From: an uncultured Pelagibacteraceae bacterium
GTDB taxonomy: Bacteria; Pseudomonadota; Alphaproteobacteria; Pelagibacterales; Pelagibacteraceae
Reading direction: 5' to 3'
DNA: 64,000 bases
NCBI GenBank assembly: GCA_902571055.1
Contig: CACGAM010000002.1
Coordinates: 62,001 to 126,000 of the forward strand
The notes under the pieces were generated by a model. It was given only the letters and a program-made list of their open reading frames with translations. It was not told the origin of the DNA and did not search any database. Both the position numbers and the translations under genes were made by a program. Shown piece by piece: positions 1 to 64,000 of the stretch; the first letter of the stretch is position 1, and the number at the start of each line of letters is the position of its first letter.

Positions 1-142
1 TTATTTTTTTTGGATCATGATCTTTTATAAATAAACACTTATTTTTAATTATAAAAAAAGATCCTAAGCTAAAAATAAATAAAGAAATTAAAAAAAATAA
101 TAATATTTTTTCTGATCTAGATTGTTTGATTTTATGAATCAT
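1..142 (-). CDS. Partial CDS running off the left edge; small membrane-anchored protein (MIHKIKQSRSEKILLFFLISLFIFSLGSFF...)
   Basis: Hand-translated minus-strand ORF open to the window edge; ATGA overlap with the stop of the upstream gene; N-terminal hydrophobic stretch. Confidence 0.5.
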   Translation of the reverse strand, partial: MIHKIKQSRSEKILLFFLISLFIFSLGSFFIIKNKCLFIKDHDPKKI

Positions 143-882
143 AAAATAAATTTAAAATTTTGGTCAATTAATTGAATATTTGATTTTATGAAATTTATTT
201 TTTTTTTTAAATGATCGTCATTTTGCAATTTTATTCTTAACTCTGAATTCTCAATCATTAAAAATGAAAATGTTTCAGCCATATCCTCACCTACAGTAGA
301 CTGAGAATATTCTGATAAAAAACCTTTTTTTTCTCTCAATAATTTCATACCAAATTTGTCTGCACAAGTAGAACATGACTGGTATTTAAAGTCTTCAGAA
401 TTAAATTTTTTCCATTTTTCGTGATCAAACAACTCTTTGTATTGATCATTAATTATATGAAAAATTTCATGATGTATTGTCCTAGATAATTTGTAATCAT
501 TTGTATTGATATTTACTATTATGGTTTTTAAAGGGTGATTTGGAATTCCTAAAGCAGGTATCGAGGCTACTTCTAAATCTTTACATAGCACTATAAATCT
601 CAGGTTAATTTTATTTAAAAATACTTTACTATATAAATCTATGTTTTCTCTAATCAATTTTTGTTTTTCTTTGACTAATAGATTACTTGGACTGTAGCAT
701 TCTACATTATTATCTTTAATACCTACTTTAAAATATTTTTTTGCTTTAAAAGTTTTTATGCTATTGTTATTTTTAATATCAATTATTTCTAAGTTTGGGA
801 TTTTCAATAAGTAATAAATTGTATCAGCTAAGACATTAGTTGAGAAAAATAAAACAATTATTAATATTTTTATAAGTTTCAT
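139..882 (-). CDS. Secreted putative zinc metallopeptidase-like protein (HExxH motif)
   Basis: Signal peptide (MKLIKILIIVLFFSTNVLA); TIHHEIFHIINDQYKELFDHEKW contains HEIFH. Confidence 0.6.
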   Translation of the reverse strand: MKLIKILIIVLFFSTNVLADTIYYLLKIPNLEIIDIKNNNSIKTFKAKKYFKVGIKDNNVECYSPSNLLVKEKQKLIRENIDLYSKVFLNKINLRFIVLCKDLEVASIPALGIPNHPLKTIIVNINTNDYKLSRTIHHEIFHIINDQYKELFDHEKWKKFNSEDFKYQSCSTCADKFGMKLLREKKGFLSEYSQSTVGEDMAETFSFLMIENSELRIKLQNDDHLKKKINFIKSNIQLIDQNFKFIL

Positions 883-933
883 TAAATTAAATTATTATTA
901 GATATTTGTAGAATGTGATACATTAATTTAAAT

Positions 934-1047
934 ATGAAAAAAAGTAGACGTAAATCTGCAGAAAAAATTCTTTTTTCTTGGAGAAAAGCAATGCCATTTT
1001 ACTATGCAGCCGCTTGGATAATTTTGTTAATAATTATAGTAAAATAA
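934..1047 (+). CDS. Small 37-aa single-TM protein MKKSRRKSAEKILFSWRKAMPFYYAAAWIILLIIIVK
   Basis: Hand-translated ORF absent from the supplied track; basic N-terminus then a TM helix; fills the gap before the next gene. Confidence 0.45.
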   Translation: MKKSRRKSAEKILFSWRKAMPFYYAAAWIILLIIIVK

Positions 1048-1054
1048 ATTAGTT

Positions 1055-2035
1055 ATGAATTCTATTAATTATAGAATTGACAACTTACAATATTGCAATT
1101 GGTCTGAGAAAATATTTAAAATAAATAGAAAAGCAAAACTTGACGCAATTCATGTGACAGTAGCTTATCATGAAGATTTTGATGAAGTATTAAAAAACAT
1201 CAAAACTTGGAATAATTATTTTAATAATTTTAAGGATTTAATTTTTCCAGGAAAAAATTTTAAAGATATCGATAAAGCACACAGAGAAAATAAAACAGCT
1301 GTTTTTTTTGGATTTCAAAATTGTTCTCCAATTGGTGATAATATAAACTTAGTTGAAGCAATTCATAATTTGGGAATTTTATTTATGCAATTGACTTATA
1401 ATAATCAGTCTTTGTTAGCCACAGGTTGTTATGAAAAAATCGATAGTGGTGTTACAAGAATGGGAAAAGAAGTGATCAAGGAAATGAACAGATTAGGAAT
1501 TGTTATCGATATGTCTCATTCTGCTGAAAAATCTACTATTGATGCAATTAATTTGTCATCAAAACCAATAGCAATAACACATGCAAATCCTTCATTCTGG
1601 TTTGATTCTAAAAGAAATAAATCTAATGTTGTTTTAAAGGCTTTGGCAGAATCTGGAGGCATGATTGGACACTCTTTATACCCACATCATTTAAAGGACA
1701 AATCGAATTGTACATTAAAAAGTTTTTGTGAAATGATAGCAAGAACAGCAGACCTAATAGGAGTTAAACATATTGGAATTGGTTCTGATTTATGTACAGG
1801 TCATCCAGATACTGTAGTTGAGTGGATGCGTAATGGAAAGTGGACAAAAACAAAAGATTATGGAGAGGGCACAAAAGAAAAGTCTAGTTTTCCCAAACAA
1901 CCAGATTGGTTTGTAGATGCAAGTGGTTTTAAAAATTTAGAAAAAGGTCTTAGAAATATTGGTTTCAACGAAATAGAGACAAATGATATCTTAGGAAATA
2001 ATTGGTACAATTTTTATAAAGGAATTAGAAATTAA
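1055..2035 (+). CDS. Membrane dipeptidase, peptidase family M19 (renal dipeptidase-like)
   Basis: Motifs IDMSHSAEKSTIDAI, ITHANPS and HIGIGSDLCTG typical of M19. Confidence 0.85.
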   Translation: MNSINYRIDNLQYCNWSEKIFKINRKAKLDAIHVTVAYHEDFDEVLKNIKTWNNYFNNFKDLIFPGKNFKDIDKAHRENKTAVFFGFQNCSPIGDNINLVEAIHNLGILFMQLTYNNQSLLATGCYEKIDSGVTRMGKEVIKEMNRLGIVIDMSHSAEKSTIDAINLSSKPIAITHANPSFWFDSKRNKSNVVLKALAESGGMIGHSLYPHHLKDKSNCTLKSFCEMIARTADLIGVKHIGIGSDLCTGHPDTVVEWMRNGKWTKTKDYGEGTKEKSSFPKQPDWFVDASGFKNLEKGLRNIGFNEIETNDILGNNWYNFYKGIRN

Positions 2036-3699
2036 TGATAAATATTGAATTAAGACATCCCGAAGACGTTATGAAATTATCTAGACTAGGTTCATTTCAT
2101 CAATCTAAATTGTCTTTTTTAAGAAGTTTTATTAGAGAGTTCAAAAACTGGGAATTTAACAGAGATATATTCGATTTAGATAAAGATGGTTATGGAGTTG
2201 TTGTCTACTCTGTGAGAAAAAACAAAAGGATATACTCTCTGATTTGTTTTTCTCAGCATATTAATGCTGATGAGAGATCTGATAGAGTAATAGCTACTAA
2301 GTGGGATGCTGCTTTTGTACTTCACGATGGTGTGCCTACAAAAAATGACATTGAGAGGCTAAAAGAAAATGTACCTAAGCAAGAAATTGGTAGAATGTCA
2401 AATAAGGAGCTTGCATTATCAAGGGCCAACAAATCAGTAAGAATTTTTGACCATGTTGTAAATTCACTAAGTTCTGGTAAGCAACCAGATGTAAACCTTT
2501 TAAATAAAGTAGGTTATTTGTATAGAACAACTGCTGTTTATGGTTCAGGAAAATTTGGTTTAGCTGATAGATTTCGAATTAAAGACAGAAAAGAAATTTG
2601 TGGACCCTTTAGATTAGAAATGATGTTGGTATATTTGGTGAGACAGTTTACGTTTGATCAGATTAATCACATATCAAAGATGAAAAATCCTAATGAATTT
2701 GTCAGCCTTGACAAAAAAATTGCTAAAAATTTGGGGATAGGCAATTCTACTGGACTAGGAATGGCTCCATTTATCGTAAATCACCCAACGTTATTACATC
2801 AATGGATTTACAATCGAGAAAAAGCACTTAAAGAAATTAGATCAATAAAGGATGTAAGTAAAAAAGAAATTGAGCATTTTAAATTTTGTTTAGAAAAATC
2901 AAAAAAAATTATTGATACTTGGTATACTGACAGCAAATATCAAAATAAAAAAATTAAATCATTAAAAAACGATTTAATAAAATTTAATGAATATTTTTCA
3001 AGTTTAAAATTTATATCTAAAAAATACTTATGGAATGAAATTTTTTTATGGATAGATAAGTATTTAGATGAGGAATGTAGTGAATATTTAATTTCCATGA
3101 TGATGGAGCCATACGATAATATAATTGAACCTTTAGTAAAAAATATGAGTTCTGATGAGGAAAAATATTTTAATATTCCTTCAAGTAGAAAACTGATAGA
3201 GTTAAAAAAAATTATAGAGACTAAATATAAATCAATTTTAAATATTAATTTTAACGATAAAAAATCAAATACTTTTTTTTGGTTTATTTCAAAGAATAAA
3301 GAGGAGCCAAGGATAGCAAATAGATTTGGAGAGTACGGATCTAATCTTGAACAGCCACTGGCAATAGCTAGAGATATTAAAAAAGTATATGAAAAGATCT
3401 CTAATGAAAATTTATCAAAAACCGTTGCAGATTTCTTGGTTGATAATGATGAGTTGAGACATGTAATAAGAAGAATTTTTATTTCTGAAAAATTTCAGTA
3501 TTCTGAAATTCAAGATAATACTATTAGCGAAACTTTAATACCAATAGATATGTTAAGACTTAAATTATCATTTTTTGGAGCACAAAAATTCGATCCAAGA
3601 TCAAATAAATGGTTAAGAATCTGTATGTACCAAGGAGCTCCTTTGGTTAATGAGATAAAAAATTCAGATGATACGTGGATATATGATTCTATAAATTAA
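2035..3699 (+). CDS. Conserved-looking protein of unknown function, 554 aa
   Basis: Long ORF, start overlaps the upstream stop; internal motif LGIGNSTGLGMAPFIVNHPTLLHQWI; no family recognised. Confidence 0.75.
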   Translation: MINIELRHPEDVMKLSRLGSFHQSKLSFLRSFIREFKNWEFNRDIFDLDKDGYGVVVYSVRKNKRIYSLICFSQHINADERSDRVIATKWDAAFVLHDGVPTKNDIERLKENVPKQEIGRMSNKELALSRANKSVRIFDHVVNSLSSGKQPDVNLLNKVGYLYRTTAVYGSGKFGLADRFRIKDRKEICGPFRLEMMLVYLVRQFTFDQINHISKMKNPNEFVSLDKKIAKNLGIGNSTGLGMAPFIVNHPTLLHQWIYNREKALKEIRSIKDVSKKEIEHFKFCLEKSKKIIDTWYTDSKYQNKKIKSLKNDLIKFNEYFSSLKFISKKYLWNEIFLWIDKYLDEECSEYLISMMMEPYDNIIEPLVKNMSSDEEKYFNIPSSRKLIELKKIIETKYKSILNINFNDKKSNTFFWFISKNKEEPRIANRFGEYGSNLEQPLAIARDIKKVYEKISNENLSKTVADFLVDNDELRHVIRRIFISEKFQYSEIQDNTISETLIPIDMLRLKLSFFGAQKFDPRSNKWLRICMYQGAPLVNEIKNSDDTWIYDSIN

Positions 3700-3701
3700 A
3701 T

Positions 3702-4310
3702 ATGATGTCTTTTAGTGAAATAGAAACTGTTTCAAAACGTGCTTCAAAAGCAACAGGATACTCCTGGGGAATTTCTGAAGAGATTGGAAAATCAATTAGA
3801 ATTCTTGAAATGTTTAATTTACCTGGGATTTCGACACTAAATCAATATTTAAAAAAAATAAAAAATAATCACCCAAAAAAATTAAAAAATATTTTAAAAA
3901 TAAATAAATCTGATGATGAGCTTTGCCCAATATATACTGGAGTAAGTATTTTAGACAATTGTAATCAGCTGGAAGATTTAAATATAATTAAGTTTTTTAA
4001 TATCAATTATCCTTTATTAATTATACCTTTCTTGAGTAGATCATCAGAAATTATCAACAAACCTATACATGTAATTTTAGATGAGGGAAAATATATACTT
4101 AATAGCAATAAAACCATTTTTACTAACATTGAAAAAAGTAATAATTCTAAAATCTCTAAGGAGTTAACAATTCAATTTGAGGAAGACAAGAATTTATTTA
4201 CAGATACAGAGTGGAAAGAATTGTATAAGCTTTCTGAGGATACATTTGTTCCTGAGACAGATAGTTTAAAAAATTCTGCTGCTGGAGCTGGCTTGACTGA
4301 TAATGACTAA
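3702..4310 (+). CDS. DUF3726-like protein
   Basis: N-terminus SFSEIETVSKRASKATGYSWGISEEIGKSIRIL resembles DUF3726 from memory; tightly coupled to both neighbours. Confidence 0.55.
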   Translation: MMSFSEIETVSKRASKATGYSWGISEEIGKSIRILEMFNLPGISTLNQYLKKIKNNHPKKLKNILKINKSDDELCPIYTGVSILDNCNQLEDLNIIKFFNINYPLLIIPFLSRSSEIINKPIHVILDEGKYILNSNKTIFTNIEKSNNSKISKELTIQFEEDKNLFTDTEWKELYKLSEDTFVPETDSLKNSAAGAGLTDND

Positions 4311-5265
4311 TAAAAATAAAAAAACGATACAGCCACTTGATGGAACTAAAGTTCCTAGGTTTGCAGGCCCTTCGACTTTTGCAAGATTACCAGAAATTAG
4401 AGATGTAGATAAATGCGATATTGCTATTGTTGGTATACCATTTGATGCTGGAACTAGCTTTAGACCAGGAGCAAGGTTCGGACCTCAAAGTGTAAGACAA
4501 GCATCAAGACACTTACGAACAAATTATCATCCTAATTATGACGAAGAGCCTTTTAAAATTCTTCAAGTTGCTGATGCAGGTGACTTAGTTTGTAACCCTT
4601 TTAAAATTGATGAAGCTATAAAACAAATAGAAAAAGGTTCTAGCGATTTACTAGATAAGGTTGATGGACTAATTAGCATTGGAGGAGATCATACTATTGC
4701 ATTTCCTTTACTAAAAGCAGTCAACAAAAAATTAAAAGGACCTGTTGCTTTAGTTCACTTCGATGCTCATCTTGATACATGGGATACATATTTTGGAGCA
4801 CCTTTTACCCACGGTACTCCTTTTAGAAGAGCTAGAGAAGAAAATTTATTTCTAGATAATGCTTCTATGCATGTAGGCATACGTGGACCATTATATAGTA
4901 GAGATGATTTGAAGAATGATGCAGACTTCGGTTTCAAAATTGTGCATTGCGATGAATTTCAATCTCAGGGCATAGATAAAATTGTAAAAAGGATTAGGGA
5001 AAGAGTGGGTGATAATCCATTATATTTGTCAATTGATATAGATGTTTTGGATCCAGCATTTGCACCAGGAACAGGAACTCCAGAAATAGCAGGAATGACT
5101 AGTAGAGAAATGGTTAATGTTTTACGAGGTCTTTCAGGCTTAAATTTAGTTTCAGCAGATGTGGTAGAGGTATCGCCAGCTTATGACCATGCTGAAGTTA
5201 CTTCTCTAGCAGCAGCTACCATAGTCTATGAGCTTATAAACTTGTTTGCAAAAATTAAAAGATAG
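4303..5265 (+). CDS. Ureohydrolase superfamily protein (agmatinase/guanidinobutyrase-like)
   Basis: GGDHTIAFP, DAHLDTWD, THGTPFRRA, SIDIDVLDPAFAPGTGTPEIAG metal-binding motifs. Confidence 0.9.
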   Translation: MTNKNKKTIQPLDGTKVPRFAGPSTFARLPEIRDVDKCDIAIVGIPFDAGTSFRPGARFGPQSVRQASRHLRTNYHPNYDEEPFKILQVADAGDLVCNPFKIDEAIKQIEKGSSDLLDKVDGLISIGGDHTIAFPLLKAVNKKLKGPVALVHFDAHLDTWDTYFGAPFTHGTPFRRAREENLFLDNASMHVGIRGPLYSRDDLKNDADFGFKIVHCDEFQSQGIDKIVKRIRERVGDNPLYLSIDIDVLDPAFAPGTGTPEIAGMTSREMVNVLRGLSGLNLVSADVVEVSPAYDHAEVTSLAAATIVYELINLFAKIKR

Positions 5266-5278
5266 GATATTTTTCAAA

Positions 5279-6712
5279 ATGCTAAACAAAAGAAAATTCT
5301 ATATTAATGGTCAATGGGTAGACCCAATAAAACCTAACGATTGCAATGTCATAAATCCATCCACAGAGGAAAATTGTGCTGTAATTTCAATTGGTAGTAA
5401 AGAAGATATAAATCTAGCAGTTAAGTCAGCAAAAGATGCATTTAATGAATGGGCGTTTACCTCTAAAGAGGAAAAAATAAAATTATTAGAGATATTATAT
5501 TCTAATTATAAAAAAAGATGGGCAGATTTTGCAAATGCAATTACTATGGAAATGGGTGCCCCAAAAGATTTCGCAACAAAACTTCAAGCAGGAACTGGTG
5601 CAAGTCATATGAAATCATTTATTAGATATTTAAAAAATTTTGAATTTGAAAAACCTTTAGGAGAACATGCTCCTAATCAAAGATTATTATATGAACCCAA
5701 AGGAGTTTGTGCTCTTATCACTCCGTGGAATTGGCCAATGAATCAAGTGTGTTTAAAAGTCATGCCAGCTTTATCTGCAGGATGTACCATGGTTTTAAAA
5801 CCATCAGAACTCGCTCCATTATCATCAATGATACTTGCTGAAATTATTGATGAAACAAAATTCCCTTCTGGTGTATTTAATTTGGTTAATGGTAATGGTG
5901 AAATTACTGGTAATGCATTAACCAGTCATCCAGATATAGATATGATTTCATTCACAGGATCAACACGGGCAGGTGCATTAATTTCAAAAAATGCAGCAAA
6001 TGATTTTAAAAGAGTAAGTTTAGAATTAGGTGGTAAGGGAGCAAATATTGTTTTTAAAGATGCTGATCCAGATGCAGTAGAAAGAGGCGCAACAAGATGT
6101 TTTAGAAATTCTGGACAATCTTGTAATGCACCTACAAGAATGTTGGTTGAAAAATCTATATACAAAGCCACAGTTGATAAATTAATTAAGTTCGCAAATG
6201 ATTTTAAAGTAGACGACCCAACAAAAGAGGGAGATCATATTGGTCCAGTAATTTCAGAAACACAATTTGAAAAAATACAAGGTTTAATACAAAAAGGAAT
6301 AGATGAGGGTGCTAATCTTGTTGCTGGAGGACTAGGAAAGCCAGATGGTTTGAGTAAAGGTTATTATGTTAAACCTACAGTATTTGCGGATGTTAAAAAT
6401 AACATGGAAATCGCTCAAACAGAAATATTCGGACCCGTATTATCAGTGATACCTTTTGAAACTGAAGAAGAAGCTATATCAATTGCGAACGATACCGCTT
6501 ATGGATTAACAAATTATATTCAATCACAAGACCAGGCTAAAGTTCACAGAGTTGCAAGGAAATTAAGGTCGGGGATGGTTGATGTGAATGGTGCTGGCAT
6601 TGCTGTAGATGCTCCATTTGGAGGTTTTAAACATTCTGGAATAGGAAGGGAGGCAGGGCAAGACGGACTTCTTGAATTTTTAGAGGTAAAATCTGTAGGT
6701 GGTTGGAGTTAG
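5279..6712 (+). CDS. NAD(P)-dependent aldehyde dehydrogenase
   Basis: ALDH motifs FTGSTRAG, LELGGKGANIVF, GQSCNAPTR; start trimmed to MLNKRKFYINGQW by comparison with the paralog at 62510-63943. Confidence 0.9.
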   Translation: MLNKRKFYINGQWVDPIKPNDCNVINPSTEENCAVISIGSKEDINLAVKSAKDAFNEWAFTSKEEKIKLLEILYSNYKKRWADFANAITMEMGAPKDFATKLQAGTGASHMKSFIRYLKNFEFEKPLGEHAPNQRLLYEPKGVCALITPWNWPMNQVCLKVMPALSAGCTMVLKPSELAPLSSMILAEIIDETKFPSGVFNLVNGNGEITGNALTSHPDIDMISFTGSTRAGALISKNAANDFKRVSLELGGKGANIVFKDADPDAVERGATRCFRNSGQSCNAPTRMLVEKSIYKATVDKLIKFANDFKVDDPTKEGDHIGPVISETQFEKIQGLIQKGIDEGANLVAGGLGKPDGLSKGYYVKPTVFADVKNNMEIAQTEIFGPVLSVIPFETEEEAISIANDTAYGLTNYIQSQDQAKVHRVARKLRSGMVDVNGAGIAVDAPFGGFKHSGIGREAGQDGLLEFLEVKSVGGWS

Positions 6713-7893
6713 TTTATTATAGATTTATTTTTTACTCCTTCTAAAAAAAATAAACACTTTTTAATTTCACTTAATTCTATAAATTCATCTATTTTGTGCG
6801 CTTGTTCAATTGAACCAGGTCCGCAAACAACAGTACTAATCCCAATCTCCTGAAACAATCCTGCCTCTGTACCAAAAGACACTACCTCTCTCTCATTGTC
6901 TCCAGTTATACTTGATACAAACTCACATGCTTTAGAATCATTTACTCTATTAAATCCTATTATTTCTCCAATTATTTCTTTTTTAATTGAGGAATATGTA
7001 TAAATTTTTTTCATTTCTGGCAATAAATGTTCACTAGCATATTTATCTATCTCTTCATTTAAAAATAAACCATCTTGTTTATTTACTGGTCTTGTCTCCC
7101 AATTAACATGGCACTTATCAGCAATTACGTTGTGTGCAATACCTCCAAAAATTCCCCCAATAGATAATGTTGAGTAAGGGGGATCAAATATAGAGTCTTT
7201 TAGTTGTCTACTTTCCAAATCTTTTCTTAAAGAAATAAGTTTATTAACATATCTTGTTGCAAACTCCGCTGCATTGACTCCTTCATTAGGCTTCGAACTA
7301 TGCCCGGCAAGACCTTCGAAATAAGTTGTGTATTCATAACAACCTTTATGCGAGTCTATAATTTTCATTTTTGTAGGTTCACCGACTATACAAATACCAT
7401 TTGTTATATTTCTCTTTTTTAATTCTTTAATTAAAAGAGGTGCCCCTATACAAGCAGTCTCCTCATCAAATGTTAGAGAAAAATGAATATCCCTTGAAAG
7501 ATTTGAATTTGAAAAAACTTCTGCAAATGCTAAAGAGCAAGCTAAAAAACCTTTCATATCACAAGATCCTCTTCCATAAAGTTTATCACCTTTTATCTCT
7601 GCTTTAAAAGGATCAGTCGACCAGCCTTTTGAAACAGGCACCACATCCGTATGTCCAGATAAAATAATTGGTTCTACTCCATTTGGTTTCTTTGCTTTTA
7701 ATGTAGCAAAAAGGTTAACTCTTTTTTTATTTTCATCAAATACTTTAAAAGAGGTTGCTCCATTTTTTTTTAAAATATCTTCACAATAATTAATCAAAGA
7801 TGAATTATTTTCCCCTGATATTGTTTTGAAAGCTATAAGATCCTTAAGAATCTTTATTGATTTTTCGTATAATTTGTTATCTATATTTGCCAC
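6709..7893 (-). CDS. argE: Acetylornithine deacetylase (ArgE), M20 family
   Basis: SGHTDVVPV, GRGSCDMKGF, EPTKMKIIDSHKG, FGTEAGLFQEIG. Confidence 0.85.
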   Translation of the reverse strand: MANIDNKLYEKSIKILKDLIAFKTISGENNSSLINYCEDILKKNGATSFKVFDENKKRVNLFATLKAKKPNGVEPIILSGHTDVVPVSKGWSTDPFKAEIKGDKLYGRGSCDMKGFLACSLAFAEVFSNSNLSRDIHFSLTFDEETACIGAPLLIKELKKRNITNGICIVGEPTKMKIIDSHKGCYEYTTYFEGLAGHSSKPNEGVNAAEFATRYVNKLISLRKDLESRQLKDSIFDPPYSTLSIGGIFGGIAHNVIADKCHVNWETRPVNKQDGLFLNEEIDKYASEHLLPEMKKIYTYSSIKKEIIGEIIGFNRVNDSKACEFVSSITGDNEREVVSFGTEAGLFQEIGISTVVCGPGSIEQAHKIDEFIELSEIKKCLFFLEGVKNKSIIN

Positions 7894-7915
7894 AATCTAT
7901 TTATATATTATTATT

Positions 7916-8257
7916 ATGAAAGAACAAATAACCTTCAATGACTTTGATAAAGTCGATATTCGTTTAGGTACAGTTATTTCTGTAGAAAAAAACGAAAAAG
8001 CAAGAAAACCTTCATTGGTATTAAAAGTTGATTTTGGTTCAGAAATCGGAGTAAAGCAATCATCGGCCCAAATAACTCATTTTTATAACAGAGATAATTT
8101 AGTTGGAAAACAAGTTATTGGCGTTTGTAATTTTCCAGAAAAAAATATTGCTGGAGTTATTTCACAGGTGCTTATATTAGGATCTATTGATAAAGAGGGA
8201 AAAGTTACATTACTTCATCCTTCCCAAAAAGCTGAAGATGGACTACCTATAGCATAG
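7916..8257 (+). CDS. csaA: tRNA-binding domain protein, CsaA-like
   Basis: ITFNDFDKVDIRLGTVISVE... typical CsaA/tRNA-binding fold; start trimmed from the ORF track to the ATG at 7916. Confidence 0.85.
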   Translation: MKEQITFNDFDKVDIRLGTVISVEKNEKARKPSLVLKVDFGSEIGVKQSSAQITHFYNRDNLVGKQVIGVCNFPEKNIAGVISQVLILGSIDKEGKVTLLHPSQKAEDGLPIA

Positions 8258-8261
8258 ATCA

Positions 8262-8852
8262 ATGCATCCTGAACTATTGTCACTTTTTTTATTTATGCTT
8301 GGTACAGGATGTTCTCCTGGACCCAATAACATAGTTGCATCCTACTCTGGTTTCAATTTTGGTATAATGAAAACCATACCACATATGCTTGGAGTAATAC
8401 TTGGATTTACAATGATGGTAAGTGTTTTAAATTTTGGACTAATAAATATATTTAAAATATATCCTTTGCTTCAAGAAATTTTAAAAATCTCAGGATCTAT
8501 TTTTTTAGTTTATCTTGCTTATAAAATTTCATTTTCAAAAAATATTGACAAAGAACAAAAGCAAAATCCTGTAAAATTTTTTGAAACTTTTTTGTTTCAA
8601 TTTTTAAATCCTAAAGGTGTAATTGTAGGAATAATATGTGTTTCAACATATGTAGAAAGTGGGGTAAATTTTCTAAATCATTCTATATGGGTTATTAGTA
8701 TTTCTTTTATTTGTGCTATAATAAGTATCAATTTTTGGACTTTAATAGGTAAATTTTTAAGGAAATTTGCGACAAATGAAAAATTTATTAAGTTGTTTAA
8801 TTATGCTATGTCAGTGCTTCTATTAGGTTGCATAGCAACATTTTATTATTAA
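8262..8852 (+). CDS. LysE/RhtB family translocator
   Basis: N-terminal GCSPGPNNIVASYSG motif, several TM helices. Confidence 0.8.
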   Translation: MHPELLSLFLFMLGTGCSPGPNNIVASYSGFNFGIMKTIPHMLGVILGFTMMVSVLNFGLINIFKIYPLLQEILKISGSIFLVYLAYKISFSKNIDKEQKQNPVKFFETFLFQFLNPKGVIVGIICVSTYVESGVNFLNHSIWVISISFICAIISINFWTLIGKFLRKFATNEKFIKLFNYAMSVLLLGCIATFYY

Positions 8853-8854
8853 TT

Positions 8855-11524
8855 ATGAAACCGAGAAATAAAAATTCTTACAACTCTTTAAAATCTATGA
8901 AAGTAGATGGGAGTGATTATAAATATTATTCAATATCAGAGGCAGAAAAAAATGGCTTAGCAGGAGTATCTAAATTACCTAAATCACTCAAAGTTTTATT
9001 AGAGAATTTACTAAGATATGAGGATGATGTTTCTGTAACTAAGTCACAAATACAAGCTATTCATGAATGGTTAAAAAATAAAAAGTCAAAAACTGAGATT
9101 GCATATAGACCTGCTAGAGTTTTGCTTCAGGATTATACAGGTATTCCTGCTGTTGCCGACTTAGCAGCAATGAGAGAAGCTGTAAAAGAAAAGAAGAAAG
9201 ACCCAGGCGCTATAAACCCGCTATCCACAGTAGATCTTGTAATTGATCACTCGGTTCAAGTCGATAAGTTCGCGAATAAAAATTCTTTTGAAAAAAATGT
9301 TGACATAGAGTTCGAGAGAAATGGAGAAAGATATTCCTTTTTAAAATGGGGACAGCAAGCATTTAACAATTTTAGAATAGTCCCTCCTGGAACTGGAATA
9401 TGTCACCAAGTAAATCTTGAATATTTATCAAAAGTTGTTTGGAGTGAAGAGTTTGATGGCACAAAATATTTATTTCCTGATACATTGGTGGGTACTGACA
9501 GTCACACCACAATGGTAAATGGTTTATCGGTCCTAGGTTGGGGAGTAGGAGGTATTGAAGCTGAAGCAGGTATGCTTGGACAACCTATATCAATGTTAAT
9601 ACCTGAAGTAATTGGTTTTAATTTATTTAATAAAATGCCAGAGGGCACAACTGCCACAGACTTAGTTTTAACAGTTGTTAAAATGTTAAGAGACAAAGGT
9701 GTAGTTGGTAAATTTGTAGAATTTTACGGCGATGGATTAAAGAATTTAACACTTGCTGATAGAGCAACGATAGCAAATATGGCACCAGAGTACGGGGCTA
9801 CATGTGGTTTTTTTCCAATTGATGATGAAACTCTAAAGTATCTAAAATTTTCAGGAAGAGATGAAAAAACACTAAAAATTGTAGAGAGCTATGCAAAAGA
9901 GCAAGGTTTATGGTCATCCAATGATATCGAATTTTCTGACACAATTTCGCTTGATATGTCCTCAATTGTTCCAACTATTTCTGGACCTAAGAGACCGCAA
10001 GATAAAGTTCTATTAAGTGAGGCTAGTAAGAATTTTACAAAAGTTTTTAATGAAACTACTAAAAGAAAACAGAAAAAATCTTCAAAAGTTAGAAATACTG
10101 ATTATGAAATTTCTGATGGATCAATATTGATTGCAGCAATAACATCTTGCACAAATACATCTAATCCAAATGTATTAATAGGAGCAGGATTATTAGCAAA
10201 AAAGGCGACAGACTTAGGTTTGAAAACTAAGCCTTGGGTTAAAACATCTTTAGCACCTGGCTCACAAGTTGTTACTGATTATTTGGATAAAGCAGGTTTA
10301 AGTAAATATTTAGATGAATTAGGATTTAATTTAGTGGGATATGGTTGTACAACTTGCATTGGTAATTCAGGTCCACTTTCCAATGAAATAGTAGATGCGA
10401 TTGAAAAAGATGATCTCTACACAGTATCAGTATTGTCAGGAAACAGAAATTTTGAGGGAAGAATATCACCTCACATTAAAGCTAACTTTTTAGCCTCACC
10501 TCCTTTAGTTGTTGCGTATGCAATTGCCGGCCATATGGAGGTGGATATTTACAAAGATGCAATCGGCAAAGGTGAAAATGGCCGAGAAATATTTCTAAAA
10601 GATATTTGGCCTAGTAATAAGGAAATAGAGGAAATTTTACAAAGTTCTTTGAGTGCAGACATGTTTGTAAATAGATATTCTAATGTTTTAGAGGGACCAT
10701 CTCAGTGGCAAAAAATTAAGACAGAACCCTCAAGTATTTATAAGTGGGATGAAAGCTCAACATATGTTAAAAAACCACCTTTTTTTGACAACTTACCTGA
10801 TAAACCAGAGGGGTTTAAATCAATTAAAGATGCTAGACCACTTCTAATCCTAGGTGACATGGTCACAACAGATCATATTTCGCCCGCAGGATCCATACAA
10901 AAAGAAAGTCCAACCGGAGAATATTTTATGAAGAACCAAATATTACCAAAAGATTATAATTCTTATGGATCAAGAAGAGGAAACCATGAAGTTATGATGA
11001 GAGGAACGTTTGCAAATATTCGAATTAGAAATGAGATGGCTCCTGGTACAGAGGGAGGATTTACAAAACTTTATCCAGAAAACAAAGTCATGCCAGTTTA
11101 TGATGCGGTGGTAGAATATAAAAAAAGAGGTACAGATTTAGTTGTAATAGGAGGCAAAGAATATGGGACTGGTTCTTCAAGAGATTGGGCAGCAAAAGGC
11201 ACTAAATTATTAGGAATTAAAGTTGTTATAGCAGAAAGTTTTGAAAGGATACATAGATCTAATCTTATAGGTATGGGAATTTTGCCATTACAATTTACTG
11301 ATGGATTTAATAGAAATAAATTAAATTTAATAGGTTCTGAGTTGATAACTATTTTGGACTTCGAAAAGGGAGTTAATCCAACAGATAAAGTTAAGGTAGA
11401 ATTTAAGTATGCTACCGGAGATACGAAAATTATAGAAACAATTTGCAGAATAGATACAAAGAACGAGCTTGAATATTACAAAAATGGAGGAATACTCCAA
11501 TATGTTCTTAGAAACATGATATGA
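8855..11524 (+). CDS. acnA: Aconitate hydratase A
   Basis: Full-length aconitase; TSCTNTSNPNVLIGAGLLAKKA, YGCTTCIGNSGPL, KEYGTGSSRDWAAKG; start trimmed to MKPRNKNS. Confidence 0.95.
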   Translation: MKPRNKNSYNSLKSMKVDGSDYKYYSISEAEKNGLAGVSKLPKSLKVLLENLLRYEDDVSVTKSQIQAIHEWLKNKKSKTEIAYRPARVLLQDYTGIPAVADLAAMREAVKEKKKDPGAINPLSTVDLVIDHSVQVDKFANKNSFEKNVDIEFERNGERYSFLKWGQQAFNNFRIVPPGTGICHQVNLEYLSKVVWSEEFDGTKYLFPDTLVGTDSHTTMVNGLSVLGWGVGGIEAEAGMLGQPISMLIPEVIGFNLFNKMPEGTTATDLVLTVVKMLRDKGVVGKFVEFYGDGLKNLTLADRATIANMAPEYGATCGFFPIDDETLKYLKFSGRDEKTLKIVESYAKEQGLWSSNDIEFSDTISLDMSSIVPTISGPKRPQDKVLLSEASKNFTKVFNETTKRKQKKSSKVRNTDYEISDGSILIAAITSCTNTSNPNVLIGAGLLAKKATDLGLKTKPWVKTSLAPGSQVVTDYLDKAGLSKYLDELGFNLVGYGCTTCIGNSGPLSNEIVDAIEKDDLYTVSVLSGNRNFEGRISPHIKANFLASPPLVVAYAIAGHMEVDIYKDAIGKGENGREIFLKDIWPSNKEIEEILQSSLSADMFVNRYSNVLEGPSQWQKIKTEPSSIYKWDESSTYVKKPPFFDNLPDKPEGFKSIKDARPLLILGDMVTTDHISPAGSIQKESPTGEYFMKNQILPKDYNSYGSRRGNHEVMMRGTFANIRIRNEMAPGTEGGFTKLYPENKVMPVYDAVVEYKKRGTDLVVIGGKEYGTGSSRDWAAKGTKLLGIKVVIAESFERIHRSNLIGMGILPLQFTDGFNRNKLNLIGSELITILDFEKGVNPTDKVKVEFKYATGDTKIIETICRIDTKNELEYYKNGGILQYVLRNMI

Positions 11525-12168
11525 ATGATCAAGAATTTGAAATTATAAACAGAGAGACAAAAAAACAAAAAACTATTGATTTTGTAAAGAAAAATAAAAA
11601 TATCTTTTTAGTTTTAATTTTAACGATTATTTTTTGCGTAATAGGTTTCTTTTCTTACGAAATGTACTTAAATAATAAACGTTCAAATTTAGCAAATAAA
11701 TTTAATAATTCTGTAAATTCACATAAAATAGGTAATAATGAAAATATTAAAAACAATATGGTTGAAATCATTAATTCAAATGACAAAACATATTCGCCAT
11801 TGGCTTTATATTACTTGTTAGATAATAATTTAATTTCATCAATAGATGAGATAAACAAATATTTTGATATAATCATATATGAATTAAGCTTAGATCAAAA
11901 TCTAGTAGATCTAAATATATATAAAAAAACTCTTTATAATGCTGATAGTTTAACTGAAAACGAGCTATTAAATATGGTAGAGCCTATTTTAAAAAAAGAA
12001 AACATATGGCAGTCCCATGCTATGTACTTATTAGCTGAATACTATTATTCAAAAGGGGACAAGGAAAAGTCATTAACTTATTATAAATCAATAGTTTCAA
12101 AAACTAATAGCAATTCTGAGATAAAGCTTGAAGCAAGAAAAAGAATTCAAAGAGACTTTAGTGAATAA
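11521..12168 (+). CDS. Membrane-anchored TPR-like protein (YfgM-like)
   Basis: Single N-terminal TM plus helical repeats; located immediately upstream of a BamB-like lipoprotein. Confidence 0.6.
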   Translation: MNDQEFEIINRETKKQKTIDFVKKNKNIFLVLILTIIFCVIGFFSYEMYLNNKRSNLANKFNNSVNSHKIGNNENIKNNMVEIINSNDKTYSPLALYYLLDNNLISSIDEINKYFDIIIYELSLDQNLVDLNIYKKTLYNADSLTENELLNMVEPILKKENIWQSHAMYLLAEYYYSKGDKEKSLTYYKSIVSKTNSNSEIKLEARKRIQRDFSE

Positions 12169-13459
12169 AAATTTTTATTTAGTTATTTTTTTTATATTTT
12201 TAATCGGTTGCTCAATAGATAATAAAAGTGGGATATGGTCTAAAGATAAAAAAATAAAGTCAGCCAATCAATATAAAGACATAATTTTCGAGGATAATAA
12301 AGAAGTATCACAAGAAATTAATAAAAACATTAAAATTTATCTTAAAGATAAATATACTCTAAATAATAAAAAAAATTATTATAACAATAATACAGGTATT
12401 AAAAATTATGATGGAAATTTAAAACAGATTAAAAAAATTAAATTTTCAAAAATTAAAAACTTTTCTAAATTCAAACCAGATATATTATATTCACATAATA
12501 GTAATATTTATTTTTTTAATAGCAAAGGTACTATTATTAAACTTTCAAAAAATTTGGAGGTAATTTGGGAGAAAAATATTTACTCTAAAAAAGAAAAAAA
12601 ATTAAATCCAATACTAAATCTAGCAATTGAGAAGAATACTCTCATTTTAACGGACAATTTATCAAATTATTATGCTTTGGATATTCTTGATGGAGAATTA
12701 TTATGGAGAAAAACAAATTCAGCGGCTTTTAATTCAGAAATTAAGATAGCAAAAAATAAAATTTTCACAGTTGATTATGACAACATATTAAAATGTTTTT
12801 CTCTAGAGAATGGTAATTTACTTTGGGAATATCAAACTGAAAATACTTTAATAAAATCAACAAAGAAAACATCCTTAGTGCTTGAAGAAAACAAAGTTAT
12901 TTTTTTAAATCATACAGGTGATTTGAATACTCTCGATCAAAATGGAAATCTTATATGGCAAACGCCCACATCTAAATCTATTATTTATGAGGATAGCTTT
13001 ACGAATATGTACTCTGATATTGTTTTAGATAATAATACTATTTATTTTTCAAATAATAAAAATGAATTTTTTGCTATAAGCTTAGATACTGGAACAGTGA
13101 AATGGAGAAAGAAAATAAATTCTAGTATTAGGCCGACTATTACAAAAGATTTAATTATTACAATCGCTGATAATGGTTTTTTAATAATTCTGGATAAAAA
13201 AAATGGCAAATTAGTAAGATCAACTAATATAAAAAAAAAATTTAAAAAAAAAAAATGGGATAGTTTAGTAAATAATGGTTTTTTAGTTGGGAAAAATAAA
13301 ATTTACTTAAGTACAAATGGAAAACTAAATATTATTGACTTATCAGATGGACTATCAAAAAAAATTGTTGATTTAGACAAAAAGTTTATTGCTAGACCAC
13401 ATATTTATGAAAAATCTATGTATATCCTTAGCAGTAATCAAATAATAAAATATAATTAA
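12161..13459 (+). CDS. bamB: PQQ-like beta-propeller lipoprotein, BamB-like outer membrane assembly factor
   Basis: Lipobox FLIGCS; propeller repeats (ALDILDGELLWRKT, SLENGNLLWEYQT, SLDTGTVKWRKK); probable GTG start at 12161. Confidence 0.7.
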   Translation: MNKNFYLVIFFIFLIGCSIDNKSGIWSKDKKIKSANQYKDIIFEDNKEVSQEINKNIKIYLKDKYTLNNKKNYYNNNTGIKNYDGNLKQIKKIKFSKIKNFSKFKPDILYSHNSNIYFFNSKGTIIKLSKNLEVIWEKNIYSKKEKKLNPILNLAIEKNTLILTDNLSNYYALDILDGELLWRKTNSAAFNSEIKIAKNKIFTVDYDNILKCFSLENGNLLWEYQTENTLIKSTKKTSLVLEENKVIFLNHTGDLNTLDQNGNLIWQTPTSKSIIYEDSFTNMYSDIVLDNNTIYFSNNKNEFFAISLDTGTVKWRKKINSSIRPTITKDLIITIADNGFLIILDKKNGKLVRSTNIKKKFKKKKWDSLVNNGFLVGKNKIYLSTNGKLNIIDLSDGLSKKIVDLDKKFIARPHIYEKSMYILSSNQIIKYN

Positions 13460-13888
13460 ATGATACTAAAATTTTTAGAAAGCATTGGACGTAAAAAAGT
13501 TGTTTTAGATAGGGGACCATCACATCCAAAATTTCATGAAGCAAAACCATGGATGAATAGATATTATTTGATCTTTAGGCATAGGCCTAAATGGTTCCCA
13601 TTTAATATTTTATTGCATGAAATGTTAGATGACGATCATGGAGAAGGGGTCCATAATCATTTATTCCCTTTCATTACTATAATTTTGAGAGATGGATATT
13701 GGGAAACCCTTAAAACAGGAAGATATTGGAGAAAACCGGGTTATATTGGCTTTAGGTCTGCTAATACATTCCATAGAGTTGATTTAAAACCTGGCACTAA
13801 ACCTTTAACAATTTTTATCTCTGGACCTTATGGTTTACGAAAAGGAAAAAGATCAGAATACGGTATTGATTTTAATAATAAAAAATGA
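13460..13888 (+). CDS. Cupin-like small protein of unknown function
   Basis: HGEGVHNHLFPFITIILRDGYWE...RSANTFHRVDLKPGTKPLTIFISGP, cupin-like beta/His pattern. Confidence 0.55.
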   Translation: MILKFLESIGRKKVVLDRGPSHPKFHEAKPWMNRYYLIFRHRPKWFPFNILLHEMLDDDHGEGVHNHLFPFITIILRDGYWETLKTGRYWRKPGYIGFRSANTFHRVDLKPGTKPLTIFISGPYGLRKGKRSEYGIDFNNKK

Positions 13889-14304
13889 GGCAAGAGTTCT
13901 TTACTTTAGAATTATTCACAAATGGACAAAAACTTTATGAGTTTACAGAAAATACATTGCATTGGATTAATGATTTAAATTTGAACAATGGTTTGTTAAA
14001 TTTATCGATACAACATACTAGTGCATCCTTAATCGTTCAAGAAAATGCTGACCCAGATGTTAGAATAGACCTAAAAAATTATTTTAATAAATTAGTGCCA
14101 ATGGATGAAAATTTATATATCCATAAATCTGAGGGAAAAGATGACATGCCAGCTCATATAAAATCTGCATTAACAAATAATCAGATATCATTGAGTATTA
14201 AAGATAAAAAACTTTTACTTGGAACCTGGCAAGGTCTGTATTTATTTGAACACAGAACTAGTAAACATAAAAGAAAAATAATACATCATTATTTTGGGGA
14301 TTAA
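13885..14304 (+). CDS. YjbQ/UPF0047 family protein
   Basis: LNLSIQHTSASLIVQENADPDVRIDL ... GTWQGLYLFEHR. Confidence 0.9.
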   Translation: MRQEFFTLELFTNGQKLYEFTENTLHWINDLNLNNGLLNLSIQHTSASLIVQENADPDVRIDLKNYFNKLVPMDENLYIHKSEGKDDMPAHIKSALTNNQISLSIKDKKLLLGTWQGLYLFEHRTSKHKRKIIHHYFGD

Positions 14305-15713
14305 TTTTTTTTCAAAGATTTAAATGCATCTAAGGCTTTTTTTCTAGCCTCTTCATGAATAACAATTGGCTCAGGGTAATCTTTACCTATAACCGTATCA
14401 ATTGATTTTTGATATTTTAAATCTAACTCCCAGGGTTTATGAATATATTTTGATGGATATTTATTTAGTTCTGGAACCCATTTCTTTACATAATCACCAT
14501 TTTTATCAAATTTTTCACCCTGAAGTATTGGATTAAATATACGAAAATATGGAGCAGCATCTGCACCACAACCAGCAACCCATTGCCACTGGGCTACATT
14601 ATTGGCTTCGTTGAAATCTAATAAACAATTTCTAAAGTGCCTTTCTCCCTCTTGCCAATTTATTCTTAGATGTTTGACCAAAAAAGAGCCCACAACCATT
14701 CTAATTCTGTTATGCATCCAACCTGTTTCATACATTTGTCTCATACCTGCGTCTACAATTGGATATCCCGTCAAACCTTTTTTCCAAGCTTCTAAATTCT
14801 TTTTATTTTTTTCCCATGGAAATCTGTCAAATTCTCTTCTTAAATTTCCTTTAAGCATTTGAGGAAAATAATTTATAAGACTATGAGAAAATTCTCTCCA
14901 ACCTAGCTCGTTAAGGTATTTTCTTACTCCAATATTTTTATTAACTTTTGAACATTTTTGCCAGATCGTATTAACATTTATTTGCCCATTTCTAATGTAA
15001 GGAGATAATTTAGACGAACCATTTAAAGAAGGAAAATTTCTATCATTACCGTATTTTGAAATTCTGTCCTTTAAAAAATTTTTTAATTGAACATGGGACT
15101 CCTCCTCTGAGACATTCCAATAATTATCAAATTTTTTGTACCAATTTTTATTTGGTAAAATATTGACAAAAGTATTTTTTGAATTGAATATATTTTTTTT
15201 AGACTTAGCTTTTTGAATTTTTGAACTATCAGATGGAACTTTGTCTAAATAAATTTGTTCTGCATGTCTCCAAAAAGGACTAAATACTTTAAATGGTGTA
15301 CCATCTTTTTTAGTGATTGATTGATATTCATTTAAAACATTACCTTTGAATAACTTATAATGAATTTTATTGTTATTAAGCATTTCAATTATTTTTCTAT
15401 CTAAATTTAATTGTTGTGGTTCGTAAACTTTGTTCCAATATAAATTTATATTTTTACCTTTTAATTTTGAAAAAAAATCAACTTCTTTAGATATAATTAT
15501 TTCTAAATTGATATTGTAAATATTTAAGTTTTTACCAAAGCTTTCTAAAGATTTACTAATCCACCATTTTTGAGCTTCTCTTTTATTGTCAAAAAATTCT
15601 TTATTAAATATATAAATTGCAGATACAGTGTCATGATTTTTACTTGCGTGTATTAATGCAGAATTGTTTTCTAATCTGAAGTCATCCTTGATCCAAACTA
15701 TTCCTACAGTCAT
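14301..15713 (-). CDS. phrB: Deoxyribodipyrimidine photolyase
   Basis: GWREFSHSLI, WKKGLTGYPIVDAGMRQMYETGWMHNRIRM. Confidence 0.93.
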   Translation of the reverse strand: MTVGIVWIKDDFRLENNSALIHASKNHDTVSAIYIFNKEFFDNKREAQKWWISKSLESFGKNLNIYNINLEIIISKEVDFFSKLKGKNINLYWNKVYEPQQLNLDRKIIEMLNNNKIHYKLFKGNVLNEYQSITKKDGTPFKVFSPFWRHAEQIYLDKVPSDSSKIQKAKSKKNIFNSKNTFVNILPNKNWYKKFDNYWNVSEEESHVQLKNFLKDRISKYGNDRNFPSLNGSSKLSPYIRNGQINVNTIWQKCSKVNKNIGVRKYLNELGWREFSHSLINYFPQMLKGNLRREFDRFPWEKNKKNLEAWKKGLTGYPIVDAGMRQMYETGWMHNRIRMVVGSFLVKHLRINWQEGERHFRNCLLDFNEANNVAQWQWVAGCGADAAPYFRIFNPILQGEKFDKNGDYVKKWVPELNKYPSKYIHKPWELDLKYQKSIDTVIGKDYPEPIVIHEEARKKALDAFKSLKKN

Positions 15714-16855
15714 ATTTTTAACCTTTTTTTACCTTTAGAATATAATTTATTGTACAAATTATTATCTACATTACCCTCACAACCAATTAGTAAAACATTA
15801 GAACTTTTATCAAGACCAATTTTTTTCCTAATATTTTTTTGATTGCAAACTGATATTAAGCTTATTACACTTGGAGCCGAACATTCACCTGCAATTATTT
15901 TCTTATCACTAAAAAATTTTTTTGCAAGTAGAGTTACCGCCTCGGGTATTTTATTATCACTAATTGTTAAACAATAATTAGTAGCATCTTTTAAAATTTT
16001 CCATGGAATAAGAGACATTTCATTACATGACATTCCTCCCATAATACTTTCTTTTTTAATTTTAATTTTTGTCATTTTACCGTTTTGTATACTTTTTAAC
16101 ACACAGTCTGCATTATCAGGCTCAATAATAATTATCTTTGGTATTCTTTTAAAATATCTTGCAACACCAGCTACTACGCCTGCAGCCATTCCTCCTACAC
16201 CTGCTTGAAGAAATATGTGCGTAATATATTTATTTGTTTGCACCGATGTTTCTTTTATCATTAACGAGTAACCAGCCATGGTCAACTGAGGAATATATTT
16301 ATAATTTTTTGTTGATACATCTTGAATAATTTTCCAATTATTTTTGATAGATTGCTTTTTACATTCCTTTAAAGAATTTTCATAATTTCCTTTTACCAAA
16401 TGAACATTAGCACCTAGTTTTCTAATTGAGTTAGCTCTATTTTTACTAACGTTTTGACTAACAAATATATTACATTTTAATCCAAGCCTTTTTGCTCCCC
16501 ATGCAACAGACCTTCCATGATTTCCGGCTGTAGCTGAAGATACAATAATTTTTTTGTTATTTTTTGAAATAACTTTTACTGCATAAGCACCGCCTAAAGC
16601 TTTAAAAGATTTTAACCCAAACCTTTTAGACTCGTCTTTATAGAAAACATTTTCCAAATTTAATTCATTTGAGAGTTTATTTAATTTTATTAGAGGAGAC
16701 TTAGAGTATCTATTCCATTTTGATATTGAATAATAGGCTTTATCAATAATAGATTTTGGCAAATGTCTGAGTATTTTTTTTCTACTAAAAAAATACTGTT
16801 TATTAGTTAAAAATTTAGATATTTTCCAATTTTTTAAACTACTTCGTAATTTCAT
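15710..16855 (-). CDS. PLP-dependent lyase, diaminopropionate ammonia-lyase-like
   Basis: KDESKRFGLKSFKALGGAYAV (PLP Lys region), SATAGNHGRSVAWGAKRLG. Confidence 0.7.
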   Translation of the reverse strand: MKLRSSLKNWKISKFLTNKQYFFSRKKILRHLPKSIIDKAYYSISKWNRYSKSPLIKLNKLSNELNLENVFYKDESKRFGLKSFKALGGAYAVKVISKNNKKIIVSSATAGNHGRSVAWGAKRLGLKCNIFVSQNVSKNRANSIRKLGANVHLVKGNYENSLKECKKQSIKNNWKIIQDVSTKNYKYIPQLTMAGYSLMIKETSVQTNKYITHIFLQAGVGGMAAGVVAGVARYFKRIPKIIIIEPDNADCVLKSIQNGKMTKIKIKKESIMGGMSCNEMSLIPWKILKDATNYCLTISDNKIPEAVTLLAKKFFSDKKIIAGECSAPSVISLISVCNQKNIRKKIGLDKSSNVLLIGCEGNVDNNLYNKLYSKGKKRLKI

Positions 16856-16910
16856 AAATTAATTATTTATATCCAATTATTATTTTAACAATATACTATA
16901 ATTTATTTTC

Positions 16911-18389
16911 ATGAAAAATTTTATTCTTTCTATTGATCAGGGTACTACATCAACAAGGTCAATACTTTTCGATTTAAAAGGCAAACCAGTATTTGTGTCG
17001 CAAAAAGAATTTAAACAGTATTACCCTAAAGATGGATGGGTTGAACACAATCCTGAGGAAATATGGGTTACTACAAAAAAAGTAATAAAAGAAATTATAA
17101 ATAAAAATAAAAAAATAAAAGGAAATATTTTAACGATAGGGATAACAAATCAAAGAGAGACAACTTTGCTTTGGGATAGCAAAACTGGGAAATGTATTTA
17201 TAACGCAATCGTTTGGCAAGATAGGAGAACTACAAATTTGTGTAATAAACTAAAAAAAAAAGGATTAGAAAATTTAATAAAATCAAGAACAGGTTTACTA
17301 TTAGATCCATATTTCTCAGCTACAAAAATTAAATGGATAATTGAAAATATTCCGTTAGCAAAAGAACTATTAAAAAAAGATAGGTTGTTGTTTGGAACAA
17401 TAGATACGTATTTAATTTGGAAATTAACAAAAGGAAAAATTCATGCTACCGACTCGACAAATGCTTCAAGAACTATGCTTTTTAATATAAAGAAAAATTG
17501 TTGGGACAAAAAAATTTTAAAATTATTAAAAATTCCTGAAAGTATTTTGCCAAATGTAAAAAACTCCGCCGATAACTTTGGGTTTACTAATATATCTATT
17601 ACTAAAAAACCTTACCCAATTAATGGAGTTATCGGTGATCAGCAAGCAGCCGCAGTTGGTCAAAGCTGTTTCCAAAAAGGATCTACAAAGATTACTTTTG
17701 GTACTGGAGCTTTTATTATAATGAATACAGGAAATAAAAAAATAAATTCAAAAAACAAATTATTATCAACTATTTGTTACAGAATTAATAACAGAACAAC
17801 CTTTGCCCTTGAAGGATCAATTTTTATAGCAGGTGCAAGTGTCCAATGGCTTAGAGATAAACTAAAAATTATTAAAAGTGCAAAAATAACCGAAAAAATC
17901 TCAAAAAAACAAATAAATAATAATAACGTCTATCTCGTACCAGCTTTTACAGGTTTAGGAGCGCCTTACTGGAAACCAAATGTTAGAGGAATTTTGACTG
18001 GACTAACTAGAGATACTGGAAGAAATGAAATTATAAGAGCAACTTTAGAATCAGTTGCATATCAAACTTCGGATTTATTAAATGCTATGAAAAAGGATGG
18101 TCTAAAACCTTCCGTCATTAAAGTAGATGGTGGCATGGCGAATAATTATTGGTTCATTCAGTTTTTGACTGATATCTTGAACATTAAAGCATTAAAACCC
18201 AAAGTCTATGAAACAACTTCTTTAGGCGCGGCAGTCATGGCCGGCTATTATATCGGTGTATATAAATCTTTATCAGATATAGCAAGAAATTGGAGATTTG
18301 ATAAAAAATTTGTTCCAAAAATAGTGCATAAAAATAGATTAAAACTATTGAATGGATGGCATCAAGCAATTAGAAAAACCTTAAGGTGA
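16911..18389 (+). CDS. glpK: Glycerol kinase
   Basis: SIDQGTTSTRSILFD, GITNQRETTLLWD, VDGGMANNYWFIQF. Confidence 0.93.
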   Translation: MKNFILSIDQGTTSTRSILFDLKGKPVFVSQKEFKQYYPKDGWVEHNPEEIWVTTKKVIKEIINKNKKIKGNILTIGITNQRETTLLWDSKTGKCIYNAIVWQDRRTTNLCNKLKKKGLENLIKSRTGLLLDPYFSATKIKWIIENIPLAKELLKKDRLLFGTIDTYLIWKLTKGKIHATDSTNASRTMLFNIKKNCWDKKILKLLKIPESILPNVKNSADNFGFTNISITKKPYPINGVIGDQQAAAVGQSCFQKGSTKITFGTGAFIIMNTGNKKINSKNKLLSTICYRINNRTTFALEGSIFIAGASVQWLRDKLKIIKSAKITEKISKKQINNNNVYLVPAFTGLGAPYWKPNVRGILTGLTRDTGRNEIIRATLESVAYQTSDLLNAMKKDGLKPSVIKVDGGMANNYWFIQFLTDILNIKALKPKVYETTSLGAAVMAGYYIGVYKSLSDIARNWRFDKKFVPKIVHKNRLKLLNGWHQAIRKTLR

Positions 18390-18390
18390 T

Positions 18391-19416
18391 ATGAAAAAAA
18401 TTTTAATAATTGGTGCTGGAGCAATGGGATCTGCATTCTCATTACCTTGTATAGAAAATAATAATAATGTTTCTATAGTAGGTACCCACCTTGAAAAAAA
18501 GTTTATAAAAAATTTAAAAAAGAATTATTATCATAAAACTTTAAAATCCTATTTACCTCGAAAAGTAAAAATTCTAGATTATCAAAATTTAATAGATCAA
18601 TTAAGCAATAGACCAGACTATGTAGTAATTGCAGTTAGTTCTAAAGGCATCGATTGGGTGTGTAAGGAATTAATTAAAAATTATGATAAAAAACTTTCAC
18701 TAATATTATTGACCAAAGGCCTGGTAAATTACAATAACAAAATGGTTACAATATCAGAGAAAATTAATAAATTATTTCAAAAAAATGGTTTACCAAAACA
18801 GGATATAACTTCTATCAAAGGACCTTGTCTTGCGGCAGGTCTGATAAACAAAATAAGAACCAGTACTGTAATTGCAAATAGAAATATTATTAGCGCAAAA
18901 AAAGTAGAAAGAGTAATTACTACAAAATATTATAAAGCCGAAACATCTAAAGATATCATAGGAATTGAGGTTTTAAGTGCTATAAAGAATTTATATGCCA
19001 TGCTGATAGGTGCATCATTAGGCTTGAGTGGTCCAAACATACAAAGAAACATTAGAAATAAATATTATCATAATACCTCATCCTCATTATTCAGAGAATC
19101 TTTGTTAGAGATGAAAAATTTTACTGTTAAAATGAATGGACTTCAAGAGACCACCTATGGACTTGCAGGTCTAGGAGATTTGTATGTTAGTGTAGCTGGA
19201 GGAAGAAATAGTAAAATGGGATATTATCTTGGTTTGGGTAAAAAATATCAAAATATTAAAAGAAAAGAGATGAAAAGTATAACCACAGAGGGATGTGAGC
19301 TAGCACTAGAGATTGGACCTATAATTAAAAAAAAATTTAAAAGAATACAATTTCCAATCCTTTTTGCATTAATCGATGCAATTTGTAAAAATCAAAAATT
19401 AAAAATTAAATGGTAA
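18391..19416 (+). CDS. gpsA: Divergent NAD(P)-dependent glycerol-3-phosphate dehydrogenase
   Basis: GAGAMGSAFS Rossmann motif, EVLSAIKNLYAMLIG, TYGLAGLGDLYVS. Confidence 0.75.
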   Translation: MKKILIIGAGAMGSAFSLPCIENNNNVSIVGTHLEKKFIKNLKKNYYHKTLKSYLPRKVKILDYQNLIDQLSNRPDYVVIAVSSKGIDWVCKELIKNYDKKLSLILLTKGLVNYNNKMVTISEKINKLFQKNGLPKQDITSIKGPCLAAGLINKIRTSTVIANRNIISAKKVERVITTKYYKAETSKDIIGIEVLSAIKNLYAMLIGASLGLSGPNIQRNIRNKYYHNTSSSLFRESLLEMKNFTVKMNGLQETTYGLAGLGDLYVSVAGGRNSKMGYYLGLGKKYQNIKRKEMKSITTEGCELALEIGPIIKKKFKRIQFPILFALIDAICKNQKLKIKW

Positions 19417-20204
19417 AAAAAAAAATTCTTATTGTTGAAGGCAATACAAGAGAAGAGAATAGCGAATTTACAGCTGTTGGTATAAATACACATACTGAAA
19501 GTCTAATTGAAAGTATAAACTTTTATAAAAAAGATTTAGATATAAGTATAGCAAATCCATCATCAGATAATAATTTGAAAAATTCCATTGACAGTCTTGA
19601 TAAATATGATGGCATGATTTGGGGAGGTAGTAGCTTAAATATTTATAATGATACAGATGAAATTAGAAGACAAATAAGTTTCATGAGAGAGTGTCAGTCA
19701 AAAATAAAAAAAATATTTGCAATTTGTTGGGGGCTTCAAGTAGCTGTGACTGTTGCGGGTGGACAAGTTAAAAAGTCTGATAAAGGAGCTCATAGAGGAA
19801 TAGCGCATAATATAAAAGTTAATAACATTGGTTCAAATCACAAAATCTATCTTAACAAAAAAAAACAGTTTAACTCACCAGCATTTAATTTTGACGAAGT
19901 TGTAAAAATACCAGATGGAGCAATTCTTTTATCATCAAATGAATTAAATAATGTTATGGGTCTAAATTTTAAAACGAACACGTCAGATATATGGGGGATT
20001 CAGTATCACCCAGAGATATCATATGAAAAAATGGTTAGTTTAATTCATTTTAGAAAAGAACGTTTGTTAAATAAAGGGGCATTTAAAGACCAAGATGAAA
20101 TTAATAATCATATTTTAATGATTGAGAATGAAATTGAAAATACAGAAAAAATATCAAGAATGAAAGAGTTAGAAAATTGGATTAATTACTTATATGAAAA
20201 TTAA
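19410..20204 (+). CDS. Class I glutamine amidotransferase domain protein
   Basis: IFAICWGLQVAVTVAGG nucleophile elbow, WGIQYHPEIS catalytic His/Glu. Confidence 0.8.
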   Translation: MVKKKILIVEGNTREENSEFTAVGINTHTESLIESINFYKKDLDISIANPSSDNNLKNSIDSLDKYDGMIWGGSSLNIYNDTDEIRRQISFMRECQSKIKKIFAICWGLQVAVTVAGGQVKKSDKGAHRGIAHNIKVNNIGSNHKIYLNKKKQFNSPAFNFDEVVKIPDGAILLSSNELNNVMGLNFKTNTSDIWGIQYHPEISYEKMVSLIHFRKERLLNKGAFKDQDEINNHILMIENEIENTEKISRMKELENWINYLYEN

Positions 20205-21453
20205 AAATAAAGAGGATATAATTAATCATTTTATTGCAGGAAATAAAGATCATCAGAATATTGGTGTAGAAAACGAAAAATTTATATTTGATAATAAATC
20301 AAAAAAAAGATCTAATTATAATCAAATTGTTAATGTTCTTAATTTTTTAAATAAAAATTACGGATGGAATAAAGTATTAGAAAATAATAATCTTATTGGG
20401 CTAGAATTAAATGGTAAACAGGTTACGCTAGAACCTGGAAATCAAATTGAATTAGCAGGGGCAAAATTAAAAACTATACATGATGTTTGCTCAGAGTCTT
20501 ATAATTTTCAAGATCAATTGATAAAAGCATGTAACAAATTAGACTTAAATCTTTTATCCATAGGCTATGATCCTAATACACATTTAAAGGACGTTCCATC
20601 AAATCCAAAAAAAAGATATGAGGTCATGACAAAAGAAATGCCAAAAAATGGCAAACTTAGTTTAGAGATGATGTATCAAACAGCAGGTACGCAGATCAAT
20701 TTAGACTATTCAAACGAAGAAAATTTTTCAAATATATTTAGATTATCAGCTTTTTTAGTGCCTCTAGCTATCTCCTTATTTGCTAACTCCTCTATAAAAG
20801 AAAATACTTTCAGCCAGTACTTATCTTATAGATCTTACGTATGGCAAAATACGTCTAGAGGAGGTTTGCCGAATATATTCTTTGAAAAAATGACATTTGA
20901 AAAATATGCGGATTTTTGTTTATACTATCCTTTATTATTTATTAAAAAAAATTCTGAATATTTATTTCCAAAAAAATATTTGTTTAAAGATTTTATCGAA
21001 AATAAAATTGAAGAGATAAATAAGGATAGTCCAACTACTAAAGATCTTGAAACTCACTTAAGCACTATTTTTACAGAGATTAGATTAAAACAGTACCTAG
21101 AAATTAGGTCTATTGATGCTTGTGAATGGGATTGTCATTGTGCAGCTCCTGCATTTTATACAGGATTAATATATGGAAATCTGGATGAAAGTTTAGATGT
21201 AATAAAAAATTGGAGATCAGATGAAGTTATTAATGCCTATCTTGATGCTCCAAAAAAAGGTCTTTCAACGGAGATAAATGGTAAAAATATGATAGAATGG
21301 GGTGAGTTATTATTAAAAATTAGTAAAAAAGGTTTGGAAAATAGAAATAATCTAAACAAAAAAAATAATGACGAAAGTGTCTATTTAAAAAACATCGAAA
21401 ATGTTTTGTCTGAAAAAAAGACAAAAGCTGAAAAATCAATTAAGATTGCATAA
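20194..21453 (+). CDS. gshA: Glutamate-cysteine ligase (GCS2 type)
   Basis: GVENEKF, LEPGNQIELAGAKLKTIHDV, LSLEMMYQTAGTQINLDYS. Confidence 0.85.
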   Translation: MKIKNKEDIINHFIAGNKDHQNIGVENEKFIFDNKSKKRSNYNQIVNVLNFLNKNYGWNKVLENNNLIGLELNGKQVTLEPGNQIELAGAKLKTIHDVCSESYNFQDQLIKACNKLDLNLLSIGYDPNTHLKDVPSNPKKRYEVMTKEMPKNGKLSLEMMYQTAGTQINLDYSNEENFSNIFRLSAFLVPLAISLFANSSIKENTFSQYLSYRSYVWQNTSRGGLPNIFFEKMTFEKYADFCLYYPLLFIKKNSEYLFPKKYLFKDFIENKIEEINKDSPTTKDLETHLSTIFTEIRLKQYLEIRSIDACEWDCHCAAPAFYTGLIYGNLDESLDVIKNWRSDEVINAYLDAPKKGLSTEINGKNMIEWGELLLKISKKGLENRNNLNKKNNDESVYLKNIENVLSEKKTKAEKSIKIA

Positions 21454-21454
21454 T

Positions 21455-22390
21455 TTGGAAAAAAAACAAAAAATCGTCGCTGTACAAGCCAACAATTTAA
21501 GTACAATAAAAATTAATACAGATACAACTTTTTTATTATGTTTAGAAGCTCAAAGAAGAGGATTTAGAATATTTTGGTACAATACAAATCAATTAACACT
21601 AAATAATAAAAAGGTAACTGCAAACGGTTTTTTTATAAAATTATTAGAAAATAAAAAAAAATTTTATATTAAGATTAAAAATCTAGAGCTTGATCTTTCC
21701 AAAGCCAAATATCTATTAATAAGACAAAATCCACCATTTAACCTGGAATATATTAATTCAACTCTATATTTAGAAAAATTATCTTCACATACTAAAATCA
21801 TAAATAATCCCATTTCCATAAGAAATATTTCTGAAAAATTCTATTCCTCAAGATTTTTTAGATACATGCCACCTACAATTTTTACTAAAGATATAAACAA
21901 AATAAATAAATTTTATAAGAAGTATAAACAATTAGTTATAAAACCGATTAATGGTTATGCTGGAAAAGATATTATGTTTATAAATAAAAATTTTAATAAA
22001 AAACGTGTTTCATTATATTTAAAGAAAATTGGACATGCTATGATACAAAAATTTTTACCAATGGTAAAAAAGGGTGATAAAAGAGTTTTTATAATTAATG
22101 GGAAAGTTTGTGGAGCTATCAAACGTGTTCCCTCTAAAAACTCAATTTTATCTAATTTATCACAAGGAGGCACAGCAATTAATACAACATTAAATTTAAA
22201 TGAGTTAAAAATAGCAAAGATTGTTGCTAAAGATTTACATAAAAATAACATATATTTTGCAGGAATAGATTTTGTTTCTGGTAAATTAATAGGTGATATA
22301 AACGTAACTTCTCCAACCGGACTTCCTCAATTTAAGCAACTTACTGGAAAAGACTTGTCTAAATATTTTTGGAATGGGCTAATAAACTAA
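21455..22390 (+). CDS. gshB: Glutathione synthase (ATP-grasp)
   Basis: [45 protein letters not shown]; likely TTG start at 21455, 1 nt after gshA. Confidence 0.8.
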
Positions 22391-24075
22391 AATAAACCCT
22401 CTGTCTCACCTCTTTTATTTAATTTGATTTTATCAGCAGCTGGAACTCTTGGTAATCCAGGCATAGTCATTATTGAGCCGCATACAACAACAATAAAATT
22501 AGCCCCAGATGATAATCTTACCTCTCTTATAGGTATTTCATGATTCTGTGGTGCTCCTTTAAGTTTGGGGTCTACGGAGAAACTATATTGAGTCTTTGCA
22601 ATACAAACTGGTAAATTACCGTATCCATTTAATTCGAACTTTCTTAAATCATTTTTTACTTCAGTTGGAGCAGTTACAGCTTTTGCACCATAAATTTCTT
22701 TAGCTATTTTCTCTATTTTTTTCCAAGGAGATAATTTTTCAGCATACAAATATTTAAAATTATTTTTATTTGAATTTTTACAAATTTTAATAACTTTTTT
22801 TGCTAAGTCGGTTGCTCCTTTACCTCCATTGGCCCAGTGAGAACTGACACTAACTTCAACACCAATGTTATCGCAGAATTTTTTAATTTCCTTAATTTCA
22901 TTGTTTGTATCTAATACAAAGTGATTTATTGCAACTACGGGCTCTAAACCAAATTTTTTTATATTAGAAATATGCCTCTCAAGGTTTACTATACCTTTCT
23001 TTAATGCAGGAATATTTTCTTTTTTTAAATTATCTTTTTCTAAACCTCCATGCATCTTCAGAGCTCTTACAGTTGCTACTATTACAACACAGCTTGGGAC
23101 TAGTTTTGATTTTCTACATTTTATATTTAAAAATTTTTCAGCCCCTAAATCAGCTCCAAAACCAGCTTCCGTGACTACATAATCTGATAACCTCAAAGCA
23201 GTTTTAGTAGCTATCACAGAATTACAACCATGAGCAATATTCGCAAATGGCCCTCCATGAATTATAGCAGGGTTATGTTCTAGAGTTTGAGTTACATTCG
23301 GTCTAAGAGCCTCTTTCAAAAGTACGGTCATGGGTCCATGGGCGTTTAAATCTTTAGCATAAATTGGCTTATTTTGCCTGTTGTATGCAATTGTAATATT
23401 CCCAATTCTATTTTCTAGGTCTTTCAAATCATTTGCTAAACAAAAGATTGCCATAACTTCAGAAGCCACTGTAATATCAAAACCATCTTGCCTTAAGTAA
23501 TTTTTTGCTACACCTTTTGTATTAATATTTATAAATCGTAAAGCTCTATCATTCATATCTAATACTCTTTTCCAAACAATACGGTTTTCATCAATATTTA
23601 ATTTATTACCCCAATAAATATGATTATCAATAAGAGCAGATAATAAATTATGTGCAGAAGTTATTGCATGAAAATCTCCTGTAAAATGAAGATTGATTTG
23701 TTCCATTGGAACTACTTGTGCATAACCGCCACCTGCTGCACCTCCTTTCATTCCGAAAGATGGTCCCAAGCTAGGCTCTCTTAAACATACTATACTTTTT
23801 TTTCCAATTTTATTTATGCCATCTGATAAACCTACAGAAGTAGTTGTTTTTCCTTCACCAGCTGGTGTTGGTGAAATTGCAGTGACTAAAATTAAATTAC
23901 CTTCTTTTTTATTTTTTAATCTTTTAAGATATTCAAAATTTATTTTGGCAATATGTCTACCCATGGGGCTAAACGCTTCTGGTTTATCTGGAACTCTCAG
24001 TTTTGTTAAAATTTTTTTAATAGGTTTTAGCTTTGCTTTTCTCGCAATTTCAATATCTGATTTAAATTTGCTCAT
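22387..24075 (-). CDS. fhs: Formate-tetrahydrofolate ligase
   Basis: [40 protein letters not shown]. Confidence 0.95.
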
Positions 24076-24174
24076 TTATCTATGAAATAAAGTATTATTT
24101 AATATACTTTATTCTTTCATTTTTAAAGAATTAATTTAAATTGAATATTTTAATTTCTTGCGGATATTTCATTT

Positions 24175-25284
24175 ATGAAAAAAAATTTTAGATTTTTTGA
24201 TAATAGACAAAAATATTTATTATTTGTTACTACAACTAATGAAAAAAATAGAATTGCAGATAATTTAAAACCGATAATACAAAGTGTAAAACCTAAACAC
24301 CCTGCATTAAAAATTTTTGACGCTGGCATGGGTGACGGATCTCTACTTATGAGTGTAATGAGACAATGTCATCAAAAATTACCCAATATACCATTATTAG
24401 TTTCTACAAAAGAAATTAGCATGGAAGATGTAAGATTGGGGCTCGAGAAACTGCCTGACAGATTTGTTGAACATAAAAACACGGTATTTGTAATTTCAAA
24501 CTTAAATTACGTAGAGTCCACAAATTTAAAATCAAATAACAGATTTAAACAGAAAAAAATGAATTGGAAAATTGTAAAACTAACTGGAAACTCTTCATTA
24601 GATTTTTCTGCACAGCTAAGAAAACTCAATCAAGAATTTTTATCAAAAAAGTGGCAAGTCGAAAGAAATCCAAAAACTGGAAATCCAACCTATAAAGAAC
24701 CTTCTGTAATAGTAATTTATAGGAAAGACCAAGAATTTGTTCTTAAAGATGTGATACCAAAAAAAAATAACGGGAAAAATTATTATGATATAATTATCGC
24801 ATCTCAACCTTACAGATCTAGAGTGACTGCTGAAAAAAAAGTTAAGTTCGTAATTGAGCCAATGATAAAATCTTTAGAAAAAAACGGAAAACTAATTGTA
24901 GTGCATGCTTGTGGTGATGATCCAGCAAATAAAATAATTAAACAGGTTTGGCCTAAAGAAAATCCTTTTCCTTCGTTGTACCCAGCTATTATAAAATATA
25001 TTAAGTCAAACCTAAGTAGAGATATATTAAAACAAATAAAGTTTCATAAGTCTAAAAAATTTAAATACATGTTAAGAGCTTTACCGAATGAAATTTCTGG
25101 AGGAATAGCAACATCAGTAATTTTTTCAGCTTGGAATGCAGCTGTTTATGTAAATCAAATGACAGATGAACAAATTTTTAAAGCTGAAAAATCAAAAAAT
25201 TATCAAAAAATCGTGCAAAAAATTGTTAATAAACATAAAGGTCTATTTTTTAACAATGAATTATTCGTTATTCAGAGAAAATAG
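24175..25284 (+). CDS. SAM-dependent methyltransferase-like protein, unknown substrate
   Basis: ALKIFDAGMGDGSLLMSVM resembles motif I of class I methyltransferases. Confidence 0.6.
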   Translation: MKKNFRFFDNRQKYLLFVTTTNEKNRIADNLKPIIQSVKPKHPALKIFDAGMGDGSLLMSVMRQCHQKLPNIPLLVSTKEISMEDVRLGLEKLPDRFVEHKNTVFVISNLNYVESTNLKSNNRFKQKKMNWKIVKLTGNSSLDFSAQLRKLNQEFLSKKWQVERNPKTGNPTYKEPSVIVIYRKDQEFVLKDVIPKKNNGKNYYDIIIASQPYRSRVTAEKKVKFVIEPMIKSLEKNGKLIVVHACGDDPANKIIKQVWPKENPFPSLYPAIIKYIKSNLSRDILKQIKFHKSKKFKYMLRALPNEISGGIATSVIFSAWNAAVYVNQMTDEQIFKAEKSKNYQKIVQKIVNKHKGLFFNNELFVIQRK

Positions 25285-25349
25285 TCCAATTTAGGTGTTA
25301 TTTATTTTTTCCATCTTGAGTTGATTTAAATAATTAGTAGAATTTAGTT

Positions 25350-25658
25350 GTGAAAATAAAATCCAAAGTTTTGGGACTATTAATATTATTTTTTTTGAAT
25401 AATTGTATGCAATCTACAGCAATGGTTGGTCCTACAATGACTTTAGTATCAACCGGTAATTTTTATCAAGCTGGTTTCAGTTATGGTGCAAACAAAGCAG
25501 TTGAAAAAGAGACAGGTATGCAAACTACAGATTACTTAATAAATAAAATCGAGGAAAATCAAAAAAAGGATATATCAGGAGATGATGATGAGCTTACAAA
25601 AAGTTTGCAAATACTTTTGGAATTAAACATTGAAAAAACTAGAAAATTTATCAATTAA
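25350..25658 (+). CDS. Small lipoprotein (GTG start)
   Basis: Signal peptide with lipobox-like FFLNNCMQ. Confidence 0.6.
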   Translation: MKIKSKVLGLLILFFLNNCMQSTAMVGPTMTLVSTGNFYQAGFSYGANKAVEKETGMQTTDYLINKIEENQKKDISGDDDELTKSLQILLELNIEKTRKFIN

Positions 25659-26110
25659 ATTTTTAATTCATAATAACACGAGTTTGGGTCATCTTTATAA
25701 TGTGCAAAAGGTTTACAAGGTTTAAAACCATAATTTAGGAAGAGTTTTCTCGCTGGTAAAAAAAAATTTCCTGCACCTGTTTCTACACTCAATTTTTTAA
25801 TACCAAGTTTTTTAGACATAGATATAAGATAACTAATTATTTTTTCACCATACCCTTTCTGTCTAAATTTATTAGAAACTCTTATAGATTTAAATTCACC
25901 GTGATCTTTATCTAATAATTTCAATGCACCACAGCCAATAAGTTCATTATTTTCCCATAAACTCCAAAATTTAATACTTTCACTTTTTAAACCCTCAATA
26001 TCTAGAACATGAGTACTACCCATAGGCGAAACTGATCTCAATTCAGTAAAGTGATGTTGTAATAATTTGTTTACCTCAGAATTCTCAAAATTGCTTTCTA
26101 TTGATTTCAT
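25655..26110 (-). CDS. GNAT family N-acetyltransferase
   Basis: IGCGALKLLDKDHGEFKSIRVSNKFRQKGYGEKIISYL. Confidence 0.88.
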   Translation of the reverse strand: MKSIESNFENSEVNKLLQHHFTELRSVSPMGSTHVLDIEGLKSESIKFWSLWENNELIGCGALKLLDKDHGEFKSIRVSNKFRQKGYGEKIISYLISMSKKLGIKKLSVETGAGNFFLPARKLFLNYGFKPCKPFAHYKDDPNSCYYELKI

Positions 26111-26156
26111 ATTTTATAAAATCATATAATCTATTAATAATTTAAACCAACAAATT

Positions 26157-26777
26157 ATGTGTGGAAGATACGTGGTAACAAACCCTGTTGCAAAAACTGC
26201 AAAAATTGTAAAAAAAGCTATAAATGTAGATAATACAGATAATTACAATGCTCATCCTCAGCAAAGTTTACCTGTTTTAAAAAAATATATTAACGGCAAT
26301 ACACTCGAGTTATTGAAATGGGGAATAATACCATCTTGGGCTAAAAAAAAAGATTTTAGACCATTAATCAATGCAAGAATAGAGACAATAAATGAGAAAA
26401 TCTCTTTCAAAAAGTTAATTAAAATACAAAGATGTATAGTTGTTGCCGACGGTTTTTATGAATGGAAGAGAGAAAATAAAATAAAAATACCCCATTTTAT
26501 TTTTAGAAAAGACAAAAAAACGATATTTTTTGCCGGTATTTATCAAGATGATCAGTTTTGTTTGATTACAGAAAAATCTGACATAAATATTTCTAAAATT
26601 CATGAAAGACAACCCGTAATTATTGACGAGAAAGATATCAAATCTTACTTAAACATTGAGTTAGAGGCAGTCAATGTTTTGAATGATAGAAATAGACCTA
26701 ATTTAGAGTTTTATGAAATTTCGAAAGATGTTAATAAACCCAACAACAATGATATATCTTTGATACAAAAAGTTTAA
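26157..26777 (+). CDS. SRAP-family protein (YedK/HMCES-like, SOS response-associated)
   Basis: MCGRY N-terminus with catalytic Cys2; VVADGFYEWKRE. Confidence 0.92.
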   Translation: MCGRYVVTNPVAKTAKIVKKAINVDNTDNYNAHPQQSLPVLKKYINGNTLELLKWGIIPSWAKKKDFRPLINARIETINEKISFKKLIKIQRCIVVADGFYEWKRENKIKIPHFIFRKDKKTIFFAGIYQDDQFCLITEKSDINISKIHERQPVIIDEKDIKSYLNIELEAVNVLNDRNRPNLEFYEISKDVNKPNNNDISLIQKV

Positions 26778-26778
26778 G

Positions 26779-27825
26779 TTAATTTTTTATTATAGTTATA
26801 TGACCCATCTTCCTTTTTTCTTTGACCTCTTTTTTTAAATAATCATAAAAAAATTCATTGTCATTAAATTTTTTTCCCTTATAAAGATGAATATCATTAC
26901 CAATTAAATTTATCATTTTTGCATCACAAATTTTTTTAAGTTCAATTTTTTCAATTCCGCATACTGCACGAATATGATTTTCAAATTGACTTACATTGTA
27001 AGCATTAATTGTTAAATGCCCAGAATTATGAACTCTTGGAGCTATTTCATTTACGTATAAGTTATCATTTATATCTACAAAAAACTCAACACACATTGTG
27101 CCTATATAATCTAATTCCTCTGCCAATATACTAGCCCAGTCTTTAGATTTTTCTAAAATTGAATTATCAATTTTTGCAGGTATCTCTGAATATTTCAATA
27201 TTTGCTCTTCATGTTTGTTTTCAATTGGATCATAAATTGAATATCTCTGATGACCATATCTAGTCAACACAACTGAGATTTCAGTTTTTAAATTTACCAA
27301 TTTTTCTAAAATATATTCTTTATTGAATTCAAGGTTTAGTTTAGATATTTGATCTGAGTTTTCTATTCTAAATTGACCTTTTCCATCATAGCCCAATGTA
27401 CATGTTTTAAGTAGAGCGGGAAAATAATTATCGCTTGCTTCTAAATCTTTTAAATTTTTTATATAAACGTATTTTGTAGTTCTCAAGTCACATTTATTAA
27501 TAAAATCTTTTTCAAAAAGTCTATTTTGGACAATTTTATTTATCTTAGGATAGGGAATTACTTTTTTTTCTTTATTTAAATTTTCTAATGTTTCGAATGG
27601 TATATTTTCAAATTCAAAAGTTATTAGATCTATCTTGTAACAAAATTCTCTTAATTTATTGTTATCATCATATCTTCCAAAGATAAATTCATCTGCAAAG
27701 TGTTGACCCGGAGCATCAAGATCATCGCAATAAATTACTGTTCGAATGTTAAGTTTTTTTGCAGCTTGAGAAAGCATGCTACCAAGCTGACCTCCACCAA
27801 TAATTCCTAGAACGGGTTTATACAT
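26779..27825 (-). CDS. purK: 5-(carboxyamino)imidazole ribonucleotide synthase
   Basis: GIIGGGQLGSMLSQAAKKLN, ATP-grasp, EIAPRVHNSGHLT. Confidence 0.95.
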   Translation of the reverse strand: MYKPVLGIIGGGQLGSMLSQAAKKLNIRTVIYCDDLDAPGQHFADEFIFGRYDDNNKLREFCYKIDLITFEFENIPFETLENLNKEKKVIPYPKINKIVQNRLFEKDFINKCDLRTTKYVYIKNLKDLEASDNYFPALLKTCTLGYDGKGQFRIENSDQISKLNLEFNKEYILEKLVNLKTEISVVLTRYGHQRYSIYDPIENKHEEQILKYSEIPAKIDNSILEKSKDWASILAEELDYIGTMCVEFFVDINDNLYVNEIAPRVHNSGHLTINAYNVSQFENHIRAVCGIEKIELKKICDAKMINLIGNDIHLYKGKKFNDNEFFYDYLKKEVKEKRKMGHITIIKN

Positions 27826-28316
27826 TAGTAAGGTTTTTTCTTAACAGATCTGGTCTGTTTTAATCGCCAATCATTAAGTTTTTTCGCAATTTTCAAACTT
27901 GAGTTAGATAAAATAGAGGCAGCAAGTAATGCGGCATTAATTGCTCCGTCTTTACCTATAGCAACTGTGGCAACCGGGATTCCTTTCGGCATTTGAACAA
28001 TAGAGAGCAAACTATCTAAGCCTTTTAATTTTTTACTTTCAATAGGAACACCTATCACAGGTATTTTAGTTAAAGATGCTACCATTCCTGGTAGATGTGC
28101 TGAACCACCAGCACCTGCAATAATAACATTAATATTATTTTTTTCGACATTTGATGCATATTCGTACATTCTTTTTGGAGTTCTATGCGCTGAAACTATT
28201 TTTTTTTCAAATTTTATTCCTAGAGACTTCAAAGTTTTTTCAGCATACTTCATAGTTGAGTAGTCAGATTGACTTCCCATAATTATTGAAACATTTATTT
28301 TTGAATTTTTTTTCAT
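27825..28316 (-). CDS. purE: 5-(carboxyamino)imidazole ribonucleotide mutase
   Basis: [37 protein letters not shown]. Confidence 0.95.
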
Positions 28317-28362
28317 AATTTATTTGCTTTTGTAAATATTATATATTTATATAAGACAAATA

Positions 28363-28530
28363 ATGACAAAAAAATTAAATAATCTTGATAAAGATCACAA
28401 GCATGAAGAATTAAACAATATATGCGAAAACTGCAGCATAGAAAATGAAACAGTTTATCAAAATTTAATACTTACTGGTTTTAAAGTTTGTGAGTCATGC
28501 AGAATATCGAAAACTATATATCCAGTCTAA
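28363..28530 (+). CDS. 55-aa putative zinc-ribbon protein (CENC...CESC)
   Basis: Hand-translated: MTKKLNNLDKDHKHEELNNICENCSIENETVYQNLILTGFKVCESCRISKTIYPV; two CxxC knuckles; stop interlocks with the convergent gene. Confidence 0.6.
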   Translation: MTKKLNNLDKDHKHEELNNICENCSIENETVYQNLILTGFKVCESCRISKTIYPV

Positions 28531-29072
28531 ACAGAGTTTCCCACTGGTAATGCACTCATCCTGCTCATAACAAAAGATACAGATAAAAACACAATTATTA
28601 AAAAGGATAGGAAAATAATTCCAAAAGATTTAAAGTTTGATTTAATATTTAGTACTTGTTTAGTTGATATTATTAATGAGGCAAATATCCAAAACTGTGT
28701 TAAAAAAATTACAGGAATAACAAGTTCAGGTGTAACTGCAAAAAACCTTATTAATCCTGGTGAATGAGCGTATCCGACAGATACCAAAATTTTTTTAAAG
28801 GGAACTTTTTGATCTTTATCTGGAAAAATCTTTACACCAATCACAAAAATAAATATTGACCAGAGAAACCATGTTAAAATTGCTGTCAATCCAGATAGAC
28901 CTATAGAAGTTTTAATTATTGTATTCGCTGCTACAGCACCTGCAACACCATCAAGTATCATTATTAATCCTGCAAAATAAATTGCAGCTTCACCAAAATA
29001 TTTATTATCTTTGTAAAGAGATTTATCCAGTTTTAAAGATTTAAAAAAAATATTTAAAAACTCTGCTAGCAT
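28527..29072 (-). CDS. YIP1-family-like integral membrane protein
   Basis: 181 aa, multiple TM helices, YIP1-like layout. Confidence 0.6.
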   Translation of the reverse strand: MLAEFLNIFFKSLKLDKSLYKDNKYFGEAAIYFAGLIMILDGVAGAVAANTIIKTSIGLSGLTAILTWFLWSIFIFVIGVKIFPDKDQKVPFKKILVSVGYAHSPGLIRFFAVTPELVIPVIFLTQFWIFASLIISTKQVLNIKSNFKSFGIIFLSFLIIVFLSVSFVMSRMSALPVGNSV

Positions 29073-29083
29073 TTTTAAATAAA

Positions 29084-30442
29084 TTATCCTTTTACTACTT
29101 CTCTCGTATTAGCATTATAAGACTCTGTAAAAGGTATATCGACAACTACTGCATCGACAGGCTCTCCTGGTTTTTCGGAATATTTCTCTGGCAAATGAAT
29201 TTTATACTTTGATCCTGGTTTACCTTTAGGAAAGCCATTTGCATTTAAAGTTCCATCATAAGGAACATATCCCATTGCAATATTTGTTTTTTTTTCTGGG
29301 TGATACCAAGGTGAGGTAATAAAACCTATTGGTTCACCTCCACCTTCTCCAGATACTAGCCAAAAATCTGGTGCGTATTCTTCTATTGGCTTTCCTCCTA
29401 GTTCCATTCCAACTAATTGAAGTTTGTATGGTTTTTTTCCATCTCTTATTTCATCTCTCATTTGTTCAAGGACCTTTTTACCAACATAGTCTGATTTTTT
29501 ATTCCACTCACCTTTACCAGATAAAGAGACTTGATATCCTAAATTACACTGAAAAGGATTGTGTTGGTAATCCATGTCTTGTCCCCAAGATAGGATTCCA
29601 GCTTGTATTCTTCTATGATGCGCAGGTGCAATTACCATCAGCTTGTGTTTCTTTCCAGCTTCAAGTACTGCATTCCACATATCTTCAGCATATAGTGTAG
29701 ACTCCCTTAAATAAATTTCGTAGCCAGCCTCACCAGAAAAACCAGATTGTGAGATAACACAACTTCTTCCTCCAACTTTTGCTTCAGCCAGTCCATAAAA
29801 CGGCATATTATCAAAGTCTACGTGGTCACCACATAAATCCTGCATTAACAACTTTGACTTTGGACCCTGTATTTGAACAGGAGATACATCAATCTCTTCT
29901 ATTTCACAATTAAATCTTCCATCACAGTTAACGCCTTGTAAATACAAAGATATATCACTGTCAGATAAACTAAACCAAAACTCATCTTTAGAAATTCTTA
30001 ATAAAATTGGATCATTCAAAACACCACCATACGCATTACATAGAATTACGTATCTAGCTCTCATAGGAGAAATTTTAGTAGCATCCCTAGTAATTACATA
30101 ATCAACAAACTTTTCTGCTTCTGGACCTTTTACTCTTATTTGTCTTTCAACAGCAACGTTCCACATAGTTACGTGATTTTTAATTGCATCATATTCAACC
30201 ATAGCACCGCCATCCTCTGGTTTTACATATCCTCTTGGATGATAAATTCTATTATATACTGTTGCTCTCCAACAACCTGCTTGCATTGATAAATGCCAAT
30301 AAGGTGATTTTCTTACCCTTGTTGATATCAACATTTCTACTTTTGTTGGTCCACTTTGTCTTAAATTGTATGGTACTTTTCTATCTGACTGATCTACTGA
30401 CGTTATGTGTCTTACTTTGTTATAATCAAACTCTTTAGACAT
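29084..30442 (-). CDS. GcvT/DmdA-superfamily tetrahydrofolate-dependent methyltransferase (demethylase), substrate unknown
   Basis: VTMWNVAVERQIRVKGPEAEKFVDYVITRD, GGVLNDPILLRISKDEFWFSLSDSDI, SGFSGEAGYEIYL; resembles DmdA but with N- and C-terminal extensions (452 aa). Confidence 0.8.
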   Translation of the reverse strand: MSKEFDYNKVRHITSVDQSDRKVPYNLRQSGPTKVEMLISTRVRKSPYWHLSMQAGCWRATVYNRIYHPRGYVKPEDGGAMVEYDAIKNHVTMWNVAVERQIRVKGPEAEKFVDYVITRDATKISPMRARYVILCNAYGGVLNDPILLRISKDEFWFSLSDSDISLYLQGVNCDGRFNCEIEEIDVSPVQIQGPKSKLLMQDLCGDHVDFDNMPFYGLAEAKVGGRSCVISQSGFSGEAGYEIYLRESTLYAEDMWNAVLEAGKKHKLMVIAPAHHRRIQAGILSWGQDMDYQHNPFQCNLGYQVSLSGKGEWNKKSDYVGKKVLEQMRDEIRDGKKPYKLQLVGMELGGKPIEEYAPDFWLVSGEGGGEPIGFITSPWYHPEKKTNIAMGYVPYDGTLNANGFPKGKPGSKYKIHLPEKYSEKPGEPVDAVVVDIPFTESYNANTREVVKG

Positions 30443-31163
30443 AATTATTCTCCATCAACCATTTGTTGGTTTCTTTAAGTCCTCCAAAAGTATAAATATG
30501 AAAGTGATCTGTATGATCTTTTAATTTTCCTATTATATCGTTAGGGTCCTTAGGTCTCATTAAATCTAATGCCTTACTAAAATTAGATTTAAGAAAGTTT
30601 ATGGAATTTTTTGCACCAACAATATTAGCAAATTTAATTAAACTTGTAATTTTTAGTGGCCCAGTAATTCCTACATGAACTGGTACTGTCTGCTTAGAAA
30701 TAAAATCTATTATTGGCTGAGGATCTAACAACCATTGTGTAACAATATAATCAGCATAAGGCTTTTTATCTTGCATAGCTTTTTCTAATTCTGAATCGGA
30801 TATATCAGGACTCCCCTCTGGATGTCCAGCAATTCCTATTTTTAATCCTTCAAAATACCCTGTCTCTAATAATTGAATTGAACTCTCGAATTTACCTACA
30901 GGTTCTCTACTGCCCCCAATGACTAGGCACTGTTTAACACCTAGGTCTTTGCACATATCAATATACTCTTTTAGATGATTATTATTCTCAATTGATCTAG
31001 CTGGTATATGGGGTATTGGATTACATCCCTTTCTAACCAACTCTCCTGCTTTTTCAGCTGTTTCTTTGTGATCTCCACCCGGTAGAAAAGTAATATAGAC
31101 ATCTTTTAATGCTGGAATTGTATCTATATCTGTCTTAGGACCAATTTCTAAAGAAAAATTCAT
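30435..31163 (-). CDS. Methylenetetrahydrofolate reductase (MetF)-like protein
   Basis: TFLPGGDHKETAEKAGELVRKGCNPIPHIPARSI, GIAGHPEGSPD; overlaps the GcvT-like gene. Confidence 0.75.
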   Translation of the reverse strand: MNFSLEIGPKTDIDTIPALKDVYITFLPGGDHKETAEKAGELVRKGCNPIPHIPARSIENNNHLKEYIDMCKDLGVKQCLVIGGSREPVGKFESSIQLLETGYFEGLKIGIAGHPEGSPDISDSELEKAMQDKKPYADYIVTQWLLDPQPIIDFISKQTVPVHVGITGPLKITSLIKFANIVGAKNSINFLKSNFSKALDLMRPKDPNDIIGKLKDHTDHFHIYTFGGLKETNKWLMENNYV

Positions 31164-31224
31164 TAGTCAATTCTTATTTATTTTATAAAGCCTGTCTATA
31201 AAAATCGTTTGTGAATGGGTGAGA

Positions 31225-32106
31225 CTATTTTTTTTGTCCTCTATGCTTTTGTATCCTCTGACCGTACTGTTGGGTTACCCTATCAAATATAATTGCCAAA
31301 GCTACAATTGCCAGTCCATTCATCAATCCTGAGGCTAAATACTGATTAGAAATAGCTTGTAATATTGGAATTCCTAATCCTTTAACCCCGATCATAGAAG
31401 CAATTACAACCATTGCTAATGCCATCATAATAGTTTGATTAACCCCTGCAAAAATAGTAGGCAAAGATAAAGGTATTTGTACTGTTCTTAACTTCTGCAT
31501 GGTAGTAGCACCAAAAGCCTCACTTGCCTCTAATGTCTCTTTGTCTACCTCTCTTATTCCCAAATTTGTTAATCTAACAATGGGTGGTAATGCATAAACA
31601 CAAACAGCTAATAACCCTGGAACTTTACCTATCCCCAGAAGCATAATAATTGGAATTAGGTAAACAAAACTGGGGATTGTTTGCATCATGTCCAAAATGG
31701 GTAATATAGCTTTCTCAGCTCTATTAGATTTAGACATTAAGATACCAATTGGAATTCCAACAGCAACACAAACTAATGTAGCTACAGAAATTATAGCTAC
31801 TGTAGCCATACAATTTTTCCACATTCCAAAGTAACCTATTACTAAAAAGCTTAAAACTGTTCCTAAGGCTAGTTTATAACTTCTAGAACCAACCCATGCT
31901 AAGAACCCAAAAGCAAAAATTACTATTGGCCACGGGGCACCAACTAATAATTTTTCTAACCAAATTAAAAATGACAACAATGGATCAAAAAAGCTTTCGA
32001 TCCCATCACCGTATTCTCTTGAAAATTCTTTAAAATTTTGATCAATTCCTTTTTTTAAATCACGAAGTGATTGTCTATCCATTACTGGAATTTTGTTGAA
32101 ATCCAT
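31225..32106 (-). CDS. Glycine betaine/proline-type ABC transporter permease (ProW/OpuAB-like)
   Basis: MQTIPSFVYLIPIIMLLGIGKVPGLLAVCVYALPPIVRLTNLGIREV signature region. Confidence 0.9.
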   Translation of the reverse strand: MDFNKIPVMDRQSLRDLKKGIDQNFKEFSREYGDGIESFFDPLLSFLIWLEKLLVGAPWPIVIFAFGFLAWVGSRSYKLALGTVLSFLVIGYFGMWKNCMATVAIISVATLVCVAVGIPIGILMSKSNRAEKAILPILDMMQTIPSFVYLIPIIMLLGIGKVPGLLAVCVYALPPIVRLTNLGIREVDKETLEASEAFGATTMQKLRTVQIPLSLPTIFAGVNQTIMMALAMVVIASMIGVKGLGIPILQAISNQYLASGLMNGLAIVALAIIFDRVTQQYGQRIQKHRGQKK

Positions 32107-32120
32107 TTTAAGATAATACT

Positions 32121-32152
32121 ACAAACGAGCCTGTTAATACAGGCTCGTTTGT
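32121..32152 (-). promoter_or_regulatory. Perfect 14-bp intergenic stem-loop (ACAAACGAGCCTGT-TAAT-ACAGGCTCGTTTGT), no U-tract
   Basis: Read directly from sequence; lies between binding-protein and permease genes on the minus strand. Confidence 0.8.
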
Positions 32153-32163
32153 TAGATTTATTT

Positions 32164-33183
32164 TTATAAACCAATACCTTTTCTAATTTTATCTGCCGTA
32201 GATTTAGGTACCCATTTTGACCATACTTCTGGATATCTTACCAAAAACTCAACAGCTGCATCTGCTCCATCAGCTTGTTGCTCAGCCATATAAACTAACA
32301 TACCGTTCATAACGTCTCCAGGGTATGTTCTTTTTTTGAAATAGTTCATACCAGCTTTACCTGCTGAACTTTTATAGTTATCAGATACTACAGTAAATAC
32401 CTCTGATTTTACCCAAGATGATTTTTTTGGACTTGCACATTCCTGTTCAGGTTTTGATAAACAGTTATCCCAATTATCTTTACCTGCATACTCGCCCATA
32501 TCAACAGCTTGTAAGTTATATTTTCCAACTAATGAAGTTGGTGACCAATAATAACCAAACCAGTTTTCACCTCTTTCAGCAGCTTTTGCGATTGAACCGT
32601 CTAAACCTGCAGCTGAACCTGTTTCAACTATTGCCCAACCTTTAGCTTCCATTTCCCATGCTCTAAAATGGTTTCTGTTACTCAATTCACAGTTCCATCC
32701 TGGAGGACAGATATGAAAACCACCTTTAGACGGATCTTCTGGATGTGGGAACAGATCAGGTCTTTTTAAAATCTCATCTGCTGATGTAAGCTCAGGATGT
32801 TTTGCTAAAGTGTGTGGAAGTACCCACCAACCTTCACCTAAACCTGTAATTGGAGCCTTGTTAATAGAGTGTAATCTTCCTTCTTTAACAGCAGCCTCTA
32901 ACTCAACAATTGCTGCATTAGCCCAAAATTCTGGTGCAACATCGGGCTCACCTTTTTCTTGCATAGAAGTAAAGGTAGGCATTGTTGCTCCAGGCACTAG
33001 TTCAACGTTACAACCAAACCCTTCTTCTAAAATAACTTTATCTACCTCAGCCATAAAATTTGCTGAAGCCCAGTTCATATTTGCAATGGTTATGTCTCCG
33101 CATTCTGCATTAGCAGACACATTATATGAATTAAAACCAAGAACAAATAGAGCTGAAATTAGTATTTTTTTTATTATTTTCAT
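32164..33183 (-). CDS. Glycine betaine/quaternary amine-type ABC substrate-binding protein (ProX/OpuAC-like)
   Basis: Signal peptide; GDITIANMNWASANFMAEVDKVILEEGFGC; EPDVAPEFWANA; OpuAC fold pattern. Confidence 0.88.
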   Translation of the reverse strand: MKIIKKILISALFVLGFNSYNVSANAECGDITIANMNWASANFMAEVDKVILEEGFGCNVELVPGATMPTFTSMQEKGEPDVAPEFWANAAIVELEAAVKEGRLHSINKAPITGLGEGWWVLPHTLAKHPELTSADEILKRPDLFPHPEDPSKGGFHICPPGWNCELSNRNHFRAWEMEAKGWAIVETGSAAGLDGSIAKAAERGENWFGYYWSPTSLVGKYNLQAVDMGEYAGKDNWDNCLSKPEQECASPKKSSWVKSEVFTVVSDNYKSSAGKAGMNYFKKRTYPGDVMNGMLVYMAEQQADGADAAVEFLVRYPEVWSKWVPKSTADKIRKGIGL

Positions 33184-33191
33184 TATTTTCT

Positions 33192-33251
33192 CTCCTTAAG
33201 ATTAAAATTGAATCTGAACACAATATGGAAAAAAATGCAAATTTGTTTCAA
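33192..33251 (-). promoter_or_regulatory. Candidate promoter and RBS for the binding-protein operon (TTGAAA ... CATATT; AAGGAG)
   Basis: Minus-strand TTGAAA (33246-33251) with an about 18-nt spacer to CATATT (33223-33228); AAGGAG at 33192-33197 before the ATG. Confidence 0.35.
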
Positions 33252-33316
33252 CCTCAAGTAGTGTTAATATTGTCCTTATACTTGGAATTAAAAAAAAATT
33301 AACATAAATCTCAATT

Positions 33317-33943
33317 ATGGCTCAAAAAGATATTGGAAACAAAACACCACTTCATGAATTAAAAACTACAGAGCAGGTTATGAAGTATTATGACGAGTGG
33401 AGTAAAAATAATAAATACAATAAAGATATGTTCGAATGGGAATACTCTGGCCCTAAAGAAACTTCAGAAACTCTCTCAAAATACCAAAATAATAAAGATA
33501 TTAAAATTTATGACGCTGGATGTGGAAGTGGATTAGTAGGTATTGAATTGAAAAAATATGGATTCAATTATTTTGATGGTGGAGACATTTCTAAAGAATT
33601 ACTAAATCAGGTTCCGGATAATTTATATAACAAACTAGAGCAAATTGATTTAAATAAAAAAATTGATAAAGAAGACAATTTTTACGATGTTGTAATGTGT
33701 GTTGGTACATTTACATTTGCACATGTAAAAGCTCACGCTTTAGATGAATTTGTACGTATTACTAAGAAAAATGGATTAATTTGTTTTACTATAAATGAAG
33801 CTATATATATTAATTATGGATTTAAAAGTAAGATTGAAAGTTTGGTTGATAACAAAAAAATAAAAGAAATTAAATTATTTAAATCAAATTATTTAGCAAG
33901 CAAAGATGTTAATGCTTGGTTAGGGTTATACAAAGTTTTATGA
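33317..33943 (+). CDS. Class I SAM-dependent methyltransferase
   Basis: IKIYDAGCGSGLVGIELKKYG motif I. Confidence 0.85.
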   Translation: MAQKDIGNKTPLHELKTTEQVMKYYDEWSKNNKYNKDMFEWEYSGPKETSETLSKYQNNKDIKIYDAGCGSGLVGIELKKYGFNYFDGGDISKELLNQVPDNLYNKLEQIDLNKKIDKEDNFYDVVMCVGTFTFAHVKAHALDEFVRITKKNGLICFTINEAIYINYGFKSKIESLVDNKKIKEIKLFKSNYLASKDVNAWLGLYKVL

Positions 33944-34350
33944 AAATAATATTAATAATGGGACTTCCCGGAGCTGGCAAGACTACATTGGCGGATGAAC
34001 TAGCTCCAATGATTAATGCAAAAAGATTAAATGCAGACGAGGTTAGAAAGGCTGCTAATGATTGGGATTTTTCTGCGGAGGGAAGGAAAAGACAAGCTAA
34101 GAGGATGGCTGAATTTGCAATTAAATTAAAAAATGAAGGAAATAATGTTATCGCTGATTTTATAGCTCCAACACCAGCTGCAAGAGCGTTATTTCCTGCA
34201 GATTATGTAGTTTGGGTTGATACTATTAAAGAGGGTAGATTTGATGATACTAATCAAATGTTTGTCAAACCTGAAAAATATAATTTTCATGTTACATCAC
34301 AAGATGCTAAAATTTGGGCAATTAAAATAATTGAGGATTTAAAAAAATAA
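33940..34350 (+). CDS. P-loop kinase, adenylylsulfate-kinase (CysC)-like
   Basis: IILIMGLPGAGKTTLADELA Walker A; NADEVRKAANDWDFS; start trimmed to MKIILIMG (ATGA overlap with upstream stop). Confidence 0.75.
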   Translation: MKIILIMGLPGAGKTTLADELAPMINAKRLNADEVRKAANDWDFSAEGRKRQAKRMAEFAIKLKNEGNNVIADFIAPTPAARALFPADYVVWVDTIKEGRFDDTNQMFVKPEKYNFHVTSQDAKIWAIKIIEDLKK

Positions 34351-34382
34351 GTTGTATTTTTATTTAAATAATTCTTTAATTT

Positions 34383-36851
34383 ATGGACATGAAGTTTTTA
34401 TTGGTATTGTTTGTTTTTATAATAATTAATTTCAAAGTTATTGCAGGTATAACGGATTTAAATGATCCCATGAATGTTCATACTGGAAATGCTTCATTAA
34501 CAATAAATCAAACTCCTGCTGGTTTGGTATTTAACAATGATGGAACTAAAATGTTTACAACAGGTTCTGTTTCTACCGATGACGAAATTAATGAATGGGA
34601 TCTAACAACTGCATTTGATGTGTCAACCGCAAGTTTTGTAGATAGACTTTCAGTTGTAACTGGTGATCTTGTATGGGATAGCGAACCATTTGGATTAACT
34701 TTTAATGATGATGGAACTAAATTATTTCTTATGGGTGCGAAAGATGATGATCTTCATGAAATAACTCTTGGCACTGCATACGATTTATCAACTTATGATG
34801 ATACAACAGTAGTTGTTTGGGATATATCTACTTTAGATGTTAGAGCTTGTGGAATAACTTTCAATAATGATGGAACCAAACTATTTATTTCAGGATTTAC
34901 GGACAGTACAATTATAGAAGTTCCATTAAGTACACCTTATAGTATTGCAGAATCATCTAGAGGTACTCCAGAAGAATATAGCGTGTTCGCTAATGATCGG
35001 CTTCCACGAGATGTTGATTTTAATAGTGATGGGACGAAAATGTATATTATTAGTGGTCATGGTAAAGATTTAAGCGAATATACATTAGATACCGCTTTTG
35101 ATTTAAGTGAAGGATTCACACACAAAGGAAGTTACGATGTATCTTCAGAAGATGATGAACCATTTGCAATTGAATTTAATAATGATGGTACAAAAATGTT
35201 TATGTTAGGTTATGAAAACAGTGATAGTGTTCACGAATATTCATTAACAACTGCTTTTGAAATAAATAATACAGCTCCAACACTTTCCTCGTCTTCACCA
35301 TCAGACGGAGCATCAAGCGTTGGTGTAAACGATAATATTGTTTTAACTTTTTCTGAAGTTGTAGATGCTGAAAGTGGAAATATATTAATTAAAAAATCTT
35401 CAGACGACTCAACTGTTGAAACAATCAGTGTTACAGGTACAAAAGTTTCTGGATCAGGTTCTACAGAAATTACAATTAATCCTAGTACAACTTTAGACGG
35501 CGATACGGGTTACTACATAACTATTGCATCAACAGCTTTTGATGATGTAGACAGCGCAGATTATCCAGGAATATCAAGTTCAACTGCACTTAACTTTACT
35601 ACAGAAACAATCGCATCTGAGGCCTCTGATCCTTTTGAAGATAAAACAGTTGTTGCGTTAGTTGAGGCTCAAACAAAGATGCCAAAAAGAATTGTGAAAA
35701 ATGTATCGATACCAATATTTAATCGATTACAGTGGATGAGAAACTATAACGAAGATAGAGAATTATTTAGTCAGGGAATTAAATTTAAATTTTCCGATCC
35801 TAAAATTGCTTCAATTGCAAAAGTAGTTCCTGCAGCTCTTACCGACGATGAAGAAGTCGAAGAAGAAGAAATTAATACTACCTGGTCTTTTTGGAGCGAA
35901 GGAAGTGTTAGTATAGGTAGGGTTGGAGATACGAATGCTTCACATTCAAAAGATATAAATACTAAAGGTATTACTATTGGGTTAGATAACAAAGTAAGCG
36001 ATAGATATCTTTACGGATATACAATTAGATATACTAAAGACGATGTTGATGTTGGAACTCCTGGAACCTCATTAGATACTGATGGTTACAGCCTTTCTAC
36101 CTATGCAAGCCTACTGATGGGTGAAAATAAATTTATCGACGGTATTTTTGGTTTTAGCAAACTTGATTTAAAAAATGTTAGAAAAAGTGGTAGTAATACC
36201 TTGAATGGAGACAGAGATGGAGCACAATTATATGGATCTATAAATTACTCTACTGTTTTAAATAGAAATAATTTAAACATTTCACCAAATATCAGATTTG
36301 ATTTTAGCCATACACGTTTAGAAGAATATTCAGAGACTGGAACCGATGCATTAGATTATGATGATCAAACAATTAAAAATGGTGCTTTATATACCGGTAT
36401 TAACTTAAATAATATATTTAAATTAAATAATATAAATTTAATACCTTCTACTGGTATTGAATTAGGATTAGATATTAGTCCTTCTTCAGATGTTTCTATA
36501 AAATATGTTTCTGATCCCAATACGACTTATACGAGATCAATTGATCAGCAAGAACCAAAAAGTGGTAAAGTAAAATTAGGTTTAGATGTAATTACACAAA
36601 CTGGATTTTCATTGACCACTTTATATGAAAGAAATCAAAGCGAGAACAGTCACAGTGATACATTTTACTTAGGAACAGCCTATATAACATTAAGTGAAGT
36701 TCAATATGCACTTTCTATTCAAGACAATGTTGCGTCTGCTGATTATGGTAAAAAATTAAATGGTTTCGATATTTTATTTGAAACAGATTATGATTTACTT
36801 AGTGAGCATCCCGAGTATGAAGCTAACTTAAAAATTTCTAGTATATTTTAA
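34383..36851 (+). CDS. Surface autotransporter-like protein: signal peptide, five propeller-type repeats, Ig-like (SbsA/Big_5-type) domain, C-terminal beta-barrel
   Basis: Repeated FNNDGTKMF-type motifs; PTLSSSSPSDGASSVGVNDNIVLTFSEVVD; C-terminal barrel pattern ending in F. Confidence 0.7.
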   Translation: MDMKFLLVLFVFIIINFKVIAGITDLNDPMNVHTGNASLTINQTPAGLVFNNDGTKMFTTGSVSTDDEINEWDLTTAFDVSTASFVDRLSVVTGDLVWDSEPFGLTFNDDGTKLFLMGAKDDDLHEITLGTAYDLSTYDDTTVVVWDISTLDVRACGITFNNDGTKLFISGFTDSTIIEVPLSTPYSIAESSRGTPEEYSVFANDRLPRDVDFNSDGTKMYIISGHGKDLSEYTLDTAFDLSEGFTHKGSYDVSSEDDEPFAIEFNNDGTKMFMLGYENSDSVHEYSLTTAFEINNTAPTLSSSSPSDGASSVGVNDNIVLTFSEVVDAESGNILIKKSSDDSTVETISVTGTKVSGSGSTEITINPSTTLDGDTGYYITIASTAFDDVDSADYPGISSSTALNFTTETIASEASDPFEDKTVVALVEAQTKMPKRIVKNVSIPIFNRLQWMRNYNEDRELFSQGIKFKFSDPKIASIAKVVPAALTDDEEVEEEEINTTWSFWSEGSVSIGRVGDTNASHSKDINTKGITIGLDNKVSDRYLYGYTIRYTKDDVDVGTPGTSLDTDGYSLSTYASLLMGENKFIDGIFGFSKLDLKNVRKSGSNTLNGDRDGAQLYGSINYSTVLNRNNLNISPNIRFDFSHTRLEEYSETGTDALDYDDQTIKNGALYTGINLNNIFKLNNINLIPSTGIELGLDISPSSDVSIKYVSDPNTTYTRSIDQQEPKSGKVKLGLDVITQTGFSLTTLYERNQSENSHSDTFYLGTAYITLSEVQYALSIQDNVASADYGKKLNGFDILFETDYDLLSEHPEYEANLKISSIF
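34521..35216 (+). repeat. Five degenerate protein-level repeats F(N/D)xDGTK(M/L)(F/Y)
   Basis: FNNDGTKMF, FNDDGTKLF, FNNDGTKLF, FNSDGTKMY, FNNDGTKMF in the ORF at 34383-36851. Confidence 0.85.
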
Positions 36852-36907
36852 ATTAAATACTTTAAATTTCTATATTAAAGAATAAACTATAAATGTCAGG
36901 AGTGTAA

Positions 36908-37282
36908 ATGATTTACCAGTGGGATAATAAAAAACCAACAGCTCAAATGTTAGGAAGGTGGCAACCTTTTCATGATGGTCATTATGCTTTATTTGAGGAG
37001 ATAGTAAAAAAAACTGGACAGGTATGTATTCAAATTAGAGATGTTCAAGGAGTTGATGATAATCCATTTGATTTTGATACTGTTAAGAAGAATATTGAGG
37101 ATAGATTAAATCCTAAATATGAAGGGAGGTTTAAGATAATGCTTGTGCCTAACATTACAAATATTTCTTATGGTAGAGGAGTTGGATATAAAATAGATGA
37201 GGTAGTTCTTCCTGAGGAAATTCAAAAAATATCAGCTACAAAAATAAGGGCTAAAATGCGTGAAGAGGGAGAATTGGAGTAA
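36908..37282 (+). CDS. Nucleotidyltransferase (cytidylyl/adenylyltransferase-like, HxGH type)
   Basis: MLGRWQPFHDGHYALFEEIV and KISATKIRAKMREEGE. Confidence 0.75.
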   Translation: MIYQWDNKKPTAQMLGRWQPFHDGHYALFEEIVKKTGQVCIQIRDVQGVDDNPFDFDTVKKNIEDRLNPKYEGRFKIMLVPNITNISYGRGVGYKIDEVVLPEEIQKISATKIRAKMREEGELE

Positions 37283-37284
37283 AT

Positions 37285-38058
37285 ATGAATGTTATTTCAA
37301 AAGATCTCGGTTCAGGTATAAAATCTATAACATTAAATGATCCTAAGACATATAATTCATTATCATTTAAAACATTAAATGAATTGTCAAAACTGTTAAA
37401 AAAATTTGATGCTGATAGCAAAACAAGAGTAATAATTATAAACGGCAATGGAAAAGGTTTTAGTGCTGGACATAATTTAAAAGAAGTTAAAAGTTTAAAA
37501 GTTAGATCAAAATATTTAAAATTATTTAATTTATGTTCTAAAGTAATGATACAAATTGTTGAAGGCAGGAAACCGGTAATAGCAAAAGTTCATGGTGCAG
37601 CTTTTGCTGCAGGATGTCAGCTAGCTGCGAGTTGCGATCTAGCTTACAGTACTAATGATGCAATATTTGCTACTCCTGGAGTAAATATAGGTCTTTTTTG
37701 TAGTACACCTATGGTAGCAGTAAGCAGAAAGATAAATCGAAAACAAATGATGAAGATGTTGTTAACTGGTGAACCAATTAAAGCGAACTTTGCAAAACAA
37801 ATTGGACTAATCAACGATCATTTCACAAAAAACAAATTAAACAAGGAGGTATTAAATATTGCAAAAAAAATATCTTCCAAATCAAATTTAACTATAAAAA
37901 TTGGTAAAAGAGCTTTTTACAAACAATTAGAGATGCCATTAAATAAAGCTTACAAATACACAAGTGAAATGATGACGCTAAATATGATGGCAATGGATGC
38001 AAAAGAAGGGATTTCAGCATTTTTAGAGAAAAGATCCCCAAAATGGAAACATAGATAA
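37285..38058 (+). CDS. Enoyl-CoA hydratase/isomerase family protein
   Basis: GNGKGFSAGHNLKEV, KVHGAAFAAGCQLAASCDLAYS. Confidence 0.88.
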   Translation: MNVISKDLGSGIKSITLNDPKTYNSLSFKTLNELSKLLKKFDADSKTRVIIINGNGKGFSAGHNLKEVKSLKVRSKYLKLFNLCSKVMIQIVEGRKPVIAKVHGAAFAAGCQLAASCDLAYSTNDAIFATPGVNIGLFCSTPMVAVSRKINRKQMMKMLLTGEPIKANFAKQIGLINDHFTKNKLNKEVLNIAKKISSKSNLTIKIGKRAFYKQLEMPLNKAYKYTSEMMTLNMMAMDAKEGISAFLEKRSPKWKHR

Positions 38059-38525
38059 TGGATGATCAAGAAATAAAAGTTATCTTAGAGAATGCTAAAA
38101 CAATTGCAATGATTGGTATTAGCTCAGAAAAAAAAAAGGAGGATCCAAAGAAAATAAAAAGAAAGCCAGCAAATGTAGTGATGAAATATATGCAAGATTT
38201 TGGATATAAAGTAATACCAATTAATCCTTATGCTGAGGGAGAAATAATAAATGGAGAACAAGTAGTTTCAAGTTTAGAAAAAGTTAAGGAGAAAATTGAT
38301 ATTGTTGATGTCTTTAGACCGTCTGCAGAAGCACCAGGTATTGCAGAGCAAGCAACAAAGATAGGGACAAAAGTCTTATGGTTACAATATGGAATTCACC
38401 ATGAAATCGCTGAGGAAATAGCAAATAAACAAAATATAAAATACATTTCAAATAGATGTATTAAGCAGGAGTATCAAAAAATATTCCAAAAATCTAATCC
38501 AGTCTTTCCAGCATTAAAAAATTAA
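38058..38525 (+). CDS. CoA-binding domain protein (YccU-like)
   Basis: AKTIAMIGISSEKKKEDP..., DVFRPSAEAPGIAEQA, NRCIKQEYQ. Confidence 0.88.
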   Translation: MDDQEIKVILENAKTIAMIGISSEKKKEDPKKIKRKPANVVMKYMQDFGYKVIPINPYAEGEIINGEQVVSSLEKVKEKIDIVDVFRPSAEAPGIAEQATKIGTKVLWLQYGIHHEIAEEIANKQNIKYISNRCIKQEYQKIFQKSNPVFPALKN

Positions 38526-38530
38526 AATAT

Positions 38531-39502
38531 TTATCTTTGATATTCTATAAATTTTTTTAAAGATTTATTTAAAAATCTTTCATAAACCATTCCCTCTTTT
38601 TCGTTATAATTTTCATTAAGGAATGATTTTTTCATCTTAAAATCAAATGAAGGTTCAAAAAAAAAAGGGATAGACATTCTTTTTTTCTTATTCCAAATAA
38701 CTCTATGATTAGTTGCCTTATATTTCCCTTTGCTTAAAAATTCCATTGCTCTTCCTGTATTTACTACAAGAGCTCTATTATTAAATGGAACGTTATACCA
38801 TTTTTTGTTCTTTCTATTTTGAACTTGTAATCCACCAGTTTTGTCTTGATATAATACAGTAAATATACCGCTATCAACATGTGTCTCACAACCTAATGCA
38901 ACCCCATCCTGTTTAGAAATTTCAACTGGTTTATTTTGCTTGGGGTAAAAGTTAAATCTCAAAGTGCTCAAAGTCTTATACCTTGAAAACACTTCACTTG
39001 AAATGCAAGGGTTCTTACCATAAAGTTTTATTATTCCTTTAAATAATAGTTCGCTTAAATTAAAAATATTATCAAAGTAATCAGATAAAATTTTAATTGA
39101 TTTTTTTTTAAAACATTTATTCAAATCAATAAATTCTATATATTTATTTTTAACCTTTTTTGAATAAGTTTTAGTAACTTTAAGATCTCCAATATCTAAA
39201 CCTTCTTTGCCATTAACATCATTTGGAAAATAACCTCTATACAAATTGTTATTTTTTCGGTTCCATTTTTTTGGTGCTAACATGAGTTTTTTTTCGCTTT
39301 TTAAGTTAAAAAATAAATTCCCGACTTTTGTAATTTTCTTAATATCACTTTGCCTAATATTATGACCAACTATTTGGAAAAAACCTATTTTAGTACACGC
39401 ATGCTCTATTTTTTGTAATATTTTTTTAGATTTATTATTTTCTACTCCATTTTTTAAGATAAAGGAAATATCGATAGTTGGAATGTAATTTTTTTTTATC
39501 AT
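38531..39502 (-). CDS. 2-oxoglutarate/Fe(II)-dependent oxygenase, isopenicillin N synthase-like family
   Basis: IPTIDISFI, GCETHVDSGIFTVLYQDKTGGLQV, ATNHRVIWNKKKRMSIPFFFEP. Confidence 0.88.
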   Translation of the reverse strand: MIKKNYIPTIDISFILKNGVENNKSKKILQKIEHACTKIGFFQIVGHNIRQSDIKKITKVGNLFFNLKSEKKLMLAPKKWNRKNNNLYRGYFPNDVNGKEGLDIGDLKVTKTYSKKVKNKYIEFIDLNKCFKKKSIKILSDYFDNIFNLSELLFKGIIKLYGKNPCISSEVFSRYKTLSTLRFNFYPKQNKPVEISKQDGVALGCETHVDSGIFTVLYQDKTGGLQVQNRKNKKWYNVPFNNRALVVNTGRAMEFLSKGKYKATNHRVIWNKKKRMSIPFFFEPSFDFKMKKSFLNENYNEKEGMVYERFLNKSLKKFIEYQR

Positions 39503-40461
39503 CTATTAACAGTTGGTGTATCAGTTGCAATCATTTGACCTTTTACTTTTTCTCTATAGTAAATATAAACACCGGCAGCTATAATAATTGAGGCACCAAA
39601 AAATGTTCTAGGTAAAGGAATTGTTTCAAATAAAATATACCCAGCAAGCATTGCCCAAATGATATATGAGTATTCGAATAAAGAAATGATAGAAGGTGAT
39701 GCAATACTATAAGCTGAGAAAACGCATAAAAACGATATAAAAGCAACTATACCCATTACAACTACATAAGGCCATGCCTCTGAAGGATTTGTAAACCACT
39801 CTCTGGTAATGAATTGGAAAGTCGGATCAGAGAAAGTATTAAATTTACCGTCACCACTAACTAAAAAAATTATTATTCCTGCAGAAATAGCGAATACATA
39901 CAACCAAGACATTTGTGTATAAATATCATCTTTGTCAGAAGTATATTTAGTTATAGTCATCGAAATAGCATAACAAATAGCGCAAGCTACTGGTGCAAGT
40001 TTAAGAAAATTAAATTCCTCTAGTGTTGGATTTAAAACTATAATTACACCAATAAAACCTACAACGATCGCTGACCATCTTCTAATACCAATTTGCTCTT
40101 TTAGAAAAAATTTTGCAAACATAGACATAAAAAATGGGCAAGAGAAAAACAAAGCACTTGTCATTGCAAGTGTCATAAAGGTCAAAGAGATATAAAAAAA
40201 ACTAAAACCAAAAAAGAAACATACAACTCTTAAAAGTGTTAACAAAGGATAATGTGTTTTAAAAGAAACTTTACGCTTTGTTATTAACACTAAGGCTAAA
40301 AGTAGACTTGCTTGTATTATTGTTCTTATTAAGTACAGCTCAAATAACGCAATATCGTTATATATAAATTTTATCAAAGAATCTTGAATGGAAAAAAAAG
40401 CCATTCCAGTCATTATGTATAAAATACCTTTTGTATTTTGATCTTTAACCATTGGCGACAT
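39499..40461 (-). CDS. DMT superfamily (EamA) transporter
   Basis: Two EamA-type repeats, about 10 TM. Confidence 0.85.
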   Translation of the reverse strand: MSPMVKDQNTKGILYIMTGMAFFSIQDSLIKFIYNDIALFELYLIRTIIQASLLLALVLITKRKVSFKTHYPLLTLLRVVCFFFGFSFFYISLTFMTLAMTSALFFSCPFFMSMFAKFFLKEQIGIRRWSAIVVGFIGVIIVLNPTLEEFNFLKLAPVACAICYAISMTITKYTSDKDDIYTQMSWLYVFAISAGIIIFLVSGDGKFNTFSDPTFQFITREWFTNPSEAWPYVVVMGIVAFISFLCVFSAYSIASPSIISLFEYSYIIWAMLAGYILFETIPLPRTFFGASIIIAAGVYIYYREKVKGQMIATDTPTVNR

Positions 40462-40487
40462 ATACCAAAGTTTTTTTGAACTTTATA

Positions 40488-42071
40488 TTAATTTAAAATG
40501 ATGTCCGAAGCTTTTTCTGCTACCATGATTACTGGTGCATTCAAATTTCCGCTAGTAATTTCAGGAAGGACTGATGCATCAGCAACTCTTATGCCTTCAA
40601 GTCCATGAATTTTCAGCTTTTGGTCTACAACCGCTGATTTATCAATGCCCATTTTGAGCGTACATGAGGGATGATAAGCTGTCTCAGCTTTTGATCTTAT
40701 ATACTCAACAATAGTTTCATCAGATGTAGCATCCTCACCAGGTCCTATTTCTTTTCCTGCATACTCCTTAAGAGAATTCTGTTTGAGTATATTTCTTGCA
40801 ACTTTCACGCATTCAATTGTCTGCTTCATATCATCTTCATGCTCTAAATAATTAAATTTAATAGTTGGAGCGTCAAAAATATTTGAACTTTTTAATTTTA
40901 TATTTCCTCTACTTTTTGGATGATTAGGACTTGCATGTAATTGAAAACCGTGTCTATCAGGGTCAACTAAACCATGGTCAATTACAAATGCAGGAAAAAA
41001 ATGAAATTGAATATTAGGATATTCCTGTTCTGGCGAGGATTTACAAAAACCTCCTGCTTCTAAGAATGAATAAGAGCAAGGTCCTTTTTTTGATAAGAAC
41101 CATTGAATTCCGATTCTAACCATATTAATTTTATTAACATAAGAGTAAAGTGTTAAAGGTTTTTTACATTCTTGTTGTATATAAACCTCAAGGTGATCTT
41201 GAAGGTTAGTACCAACGCCTTCTAAATTATGAATAACATCTATTCCATTTTCTCTTAAATGATCTCCTGGACCTATTCCAGATAGCATTAGTATTTGTGG
41301 AGAGTTAATTGCACCAGCGCTTAAAATAATCTCTTTATTTGAGTAGATTTTTTCAACTTTTTTGTTTTTGCTTAAAATTTCTACACCAATTGCTTTCTTT
41401 CCATCAAATAATATTCTTTTGACATATTTTTCAGTTAGAATTTTTAAATTATTTCTAGATTTAGCTGGTTTTAAATAATATTTAGAAACACTTGCTCTTT
41501 CACCTTTATGTATGGTTACGTCATACATTCCAAAGCCTTCTTGATCTTTGCCGTTCATATCTGAATTTATTTTATATCCAGCTTCTCCAGCAGAACTTAT
41601 AAATGCCTTAAAAAGAGGGTTTGAGTTTTTTGATTGGTTAACTGGTAAAATACCATCACCACCTCTATATTCATTTTCTCCTTCAGACCAAGTTTCAATT
41701 TTCTTAAAATAAGGTAAAACATTTTCATAAGACCACTCATTAAGTCCCATTTTAGCCCATCTTGAGTAATCATTAGGATTTCCTCTAACATAAACCATCC
41801 CATTATGTGCAGAACAGCCACCAATCATTTTTCCTCTTGGACAAAAAATTTTTCTATTATTTAAGTGTGGTTCAGGCTCAGAATAATATTTATAATTATA
41901 ATTAGGATCATGCATAGCATAAAGTATCGCTAATGGCATATTGACTTTCCAAATATCGCTATCTTTGCCTGCCTCTATAAGTAAAACATTATTATTTGAA
42001 TTCTCACTTAGTCTATTGGCTAATACACAACCAGCAGATCCCCCACCGATTATTATATAATCAAAATTCAT
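40488..42071 (-). CDS. GMC family oxidoreductase (choline dehydrogenase-like)
   Basis: FDYIIIGGGSAGCVLANRLSE, GKMIGGCSAHNGMVYVRG, C-terminal GLEGIRVADASVLPEITSGNLNAPVIMVAEKASD. Confidence 0.9.
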   Translation of the reverse strand: MNFDYIIIGGGSAGCVLANRLSENSNNNVLLIEAGKDSDIWKVNMPLAILYAMHDPNYNYKYYSEPEPHLNNRKIFCPRGKMIGGCSAHNGMVYVRGNPNDYSRWAKMGLNEWSYENVLPYFKKIETWSEGENEYRGGDGILPVNQSKNSNPLFKAFISSAGEAGYKINSDMNGKDQEGFGMYDVTIHKGERASVSKYYLKPAKSRNNLKILTEKYVKRILFDGKKAIGVEILSKNKKVEKIYSNKEIILSAGAINSPQILMLSGIGPGDHLRENGIDVIHNLEGVGTNLQDHLEVYIQQECKKPLTLYSYVNKINMVRIGIQWFLSKKGPCSYSFLEAGGFCKSSPEQEYPNIQFHFFPAFVIDHGLVDPDRHGFQLHASPNHPKSRGNIKLKSSNIFDAPTIKFNYLEHEDDMKQTIECVKVARNILKQNSLKEYAGKEIGPGEDATSDETIVEYIRSKAETAYHPSCTLKMGIDKSAVVDQKLKIHGLEGIRVADASVLPEITSGNLNAPVIMVAEKASDIILN

Positions 42072-42074
42072 AAT

Positions 42075-42902
42075 TTATTTTGGTTCATCGCCTTCAATTG
42101 CTATTCTATCCATAACTCTTTCATAGCCTAAACCGCGACCAGGAAAAAAATCACTTAATCCTTGATGTAGGAGTGATCTGTTATCCCAAATAGCTACTGC
42201 ATTTTCTGTCCATCTAATCCTACAAGTAAAATCTAACCTTTCTTGATGTTCAAAAATTTTTTTTAATATTTCATTACTCTCTCTTTCACTCAAATCTAAT
42301 ATTTTTTTGGTGTACATAGAATTAACAAATAAAATTTTATTTCCAGTTTCTGGGTGAACTCTAACTATAGGGTGAATATTTGAATATTCTTCTAAATTCC
42401 CATTTCCTTGCATCTCTTTATAATTTTCAGTAAACGCGGCTGCACCTAAGGAACTATGAACTGCCTTTTTTCCTTTAATTTTATTCTTAATATCGTTATC
42501 TAAAGTTTCGTATGCTAACTCCATGTTTGAAAACATTGTATCTCCACCTACAGGCGGGATTTTATGAGATCTTAATATTATAACTTTAGTTGGTTTTGGG
42601 TTGTAGCTTACATCTGTATGCCAACCTTCACCCCATTGATGTTTTTCATCCGGTGCTTTAATAATTCTTAAAATTTCTGGATAGTTTTTTCTAGCTTTGA
42701 CATATACGTGTTTTTCAAGCGGTCCAAAGTGTTTCGCTAGTTCCATTTGCTCATCTGATGAAATATCCTGATCTCTAAAGAAAACTACTTTATGTTCTAG
42801 CATTAAGGAATTAATCTTTTCCCAATTTTCTTTTGAGGTATCTTTTAAGCTAATACCTTTAATTTCAGCACCTAGAGCACCTGAAAGTAAATTAATTTCC
42901 AT
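42075..42902 (-). CDS. TauD/TfdA family dioxygenase
   Basis: GEGWHTDVSYNPKPT (HxD) and AIWDNRSLLHQGLSDFFPG. Confidence 0.9.
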   Translation of the reverse strand: MEINLLSGALGAEIKGISLKDTSKENWEKINSLMLEHKVVFFRDQDISSDEQMELAKHFGPLEKHVYVKARKNYPEILRIIKAPDEKHQWGEGWHTDVSYNPKPTKVIILRSHKIPPVGGDTMFSNMELAYETLDNDIKNKIKGKKAVHSSLGAAAFTENYKEMQGNGNLEEYSNIHPIVRVHPETGNKILFVNSMYTKKILDLSERESNEILKKIFEHQERLDFTCRIRWTENAVAIWDNRSLLHQGLSDFFPGRGLGYERVMDRIAIEGDEPK

Positions 42903-42951
42903 TATTTAAGAATATATATTGCCTTTAAATTTGTCACTAAGAATTTTAAAA

Positions 42952-43422
42952 TTATTTTTTTAATTTTGATAAAAATTTTAAATTATCGATTTTAAAATTA
43001 TCTTTATGCTTTAATATATATTCATCCATTATTTGAACTTTCTCTTTTTCAAATTCTGCTACTTTTCTTTCAGCTAAATCTACATATAGAGATAACGCCT
43101 CAATTGTTGATGCAACATATTTTTTCTCACTATGAACCATTTCAAGCTTATATAGAATCCTTTTTTTATCATGATCACAAAAAGTTAAATTAACCTCAAC
43201 CTCATCACCTTCTTGGACCTCTTGGTTATATGTAATATGGGACTCAACAACCATAGTACTCTTTTTTGTATTTTTGGCTGACTCTTCACCCATTTTAAAT
43301 AATGTCATTAATTCTTCTGATCCATATTGATCAAAAATCAAGACATAATATGCTACATTCATATGGCCATTGTAATCGGTCCACTCTTTTTTAATTTTTT
43401 GTTTAGTTAAAAATATACTCAT
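42952..43422 (-). CDS. Hotdog-fold acyl-CoA thioesterase, candidate betainyl-CoA thioesterase
   Basis: KKEWTDYNGHMNVAYYVLIFDQYGSEEL thioesterase motif; position next to carnitine-type genes. Confidence 0.78.
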   Translation of the reverse strand: MSIFLTKQKIKKEWTDYNGHMNVAYYVLIFDQYGSEELMTLFKMGEESAKNTKKSTMVVESHITYNQEVQEGDEVEVNLTFCDHDKKRILYKLEMVHSEKKYVASTIEALSLYVDLAERKVAEFEKEKVQIMDEYILKHKDNFKIDNLKFLSKLKK

Positions 43423-44276
43423 TGATTTATTTTATCTGCTACTAATATTCTTCTTTTCATTTCTCTAAGTACAGGTTTTTCAATCAATTTACCGTCTATA
43501 ACAACTAGCCCTGTATCAGAAGCATTAAATTGATCTATAATTCTTTTAGCTTTTATTATTTCTTCATTAGATGGTGTAAAAACTTCATTTAAAATATTAA
43601 TTTGTTTAGGGTGAATAGACCCTTTGCCTGTGAAGCCTAAATTTCTAACAAGTTCTGCCTCTTTTTTCATTCCATCCATATCTTCTAGATCTAAATAGGG
43701 AACATCTATAACATCAATTCCAACACTTGCTCCGGCGTGTACCAATTTAGATCTTGCATAAATAAGATTTTCATAACTATTTGGAACTCTTAGCTCTGCA
43801 GCCATATCAACTCCTCCAAAATACAATGCAACAATTCTTTTACTTGCATGAGCAATATCATAAATATTTTCAAGAGCCTCATTTGTTTCCATTATAACAT
43901 GAAGATCAGTATCCAAGTTACAATCAGTTAATAAATCATCAATGAAAGTTATCTCATCCGGCGTTTTGACTTTTGGTAGCATTAAAGCTTTGACATTTAA
44001 CTTACTTGAAATAAAAGCCTCTAAATCTAAAAGGCCAGGTTTAGTCCTTTGACAATTCACTCTTACAACTAGTTCAACATCGTTATTAATTTTCAAATTT
44101 TTTAATGCATTAATTGTATTTTTTCTCGCTTCATCCTTATCTTTAATGGCAATTCCATCCTCTAATTCAATGCAGACCATATCTGCACCAGAGGCTAGCG
44201 CTTTTGGGAACATTTCTGGGTTCAGACCAGGTGTAAAAATAAAGCTACGTCGTACTTTTATTTTATTTAAATCCAT
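43419..44276 (-). CDS. HpcH/HpaI-CitE family CoA-ester lyase
   Basis: RRSFIFTPGLNPEMFPKALASGADMVCIELEDG, GFTGKGSIHPKQI. Confidence 0.88.
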   Translation of the reverse strand: MDLNKIKVRRSFIFTPGLNPEMFPKALASGADMVCIELEDGIAIKDKDEARKNTINALKNLKINNDVELVVRVNCQRTKPGLLDLEAFISSKLNVKALMLPKVKTPDEITFIDDLLTDCNLDTDLHVIMETNEALENIYDIAHASKRIVALYFGGVDMAAELRVPNSYENLIYARSKLVHAGASVGIDVIDVPYLDLEDMDGMKKEAELVRNLGFTGKGSIHPKQINILNEVFTPSNEEIIKAKRIIDQFNASDTGLVVIDGKLIEKPVLREMKRRILVADKINQ

Positions 44277-44334
44277 TTAATTATTATACCCTATAATTTT
44301 AGATAATTTGATATTATACTTCTAATAAATTAAA

Positions 44335-45219
44335 ATGAACAATAAAGTATTTATCTCATGTGCAGTAACAGGATCTGGTGACACTGCTAGCAAACATCCT
44401 GATTTACCAAAAACTCCAGAGCAAATTGCAAAAGCTTCAATAGAGGCAGCAAAAGCTGGGGCCGCAATTGCGCATATTCATGTAAGAGAGGAGGATGGAA
44501 CTCCTAGTAGAAGATTAGAACTTTATAAAGAAGTTGTTGATAGAGTCAGATCTTCAGATACAGATGTTGTTCTTAATTTAACCACAGGGATGGGAGGAGA
44601 CCTTGATATCGGAGAAAAAAATCCCTTAGAGTTTGGCCCACTAACTGACATGATCAATGTGATGGAAAGAATTGCAAATGCAGAACAATTTCTACCAGAA
44701 ATATGCACATTAGATTGTGGAACCTTAAATTTTGGCGATGGATCTGTTATTACAGTTAATACACCAAGAGATCTAAGAAGGGCTGCAAAAAAATTACAAG
44801 AAATAAAAGTAAAACCAGAAATCGAAGCGTTTGACCTTGGTAATATGTGGTTTGGAGCTCAGCTTTATCAAGAGGGTTTGTTAAGTGACCCACCAATGTT
44901 TCAAATGTGTTTAGGAATTCCATGGGGAGCACCTGCTACTCCATTAGCTATGCAAGCAATGAAAGACATCATGCCCAAGGAGGCTGTATGGTCTGGTTTT
45001 GCAATTTCAAGAAATGAAATGCCTTATGTTGCACAAACTGTTGTTATGGGAGGAAATCCAAGGGTTGGATTGGAAGATAATCTTTATATATCCAAAGGTA
45101 AGTTAGCTACAAACCCTCAATTAGTTGAGAAGGCTAGACGAATAGTTGAAGATTTAGGCGCATCCATCATGACGCCACAAGAAACAAGAGAGAAATTAAA
45201 ACTTGTAAAACACAAGTAA
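44335..45219 (+). CDS. Beta-keto acid cleavage enzyme (BKACE/DUF849), candidate 3-dehydrocarnitine cleavage enzyme
   Basis: AHIHVREEDGTPSRR metal motif; FDLGNMWFGAQLYQEGLLSDPPMFQMCLGIPWG; coupled to the LcdH-like gene. Confidence 0.85.
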   Translation: MNNKVFISCAVTGSGDTASKHPDLPKTPEQIAKASIEAAKAGAAIAHIHVREEDGTPSRRLELYKEVVDRVRSSDTDVVLNLTTGMGGDLDIGEKNPLEFGPLTDMINVMERIANAEQFLPEICTLDCGTLNFGDGSVITVNTPRDLRRAAKKLQEIKVKPEIEAFDLGNMWFGAQLYQEGLLSDPPMFQMCLGIPWGAPATPLAMQAMKDIMPKEAVWSGFAISRNEMPYVAQTVVMGGNPRVGLEDNLYISKGKLATNPQLVEKARRIVEDLGASIMTPQETREKLKLVKHK

Positions 45220-46163
45220 TGTCTAACATTAAAAACGTTGCCATAATAGGAACTGGAGTAATTGGAACTGGCTGGGTAATCAGATGCTTGGCCCACGATA
45301 AAAAAGTAAGAGCTTACGACTTTAATCTTAAACATAAAAAAAATTTAATTAAAGAAATTAAGAGGAGTTGGCCATTTGTAAAAAAAATGTTCAAAAAAAA
45401 AAAATTAAATTTACATAATCTGTCCTTTTACACAAATTTACATGATGCTCTGATAAAAGCAGAATTTATCTTTGAATGTGCTCCTGAAAATTATACTATA
45501 AAAACAAAACTTATGAAAAAGATTGGTTTATATTCTAAACCAAACAGTATTATATCTTCAAGTTCCTCTGGCCTGCTTCCATCCAAAATATACTCAAAGT
45601 GTAAACATCCTGAAAGAGGCTTGATAGGTCATCCATTCAATCCAGTATACTTATTACCAGGTATTGAAATTGTACCTGGAAAAAAAACGAAAAAATTATT
45701 TTTAATAAAAGCTAAAAAATTTTATGAGTCAATTTCAATGAACCCAATTATGGTTAAGAAAGAATTACCAGGTTATTTAGCAGATAGGCTCCAAGAAGCC
45801 TTATGGAGAGAGGGTTTACACATAATTAATGAAAATTATGCAACCACAAAGGAATTGGATAGAGCAATTGAAGATGGACCAGGATTGAGATATTCACTTA
45901 TGGGAACATTTTTAACTTTTCACCTTGCAGGTGGAAAGCAAGGAATGAAACATATGTTAAGACAATTTGGACCAGCATTAAAATTACCTTGGACTAAGTT
46001 AAAAGCTCCAAAACTTACAAAAAAGCTATCTGATAGAATAATTAAAGGTACACAGAGACAGGCGAGGGGTAAATCTGTGGCAAAATTAGCTGATATAAGA
46101 GATGATTATCTAATTAATCTACAAATTTTAAGAAACAAATACTTAAAGAAAATTAGAAATTAA
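45219..46163 (+). CDS. 3-hydroxyacyl-CoA dehydrogenase family, candidate L-carnitine dehydrogenase
   Basis: IGTGVIGTGWVIRCLAHDKKVRAYD; FECAPENYTIK; GHPFNPVYLLPGIEIVPG. Confidence 0.82.
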   Translation: MSNIKNVAIIGTGVIGTGWVIRCLAHDKKVRAYDFNLKHKKNLIKEIKRSWPFVKKMFKKKKLNLHNLSFYTNLHDALIKAEFIFECAPENYTIKTKLMKKIGLYSKPNSIISSSSSGLLPSKIYSKCKHPERGLIGHPFNPVYLLPGIEIVPGKKTKKLFLIKAKKFYESISMNPIMVKKELPGYLADRLQEALWREGLHIINENYATTKELDRAIEDGPGLRYSLMGTFLTFHLAGGKQGMKHMLRQFGPALKLPWTKLKAPKLTKKLSDRIIKGTQRQARGKSVAKLADIRDDYLINLQILRNKYLKKIRN

Positions 46164-46570
46164 TGGAAAAAAAGTTTGTAAATAAAAAAGGTGGATGTAT
46201 TTGTGGTGCTGTTGAATTTAATGTTACTTTAGACGAGCTTCCAAGAGTTTTTAGTTGTCATTGTATAGACTGTAGAAAAAAAATAGGTGGTATTATGTCA
46301 ATCATAGAACTACGTAAAGATGCTATAGATATAAACAAATCATTATTATCTACCTACGAACATATAGGAGGTAGTGGAAATAAAATTACCAAATATTTTT
46401 GTGGTAAATGTGCAGCACCAGTATTAACTTTTGTCGACAGATGGAAAAAATTTTACCTTTATGCAGGATTACTTGATGATATTAGTATTTTGAAAAAAGC
46501 CAAAAATATTTATTTTGAAGACTCACATTTTCCATTTATGGAGATATCGGAAAAAGATTTAAAACTCTAA
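46163..46570 (+). CDS. GFA-family protein (glutathione-dependent formaldehyde-activating-like, CENP-V/GFA fold)
   Basis: GGCICGAVEFNV, FSCHCIDCRKK, YFCGKCAAPV zinc Cys pattern. Confidence 0.85.
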   Translation: MEKKFVNKKGGCICGAVEFNVTLDELPRVFSCHCIDCRKKIGGIMSIIELRKDAIDINKSLLSTYEHIGGSGNKITKYFCGKCAAPVLTFVDRWKKFYLYAGLLDDISILKKAKNIYFEDSHFPFMEISEKDLKL

Positions 46571-46635
46571 ATCATGTGGCAACATGTACCAAAAATCTTT
46601 ATTGATTGATAAAAATTTAATAATATATAGACATC

Positions 46636-47073
46636 ATGAAATTAATTCCAAAAGTACTTTTTTATGTCCTTTTAAGTTCTCTTTTCACAATGAAAGCTTT
46701 TTCTGAGACTTTAGAAATAGAAATGCTTAACAAATCGGGCAATGAAATGATGGTTTATTCGCAAAAAGTATCTAAAATTAACGTTGGGGATACAATAATT
46801 TGGAAATCAACAACTAAGGGTCATAATGTAGAATTCATCAAAAATGGAACTCCAGATGGTGTTGAGAAGTTCAAATCAAAGATGAACGTGGATGTAGAAT
46901 ACACTTTTACTATTCCAGGAATTTATGCATATCAGTGTACACCACATAAAGCTATGGGCATGATAGGTTTTGTTGTAGTGGGTGGAGACAAGTCTAACCT
47001 TGATAAAATAAATTCTTTAAGATTTGTTGGAAAATCAAAAAAAATTGCACCTGAATTAATTGGACAACTTTAA
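46636..47073 (+). CDS. Pseudoazurin-like cupredoxin
   Basis: Signal peptide; type I Cu ligands in GHNVEF and YQCTPHKAMGMIGFVVVG. Confidence 0.88.
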   Translation: MKLIPKVLFYVLLSSLFTMKAFSETLEIEMLNKSGNEMMVYSQKVSKINVGDTIIWKSTTKGHNVEFIKNGTPDGVEKFKSKMNVDVEYTFTIPGIYAYQCTPHKAMGMIGFVVVGGDKSNLDKINSLRFVGKSKKIAPELIGQL

Positions 47074-47074
47074 T

Positions 47075-47863
47075 TTAATCAAGTCTAAGTTCATTACCAT
47101 TAACACCTATTACCTGACCTGAAATTCTTTCAGAATCGTTTGATGCTAAAAATGCACACATTTTAGCAACGTCATCACCATATATCCAACTTTTCATTGA
47201 TGACATTTTTAGAAAATCATTTTCAACTTTTTTTTTAGAAACCTTAAGAAACTTAGCTTTATTTTCTATTACTTTTACCATTCTATTTCCTTTAATGGTG
47301 CCTGGACAAATAGCATTCACTCTAATTTTATATCTTCCTAACTCCATAGCTAAAGTTTTTGTAATTCCTATTACCGCCCATTTACTCGCTGCATATGGAG
47401 ATCTTAAAGGAAAACCTAGTACCCCAGCCCCTGATGATATATTTATTATTGAACCACTTTTATTCTTTTTTAATAAAGGTATTGCAAGTTTAGTAAAATA
47501 AAAATGACTTATAACATTTGTTTTTAAGGTTTGCTCCCAGTCTTTAGATGTGAGTTTTTCGAGTGTTCCAGTTGGCCCAGCTATACCAACATTATTAATT
47601 AGACAATCAATTTTTTTAAATTTTAATGAAATAGATTTAAAAAAATTACTTACATCATTCTCATTAGCGGCATCAAAATTATATAAAAATAAACTTTTTT
47701 TATAATTAGGGTTTTTTTTTAGTTTATTAATAAATTTTTTATCTATATCTGTTACTAATACAGTTGCACCTCTATCTAAACAGGTTTTGGTTGTTGCTAG
47801 TCCTATTCCAGATGCACCAGCTGAAATAACTATTTTTTTGTTCTTTAATGATTTATTTTGCAT
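47075..47863 (-). CDS. SDR family oxidoreductase
   Basis: SAGASGIGLATTKT, NNVGIAGPTG, YAASKWAVIGITK. Confidence 0.92.
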   Translation of the reverse strand: MQNKSLKNKKIVISAGASGIGLATTKTCLDRGATVLVTDIDKKFINKLKKNPNYKKSLFLYNFDAANENDVSNFFKSISLKFKKIDCLINNVGIAGPTGTLEKLTSKDWEQTLKTNVISHFYFTKLAIPLLKKNKSGSIINISSGAGVLGFPLRSPYAASKWAVIGITKTLAMELGRYKIRVNAICPGTIKGNRMVKVIENKAKFLKVSKKKVENDFLKMSSMKSWIYGDDVAKMCAFLASNDSERISGQVIGVNGNELRLD

Positions 47864-47865
47864 AC

Positions 47866-48891
47866 CTAAGACTTGGTGAGTGTCTTCTGCAGTTCTTTCT
47901 TTGTTATATAACCTTTAATATTTCCACTTTTATCTACTACTTCACAGCTAGAATTTGTACCAACAACTTGTGGTAAAAACTCTTCTATAAATTGGTCTTC
48001 TTTTACTTTTATAATATTATTTTTATCAATTCCATTCACATTTTCTTCAGATATCATAATAGTTTTTGCTTTTATAACTTTGGTCCTGTTAACATCTTTT
48101 ACAAATGCCTTAACGTAATCGTCAGCAGGGTTCATTATAATATCAAAAGGAGTTCCCACCTGTACTAGCTTTCCATGATTTAAAATTCCAATATGGTCCC
48201 CAAGTCTTAATGACTCGTCTAGATCGTGTGTAATAAAAACTATAGTTTTTTTTAATTCTGACTGAAGATCTATCAATTGTTTTTGCATATCACTTCTAAT
48301 TAAAGGGTCTAATGCCGAAAATGCTTCATCCATTAACATTATGTCAGTATCATTTGCTAATGCTCTAGCCAAACCAACTCTTTGTTGCATTCCACCTGAT
48401 AATTGTGCTGGATATTGATTTTCAAACCCACTTAAACCTACGGCTTCAATTTTTTCCATGGCTGTTTTTTTTCTTTCTGCCTCAGCTACTCCTTGCATTT
48501 CTAGTCCATAACCAACATTATCCATCACTGTCCTGTGTGGAAATAAACCGAATCTTTGAAAGACCATACTCATTTTGTGTCTTCTAAACTCTATCAATTG
48601 TTGTTTGTTTAAACTCATTACATTAGTACCCTCAACTATTATTTCTCCATCTGTTGGATCGATAAGTCTATTAAGGTGTCTTATTAGGGTTGATTTTCCC
48701 GATCCAGACAAGCCCATGCACACAAACGTTTCTCCCTCTTCAATTTTTAATGAAACATTGTCTAACCCAACCGTATGTCCAGTTTTGTCAAGAATTTCCT
48801 CTTTAGATGCTCCATCCTTAACCATAGGGAGAATTGACTTAGGATTGTTGCCAAATATTTTATATACGTTATTTATTTCTATTTTGGACAT
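47866..48891 (-). CDS. Glycine betaine/proline-type ABC transporter ATPase (ProV-like)
   Basis: GLSGSGKSTLIRHLNRLIDPT Walker A, QLSGGMQQRVGLARAL, MLMDEAFSALDPLIR; C-terminal CBS-like tail. Confidence 0.93.
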   Translation of the reverse strand: MSKIEINNVYKIFGNNPKSILPMVKDGASKEEILDKTGHTVGLDNVSLKIEEGETFVCMGLSGSGKSTLIRHLNRLIDPTDGEIIVEGTNVMSLNKQQLIEFRRHKMSMVFQRFGLFPHRTVMDNVGYGLEMQGVAEAERKKTAMEKIEAVGLSGFENQYPAQLSGGMQQRVGLARALANDTDIMLMDEAFSALDPLIRSDMQKQLIDLQSELKKTIVFITHDLDESLRLGDHIGILNHGKLVQVGTPFDIIMNPADDYVKAFVKDVNRTKVIKAKTIMISEENVNGIDKNNIIKVKEDQFIEEFLPQVVGTNSSCEVVDKSGNIKGYITKKELQKTLTKS

Positions 48892-48958
48892 TTAAATGAC
48901 TTTGTAACAGTTGATTTTGCATCTTGCAAATTTTAGTATTTTAAATAATTATTGTTTT

Positions 48959-50092
48959 ATGGCTGAAATAAAGAAGCTAGAGAAAAATAATACTTATTTA
49001 AAAGTTCTTTGGTCTGATGGAGAAGAAAGTAAGTTTAATTATTTATGGCTTAGAGATAACTGTCCAACTGCTCATGATAAAGATTCTAATCACAGAATGT
49101 TTAATATACTTAATGTAAGTAAAGAAATTAATCCTAAAAATTACAATATTAATAAAGAGGGTAAACTTGAGATTGAGTGGAGCGAGGGCAATCATACAAG
49201 TTATTTTGACTTAAATTGGTTAAGAGAAAATTGTTACACAATTAAAAATAAAAAAAAATATATTTCACCTTATAAATTGTGGGATAGTTCCCTTAAAGAG
49301 GAATTTAAATCTATATGTGTTGAACATGATGAAATAATGGAAAGTAACAATGGATTAATTAAATGGCTTGAATTGTTACATCACACTGGTATTGCAATTG
49401 TTAAAAACGCACCAATTGAAGAAAAATCTGGATTTGCAGTTCTAAACAGAATTAGTCATACCAGAGAAACTTTTTTTAAAACTCCATTTGAGGTTATAAA
49501 TATTCCAAAGCCTAATAACTCAGCATACACAGCTCATGCTTTGAGAAATCACATGGATTTACCCTGGTTTGAAAACCCACCTGGATATCAATTTTTACAT
49601 TGTTTAATTAATTCTGCAGACGGAGGAGAATCTTCAGCAGTGGATGGGTTTGCCGTCGCAGAGTATTTAAAACATAATAATAGCGAGATCTTTAATACTT
49701 TAACTAAGGTTTATTTAAAATTTAGGGATAAAGATTATACACAAGAAAATCATAGAGGTTTTCACGCGCCAGCTATAGGATTAACTAAAGATAGCGATTA
49801 TCATGATATAAGATTTAGTGTTGCTACGATGGATGCCTTAGACTGCCACCCAGATATTATGGACAAAGTTTACAAAGCTCATCATGAATTTGGAAATTTA
49901 CTACATAGCGATAAGTTTCAAATTAATTTTAGAATGGAACCAGGTGATATATTTTCCTTTAATAATAGAAGAGTCTTGCATGGTCGAACTGCATTTGACC
50001 CAAATTCAGGTCACAGACATTTACAAGGATATTATATGGATAGAGATGAAATTATCGGAAGATTAAATTACTTGAAAAAATTAAAATCATAA
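48959..50092 (+). CDS. Gamma-butyrobetaine dioxygenase-like Fe(II)/2OG oxygenase (N-terminal DUF971-like domain)
   Basis: N-terminal WSDGEESKFNYLWLRDNCPTAHD, HMDLPWFENPPGYQFLHCL, FNNRRVLHGRTAFDPNSGHRHLQGYYMDRD; start trimmed to ATG 48959. Confidence 0.87.
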   Translation: MAEIKKLEKNNTYLKVLWSDGEESKFNYLWLRDNCPTAHDKDSNHRMFNILNVSKEINPKNYNINKEGKLEIEWSEGNHTSYFDLNWLRENCYTIKNKKKYISPYKLWDSSLKEEFKSICVEHDEIMESNNGLIKWLELLHHTGIAIVKNAPIEEKSGFAVLNRISHTRETFFKTPFEVINIPKPNNSAYTAHALRNHMDLPWFENPPGYQFLHCLINSADGGESSAVDGFAVAEYLKHNNSEIFNTLTKVYLKFRDKDYTQENHRGFHAPAIGLTKDSDYHDIRFSVATMDALDCHPDIMDKVYKAHHEFGNLLHSDKFQINFRMEPGDIFSFNNRRVLHGRTAFDPNSGHRHLQGYYMDRDEIIGRLNYLKKLKS

Positions 50093-50725
50093 ATTTTCAA
50101 ACATAAGATTATAATTCTTATTATATTTCAAAAATTCTTTTTTATTTTTAATGGTATAAAAATATTTATTTTTTTTAATATTTCGTATGGATTTGTTACT
50201 TATAAAAAATTTATCTAAAATTAAGTACTCATAATTTTTTTTAAATGATGCTTTTATAATATCTGAAATTTTAGAGCTCTTAGAGAATGAAAAACCGATT
50301 TTTACTTTTTTGTTAATTTTGCGAATTTTAACCAAATTTGTATGTTTAAAAGATATAATTATACAATTCTTATAGTTTTTAATTTCATTTAATAATATTT
50401 TAATATTTCTCAAGTTCAATATTGGTTTAATCTCTATAAAAACTAAATATTTTTTTTTAGATAGCTTTAATACATCTTTCAATAATGGGATTGAAATTTT
50501 TGATTTTGTCTTATTTTTAATCTCATCGTAATGAAGATTTTTAACACTTTTGTTTATCTTAAATAATCTATTTAATGTAAAATCATGAAAACATATTATT
50601 TTGTTATCTTTAGTAAAATGAATGTCTGTTTCTATTCCATACTTTTTATTAAATGATACCTTAAAAGATTTTAAACAATTTTCTTTGAGTTTTTTATTAG
50701 CTATTCCTCGGTGAATTATATTCAT
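50087..50725 (-). CDS. Glycerophosphodiester phosphodiesterase (GDPD) family
   Basis: IHRGIANKKLKENCLKSF, GIETDIHFTKDNKIICFHDFTLNRL. Confidence 0.87.
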   Translation of the reverse strand: MNIIHRGIANKKLKENCLKSFKVSFNKKYGIETDIHFTKDNKIICFHDFTLNRLFKINKSVKNLHYDEIKNKTKSKISIPLLKDVLKLSKKKYLVFIEIKPILNLRNIKILLNEIKNYKNCIIISFKHTNLVKIRKINKKVKIGFSFSKSSKISDIIKASFKKNYEYLILDKFFISNKSIRNIKKNKYFYTIKNKKEFLKYNKNYNLMFENL

Positions 50726-50727
50726 GC

Positions 50728-50759
50728 AAAAAAAAAGGGCCCTGTAAACAAGGCCCTTT
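50728..50759 (-). terminator. Rho-independent terminator (AAAGGGCC-loop-GGCCCTTT followed by U-tract)
   Basis: 8-bp GC-rich stem 50734-50741/50752-50759 with minus-strand T-run (50728-50733), just downstream of the binding-protein stop. Confidence 0.9.
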
Positions 50760-50781
50760 AATATTTTATAAAGTTATAAAA

Positions 50782-51786
50782 TTATGGAAGCCAACTTTTC
50801 CATTTATTTGGATTGTTTTTCTTCCACTCTGCTACAACTTCTTTAAGATCTCTGTTCTTTTGCTTAACTTCAACTAACATTACTGCTTGATCAGCATTAT
50901 CAAATTTCATTTTTGTGAAAAATTTAGCTGCATCAGCATGTTCTGCTTTAGCAAATGTTTCAGGATTACCGTAGTTCATTGTGTAGTCTTTAGCCCAACC
51001 AGTTGCTGGCCATGCTGCAGTTCCACAATCTTTCCAGTTATTCGCCTCAGTAAATGAGTCACAAGTTTTGTGTTCTGGAAGTCCTACTCCTACCATGTCA
51101 TAAGCCCCAAAGAACCAATGAGGTTGCCATAGATATAATAAGAATGGCTCTTTTCTCTCATATGCTGCAACAGCTTCTGCTATGGCAGCAGCTTCTGTTC
51201 CTAACTCATCTGCTTGAAAGTCAATTCCTAAAAGATCTAATCTTTTTTGATCATGACAGTTCCAACCAGCTACAGGACATCCAATTAGTCTTCCTCTTTT
51301 TCCTGACTCAATTGTTGCAAACTTATCTTTGTGTTTGTTTAAATCTTTCCAAGATTTAATGCCGAATTTGTCAGCAGCATATTTTGGAATAAAGTAGTCA
51401 GACAAACCAATTATACCAGTTGTTCCAAGAAGTTTTACACTTCCGTCACCTTCATAATTAAACATTGTCTTACCATCATAAATCAGCGGACCTTTCATCA
51501 TTACAGTGTCAGCTTCCGCATAACTTGGCCAACTCTCGCAAGCAAAATCTATTTCACCAGCTGCGATTGCTTCCCAAAGTCCAGTTCCTGATGGGAATAC
51601 TACTCTTTTTATTTTGTATCCTAATTCATCTTCTAGAACACTAACAGCAACTTGACACGTTATCTCTCCTCCTGTCCAGTCTGCTACTGCAGCTGTTAAT
51701 CTTTTAGCAGCATTTGCAGTTCCAAAACTAGAAATAACAAGGATCAAAGAAAGCATCATTGCTGATAACTTTTTAGATATATTCAT
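50782..51786 (-). CDS. Glycine betaine-type ABC substrate-binding protein (ProX/OpuAC-like), second copy
   Basis: Signal peptide; ADWTGGEITCQVAVSVLEDELGYKI, FACESWPSYAE, GCPVAGWNCHDQKR. Confidence 0.88.
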   Translation of the reverse strand: MNISKKLSAMMLSLILVISSFGTANAAKRLTAAVADWTGGEITCQVAVSVLEDELGYKIKRVVFPSGTGLWEAIAAGEIDFACESWPSYAEADTVMMKGPLIYDGKTMFNYEGDGSVKLLGTTGIIGLSDYFIPKYAADKFGIKSWKDLNKHKDKFATIESGKRGRLIGCPVAGWNCHDQKRLDLLGIDFQADELGTEAAAIAEAVAAYERKEPFLLYLWQPHWFFGAYDMVGVGLPEHKTCDSFTEANNWKDCGTAAWPATGWAKDYTMNYGNPETFAKAEHADAAKFFTKMKFDNADQAVMLVEVKQKNRDLKEVVAEWKKNNPNKWKSWLP

Positions 51787-51799
51787 TATTGTTTTCCCC

Positions 51800-51819
51800 T
51801 TAATTAATTAATTAATTAA
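51800..51819. repeat. Short TTAA tandem repeat in the leader of the second binding-protein gene
   Basis: ttaattaattaattaattaa read directly. Confidence 0.85.
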
Positions 51820-51892
51820 ATCATTTTAAAACATAATAATACTTAATGTAAAGTTTTTAAATGTTGCGCTATTATACGTTATTTTATAAGGC

Positions 51893-54001
51893 TTATAGAC
51901 CTAAAGCCTCTCTTTGTTTTTTAGTCCAAGCTAATGAAATTCTGTCAATGATAATTGCCATAAGCACAATTCCAATACCAGCAGCCAATCCTCTTCCAGT
52001 ATCTGATCGTGCAAGTCCATTAAATACTTCTAATCCAAGGCCCTTTCCACCAATCAAAGGTGTAACAATTTGCATCGCAAAAGCCATAATAACTGTTTGA
52101 TTAAATCCTATAACTAAACTCGGAACTGCTAATGGAAATTTTACTTTATTTAAAGTTTGTAAAGTAGTTCCACCAAATGATCTTGAAACCTCTGAAAACG
52201 TCCCGGATACTTGCGTTAATCCAAGAGATGTTAATCTAATTATAGGAGGTATAGAATAAATCACAGTAGCAAGAACTGCAGAAACTATACCACCTCCAAA
52301 AAACATTAAAACTGGTATTAGATAACAAAAGTAAGGAAGAGTTTGCATCGCATCCAGTACAACATTTTGGATATTTTTAAATCTTGGATTATATGATGCA
52401 ATAATTCCTAATGGCACTCCAATGGCAAAGCATAAAGCAACCGAAACTAAAACAGATGATAGTGTTATCATTGATTGAGGCCAAATTCCACAAGCACCTA
52501 TAAAAAGAAGAAGTAATACAGTGATAAAAGCAAATCTTAATCCCACTGTAAAATATCCAATTAATGCAAATACTGCGGTTGTATACCACCATGGTGTATG
52601 TGTTAGAAAAGTATCAAGAGGGTTCAAAAGATTTAGATAAACGAATGCTCTTAAACCTTTTGTAAATGCAATAAATCCAGGATTTACTGTAAGTGATTTT
52701 ACAGTATCAGCAATTGGTTGTCTTATTGAGAGTTTCCATTCTTCTGGAAATGTTCCGATGCTGAAAATATTTGAATCTATAAAACTAATAATAAAAAAAA
52801 CAATAAATGAGGGAATGATATAGTATCTGTTACCAACAAATTCTCCAATATCTCTTCCTAAAGGCTTGTTAAACAAAGAAGTAATAAATTCTGCTACATA
52901 TGAAATTAAATTTGTAATTTTCTTACAAACTAAATTTATTATTGTGTGTGAATAACTTAAAGGTTTTTCAAAAATTCTGGCAATTTGAAATTTTTCCCAA
53001 CTTTGCGGTAAAAGATAAAATTTTTGAACATCCAAAGGTAGTCTTTCTTCCTCTTTGCTAAAAGACATACTAAATCTATCAAACATAATCGCCATAAACA
53101 AAATACACAAACCACCTTCCATAGCCCAACCAACATCTAAATTTCTAATAGCCAACCATACCTGTCCACCAATTCCTTCAGCCCCTATAAAACAGGCTAA
53201 AACTACAAGGGCCAAAGCCATCATTATAACTTGATTTATTCCCATCATTATACTTGGTAATGATAGAGGAATTTTAATTTTAAATAGCAACTGCAATCTA
53301 CTTGAACCAAATGAAGTTGCAGACTCGATAATCTGTTCCGAAACTTGTCTAATACCAGCGTTAGTTAATCTAATGACAGGTGGCATTGCATAGATCATTG
53401 TTGCTAAAATTGCTGGTGCGCCTCCTATCCCAAAAAAAAATAGCGCAGGAAAAAGATATACAAATGCTGGCATCACCTGCATTGTATCTAAAATAGGCTT
53501 CATAAAATTTTCAAATCTATCACTTTGTGAACACAGAACACCTAGTAAAACACCAAAGAAAACGCAAAGTACAACCGAAAGACCCATTAACGCTAAAGTC
53601 TGTAAAGATTCGTCCCACATGCCTACTCCTCCCCAGAAATAAATAACAAACAAAGAGTATAAACCTAGTCTTAAACCACCAGCTATTAGGCAGGGTAAAA
53701 ATAAAATTGATGCAATTAGTAACCAGGGAGATTCTATTAAAAAATCTTCTAAAAAATAATAACCAGATTTAATATAGCCTGCTATGATTTTAGTTATCCA
53801 CCTATAATTTTTTTTTAAGTAATCTTCTCCATCATTAACCCATGCAGTAAATGTAAACTCATCAGTAACAGATTTCGGAAATTTAGACTGTCCTTCACTT
53901 TGAATGGATAATACTAGTGCTCCCAAAAATATCAGTAAAACTGCAATATATTTAATAATATTCTTATTAGTTTTAGATTTATCTAATATTTCTGCAGACA
54001 T
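51893..54001 (-). CDS. Double-permease ABC transporter protein (fused tandem ProW domains)
   Basis: 702 aa with two copies of the signature: MQVMPAFVYLFPALFFFGIGGAPAILATMIYAMPPVIRLTNAGIRQV and MQTLPYFCYLIPVLMFFGGGIVSAVLATVIYSIPPIIRLTSLGLTQV. Confidence 0.92.
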   Translation of the reverse strand: MSAEILDKSKTNKNIIKYIAVLLIFLGALVLSIQSEGQSKFPKSVTDEFTFTAWVNDGEDYLKKNYRWITKIIAGYIKSGYYFLEDFLIESPWLLIASILFLPCLIAGGLRLGLYSLFVIYFWGGVGMWDESLQTLALMGLSVVLCVFFGVLLGVLCSQSDRFENFMKPILDTMQVMPAFVYLFPALFFFGIGGAPAILATMIYAMPPVIRLTNAGIRQVSEQIIESATSFGSSRLQLLFKIKIPLSLPSIMMGINQVIMMALALVVLACFIGAEGIGGQVWLAIRNLDVGWAMEGGLCILFMAIMFDRFSMSFSKEEERLPLDVQKFYLLPQSWEKFQIARIFEKPLSYSHTIINLVCKKITNLISYVAEFITSLFNKPLGRDIGEFVGNRYYIIPSFIVFFIISFIDSNIFSIGTFPEEWKLSIRQPIADTVKSLTVNPGFIAFTKGLRAFVYLNLLNPLDTFLTHTPWWYTTAVFALIGYFTVGLRFAFITVLLLLFIGACGIWPQSMITLSSVLVSVALCFAIGVPLGIIASYNPRFKNIQNVVLDAMQTLPYFCYLIPVLMFFGGGIVSAVLATVIYSIPPIIRLTSLGLTQVSGTFSEVSRSFGGTTLQTLNKVKFPLAVPSLVIGFNQTVIMAFAMQIVTPLIGGKGLGLEVFNGLARSDTGRGLAAGIGIVLMAIIIDRISLAWTKKQREALGL

Positions 54002-54075
54002 TATTACATTAAATTAAAACAAACTGTTTTACATTTAAAGAAAAATATTGTCTATTTTATTCATATAAATTTAGC

Positions 54076-55122
54076 ATGCCCAGTGAACAAAAAATAACAT
54101 GCTCAAATATATGGAAGTTATTTGGGCCAGATGAAAAGAGAATTATAAAGGAATTAGATAAAAATTTAACAATAAAAGAGGTTCAGGAAAAAACTGGCCA
54201 TGTAGTTGCAGTTAAGGATGTAAGTTTTTCAATTCAAAAAGGCGAGACATTTGTAGTAATGGGTCTGTCAGGAAGCGGCAAGTCAACATTAGTTAGATGT
54301 ATTTCTAGGTTAATAGAGCCTACAACAGGCACAGTAAAGATGGATGATGTTGAGGTCACAAAGATGAGCAGCACTCAATTGCTTGATCTAAGACGAAATA
54401 AAATGAGCATGGTATTCCAACATTTTGGATTATTTCCACATAGGACAGTCCTTGAAAATATTGGATATGGTTTAGAAATTAGAGGTAACAAAAAACAAGA
54501 TAGAATTGATAAATCAATGGAGGTCCTAAAAATGGTTGGTCTAGAAGGTTGGCACAAAAATTATCCAAGAGAATTGTCAGGAGGTATGCAGCAAAGAGTA
54601 GGACTGGCAAGAGCTCTAGCTGTTGATCCTGAAATTTTAATTTTCGACGAGCCATTTTCTGCTTTAGATCCTTTGATCAGAAGAGAAATGCAGGACGAAT
54701 TATTAAAAATTCAAGAGAAATTGCAAAAAACTATGGTTTTTATTACTCACGATTTTTTAGAGGCAATTAAGATGGGGGATCACATTGCAATTATGAAAGA
54801 TGGAGAAGTGTCTCAAGTGGGAACACCTGAAGAGATAGTAGCAAATCCAAAAGATCAATATGTTAAAGATTTTTGTGAGGATGTACCTAAATATAAAGTT
54901 TTAAGTGCTGGAAAAGTAATGAGAACAGATTGTTGTGATGAAACGAAAAATTTATTTTCAAAAAAAACAGATTGTATTATGGATAATTTAAAAATTGAAA
55001 CTTTGATCGATAAATTAGTAGACTCGGACAAAAGCTATCCAGTTGTATGTAACGAAACTGGTGATCTTTTAGGTGAAATAGACAGGTCTATTGTTATGAA
55101 ATCAATGAAATCTAAGTCTTAA
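54076..55122 (+). CDS. Glycine betaine/proline-type ABC transporter ATPase (ProV-like), second copy
   Basis: GLSGSGKSTLVRCISRLIEPT, ELSGGMQQRVGLARALAVDPEILIFDEPFSALDPL. Confidence 0.94.
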   Translation: MPSEQKITCSNIWKLFGPDEKRIIKELDKNLTIKEVQEKTGHVVAVKDVSFSIQKGETFVVMGLSGSGKSTLVRCISRLIEPTTGTVKMDDVEVTKMSSTQLLDLRRNKMSMVFQHFGLFPHRTVLENIGYGLEIRGNKKQDRIDKSMEVLKMVGLEGWHKNYPRELSGGMQQRVGLARALAVDPEILIFDEPFSALDPLIRREMQDELLKIQEKLQKTMVFITHDFLEAIKMGDHIAIMKDGEVSQVGTPEEIVANPKDQYVKDFCEDVPKYKVLSAGKVMRTDCCDETKNLFSKKTDCIMDNLKIETLIDKLVDSDKSYPVVCNETGDLLGEIDRSIVMKSMKSKS

Positions 55123-55123
55123 A

Positions 55124-56056
55124 TTAATAAAATTTTTTATTACCTCTAACCGGTTTATTTTTTTGAGCATCTCTCCAAATAATAATAAATCCTGCTGATA
55201 CTATCAATAATACACCAGGAAATAGCTGAGACCATGGAGCTTCATTAAAAAATAACCACCCTAATAAAAATGATGAGGGAATACCAAAATATTCAAATGA
55301 TGCTAACTTACTTACTGATATAAGTCTGTAAGCATAAACAAATAGAATTGCAGCTGATCCTCCAAGAATACCTGTTAGAATCATAAGCATTAGGTCTCTT
55401 GCACTATTTATATTAAAATTACTTGATAAAATAATAAATAATATTAGAGCCCCAATTACATTAAACAGTAATGTATAAAATTGAATTTTTGAGGTTGAGT
55501 AACCTTTGGGAATAAACTTTAAAATTATAACAGAGAAAGCCCACGCGATAGCAGTAAATATTGAAAATATTGAATAAAAATTGAAAATATCACTAGTTGG
55601 TTTTAGTATTAAGACAACACCAATAAAGCCAACAATAATTGCAGACCATCTATAAATACCAACTTTATCATTTAAGAAAAAAATTGACAAAATCACTATA
55701 AAAAAAGGAGATGAAAATGTTAAAGTCATAGCAGTTGCAAATTCAACATTAATAACTGAGATAAAAATAAACAAATTCATAGCCAGAAAACTTAATCCTC
55801 TTAAACAACTAAGAATTATAAATTTATTGGTAACTTTTTTAAAAAGAGATGAGTACTCTTGAGTAAATAGCAGTAATATTAATAGTGGAATGATTGCAAA
55901 AAAATTTCTAAACACAGCTAATTTAAATACTGAATAATCATTACCGATAAGTCTTATAACAACAAGATATAGGTCAACGCACACAACCCCAAGTAACATT
56001 GCAAAGATTGCAAGAAATGTTTTTTTTAAATCTGTCTTTTCTGAAATAATTTTCAT
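55124..56056 (-). CDS. DMT superfamily (EamA) transporter
   Basis: About 10 TM, RWSAIIVGFIGVVLILKP. Confidence 0.87.
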   Translation of the reverse strand: MKIISEKTDLKKTFLAIFAMLLGVVCVDLYLVVIRLIGNDYSVFKLAVFRNFFAIIPLLILLLFTQEYSSLFKKVTNKFIILSCLRGLSFLAMNLFIFISVINVEFATAMTLTFSSPFFIVILSIFFLNDKVGIYRWSAIIVGFIGVVLILKPTSDIFNFYSIFSIFTAIAWAFSVIILKFIPKGYSTSKIQFYTLLFNVIGALILFIILSSNFNINSARDLMLMILTGILGGSAAILFVYAYRLISVSKLASFEYFGIPSSFLLGWLFFNEAPWSQLFPGVLLIVSAGFIIIWRDAQKNKPVRGNKKFY

Positions 56057-56094
56057 GTATAATATGTTATTTTAGTATAGATTTTTAATTAAAT

Positions 56095-57288
56095 ATGCAA
56101 AATTTTAAATTAAATGAACAAGATTTGCTGAGTAATCAAGATTGGACATTTCCCACATTCACAGCCTATGGGCCAGGAAGATTTAAAGAAATTGGAAAGT
56201 TTTGTAAAAATTTTAAAATTATTAATCCATTAATTGTAATAGACAGTGGAAGTACAAAATTACCTTTTATAAATGAACTACAAAATTTACTTTCAGATGC
56301 AAAAATAAAATCTAATATTTACTCAAATATTTCGCCAAATCCTAGAGATGATGAAATTGATGGTGGCTGCAAAGTTTTTAAAGAAGGTAATCACGATGCA
56401 ATTATAGCAATAGGTGGAGGTAGTGCCATGGATGGAGGTAAAGCAATTTCCTTAACAGTAAACAGCGGAATTCCACTATGGGACTTTGAGTTTTTAGACA
56501 AAGTACCAAGGGATTTGAAAGGCACAAATCCTTTTCCAAAACTTATTACAATACCAACAACTTCTGGAACTGGAGCAGAAACAGAGATTACTGCGATGGT
56601 TACAGATACAAAAAAAGGAATGAAATTTTGTTTATGGCACCCCGAAGCTAGACCTTGTCTTGCTCTAGTTGATCCAGAACTAACTTTAAAATTACCAGCA
56701 AATTTAACTGCGTGGACAGGTATTGATGCAATGATACATGCTATTGAAGGGTACAGTGTTCCATTATTTCATCCATTATGTGATGGCTCTGCTTTAGAAA
56801 GTTTAAATTTAATTTCTAAATCTTTATATCTTGCAGTTGAGGAACCAGACAACCTAGTAGCAAGAGGAGGCATGATTGTTGGGTCTTATTTAGGAGGAGT
56901 TGCATTTTTAAAAGGTCTAGGACTTGTTCATGCAATATCACATATGGTTGGAGCTGAATATAATACACATCACGGTTTAACAAATGCAATTATACTTCCA
57001 GCAGTAATGGAATATAATTTACCTGGCTTAGAAGAAAAAGTTAAACGAATGTCGGCAGCAATGCAATTCACAGATCATTCGGTTGATGGTTTCAAAAATA
57101 ATTTAAATCAAATGTTAGATAGATTAAAAATACCAAATGGATTAAATGAAATTGGTGTACCTGAAGATTGTTATGAGAGGATAGCGAAAAAATCTATGTT
57201 AGATCAAGCTTATGGTCAAAATCCTAAGAAAGCCACACTAGACGAAGTTAAAGAATTAACTTTAAAGAGTATTAAAAAAGCTAGATAG
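56095..57288 (+). CDS. Iron-containing alcohol dehydrogenase
   Basis: AIIAIGGGSAMDGGKAIS, TIPTTSGTGAETEITAMV, GLGLVHAISHMVGAEYNTHHGLTNAI. Confidence 0.92.
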   Translation: MQNFKLNEQDLLSNQDWTFPTFTAYGPGRFKEIGKFCKNFKIINPLIVIDSGSTKLPFINELQNLLSDAKIKSNIYSNISPNPRDDEIDGGCKVFKEGNHDAIIAIGGGSAMDGGKAISLTVNSGIPLWDFEFLDKVPRDLKGTNPFPKLITIPTTSGTGAETEITAMVTDTKKGMKFCLWHPEARPCLALVDPELTLKLPANLTAWTGIDAMIHAIEGYSVPLFHPLCDGSALESLNLISKSLYLAVEEPDNLVARGGMIVGSYLGGVAFLKGLGLVHAISHMVGAEYNTHHGLTNAIILPAVMEYNLPGLEEKVKRMSAAMQFTDHSVDGFKNNLNQMLDRLKIPNGLNEIGVPEDCYERIAKKSMLDQAYGQNPKKATLDEVKELTLKSIKKAR

Positions 57289-57294
57289 CATTAA

Positions 57295-58695
57295 ATGCTA
57301 GAGACAAAAACAGTTTCAGAGATCATCAATCATATAAAATTTAAAGATTTATCCATTAAAGAGGTGATTGAATATTATTTAAATATTATAGAAAAGTTAA
57401 ATCCTAAAATAAACTCAATAGTTTCAATTAAAAATAAAAAAGAAATTATAGAAGGGGCAGAAAAAAAAAGTAATACAAAATTTTGTGGGCTTCCAATTGC
57501 AATTAAAGATTTATCTGATGTCGTTGGTTTTTATACGACTTATGGATATCCAGGTACCAAAAATTACAGTCCAAATAAAAATTCTTTTTTTGTAGATAAG
57601 TTACTAGAAGCAGGTATAACAATAATTGGAAAAACCAATACCGCAGAACTTGGAGTAGGTGGTCAAACAATTAACAGATTATTCGGTCCTACTTCAAATG
57701 TTTACGATGTTACGAAATGTGCAGCCGGTTCTAGTGGCGGAGCAAGTACTGCTGTTGCATCAGGAATGTTACCTTTTGCCGATGGAACAGATCAAATGGG
57801 GTCTTGTAGAGCACCCGCAGCTTTTGCTAACATATATGGATTTAGACCGACGACAGGACTAATAGCCTCTGACAGAACTTTTCAGGATCCAAAAATTCCA
57901 GTTTTAACTACTCCAGGATGTTTTGCAAAAACACCAGAAGATATGTCATTACTATTGGACTCAATTGTAGGGTCAAACAATAACGATCCACTTTCATTTG
58001 ACTTAGATAGCCAATTTGAATTTAGCAATTTAACAGATAAAGAATTCTCAAAAATTAAAATAGTTTTATTAGAGGATGTAATTGAAAACTACCATTTTGA
58101 AAAAGGTATAATTGAAATGTGTAATAATAAACTTAATAAACTTAAAGATCATTTGAAGGTTGAGTCTATCAACTCAAAATTAAAAACATCTGATATTTGG
58201 GATAGCTGGACATGTTTTCGAGCTAAAGGAATTTTTAATGATACAAAAAATATGCAAATCCGAAATATCAATGATATGTCTGAACAAGCAATTTGGGAAT
58301 ATAACAAAGGATCTAAAATTAATGATGATGATATAAAAATTGCATTTGATAAAAAAAACAATTCTCTTATTCAGATAGAGGAAATATTCAAAAAATTTGA
58401 CTTTATAATTCTTCCTTCATCACAAGTTTTTCCGTTTAATAAAAATATTCAATATCCAAAAAAAATAAATGAACAAGAACTTGATACTTACCATAGATGG
58501 TTGGAGGTATTTATCATTTCAAGTTTGTTTGATTTACCGACTTTGACAGTTCCAATTGGATTTAATGAAACTGGTAGCCCAATGGGTTTACAAATTATAG
58601 CTAAGAAGGGGGATGATATTAAACTTTTGTCCTTTGCAAAAACTTATGAGAAAATTTATAAATACTCTAATATAAAGCCCAAATTTAAATTATGA
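57295..58695 (+). CDS. Amidase signature family hydrolase
   Basis: GLPIAIKDLSDV, KCAAGSSGGASTAVASGMLPFADGTDQMGSCRAPAAF. Confidence 0.93.
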   Translation: MLETKTVSEIINHIKFKDLSIKEVIEYYLNIIEKLNPKINSIVSIKNKKEIIEGAEKKSNTKFCGLPIAIKDLSDVVGFYTTYGYPGTKNYSPNKNSFFVDKLLEAGITIIGKTNTAELGVGGQTINRLFGPTSNVYDVTKCAAGSSGGASTAVASGMLPFADGTDQMGSCRAPAAFANIYGFRPTTGLIASDRTFQDPKIPVLTTPGCFAKTPEDMSLLLDSIVGSNNNDPLSFDLDSQFEFSNLTDKEFSKIKIVLLEDVIENYHFEKGIIEMCNNKLNKLKDHLKVESINSKLKTSDIWDSWTCFRAKGIFNDTKNMQIRNINDMSEQAIWEYNKGSKINDDDIKIAFDKKNNSLIQIEEIFKKFDFIILPSSQVFPFNKNIQYPKKINEQELDTYHRWLEVFIISSLFDLPTLTVPIGFNETGSPMGLQIIAKKGDDIKLLSFAKTYEKIYKYSNIKPKFKL

Positions 58696-59591
58696 AAAGA
58701 CACAAACATCATTTTAAAATTGCATTAGCTTTAGCTGTATCAGCGGGAGCTTGGGGAATTTACTGGTTGCCTCAGAGATATTTAGAAGCTGGAGGTTTAA
58801 CTGGTGGATGGGGAACAATAGCTCAAATGATAATAGGTGTTCTTTTATTGCTGCCTATTGCAATATGGCGAGGTTTTAAAAAAAAAGATACAGGTTTTGA
58901 GCTCCCAGTTACAGGATTTCTAGTTGGTGGAGGCTTTATTTGTTACGCGCTTAGTTTTCTTTTAACAGATGTAATAAGAGCACTAATATTATTTTATATG
59001 ACACCTATATGGACAACAATCTTCGAAATAATGTTTTTAAAAAAAAAGCCAGGGTGGCAAAGAGCTGTAACGTTAACTTTAGCTCTGGCGGGCTTATGGA
59101 TTGTATTTAGTAAAAATACTATTCTGCCCTTACCAGAAAATGCTGGAGATTGGATTGCATTAATAGGAGGTGCTATGTTCGCCGGTGGAATGATAAGGCT
59201 TGAAATAGTTAAAACAGATGGTGTGTTTCCGATTATTTTTTCATTCTTTTTTTATGGCGCTTTATTTAATATAGCTGCAGGATTTATTTTATCTGAATAT
59301 TTAGGTCCAATGCCTAATTTGGATGCGTTTATATCAATGTCTTTTTTTCTAATTTGTCTTTCTATTTTTTATTTCATCCCAACTGGAATAGTGATCTTAT
59401 GGGCTCCAAGTAAGTTGGGTGCAGGCTTATGTTCAATATTATTTTTAACCGAAATTGTTGTTGGAGTAGTGAGTTCTAGTCTTTTGACTGATGAACCGTT
59501 CGGATGGAGAGAGGTCGTTGGAAGCGCAATGATTATTTTAGGCGGTATTTTAGCAGTTGTTCTGTCTCCAAAAGACGATAAAGCTACTTAA
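58692..59591 (+). CDS. DMT-type (EamA) transporter
   Basis: Multiple TM helices, EamA-like repeats. Confidence 0.8.
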   Translation: MKRHKHHFKIALALAVSAGAWGIYWLPQRYLEAGGLTGGWGTIAQMIIGVLLLLPIAIWRGFKKKDTGFELPVTGFLVGGGFICYALSFLLTDVIRALILFYMTPIWTTIFEIMFLKKKPGWQRAVTLTLALAGLWIVFSKNTILPLPENAGDWIALIGGAMFAGGMIRLEIVKTDGVFPIIFSFFFYGALFNIAAGFILSEYLGPMPNLDAFISMSFFLICLSIFYFIPTGIVILWAPSKLGAGLCSILFLTEIVVGVVSSSLLTDEPFGWREVVGSAMIILGGILAVVLSPKDDKAT

Positions 59592-60745
59592 TATTTATCA
59601 TTAACTATATCTATCAACATATTTATCATGTCTTTTTTGTAACTTTCTTTAGTAGCTGATTTAGTTTCAAGGACTGAAAAAAAAGCAGCTACATTTCCTG
59701 TTTTAAGATTAATTGCTAAATACTGACCACCATAACCAGAATGACCAATGACATTTCCTGAAGTCATAGTTGAATTGGAATAGTATAAATATTTATTTTT
59801 TGATAGCTCCATATATTTTGGACAAATATTTTTAATTGTTTGATTTAAAAACTTTACGGATCCAATTTGTCTTTTTCCAACCCCTTTACCTTTTCTTGCA
59901 AATAAAAGTCCCATTCTTAAAAAATCTCTTGTAATTAAACATCCTCCACCTGATAACCATGGCATTCCATATCTATCCGATGCAATATAAAGACCATCTT
60001 CAAATCCCGCTGCCTCTACTACTGATAAGACCCAATCTCTTAAAGGTATTCCACTAATTTTTTCAATTATTAATCCAATAACATCTGTATTTGCAGATTT
60101 ATAAAGTGCGTATTCAGAATTATTTTTTAAACCTCTATTTTTAATATTTTTTATAGTATTTAAATATTGTTCTTGGCTTAGTTTAATCTGTCCTGATTTC
60201 GGTAGCCGCCAACCTCCAACAGGTTCGTGCATAAATGAAGATGAATATGCTTTGGTGTAGTCTTCTGTATATGCGTTTACAACATTCATGTTTAAAATAT
60301 CTTGAACTTTTGCGTTTGCATATCCACTACCTATTTTAGGAAGATAGTATGAAACATTTTTGTTTAAATTAATTTTCTTATTCTTTAAAAGCTCACCTAC
60401 AAATAAATTTGCAAACATTTTAGTAATCGACATTATTGTTTGAGGTTGGCTATAAGAAAAATCTTTTGCATATTTTTCAAACAAGATACTTTGACCATTT
60501 CCGACAATTAAAGAACAGAAAGATTTGCTCTTTGTTAATCTTTTAACAAGGGGCTTTACTCCAATTTTTTTTTTGTAATTTTTTTTAAGTTTTAAAACCA
60601 AGTCTGACCTCAAAAAAAGCCCATATCTATTTATTTTGTGAAGGTTTCTATAACCAAATCTTCTTGTTTTAGGAAGATTCCATAAAGCTTTGTTATCTTT
60701 GATAGTAGCTAGCTCAGGATTTTTATATGATATTATTTTAGCCAA
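59588..60745 (-). CDS. Serine hydrolase, beta-lactamase/class C PBP family
   Basis: TIMSITKMFANL (SxxK), YKSANTDVIG (YxN), GHSGYGGQYL. Confidence 0.88.
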   Translation of the reverse strand: MAKIISYKNPELATIKDNKALWNLPKTRRFGYRNLHKINRYGLFLRSDLVLKLKKNYKKKIGVKPLVKRLTKSKSFCSLIVGNGQSILFEKYAKDFSYSQPQTIMSITKMFANLFVGELLKNKKINLNKNVSYYLPKIGSGYANAKVQDILNMNVVNAYTEDYTKAYSSSFMHEPVGGWRLPKSGQIKLSQEQYLNTIKNIKNRGLKNNSEYALYKSANTDVIGLIIEKISGIPLRDWVLSVVEAAGFEDGLYIASDRYGMPWLSGGGCLITRDFLRMGLLFARKGKGVGKRQIGSVKFLNQTIKNICPKYMELSKNKYLYYSNSTMTSGNVIGHSGYGGQYLAINLKTGNVAAFFSVLETKSATKESYKKDMINMLIDIVNDKY

Positions 60746-61193
60746 ACTTTAAAGACTTATTTTTTTCATACTTTTGATGGTAGCCCTCAGCCTTACAATA
60801 ATTTTTTTCTTTTGAAACCTTTGTTGAAACTTTTCCATCTAGTTTTTTATTCATTTCATCTAATACTTTTTCAGCAATCTTTTTTTCCTCATCATTTGCA
60901 TAAAAAATTTCTGATCTATATTGAATCCCAACATATGTACCTTGTCGATTAACTTGTGTAGAGTCGTGAAGTTCAAAAAATAATCTAACCATATCCTCAT
61001 ATGATTTTGTTTTTTCATCATACTGAACTTTTACTACTTCTATATGACCTGTATCACCACCACATACAGCTTTATATGTTATATTTGGCTCATCCCCACC
61101 ACAATATCCACACTCAGTAGATATTATTCCATCAATACCTTCGTATTTTTTTTCGTCCCAAAAACAACCTATTCCGCCAATGAATGTTTTCAT
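60738..61193 (-). CDS. msrA: Peptide-methionine (S)-S-oxide reductase
   Basis: GCFW active site, CGGDTGHIEVVKVQYD, NRQGTYVGIQYRS. Confidence 0.92.
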   Translation of the reverse strand: MKTFIGGIGCFWDEKKYEGIDGIISTECGYCGGDEPNITYKAVCGGDTGHIEVVKVQYDEKTKSYEDMVRLFFELHDSTQVNRQGTYVGIQYRSEIFYANDEEKKIAEKVLDEMNKKLDGKVSTKVSKEKNYCKAEGYHQKYEKNKSLKFG

Positions 61194-61207
61194 AAGTTAA
61201 TAATATA

Positions 61208-62119
61208 TTAATTTTTTAGAATTGATATTGCTTTTATTTCTTCTACTCCAATACCACAGCATCCACCGATTATCTGAGCTCCGTTATTTTTCCAACTTTT
61301 GGCTTTATCTAAATAATCTTTTGGTTGAATGTTATCTATAAATTTCCACTTAGGTTTTTCAAAATAACCTCGGTTTGGATATGCGCCAATTATCTGATTA
61401 TAATTATCTTTTAATATTTTTATAGCCTCATCTGTAACACTCATATTTGAATGTGCTACTAAGATTGGTCCTGTGTGAATTTGTTTAAATTTATACAATG
61501 ACTCTTTAAAATTTTCATAAATCTGTGGTTTATCATTTTTTACGTCATCATCATATCCAAGATAAATTTCCTTATTTTTGTCGAATACGCACGATATAGA
61601 GAGCCAAATAGGTAAATTTATATTCTTAGAACATTTTAAAAGAGCTTCAACGATTTCTGATTGAGATGACATTGCCTCTAATATTATTAAATCAACGCCT
61701 GAATTAGATAAAATTTTTAAATGCTCATTAAAACTGGGTAACATATTTTCTAGTCCATCTTTTAAAAAATAACCGTAAGTAGATACTGATCCTGCGACAG
61801 CAACATTCCTCCCACTAGCTGCATCTTTTGCAATTTTAACACTTTTTAAATTACATTCCTCAATTAGGTTTTCATAACCATATTTTTTCATAGATATAGG
61901 TGTAGAGGCATATGTATTTGTAGTAATCACATCGGCACCTGCATTGATATAATTTTTATGAACTTTTAATAATTCATTTGGGCTATCTATAGAACACCTC
62001 CCACACCATAAACCTTTATCCATTTTTGCACCGAGTTTTTGAAGTTCTCCCCCAATACCTCCGTCTAAAATTATCGTCTTACCTTGATTTAATTTTTCCT
62101 CAATAAATGAATATGTCAT
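61208..62119 (-). CDS. Homocysteine S-methyltransferase family protein
   Basis: ILDGGIGGELQKLG, GADVITTNTYASTP, IIGGCCGIG. Confidence 0.88.
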   Translation of the reverse strand: MTYSFIEEKLNQGKTIILDGGIGGELQKLGAKMDKGLWCGRCSIDSPNELLKVHKNYINAGADVITTNTYASTPISMKKYGYENLIEECNLKSVKIAKDAASGRNVAVAGSVSTYGYFLKDGLENMLPSFNEHLKILSNSGVDLIILEAMSSQSEIVEALLKCSKNINLPIWLSISCVFDKNKEIYLGYDDDVKNDKPQIYENFKESLYKFKQIHTGPILVAHSNMSVTDEAIKILKDNYNQIIGAYPNRGYFEKPKWKFIDNIQPKDYLDKAKSWKNNGAQIIGGCCGIGVEEIKAISILKN

Positions 62120-62124
62120 TTAAA

Positions 62125-62508
62125 CTATTTGTTATTTGTAAATGCACAGATTTTGTTCCCATCTAAATCGCGAATATATGAATAGTAAACACCAGAACCC
62201 TCAGGTCTTTCACCACCACTTCCTTCACTAGTACCACCGGCTTTTAAAGCAATCTCGTGAAATTTATCTACTATTTCTCTTGATGAAACTAAAAAAGAAA
62301 CTTGTGTTCCATTTCCAAATGTTGCAGTTTTTTTATTTGCAGGTTTAGTTACATAAAATTCAATACTACCATCACCATTATTTTGTGTGTAGCCTGCACA
62401 AACATCATCAGTATCTTTTCTCATTAAATTTATAATTTTTAGAACTTCATCATAAAAAATAATTGCCTTATCAAGATTGTTAGTTCCAACCATTACATAA
62501 CCAATCAT
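62125..62508 (-). CDS. VOC/glyoxalase superfamily protein
   Basis: GYVMVGTNNLDKAIIFYDEVL ... YYSYIRDLDGNKICAF. Confidence 0.9.
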   Translation of the reverse strand: MIGYVMVGTNNLDKAIIFYDEVLKIINLMRKDTDDVCAGYTQNNGDGSIEFYVTKPANKKTATFGNGTQVSFLVSSREIVDKFHEIALKAGGTSEGSGGERPEGSGVYYSYIRDLDGNKICAFTNNK

Positions 62509-62509
62509 T

Positions 62510-63943
62510 TCAATTTTTCCACTCGGTGATTGTTTTAACTTCTAAATATTCATGAAGGCCCCATGTTCCACCCTCACGTCCGTTTCCAGATTGTCTATAT
62601 CCCCCAAAAGGTGTCCCTGAGTCTGCGGGTTTATGATTTACATAAACAATTCCTGATCTTAATTTCTTTGAGACTCTTTTAGCTTTTTCCTTGTCTTCTG
62701 TTTGTAGATAATTTCCAAGCCCATATTCAGTATCATTTGTTATTTTGATAGCTTCCTCTTCATTTTCGAAAGGTATTATAGACAAAACTGGACCAAATAT
62801 TTCCTCTTTTGCTATTCTCATGTCATTATTTACATCAGTAAATACAGTTGGTTTTATAAAGTAACCTTTTTTAAAGTTTTCAGGTTTGTCTGGTCCTCCT
62901 GCAACTAAAGTTGCACCCTCATCTATTCCACTTTTAATAAGGCTTTGAATTTTATCAAACTGAGTTTTAGATATTACAGGACCAATATGTTCGCCAGCTT
63001 TTGATGCTAAATCTACTTTAATTTTATTTGCTTCATCTACAGCTTCTTCGACTGCTCTCTTATAAATGGATTTTTCAACTAACATTCTTGTTGGAGCATC
63101 ACAAGATTGTCCCGAATTACTCATGACATTTCTAATTCCATCTCTAACCGCATCTAGATAGGAGTCTGCGAAAACAATATTTCCACCTTTGCCACCTAAT
63201 TCTAAACAAACTCTTTTAATAGTATCAGCTGCATTTTTAGTTATTAATTTTCCTGCTCTAGTAGAACCTGTAAAAGAAACCATATCAACATCAGGATGCC
63301 CTGATAAGTCTGTTCCAACACCCGGACCATCTCCATTGACTAAATTAAAAACACCAGCAGGAAAACCTGCCTCATGTATCATTTCTGCAAATAACATTCC
63401 TGAAAGTGGAGCAATTTCTGAAGGCTTTAATATCATAGTGCATCCTGTTGCAAATGCGGGTATCACCTTTAGTGCAATTTGATTTATAGGCCAGTTCCAA
63501 GGAGTTATTAAACCACATACTCCAATCGGTTCATAAACAATGTGATTAACGGAACCATTATCAAATCCAGGTTCAAAGTTAAAATCTTTTAATCTTTTAA
63601 TAAAATCCTCTATGTGACCTGCGCCTGATGAAGTTTGATTTGCAGAGCACCAATCTTTAGGACAACCTAATTCAGTTGTAATTGCATCCGTCATATCATC
63701 CCATCTTGCTTTGTATATCTTTAGAAGTTTTTCTAATAATAGTAACCTTTCTTCTTTAGAAGTTTCTTTCCATGTTTCAAAGGCATTTCTTGCAGCCTTT
63801 ACAGCAGAATTTGTATCATCTGAACTTCCTAAGTTAATAACAGCACACACCTCTTCAGTAGAGGGATTGATAACTTCAAAATTATTCGGGTTTTTTGGAT
63901 CTACCCATTCACCATTTATATAAAACTTTTTTTTATCTAACAT
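62510..63943 (-). CDS. NAD(P)-dependent aldehyde dehydrogenase (paralog of 5279-6712)
   Basis: FTGSTRAGKLITKNAA, LELGGKGGNIVF, GQSCDAPTRMLVE. Confidence 0.93.
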   Translation of the reverse strand: MLDKKKFYINGEWVDPKNPNNFEVINPSTEEVCAVINLGSSDDTNSAVKAARNAFETWKETSKEERLLLLEKLLKIYKARWDDMTDAITTELGCPKDWCSANQTSSGAGHIEDFIKRLKDFNFEPGFDNGSVNHIVYEPIGVCGLITPWNWPINQIALKVIPAFATGCTMILKPSEIAPLSGMLFAEMIHEAGFPAGVFNLVNGDGPGVGTDLSGHPDVDMVSFTGSTRAGKLITKNAADTIKRVCLELGGKGGNIVFADSYLDAVRDGIRNVMSNSGQSCDAPTRMLVEKSIYKRAVEEAVDEANKIKVDLASKAGEHIGPVISKTQFDKIQSLIKSGIDEGATLVAGGPDKPENFKKGYFIKPTVFTDVNNDMRIAKEEIFGPVLSIIPFENEEEAIKITNDTEYGLGNYLQTEDKEKAKRVSKKLRSGIVYVNHKPADSGTPFGGYRQSGNGREGGTWGLHEYLEVKTITEWKN

Positions 63944-63963
63944 AAATTATTGTAGCATAATTG

Positions 63964-64000
63964 TTAAATTTCATAACCTTTTTTTTGAATTTCAAAATCT
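63964..64000 (-). CDS. C-terminal end of a further minus-strand gene (…DFEIQKKGYEI*)
   Basis: Open minus-strand frame from the right edge ending at TAA. Confidence 0.3.
   Translation of the reverse strand, partial: DFEIQKKGYEI

Follow-up and report, generated by a model that had tools for sequence, protein, structure and literature searches.

The question raised by this locus is which compound is taken up and demethylated by a five-gene operon of a SAR11 single-cell genome (82% complete), one of whose products is a GcvT/DmdA-like enzyme that we label AMT. An earlier note on the window (the whole 64,000-nucleotide stretch analyzed here) had described five minus-strand genes with short or no gaps, and all five ORFs are indeed found at the claimed coordinates and in the claimed order: a periplasmic substrate-binding protein (SBP), a permease, a MetF-like protein, AMT, and a small membrane protein (Table 1). 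The SBP and permease genes are separated by 57 bp and the permease and MetF genes by 61 bp, the MetF and AMT genes overlap by 8 bp, and 11 bp lie between AMT and the membrane protein gene. An Rfam search of the window gave no match, hence no riboswitch or other RNA was seen, and a tRNA search found none. As we will argue below, it is probable, although well short of established, that the operon serves the uptake and demethylation of a betaine, glycine betaine (GBT) being the likeliest candidate, with AMT passing the methyl group to tetrahydrofolate (THF).

Table 1. Features of the operon and associated genes in the window.
Feature	Coordinates	Strand	Profile support or remark
Formate-THF ligase (Fhs), downstream C1 oxidation	22387-24075	-	
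Small membrane protein, no assigned family, 181 aa	28527-29072	-	
AMT, THF-dependent methyltransferase (inferred) of the GcvT/DmdA superfamily, SAR11_1265 type, 452 aa	29084-30442	-	
Divergent short methylene-THF reductase (MetF) homologue, SAR11_1264 type, 242 aa	30435-31163	-	
ProW-like ABC permease, 293 aa	31225-32106	-	BPD_transp_1 96.1 bits; ProW model 262 bits
Perfect 14-bp stem-loop between SBP and permease genes	32121-32152	-	
SBP, OpuAC/DmpX-type periplasmic substrate-binding protein, 339 aa	32164-33183	-	OpuAC PF04069 148.6 bits
Orphan ProV-like ABC ATPase	47866-48891	-	363 bits to TIGR01186; 15 kb from operon
Second ProV-like ABC ATPase	54076-55122	+	

AMT matches GCV_T (PF01571) at 136 bits and GCV_T_C at 23 bits, just below the cut-off of 25.9, and the motifs previously quoted from it are present. 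It meets superfamily membership in keeping the catalytic Asp and folate residues (D144, E242, and Y244 are conserved), having equivalents of DmdA Asp108, Glu204, and Tyr206. Its best NCBIfam match is the DmdA model (NF009133), at 228.6 bits against a curated cut-off of 410; the genome also encodes, at another locus, a true DmdA that scores 516.7 bits with the same model. Placement inside the DmdA clade with conserved DMSP residues had been set beforehand as the outcome that would refute a non-canonical enzyme, and AMT escapes on both counts. AMT and DmdA form separate clades (98/93 and 100/100, respectively), and an AU test rejects joining them (p=0.002); two tree rows, L194 (dropped) and L208, were mis-extracted and are not counted as evidence. 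At the DMSP tryptophan of DmdA, W197 (3tfh numbering, corresponding to W171 of PMC7487153 as matched via the spacing to the Glu/Tyr pair), AMT has F235, and Phe occupies this position in all members of the AMT clade but the most distant, L158. In addition, R65 stands in place of H34, and N95 in place of D59 (the last in proteobacteria only). AMT thus shares with DmdA (SAR11_0246; PDB 3tfh) a GcvT-type fold family and, by inference, THF as acceptor, but is only 31-38% identical to it, about 80 residues longer, and linked to betaine genes rather than to DMSP genes.

Other members of the superfamily fit no better. Scores against the curated GcvT models (145 of 300, 129 of 236, and 113 of 459 bits) reject that identity, as do those for LigM and DesA (33.3 and 34.2 bits against cut-offs of 580 and 800). 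These two O-demethylases and the TMAO demethylase Tdm are likewise demethylases with GcvT-superfamily folate domains, but AMT falls far below the cut-offs of their NCBIfam models (136 bits of 1100 for Tdm). Homology of AMT to S-methyl_trans, MTTB, or Rieske proteins (the families of BHMT, MtgB/MTTB, and GbcA) was not found, GCV_T domains being the only ones seen, and an AlphaFold prediction based on 29 close homologues was unusable (pLDDT 45). AMT is not DmdA but, judged from its sequence, an intact THF enzyme.

The SBP satisfies both marks of the OpuAC/DmpX substrate-binding proteins, the PF04069 match and an aromatic cage. Its sole PDB match is RnDmpX (7yle, E=1e-56; 35% identity), and 7 of the 8 ligand-pocket positions taken from PMC10030565 are identical (W,T,W,E,W,_,Y,W), with Ala153 replaced by Asn. 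The characterized SBPs closest to it bind DMSP (DmpX; PMC10030565), which counts against GBT as the ligand; unlike DmpX, however, this SBP carries the Asn and sits in a betaine-demethylation locus, and its ligand is inferred only. The near-identity of the pocket, together with the DmdA model topping the NCBIfam matches of AMT, would also suit a second demethylase of DMSP or another sulfonium (e.g., gonyol or DMSOP) fed by a DmpX-type DMSP importer. We judge this improbable, given the bona fide DmdA elsewhere in the genome, the Phe, Arg, and separate clade described above, the N-methyl genes neighboring AMT in the loci read, and the betaine-like haloarchaeal and gammaproteobacterial contexts.

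No ABC ATPase gene lies within the operon, so that the criterion for a complete type I ABC importer is not met. The genome's two ProV-like ATPases above cut-off are both encoded elsewhere in the window. The orphan one is 55-59% identical to the ATPase of complete SBP-permease-ATPase operons in SAR11 family f2; at locus L163, permease and SBP genes stand between the ATPase and a BBOX gene, and both are missing at the window's orphan ATPase, which we infer to be the likely partner of the operon's SBP and permease. In 51/51 relatives, the gap between the SBP and permease genes contains a hairpin of 8 bp or more whose sequence diverges, and we infer that the stem-loop probably raises expression of the SBP over that of the permease.

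The MetF-like protein scores 22.2 bits (E=1e-4) against MTHFR (PF02219), just below the gathering score of 24. The MetF encoded beside haloarchaeal AMT scores 51.5 bits and is 33% identical to the window's protein (the MetF family was also aligned). Orthologues of Fhs (54-65%) adjoin AMT-MetF in gammaproteobacteria, where the orthologue scores 844.6 bits with NF010030, and metF in SAR11 family f2. The small membrane protein is kept behind AMT in most loci of the window's genus, but its former label, YIP1-like, has no profile support: a Pfam search gave no family at E<0.001, nothing significant at E<0.5, and no Yip1 match.

An AMT orthologue is present in 52 of 61 related genomes (plus one fragment), MetF adjoins AMT in every SAR11 locus that is long enough, and the SBP and permease genes are present in 54 of the 73 long enough loci of the window's genus. 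This conservation is far above chance, and the expectation that the genes be conserved together in relatives is met. The description of the system as transporter-coupled, on the other hand, survives only for part of one SAR11 genus, the constant core being MetF and AMT. BHMT and DMGDH homologues, divergent from the operon, occur in 39 of the 54 transporter-bearing loci (in one, an OYE-family enzyme replaces DMGDH) and beside AMT in none of the 19 genus loci without the transporter; their best PDB matches are human BHMT and DMGDH, respectively. In SAR11 family f2, an orthologous SBP-permease-ATPase set adjoins BHMT and DMGDH, carnitine genes leading to GBT, or both. A phage search returned only weak homologues, in unannotated or mis-binned records.

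Similar surroundings recur at a distance. In other alphaproteobacteria, 8 of 15 genomes have their closest DMGDH-like gene no more than 5 kb from AMT, against an expectation of 0.23 (P about 1e-11), and SoxBDAG is near AMT in several. Three complete gammaproteobacterial genomes (G407, G469, and G503) have AMT, accompanied by MetF in two, followed by genes for Fhs, GbdR (500.8 bits against a cut-off of 480), L-serine ammonia-lyase, and a DMGDH-like FAD enzyme; on sequence grounds, these neighbors are a GBT-to-pyruvate set. GbcA was not found in two of the three, and the third has only a weak Rieske match. Another gammaproteobacterium, G701, has both AMT and GbcA, which counts against the GBT reading. 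On haloarchaeal plasmids, AMT is 50-57% identical, MetF is present in 6 of 7 loci, and the loci also contain DMGDH-like FAD enzymes, SHMT, FolD, Fhs, and ilvA, with a BCCT betaine transporter in one; the Haloarcula hispanica orthologue lies on a plasmid of 406 kb. In the Haloarcula marismortui locus, a Rieske oxygenase whose best PDB match is carnitine monooxygenase stands between FAD enzymes, again counting against GBT. Through neighborhoods in three distant groups, the initial suggestion of a methylated osmolyte, perhaps not DMSP, can be strengthened to GBT, a substrate that remains inferred.

Two other readings draw on the same neighborhoods. Because the neighboring genes are generic for N-methyl removal, and given the carnitine genes of family f2 and the Rieske protein of Haloarcula, AMT could act on another betaine or quaternary ammonium compound (e.g., proline betaine, some derivative of carnitine or choline, or a different N-methylated osmolyte) also broken down via DMGDH/Sox-type enzymes; the possibility that DMGDH homologues have other N-methyl compounds as substrates weighs against GBT. 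We regard this as unlikely, if a possibility to be reckoned with: GbdR regulates GBT/choline catabolism, the adjoining BHMT acts on GBT, and the serine/glycine-processing genes (SHMT, SdaA, ilvA) fit a GBT route to pyruvate. The tight linkage with DMGDH and SoxBDAG could instead mark AMT as an accessory folate enzyme for them (e.g., in C1 loading or formaldehyde capture) rather than a primary demethylase. This has little to recommend it, as the DMGDH and SoxA proteins have their own GcvT-type folate domain, and DMGDH-type enzymes already yield methylene-THF, while the conserved MetF implies a 5-methyl-THF product that DMGDH/SoxBDAG enzymes do not make. MetF as the constant partner fits a methyl-THF product of AMT.

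We thus return to GBT as the preferred substrate, proposed from the anatomy, conservation, non-DmdA phylogeny, kept folate and catalytic residues, and betaine-catabolic neighborhoods that we observe. The SBP would capture GBT, and possibly also DMSP, for the permease to move inward with the help of an ATPase encoded elsewhere. AMT would bind THF and move one methyl from the quaternary ammonium group of GBT onto the N5 of THF, so that dimethylglycine and 5-methyl-THF are formed, in a chemistry like that of DmdA on the DMSP sulfonium; both substrate and transfer are inferred without an enzyme assay. That a quaternary ammonium donates its methyl groups less readily than a sulfonium speaks against this substrate. 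The MetF-like protein, whose direction is likewise inferred, would oxidize 5-methyl-THF to 5,10-methylene-THF, which FolD and Fhs would oxidize further for energy, and dimethylglycine would proceed to sarcosine and glycine via DMGDH/sarcosine-oxidase-type enzymes.

The same proposed step, GBT to dimethylglycine, is that of BHMT, GbcAB, and cobalamin-dependent MtgBCD (PMC12478193), to which AMT would offer an alternative; those enzymes use homocysteine, O2, or cobalamin, and none is a GcvT-family protein, whereas the AMT route would need no homocysteine, O2, or B12. Among 15 genomes with AMT, each 90% complete or more, DMGDH homologues are present in every one, GbcA exceeds the cut-off in none, MTTB/MtgB is absent from 14, and a clear BHMT is absent from 8; nor was BHMT found in the window's genome (82% complete). 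Many SAR11 genomes also carry BHMT, even adjoining AMT, which would make the AMT step redundant there and counts against the proposal.

The MetF-AMT pair is SAR11_1264-1265 of Ca. Pelagibacter ubique, matched by description without the HTCC1062 sequence, and the hope of an undescribed demethylase must be tempered accordingly: the adjacent metF and AMT genes, of unknown substrate, were noted in 2011, with a different speculation, demethylation of MMPA (PMC3160333). The relationship of AMT to DmdA and its adjacency to metF suggested that role (PMC3160333), for which we now see hardly any prospect: MMPA is a neutral thioether rather than an onium compound, later work sends it through DmdB/C (PMC5069961), no sulfur genes are nearby, and haloarchaeal orthologues lie within betaine/folate clusters. 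SAR11_1264-1265 mRNA drops 5-10 fold in stationary phase whether or not sulfur is limiting (PMC5069961), which is uninformative on substrate. In open-licence papers, we found neither a function assigned to SAR11_1265 nor a description of a THF-dependent GBT demethylase. What is new here is the gene context of MetF-AMT, the 2011 account not describing the betaine setting, the transporter, or the gammaproteobacterial and haloarchaeal orthologues.

GBT is a major nitrogen-containing osmolyte, and few nitrogen-containing solutes are commoner in the sea. The mechanisms of its first demethylation have been called elusive, and SAR11 has been proposed to use BHMT alone (PMC12478193). On balance, and with slightly more reserve than for the operon's overall role, we favor AMT as an unrecognized B12- and O2-independent GBT:tetrahydrofolate methyltransferase with a dedicated MetF, catalyzing the first step of aerobic GBT degradation in SAR11, other alphaproteobacteria, some gammaproteobacteria, and haloarchaea. 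If so, AMT would supply the missing GBT step in haloarchaea, and the most abundant heterotrophs of the ocean would have a second route in addition to BHMT. Such a folate-dependent enzyme would free GBT use from its coupling to methionine synthesis, without a need for B12 or O2, and would channel methyl groups to C1 oxidation as a source of energy. With the AMT gene now counted in ocean metagenomes as 'aminomethyltransferase' or DmdA-like, it would also change how fluxes of GBT, DMSP, and C1 units are read from them.

All five minus-strand reading frames that the earlier note had placed at 28527-33183 were recovered there (see table), the gene for AMT, the GcvT/DmdA-like protein, overlapping that for MetF by 8 bp. 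Profile searches confirmed the assignments of the binding protein (SBP), permease, MetF-like protein (22.2 bits, marginally short of its family cut-off of 24) and AMT, and gave no support to the YIP1-like label on the small membrane protein.

Features of the window considered here, with the five operon genes in operon order
Feature	Position	Strand	Remark
OpuAC-type binding protein (SBP)	32164..33183	minus	
Hairpin in SBP-permease gap	32121-32152		perfect, 14 bp
ProW-type permease	31225..32106	minus	
Short MetF-like protein	30435..31163	minus	
AMT	29084..30442	minus	452 aa
Small membrane protein	28527..29072	minus	
Cluster resembling a carnitine-to-glycine-betaine route	43419-50725		
BKACE-type cleavage enzyme	44335		below curated cut-off
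L-carnitine dehydrogenase homologue	45219		337.5 bits, cut-off 414
Orphan ATPase	47866-48891		
Gamma-butyrobetaine dioxygenase homologue	48911		314.5 bits, cut-off 415
Second, complete quaternary-amine ABC set	50782-55122		ProX-like SBP, 702-aa tandem permease, ProV-like ATPase

The earlier note's description of a "non-canonical" DmdA-like enzyme is borne out by phylogeny. Against the curated DmdA model NF009133 (cut-off 410 bits) AMT scores 228.6 bits, versus 516.7 bits for the true DmdA of the window's own genome; a maximum-likelihood tree of 42 rows sets an AMT clade (98/93) apart from the DmdA clade (100/100), and an AU test rejects their grouping (p=0.002), which together rule out AMT being DmdA. 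DmdA W197 (3tfh numbering; the DMSP-specific "W171" of PMC7487153, matched by how far it lies from the Glu/Tyr pair) gives way to Phe235, and H34 to Arg65. This R/F signature is common to alphaproteobacterial, gammaproteobacterial and haloarchaeal AMTs where the columns align, Trp recurring only in L158, the most distant clade member; D59 is Asn95 in proteobacterial AMTs, whereas the haloarchaeal proteins retain Asp. Since the catalytic Asp (D144; D96 in T. maritima GcvT) and both folate residues, E242 and Y244, are kept, AMT resembles a functional THF enzyme whose substrate pocket has been altered, its activity being inferred from sequence. SAR11 family f2 also carries a third DmdA-like paralogue near a DMGDH homologue (L096 11159-12295; L111 4943-6085), which scores 354-372 bits, below the DmdA cut-off, and retains W197.

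The five-gene operon contains no ABC ATPase gene. The orphan ATPase, which belongs to the carnitine-type cluster, is the one among the window's ATPases that is most similar to the ATPase of a complete f2 operon with orthologous SBP and permease, which lies beside BHMT and DMGDH and/or carnitine genes, and it lacks a permease or SBP of its own in the window (both are present in the related locus L163); we therefore infer that it is likely the operon's partner. The SBP-permease hairpin is kept in 51/51 relatives (among L013-L092) with differing sequence and is thus maintained, which suggests selection on structure; judging by analogous importer operons, it may serve to keep SBP well in excess of permease. 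The SBP aromatic cage is compatible with glycine betaine (GBT) or DMSP and cannot discriminate between them. The second ABC set is suggested to be TMAO-type, without substrate data.

AMT orthologues occur in 52/61 related genomes (plus one fragment); others are found in scattered alphaproteobacteria (65-83% identity) and on haloarchaeal plasmids (50-57%). The named relatives of the AMT protein come from single-cell genomes of Pelagibacteraceae (SAR11), and one of them is 100% identical to it. Judged by description, the MetF-AMT pair matches SAR11_1264-1265; Sun et al. 2011 labelled these metF and an AMT of unknown substrate, and guessed MMPA (PMC3160333). Whether or not sulfur is limiting, the two mRNAs drop together in stationary phase (PMC5069961), which is co-regulation and uninformative on substrate.

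Among 73 loci of the window's genus with sufficient upstream sequence, 54 carry SBP and permease upstream. A divergent BHMT homologue adjoins 39 of these 54 versus 0/19 loci without the transporter, accompanied in all but one by a DMGDH homologue (in the exception, an OYE-family enzyme); their best PDB matches are human BHMT and DMGDH. The pair is absent beside the window's operon (lost or lacking), and no BHMT was found in the ~82% complete genome to which the window (G000:C2:62001-126000) belongs. SAR11 BHMTs are of two types, ~48% identical (L021 and L159 against G012:C1:419143-420168), one in the transporter/DMGDH neighbourhood and the other elsewhere; SAR11_1173, reported behind a SAM-V riboswitch (PMC5069961), may be of either type. 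In another SAR11 genome, G012, the surroundings of metF-AMT (L093 4688-7763) encode a Rieske ring-hydroxylating oxygenase together with a 281-aa protein that matches the HalD/WelO5 Fe(II)/2OG halogenase families (47 bits).

We surveyed 15 AMT-bearing genomes, each at least 90% complete. All contain DMGDH, with clear BHMT in seven, MTTB/MtgB in one and GbcA over cut-off in none, so that eight possess the later steps but no first-step enzyme of the three known types tested; five SAR11 genomes of that completeness (G029, G033, G041, G042, G043) have AMT without BHMT. Uptake of dimethylglycine could alternatively supply DMGDH. The nearest DMGDH-like gene lies within 5 kb of AMT in 8/15 genomes (expected 0.23, P ~1e-11, assuming independent genomes, which the SAR11 members are not) and within 20 kb in 12/15 (expected 0.74); for non-SAR11 genomes alone, the 5-kb count is 7/11 (expected 0.14).

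Several alphaproteobacteria have SoxBDAG near AMT. In gammaproteobacteria G407, G469 and G503, the AMT locus comprises MetF (clear in two, with no ORF called in the third), Fhs, GbdR (500.8 bits in G503, cut-off 480), L-serine ammonia-lyase and a DMGDH-like FAD enzyme; GbcA was not found in G469 or G503, and G407 gave a weak Rieske match in that search. On haloarchaeal plasmids, MetF accompanies AMT in 6/7 loci, among DMGDH-like FAD enzymes, SHMT, FolD, Fhs and ilvA, with a BCCT betaine transporter in one. Anderson et al. 2011 thought GBT use possible where haloarchaea carry both BCCT transporters and DMG-oxidase-like genes, and named no first enzyme (PMC3102087).

That GBT is the AMT substrate is an inference we hold as somewhat the better bet, and no more, because BHMT next door renders the step redundant in many SAR11, the Haloarcula cluster also holds a Rieske oxygenase resembling carnitine monooxygenase, and AMT coexists with GbcA in gammaproteobacterium G701. 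MetF is the constant partner of AMT, since DMGDH-type enzymes yield methylene-THF directly and do not require it. With GBT as substrate, AMT would convert GBT and THF to dimethylglycine and 5-methyl-THF, MetF would oxidise the latter to methylene-THF (the role assigned to R. pomeroyi MetF2 in the MtgBCD route; PMC12478193), and FolD and Fhs would carry methylene-THF onward to formate.
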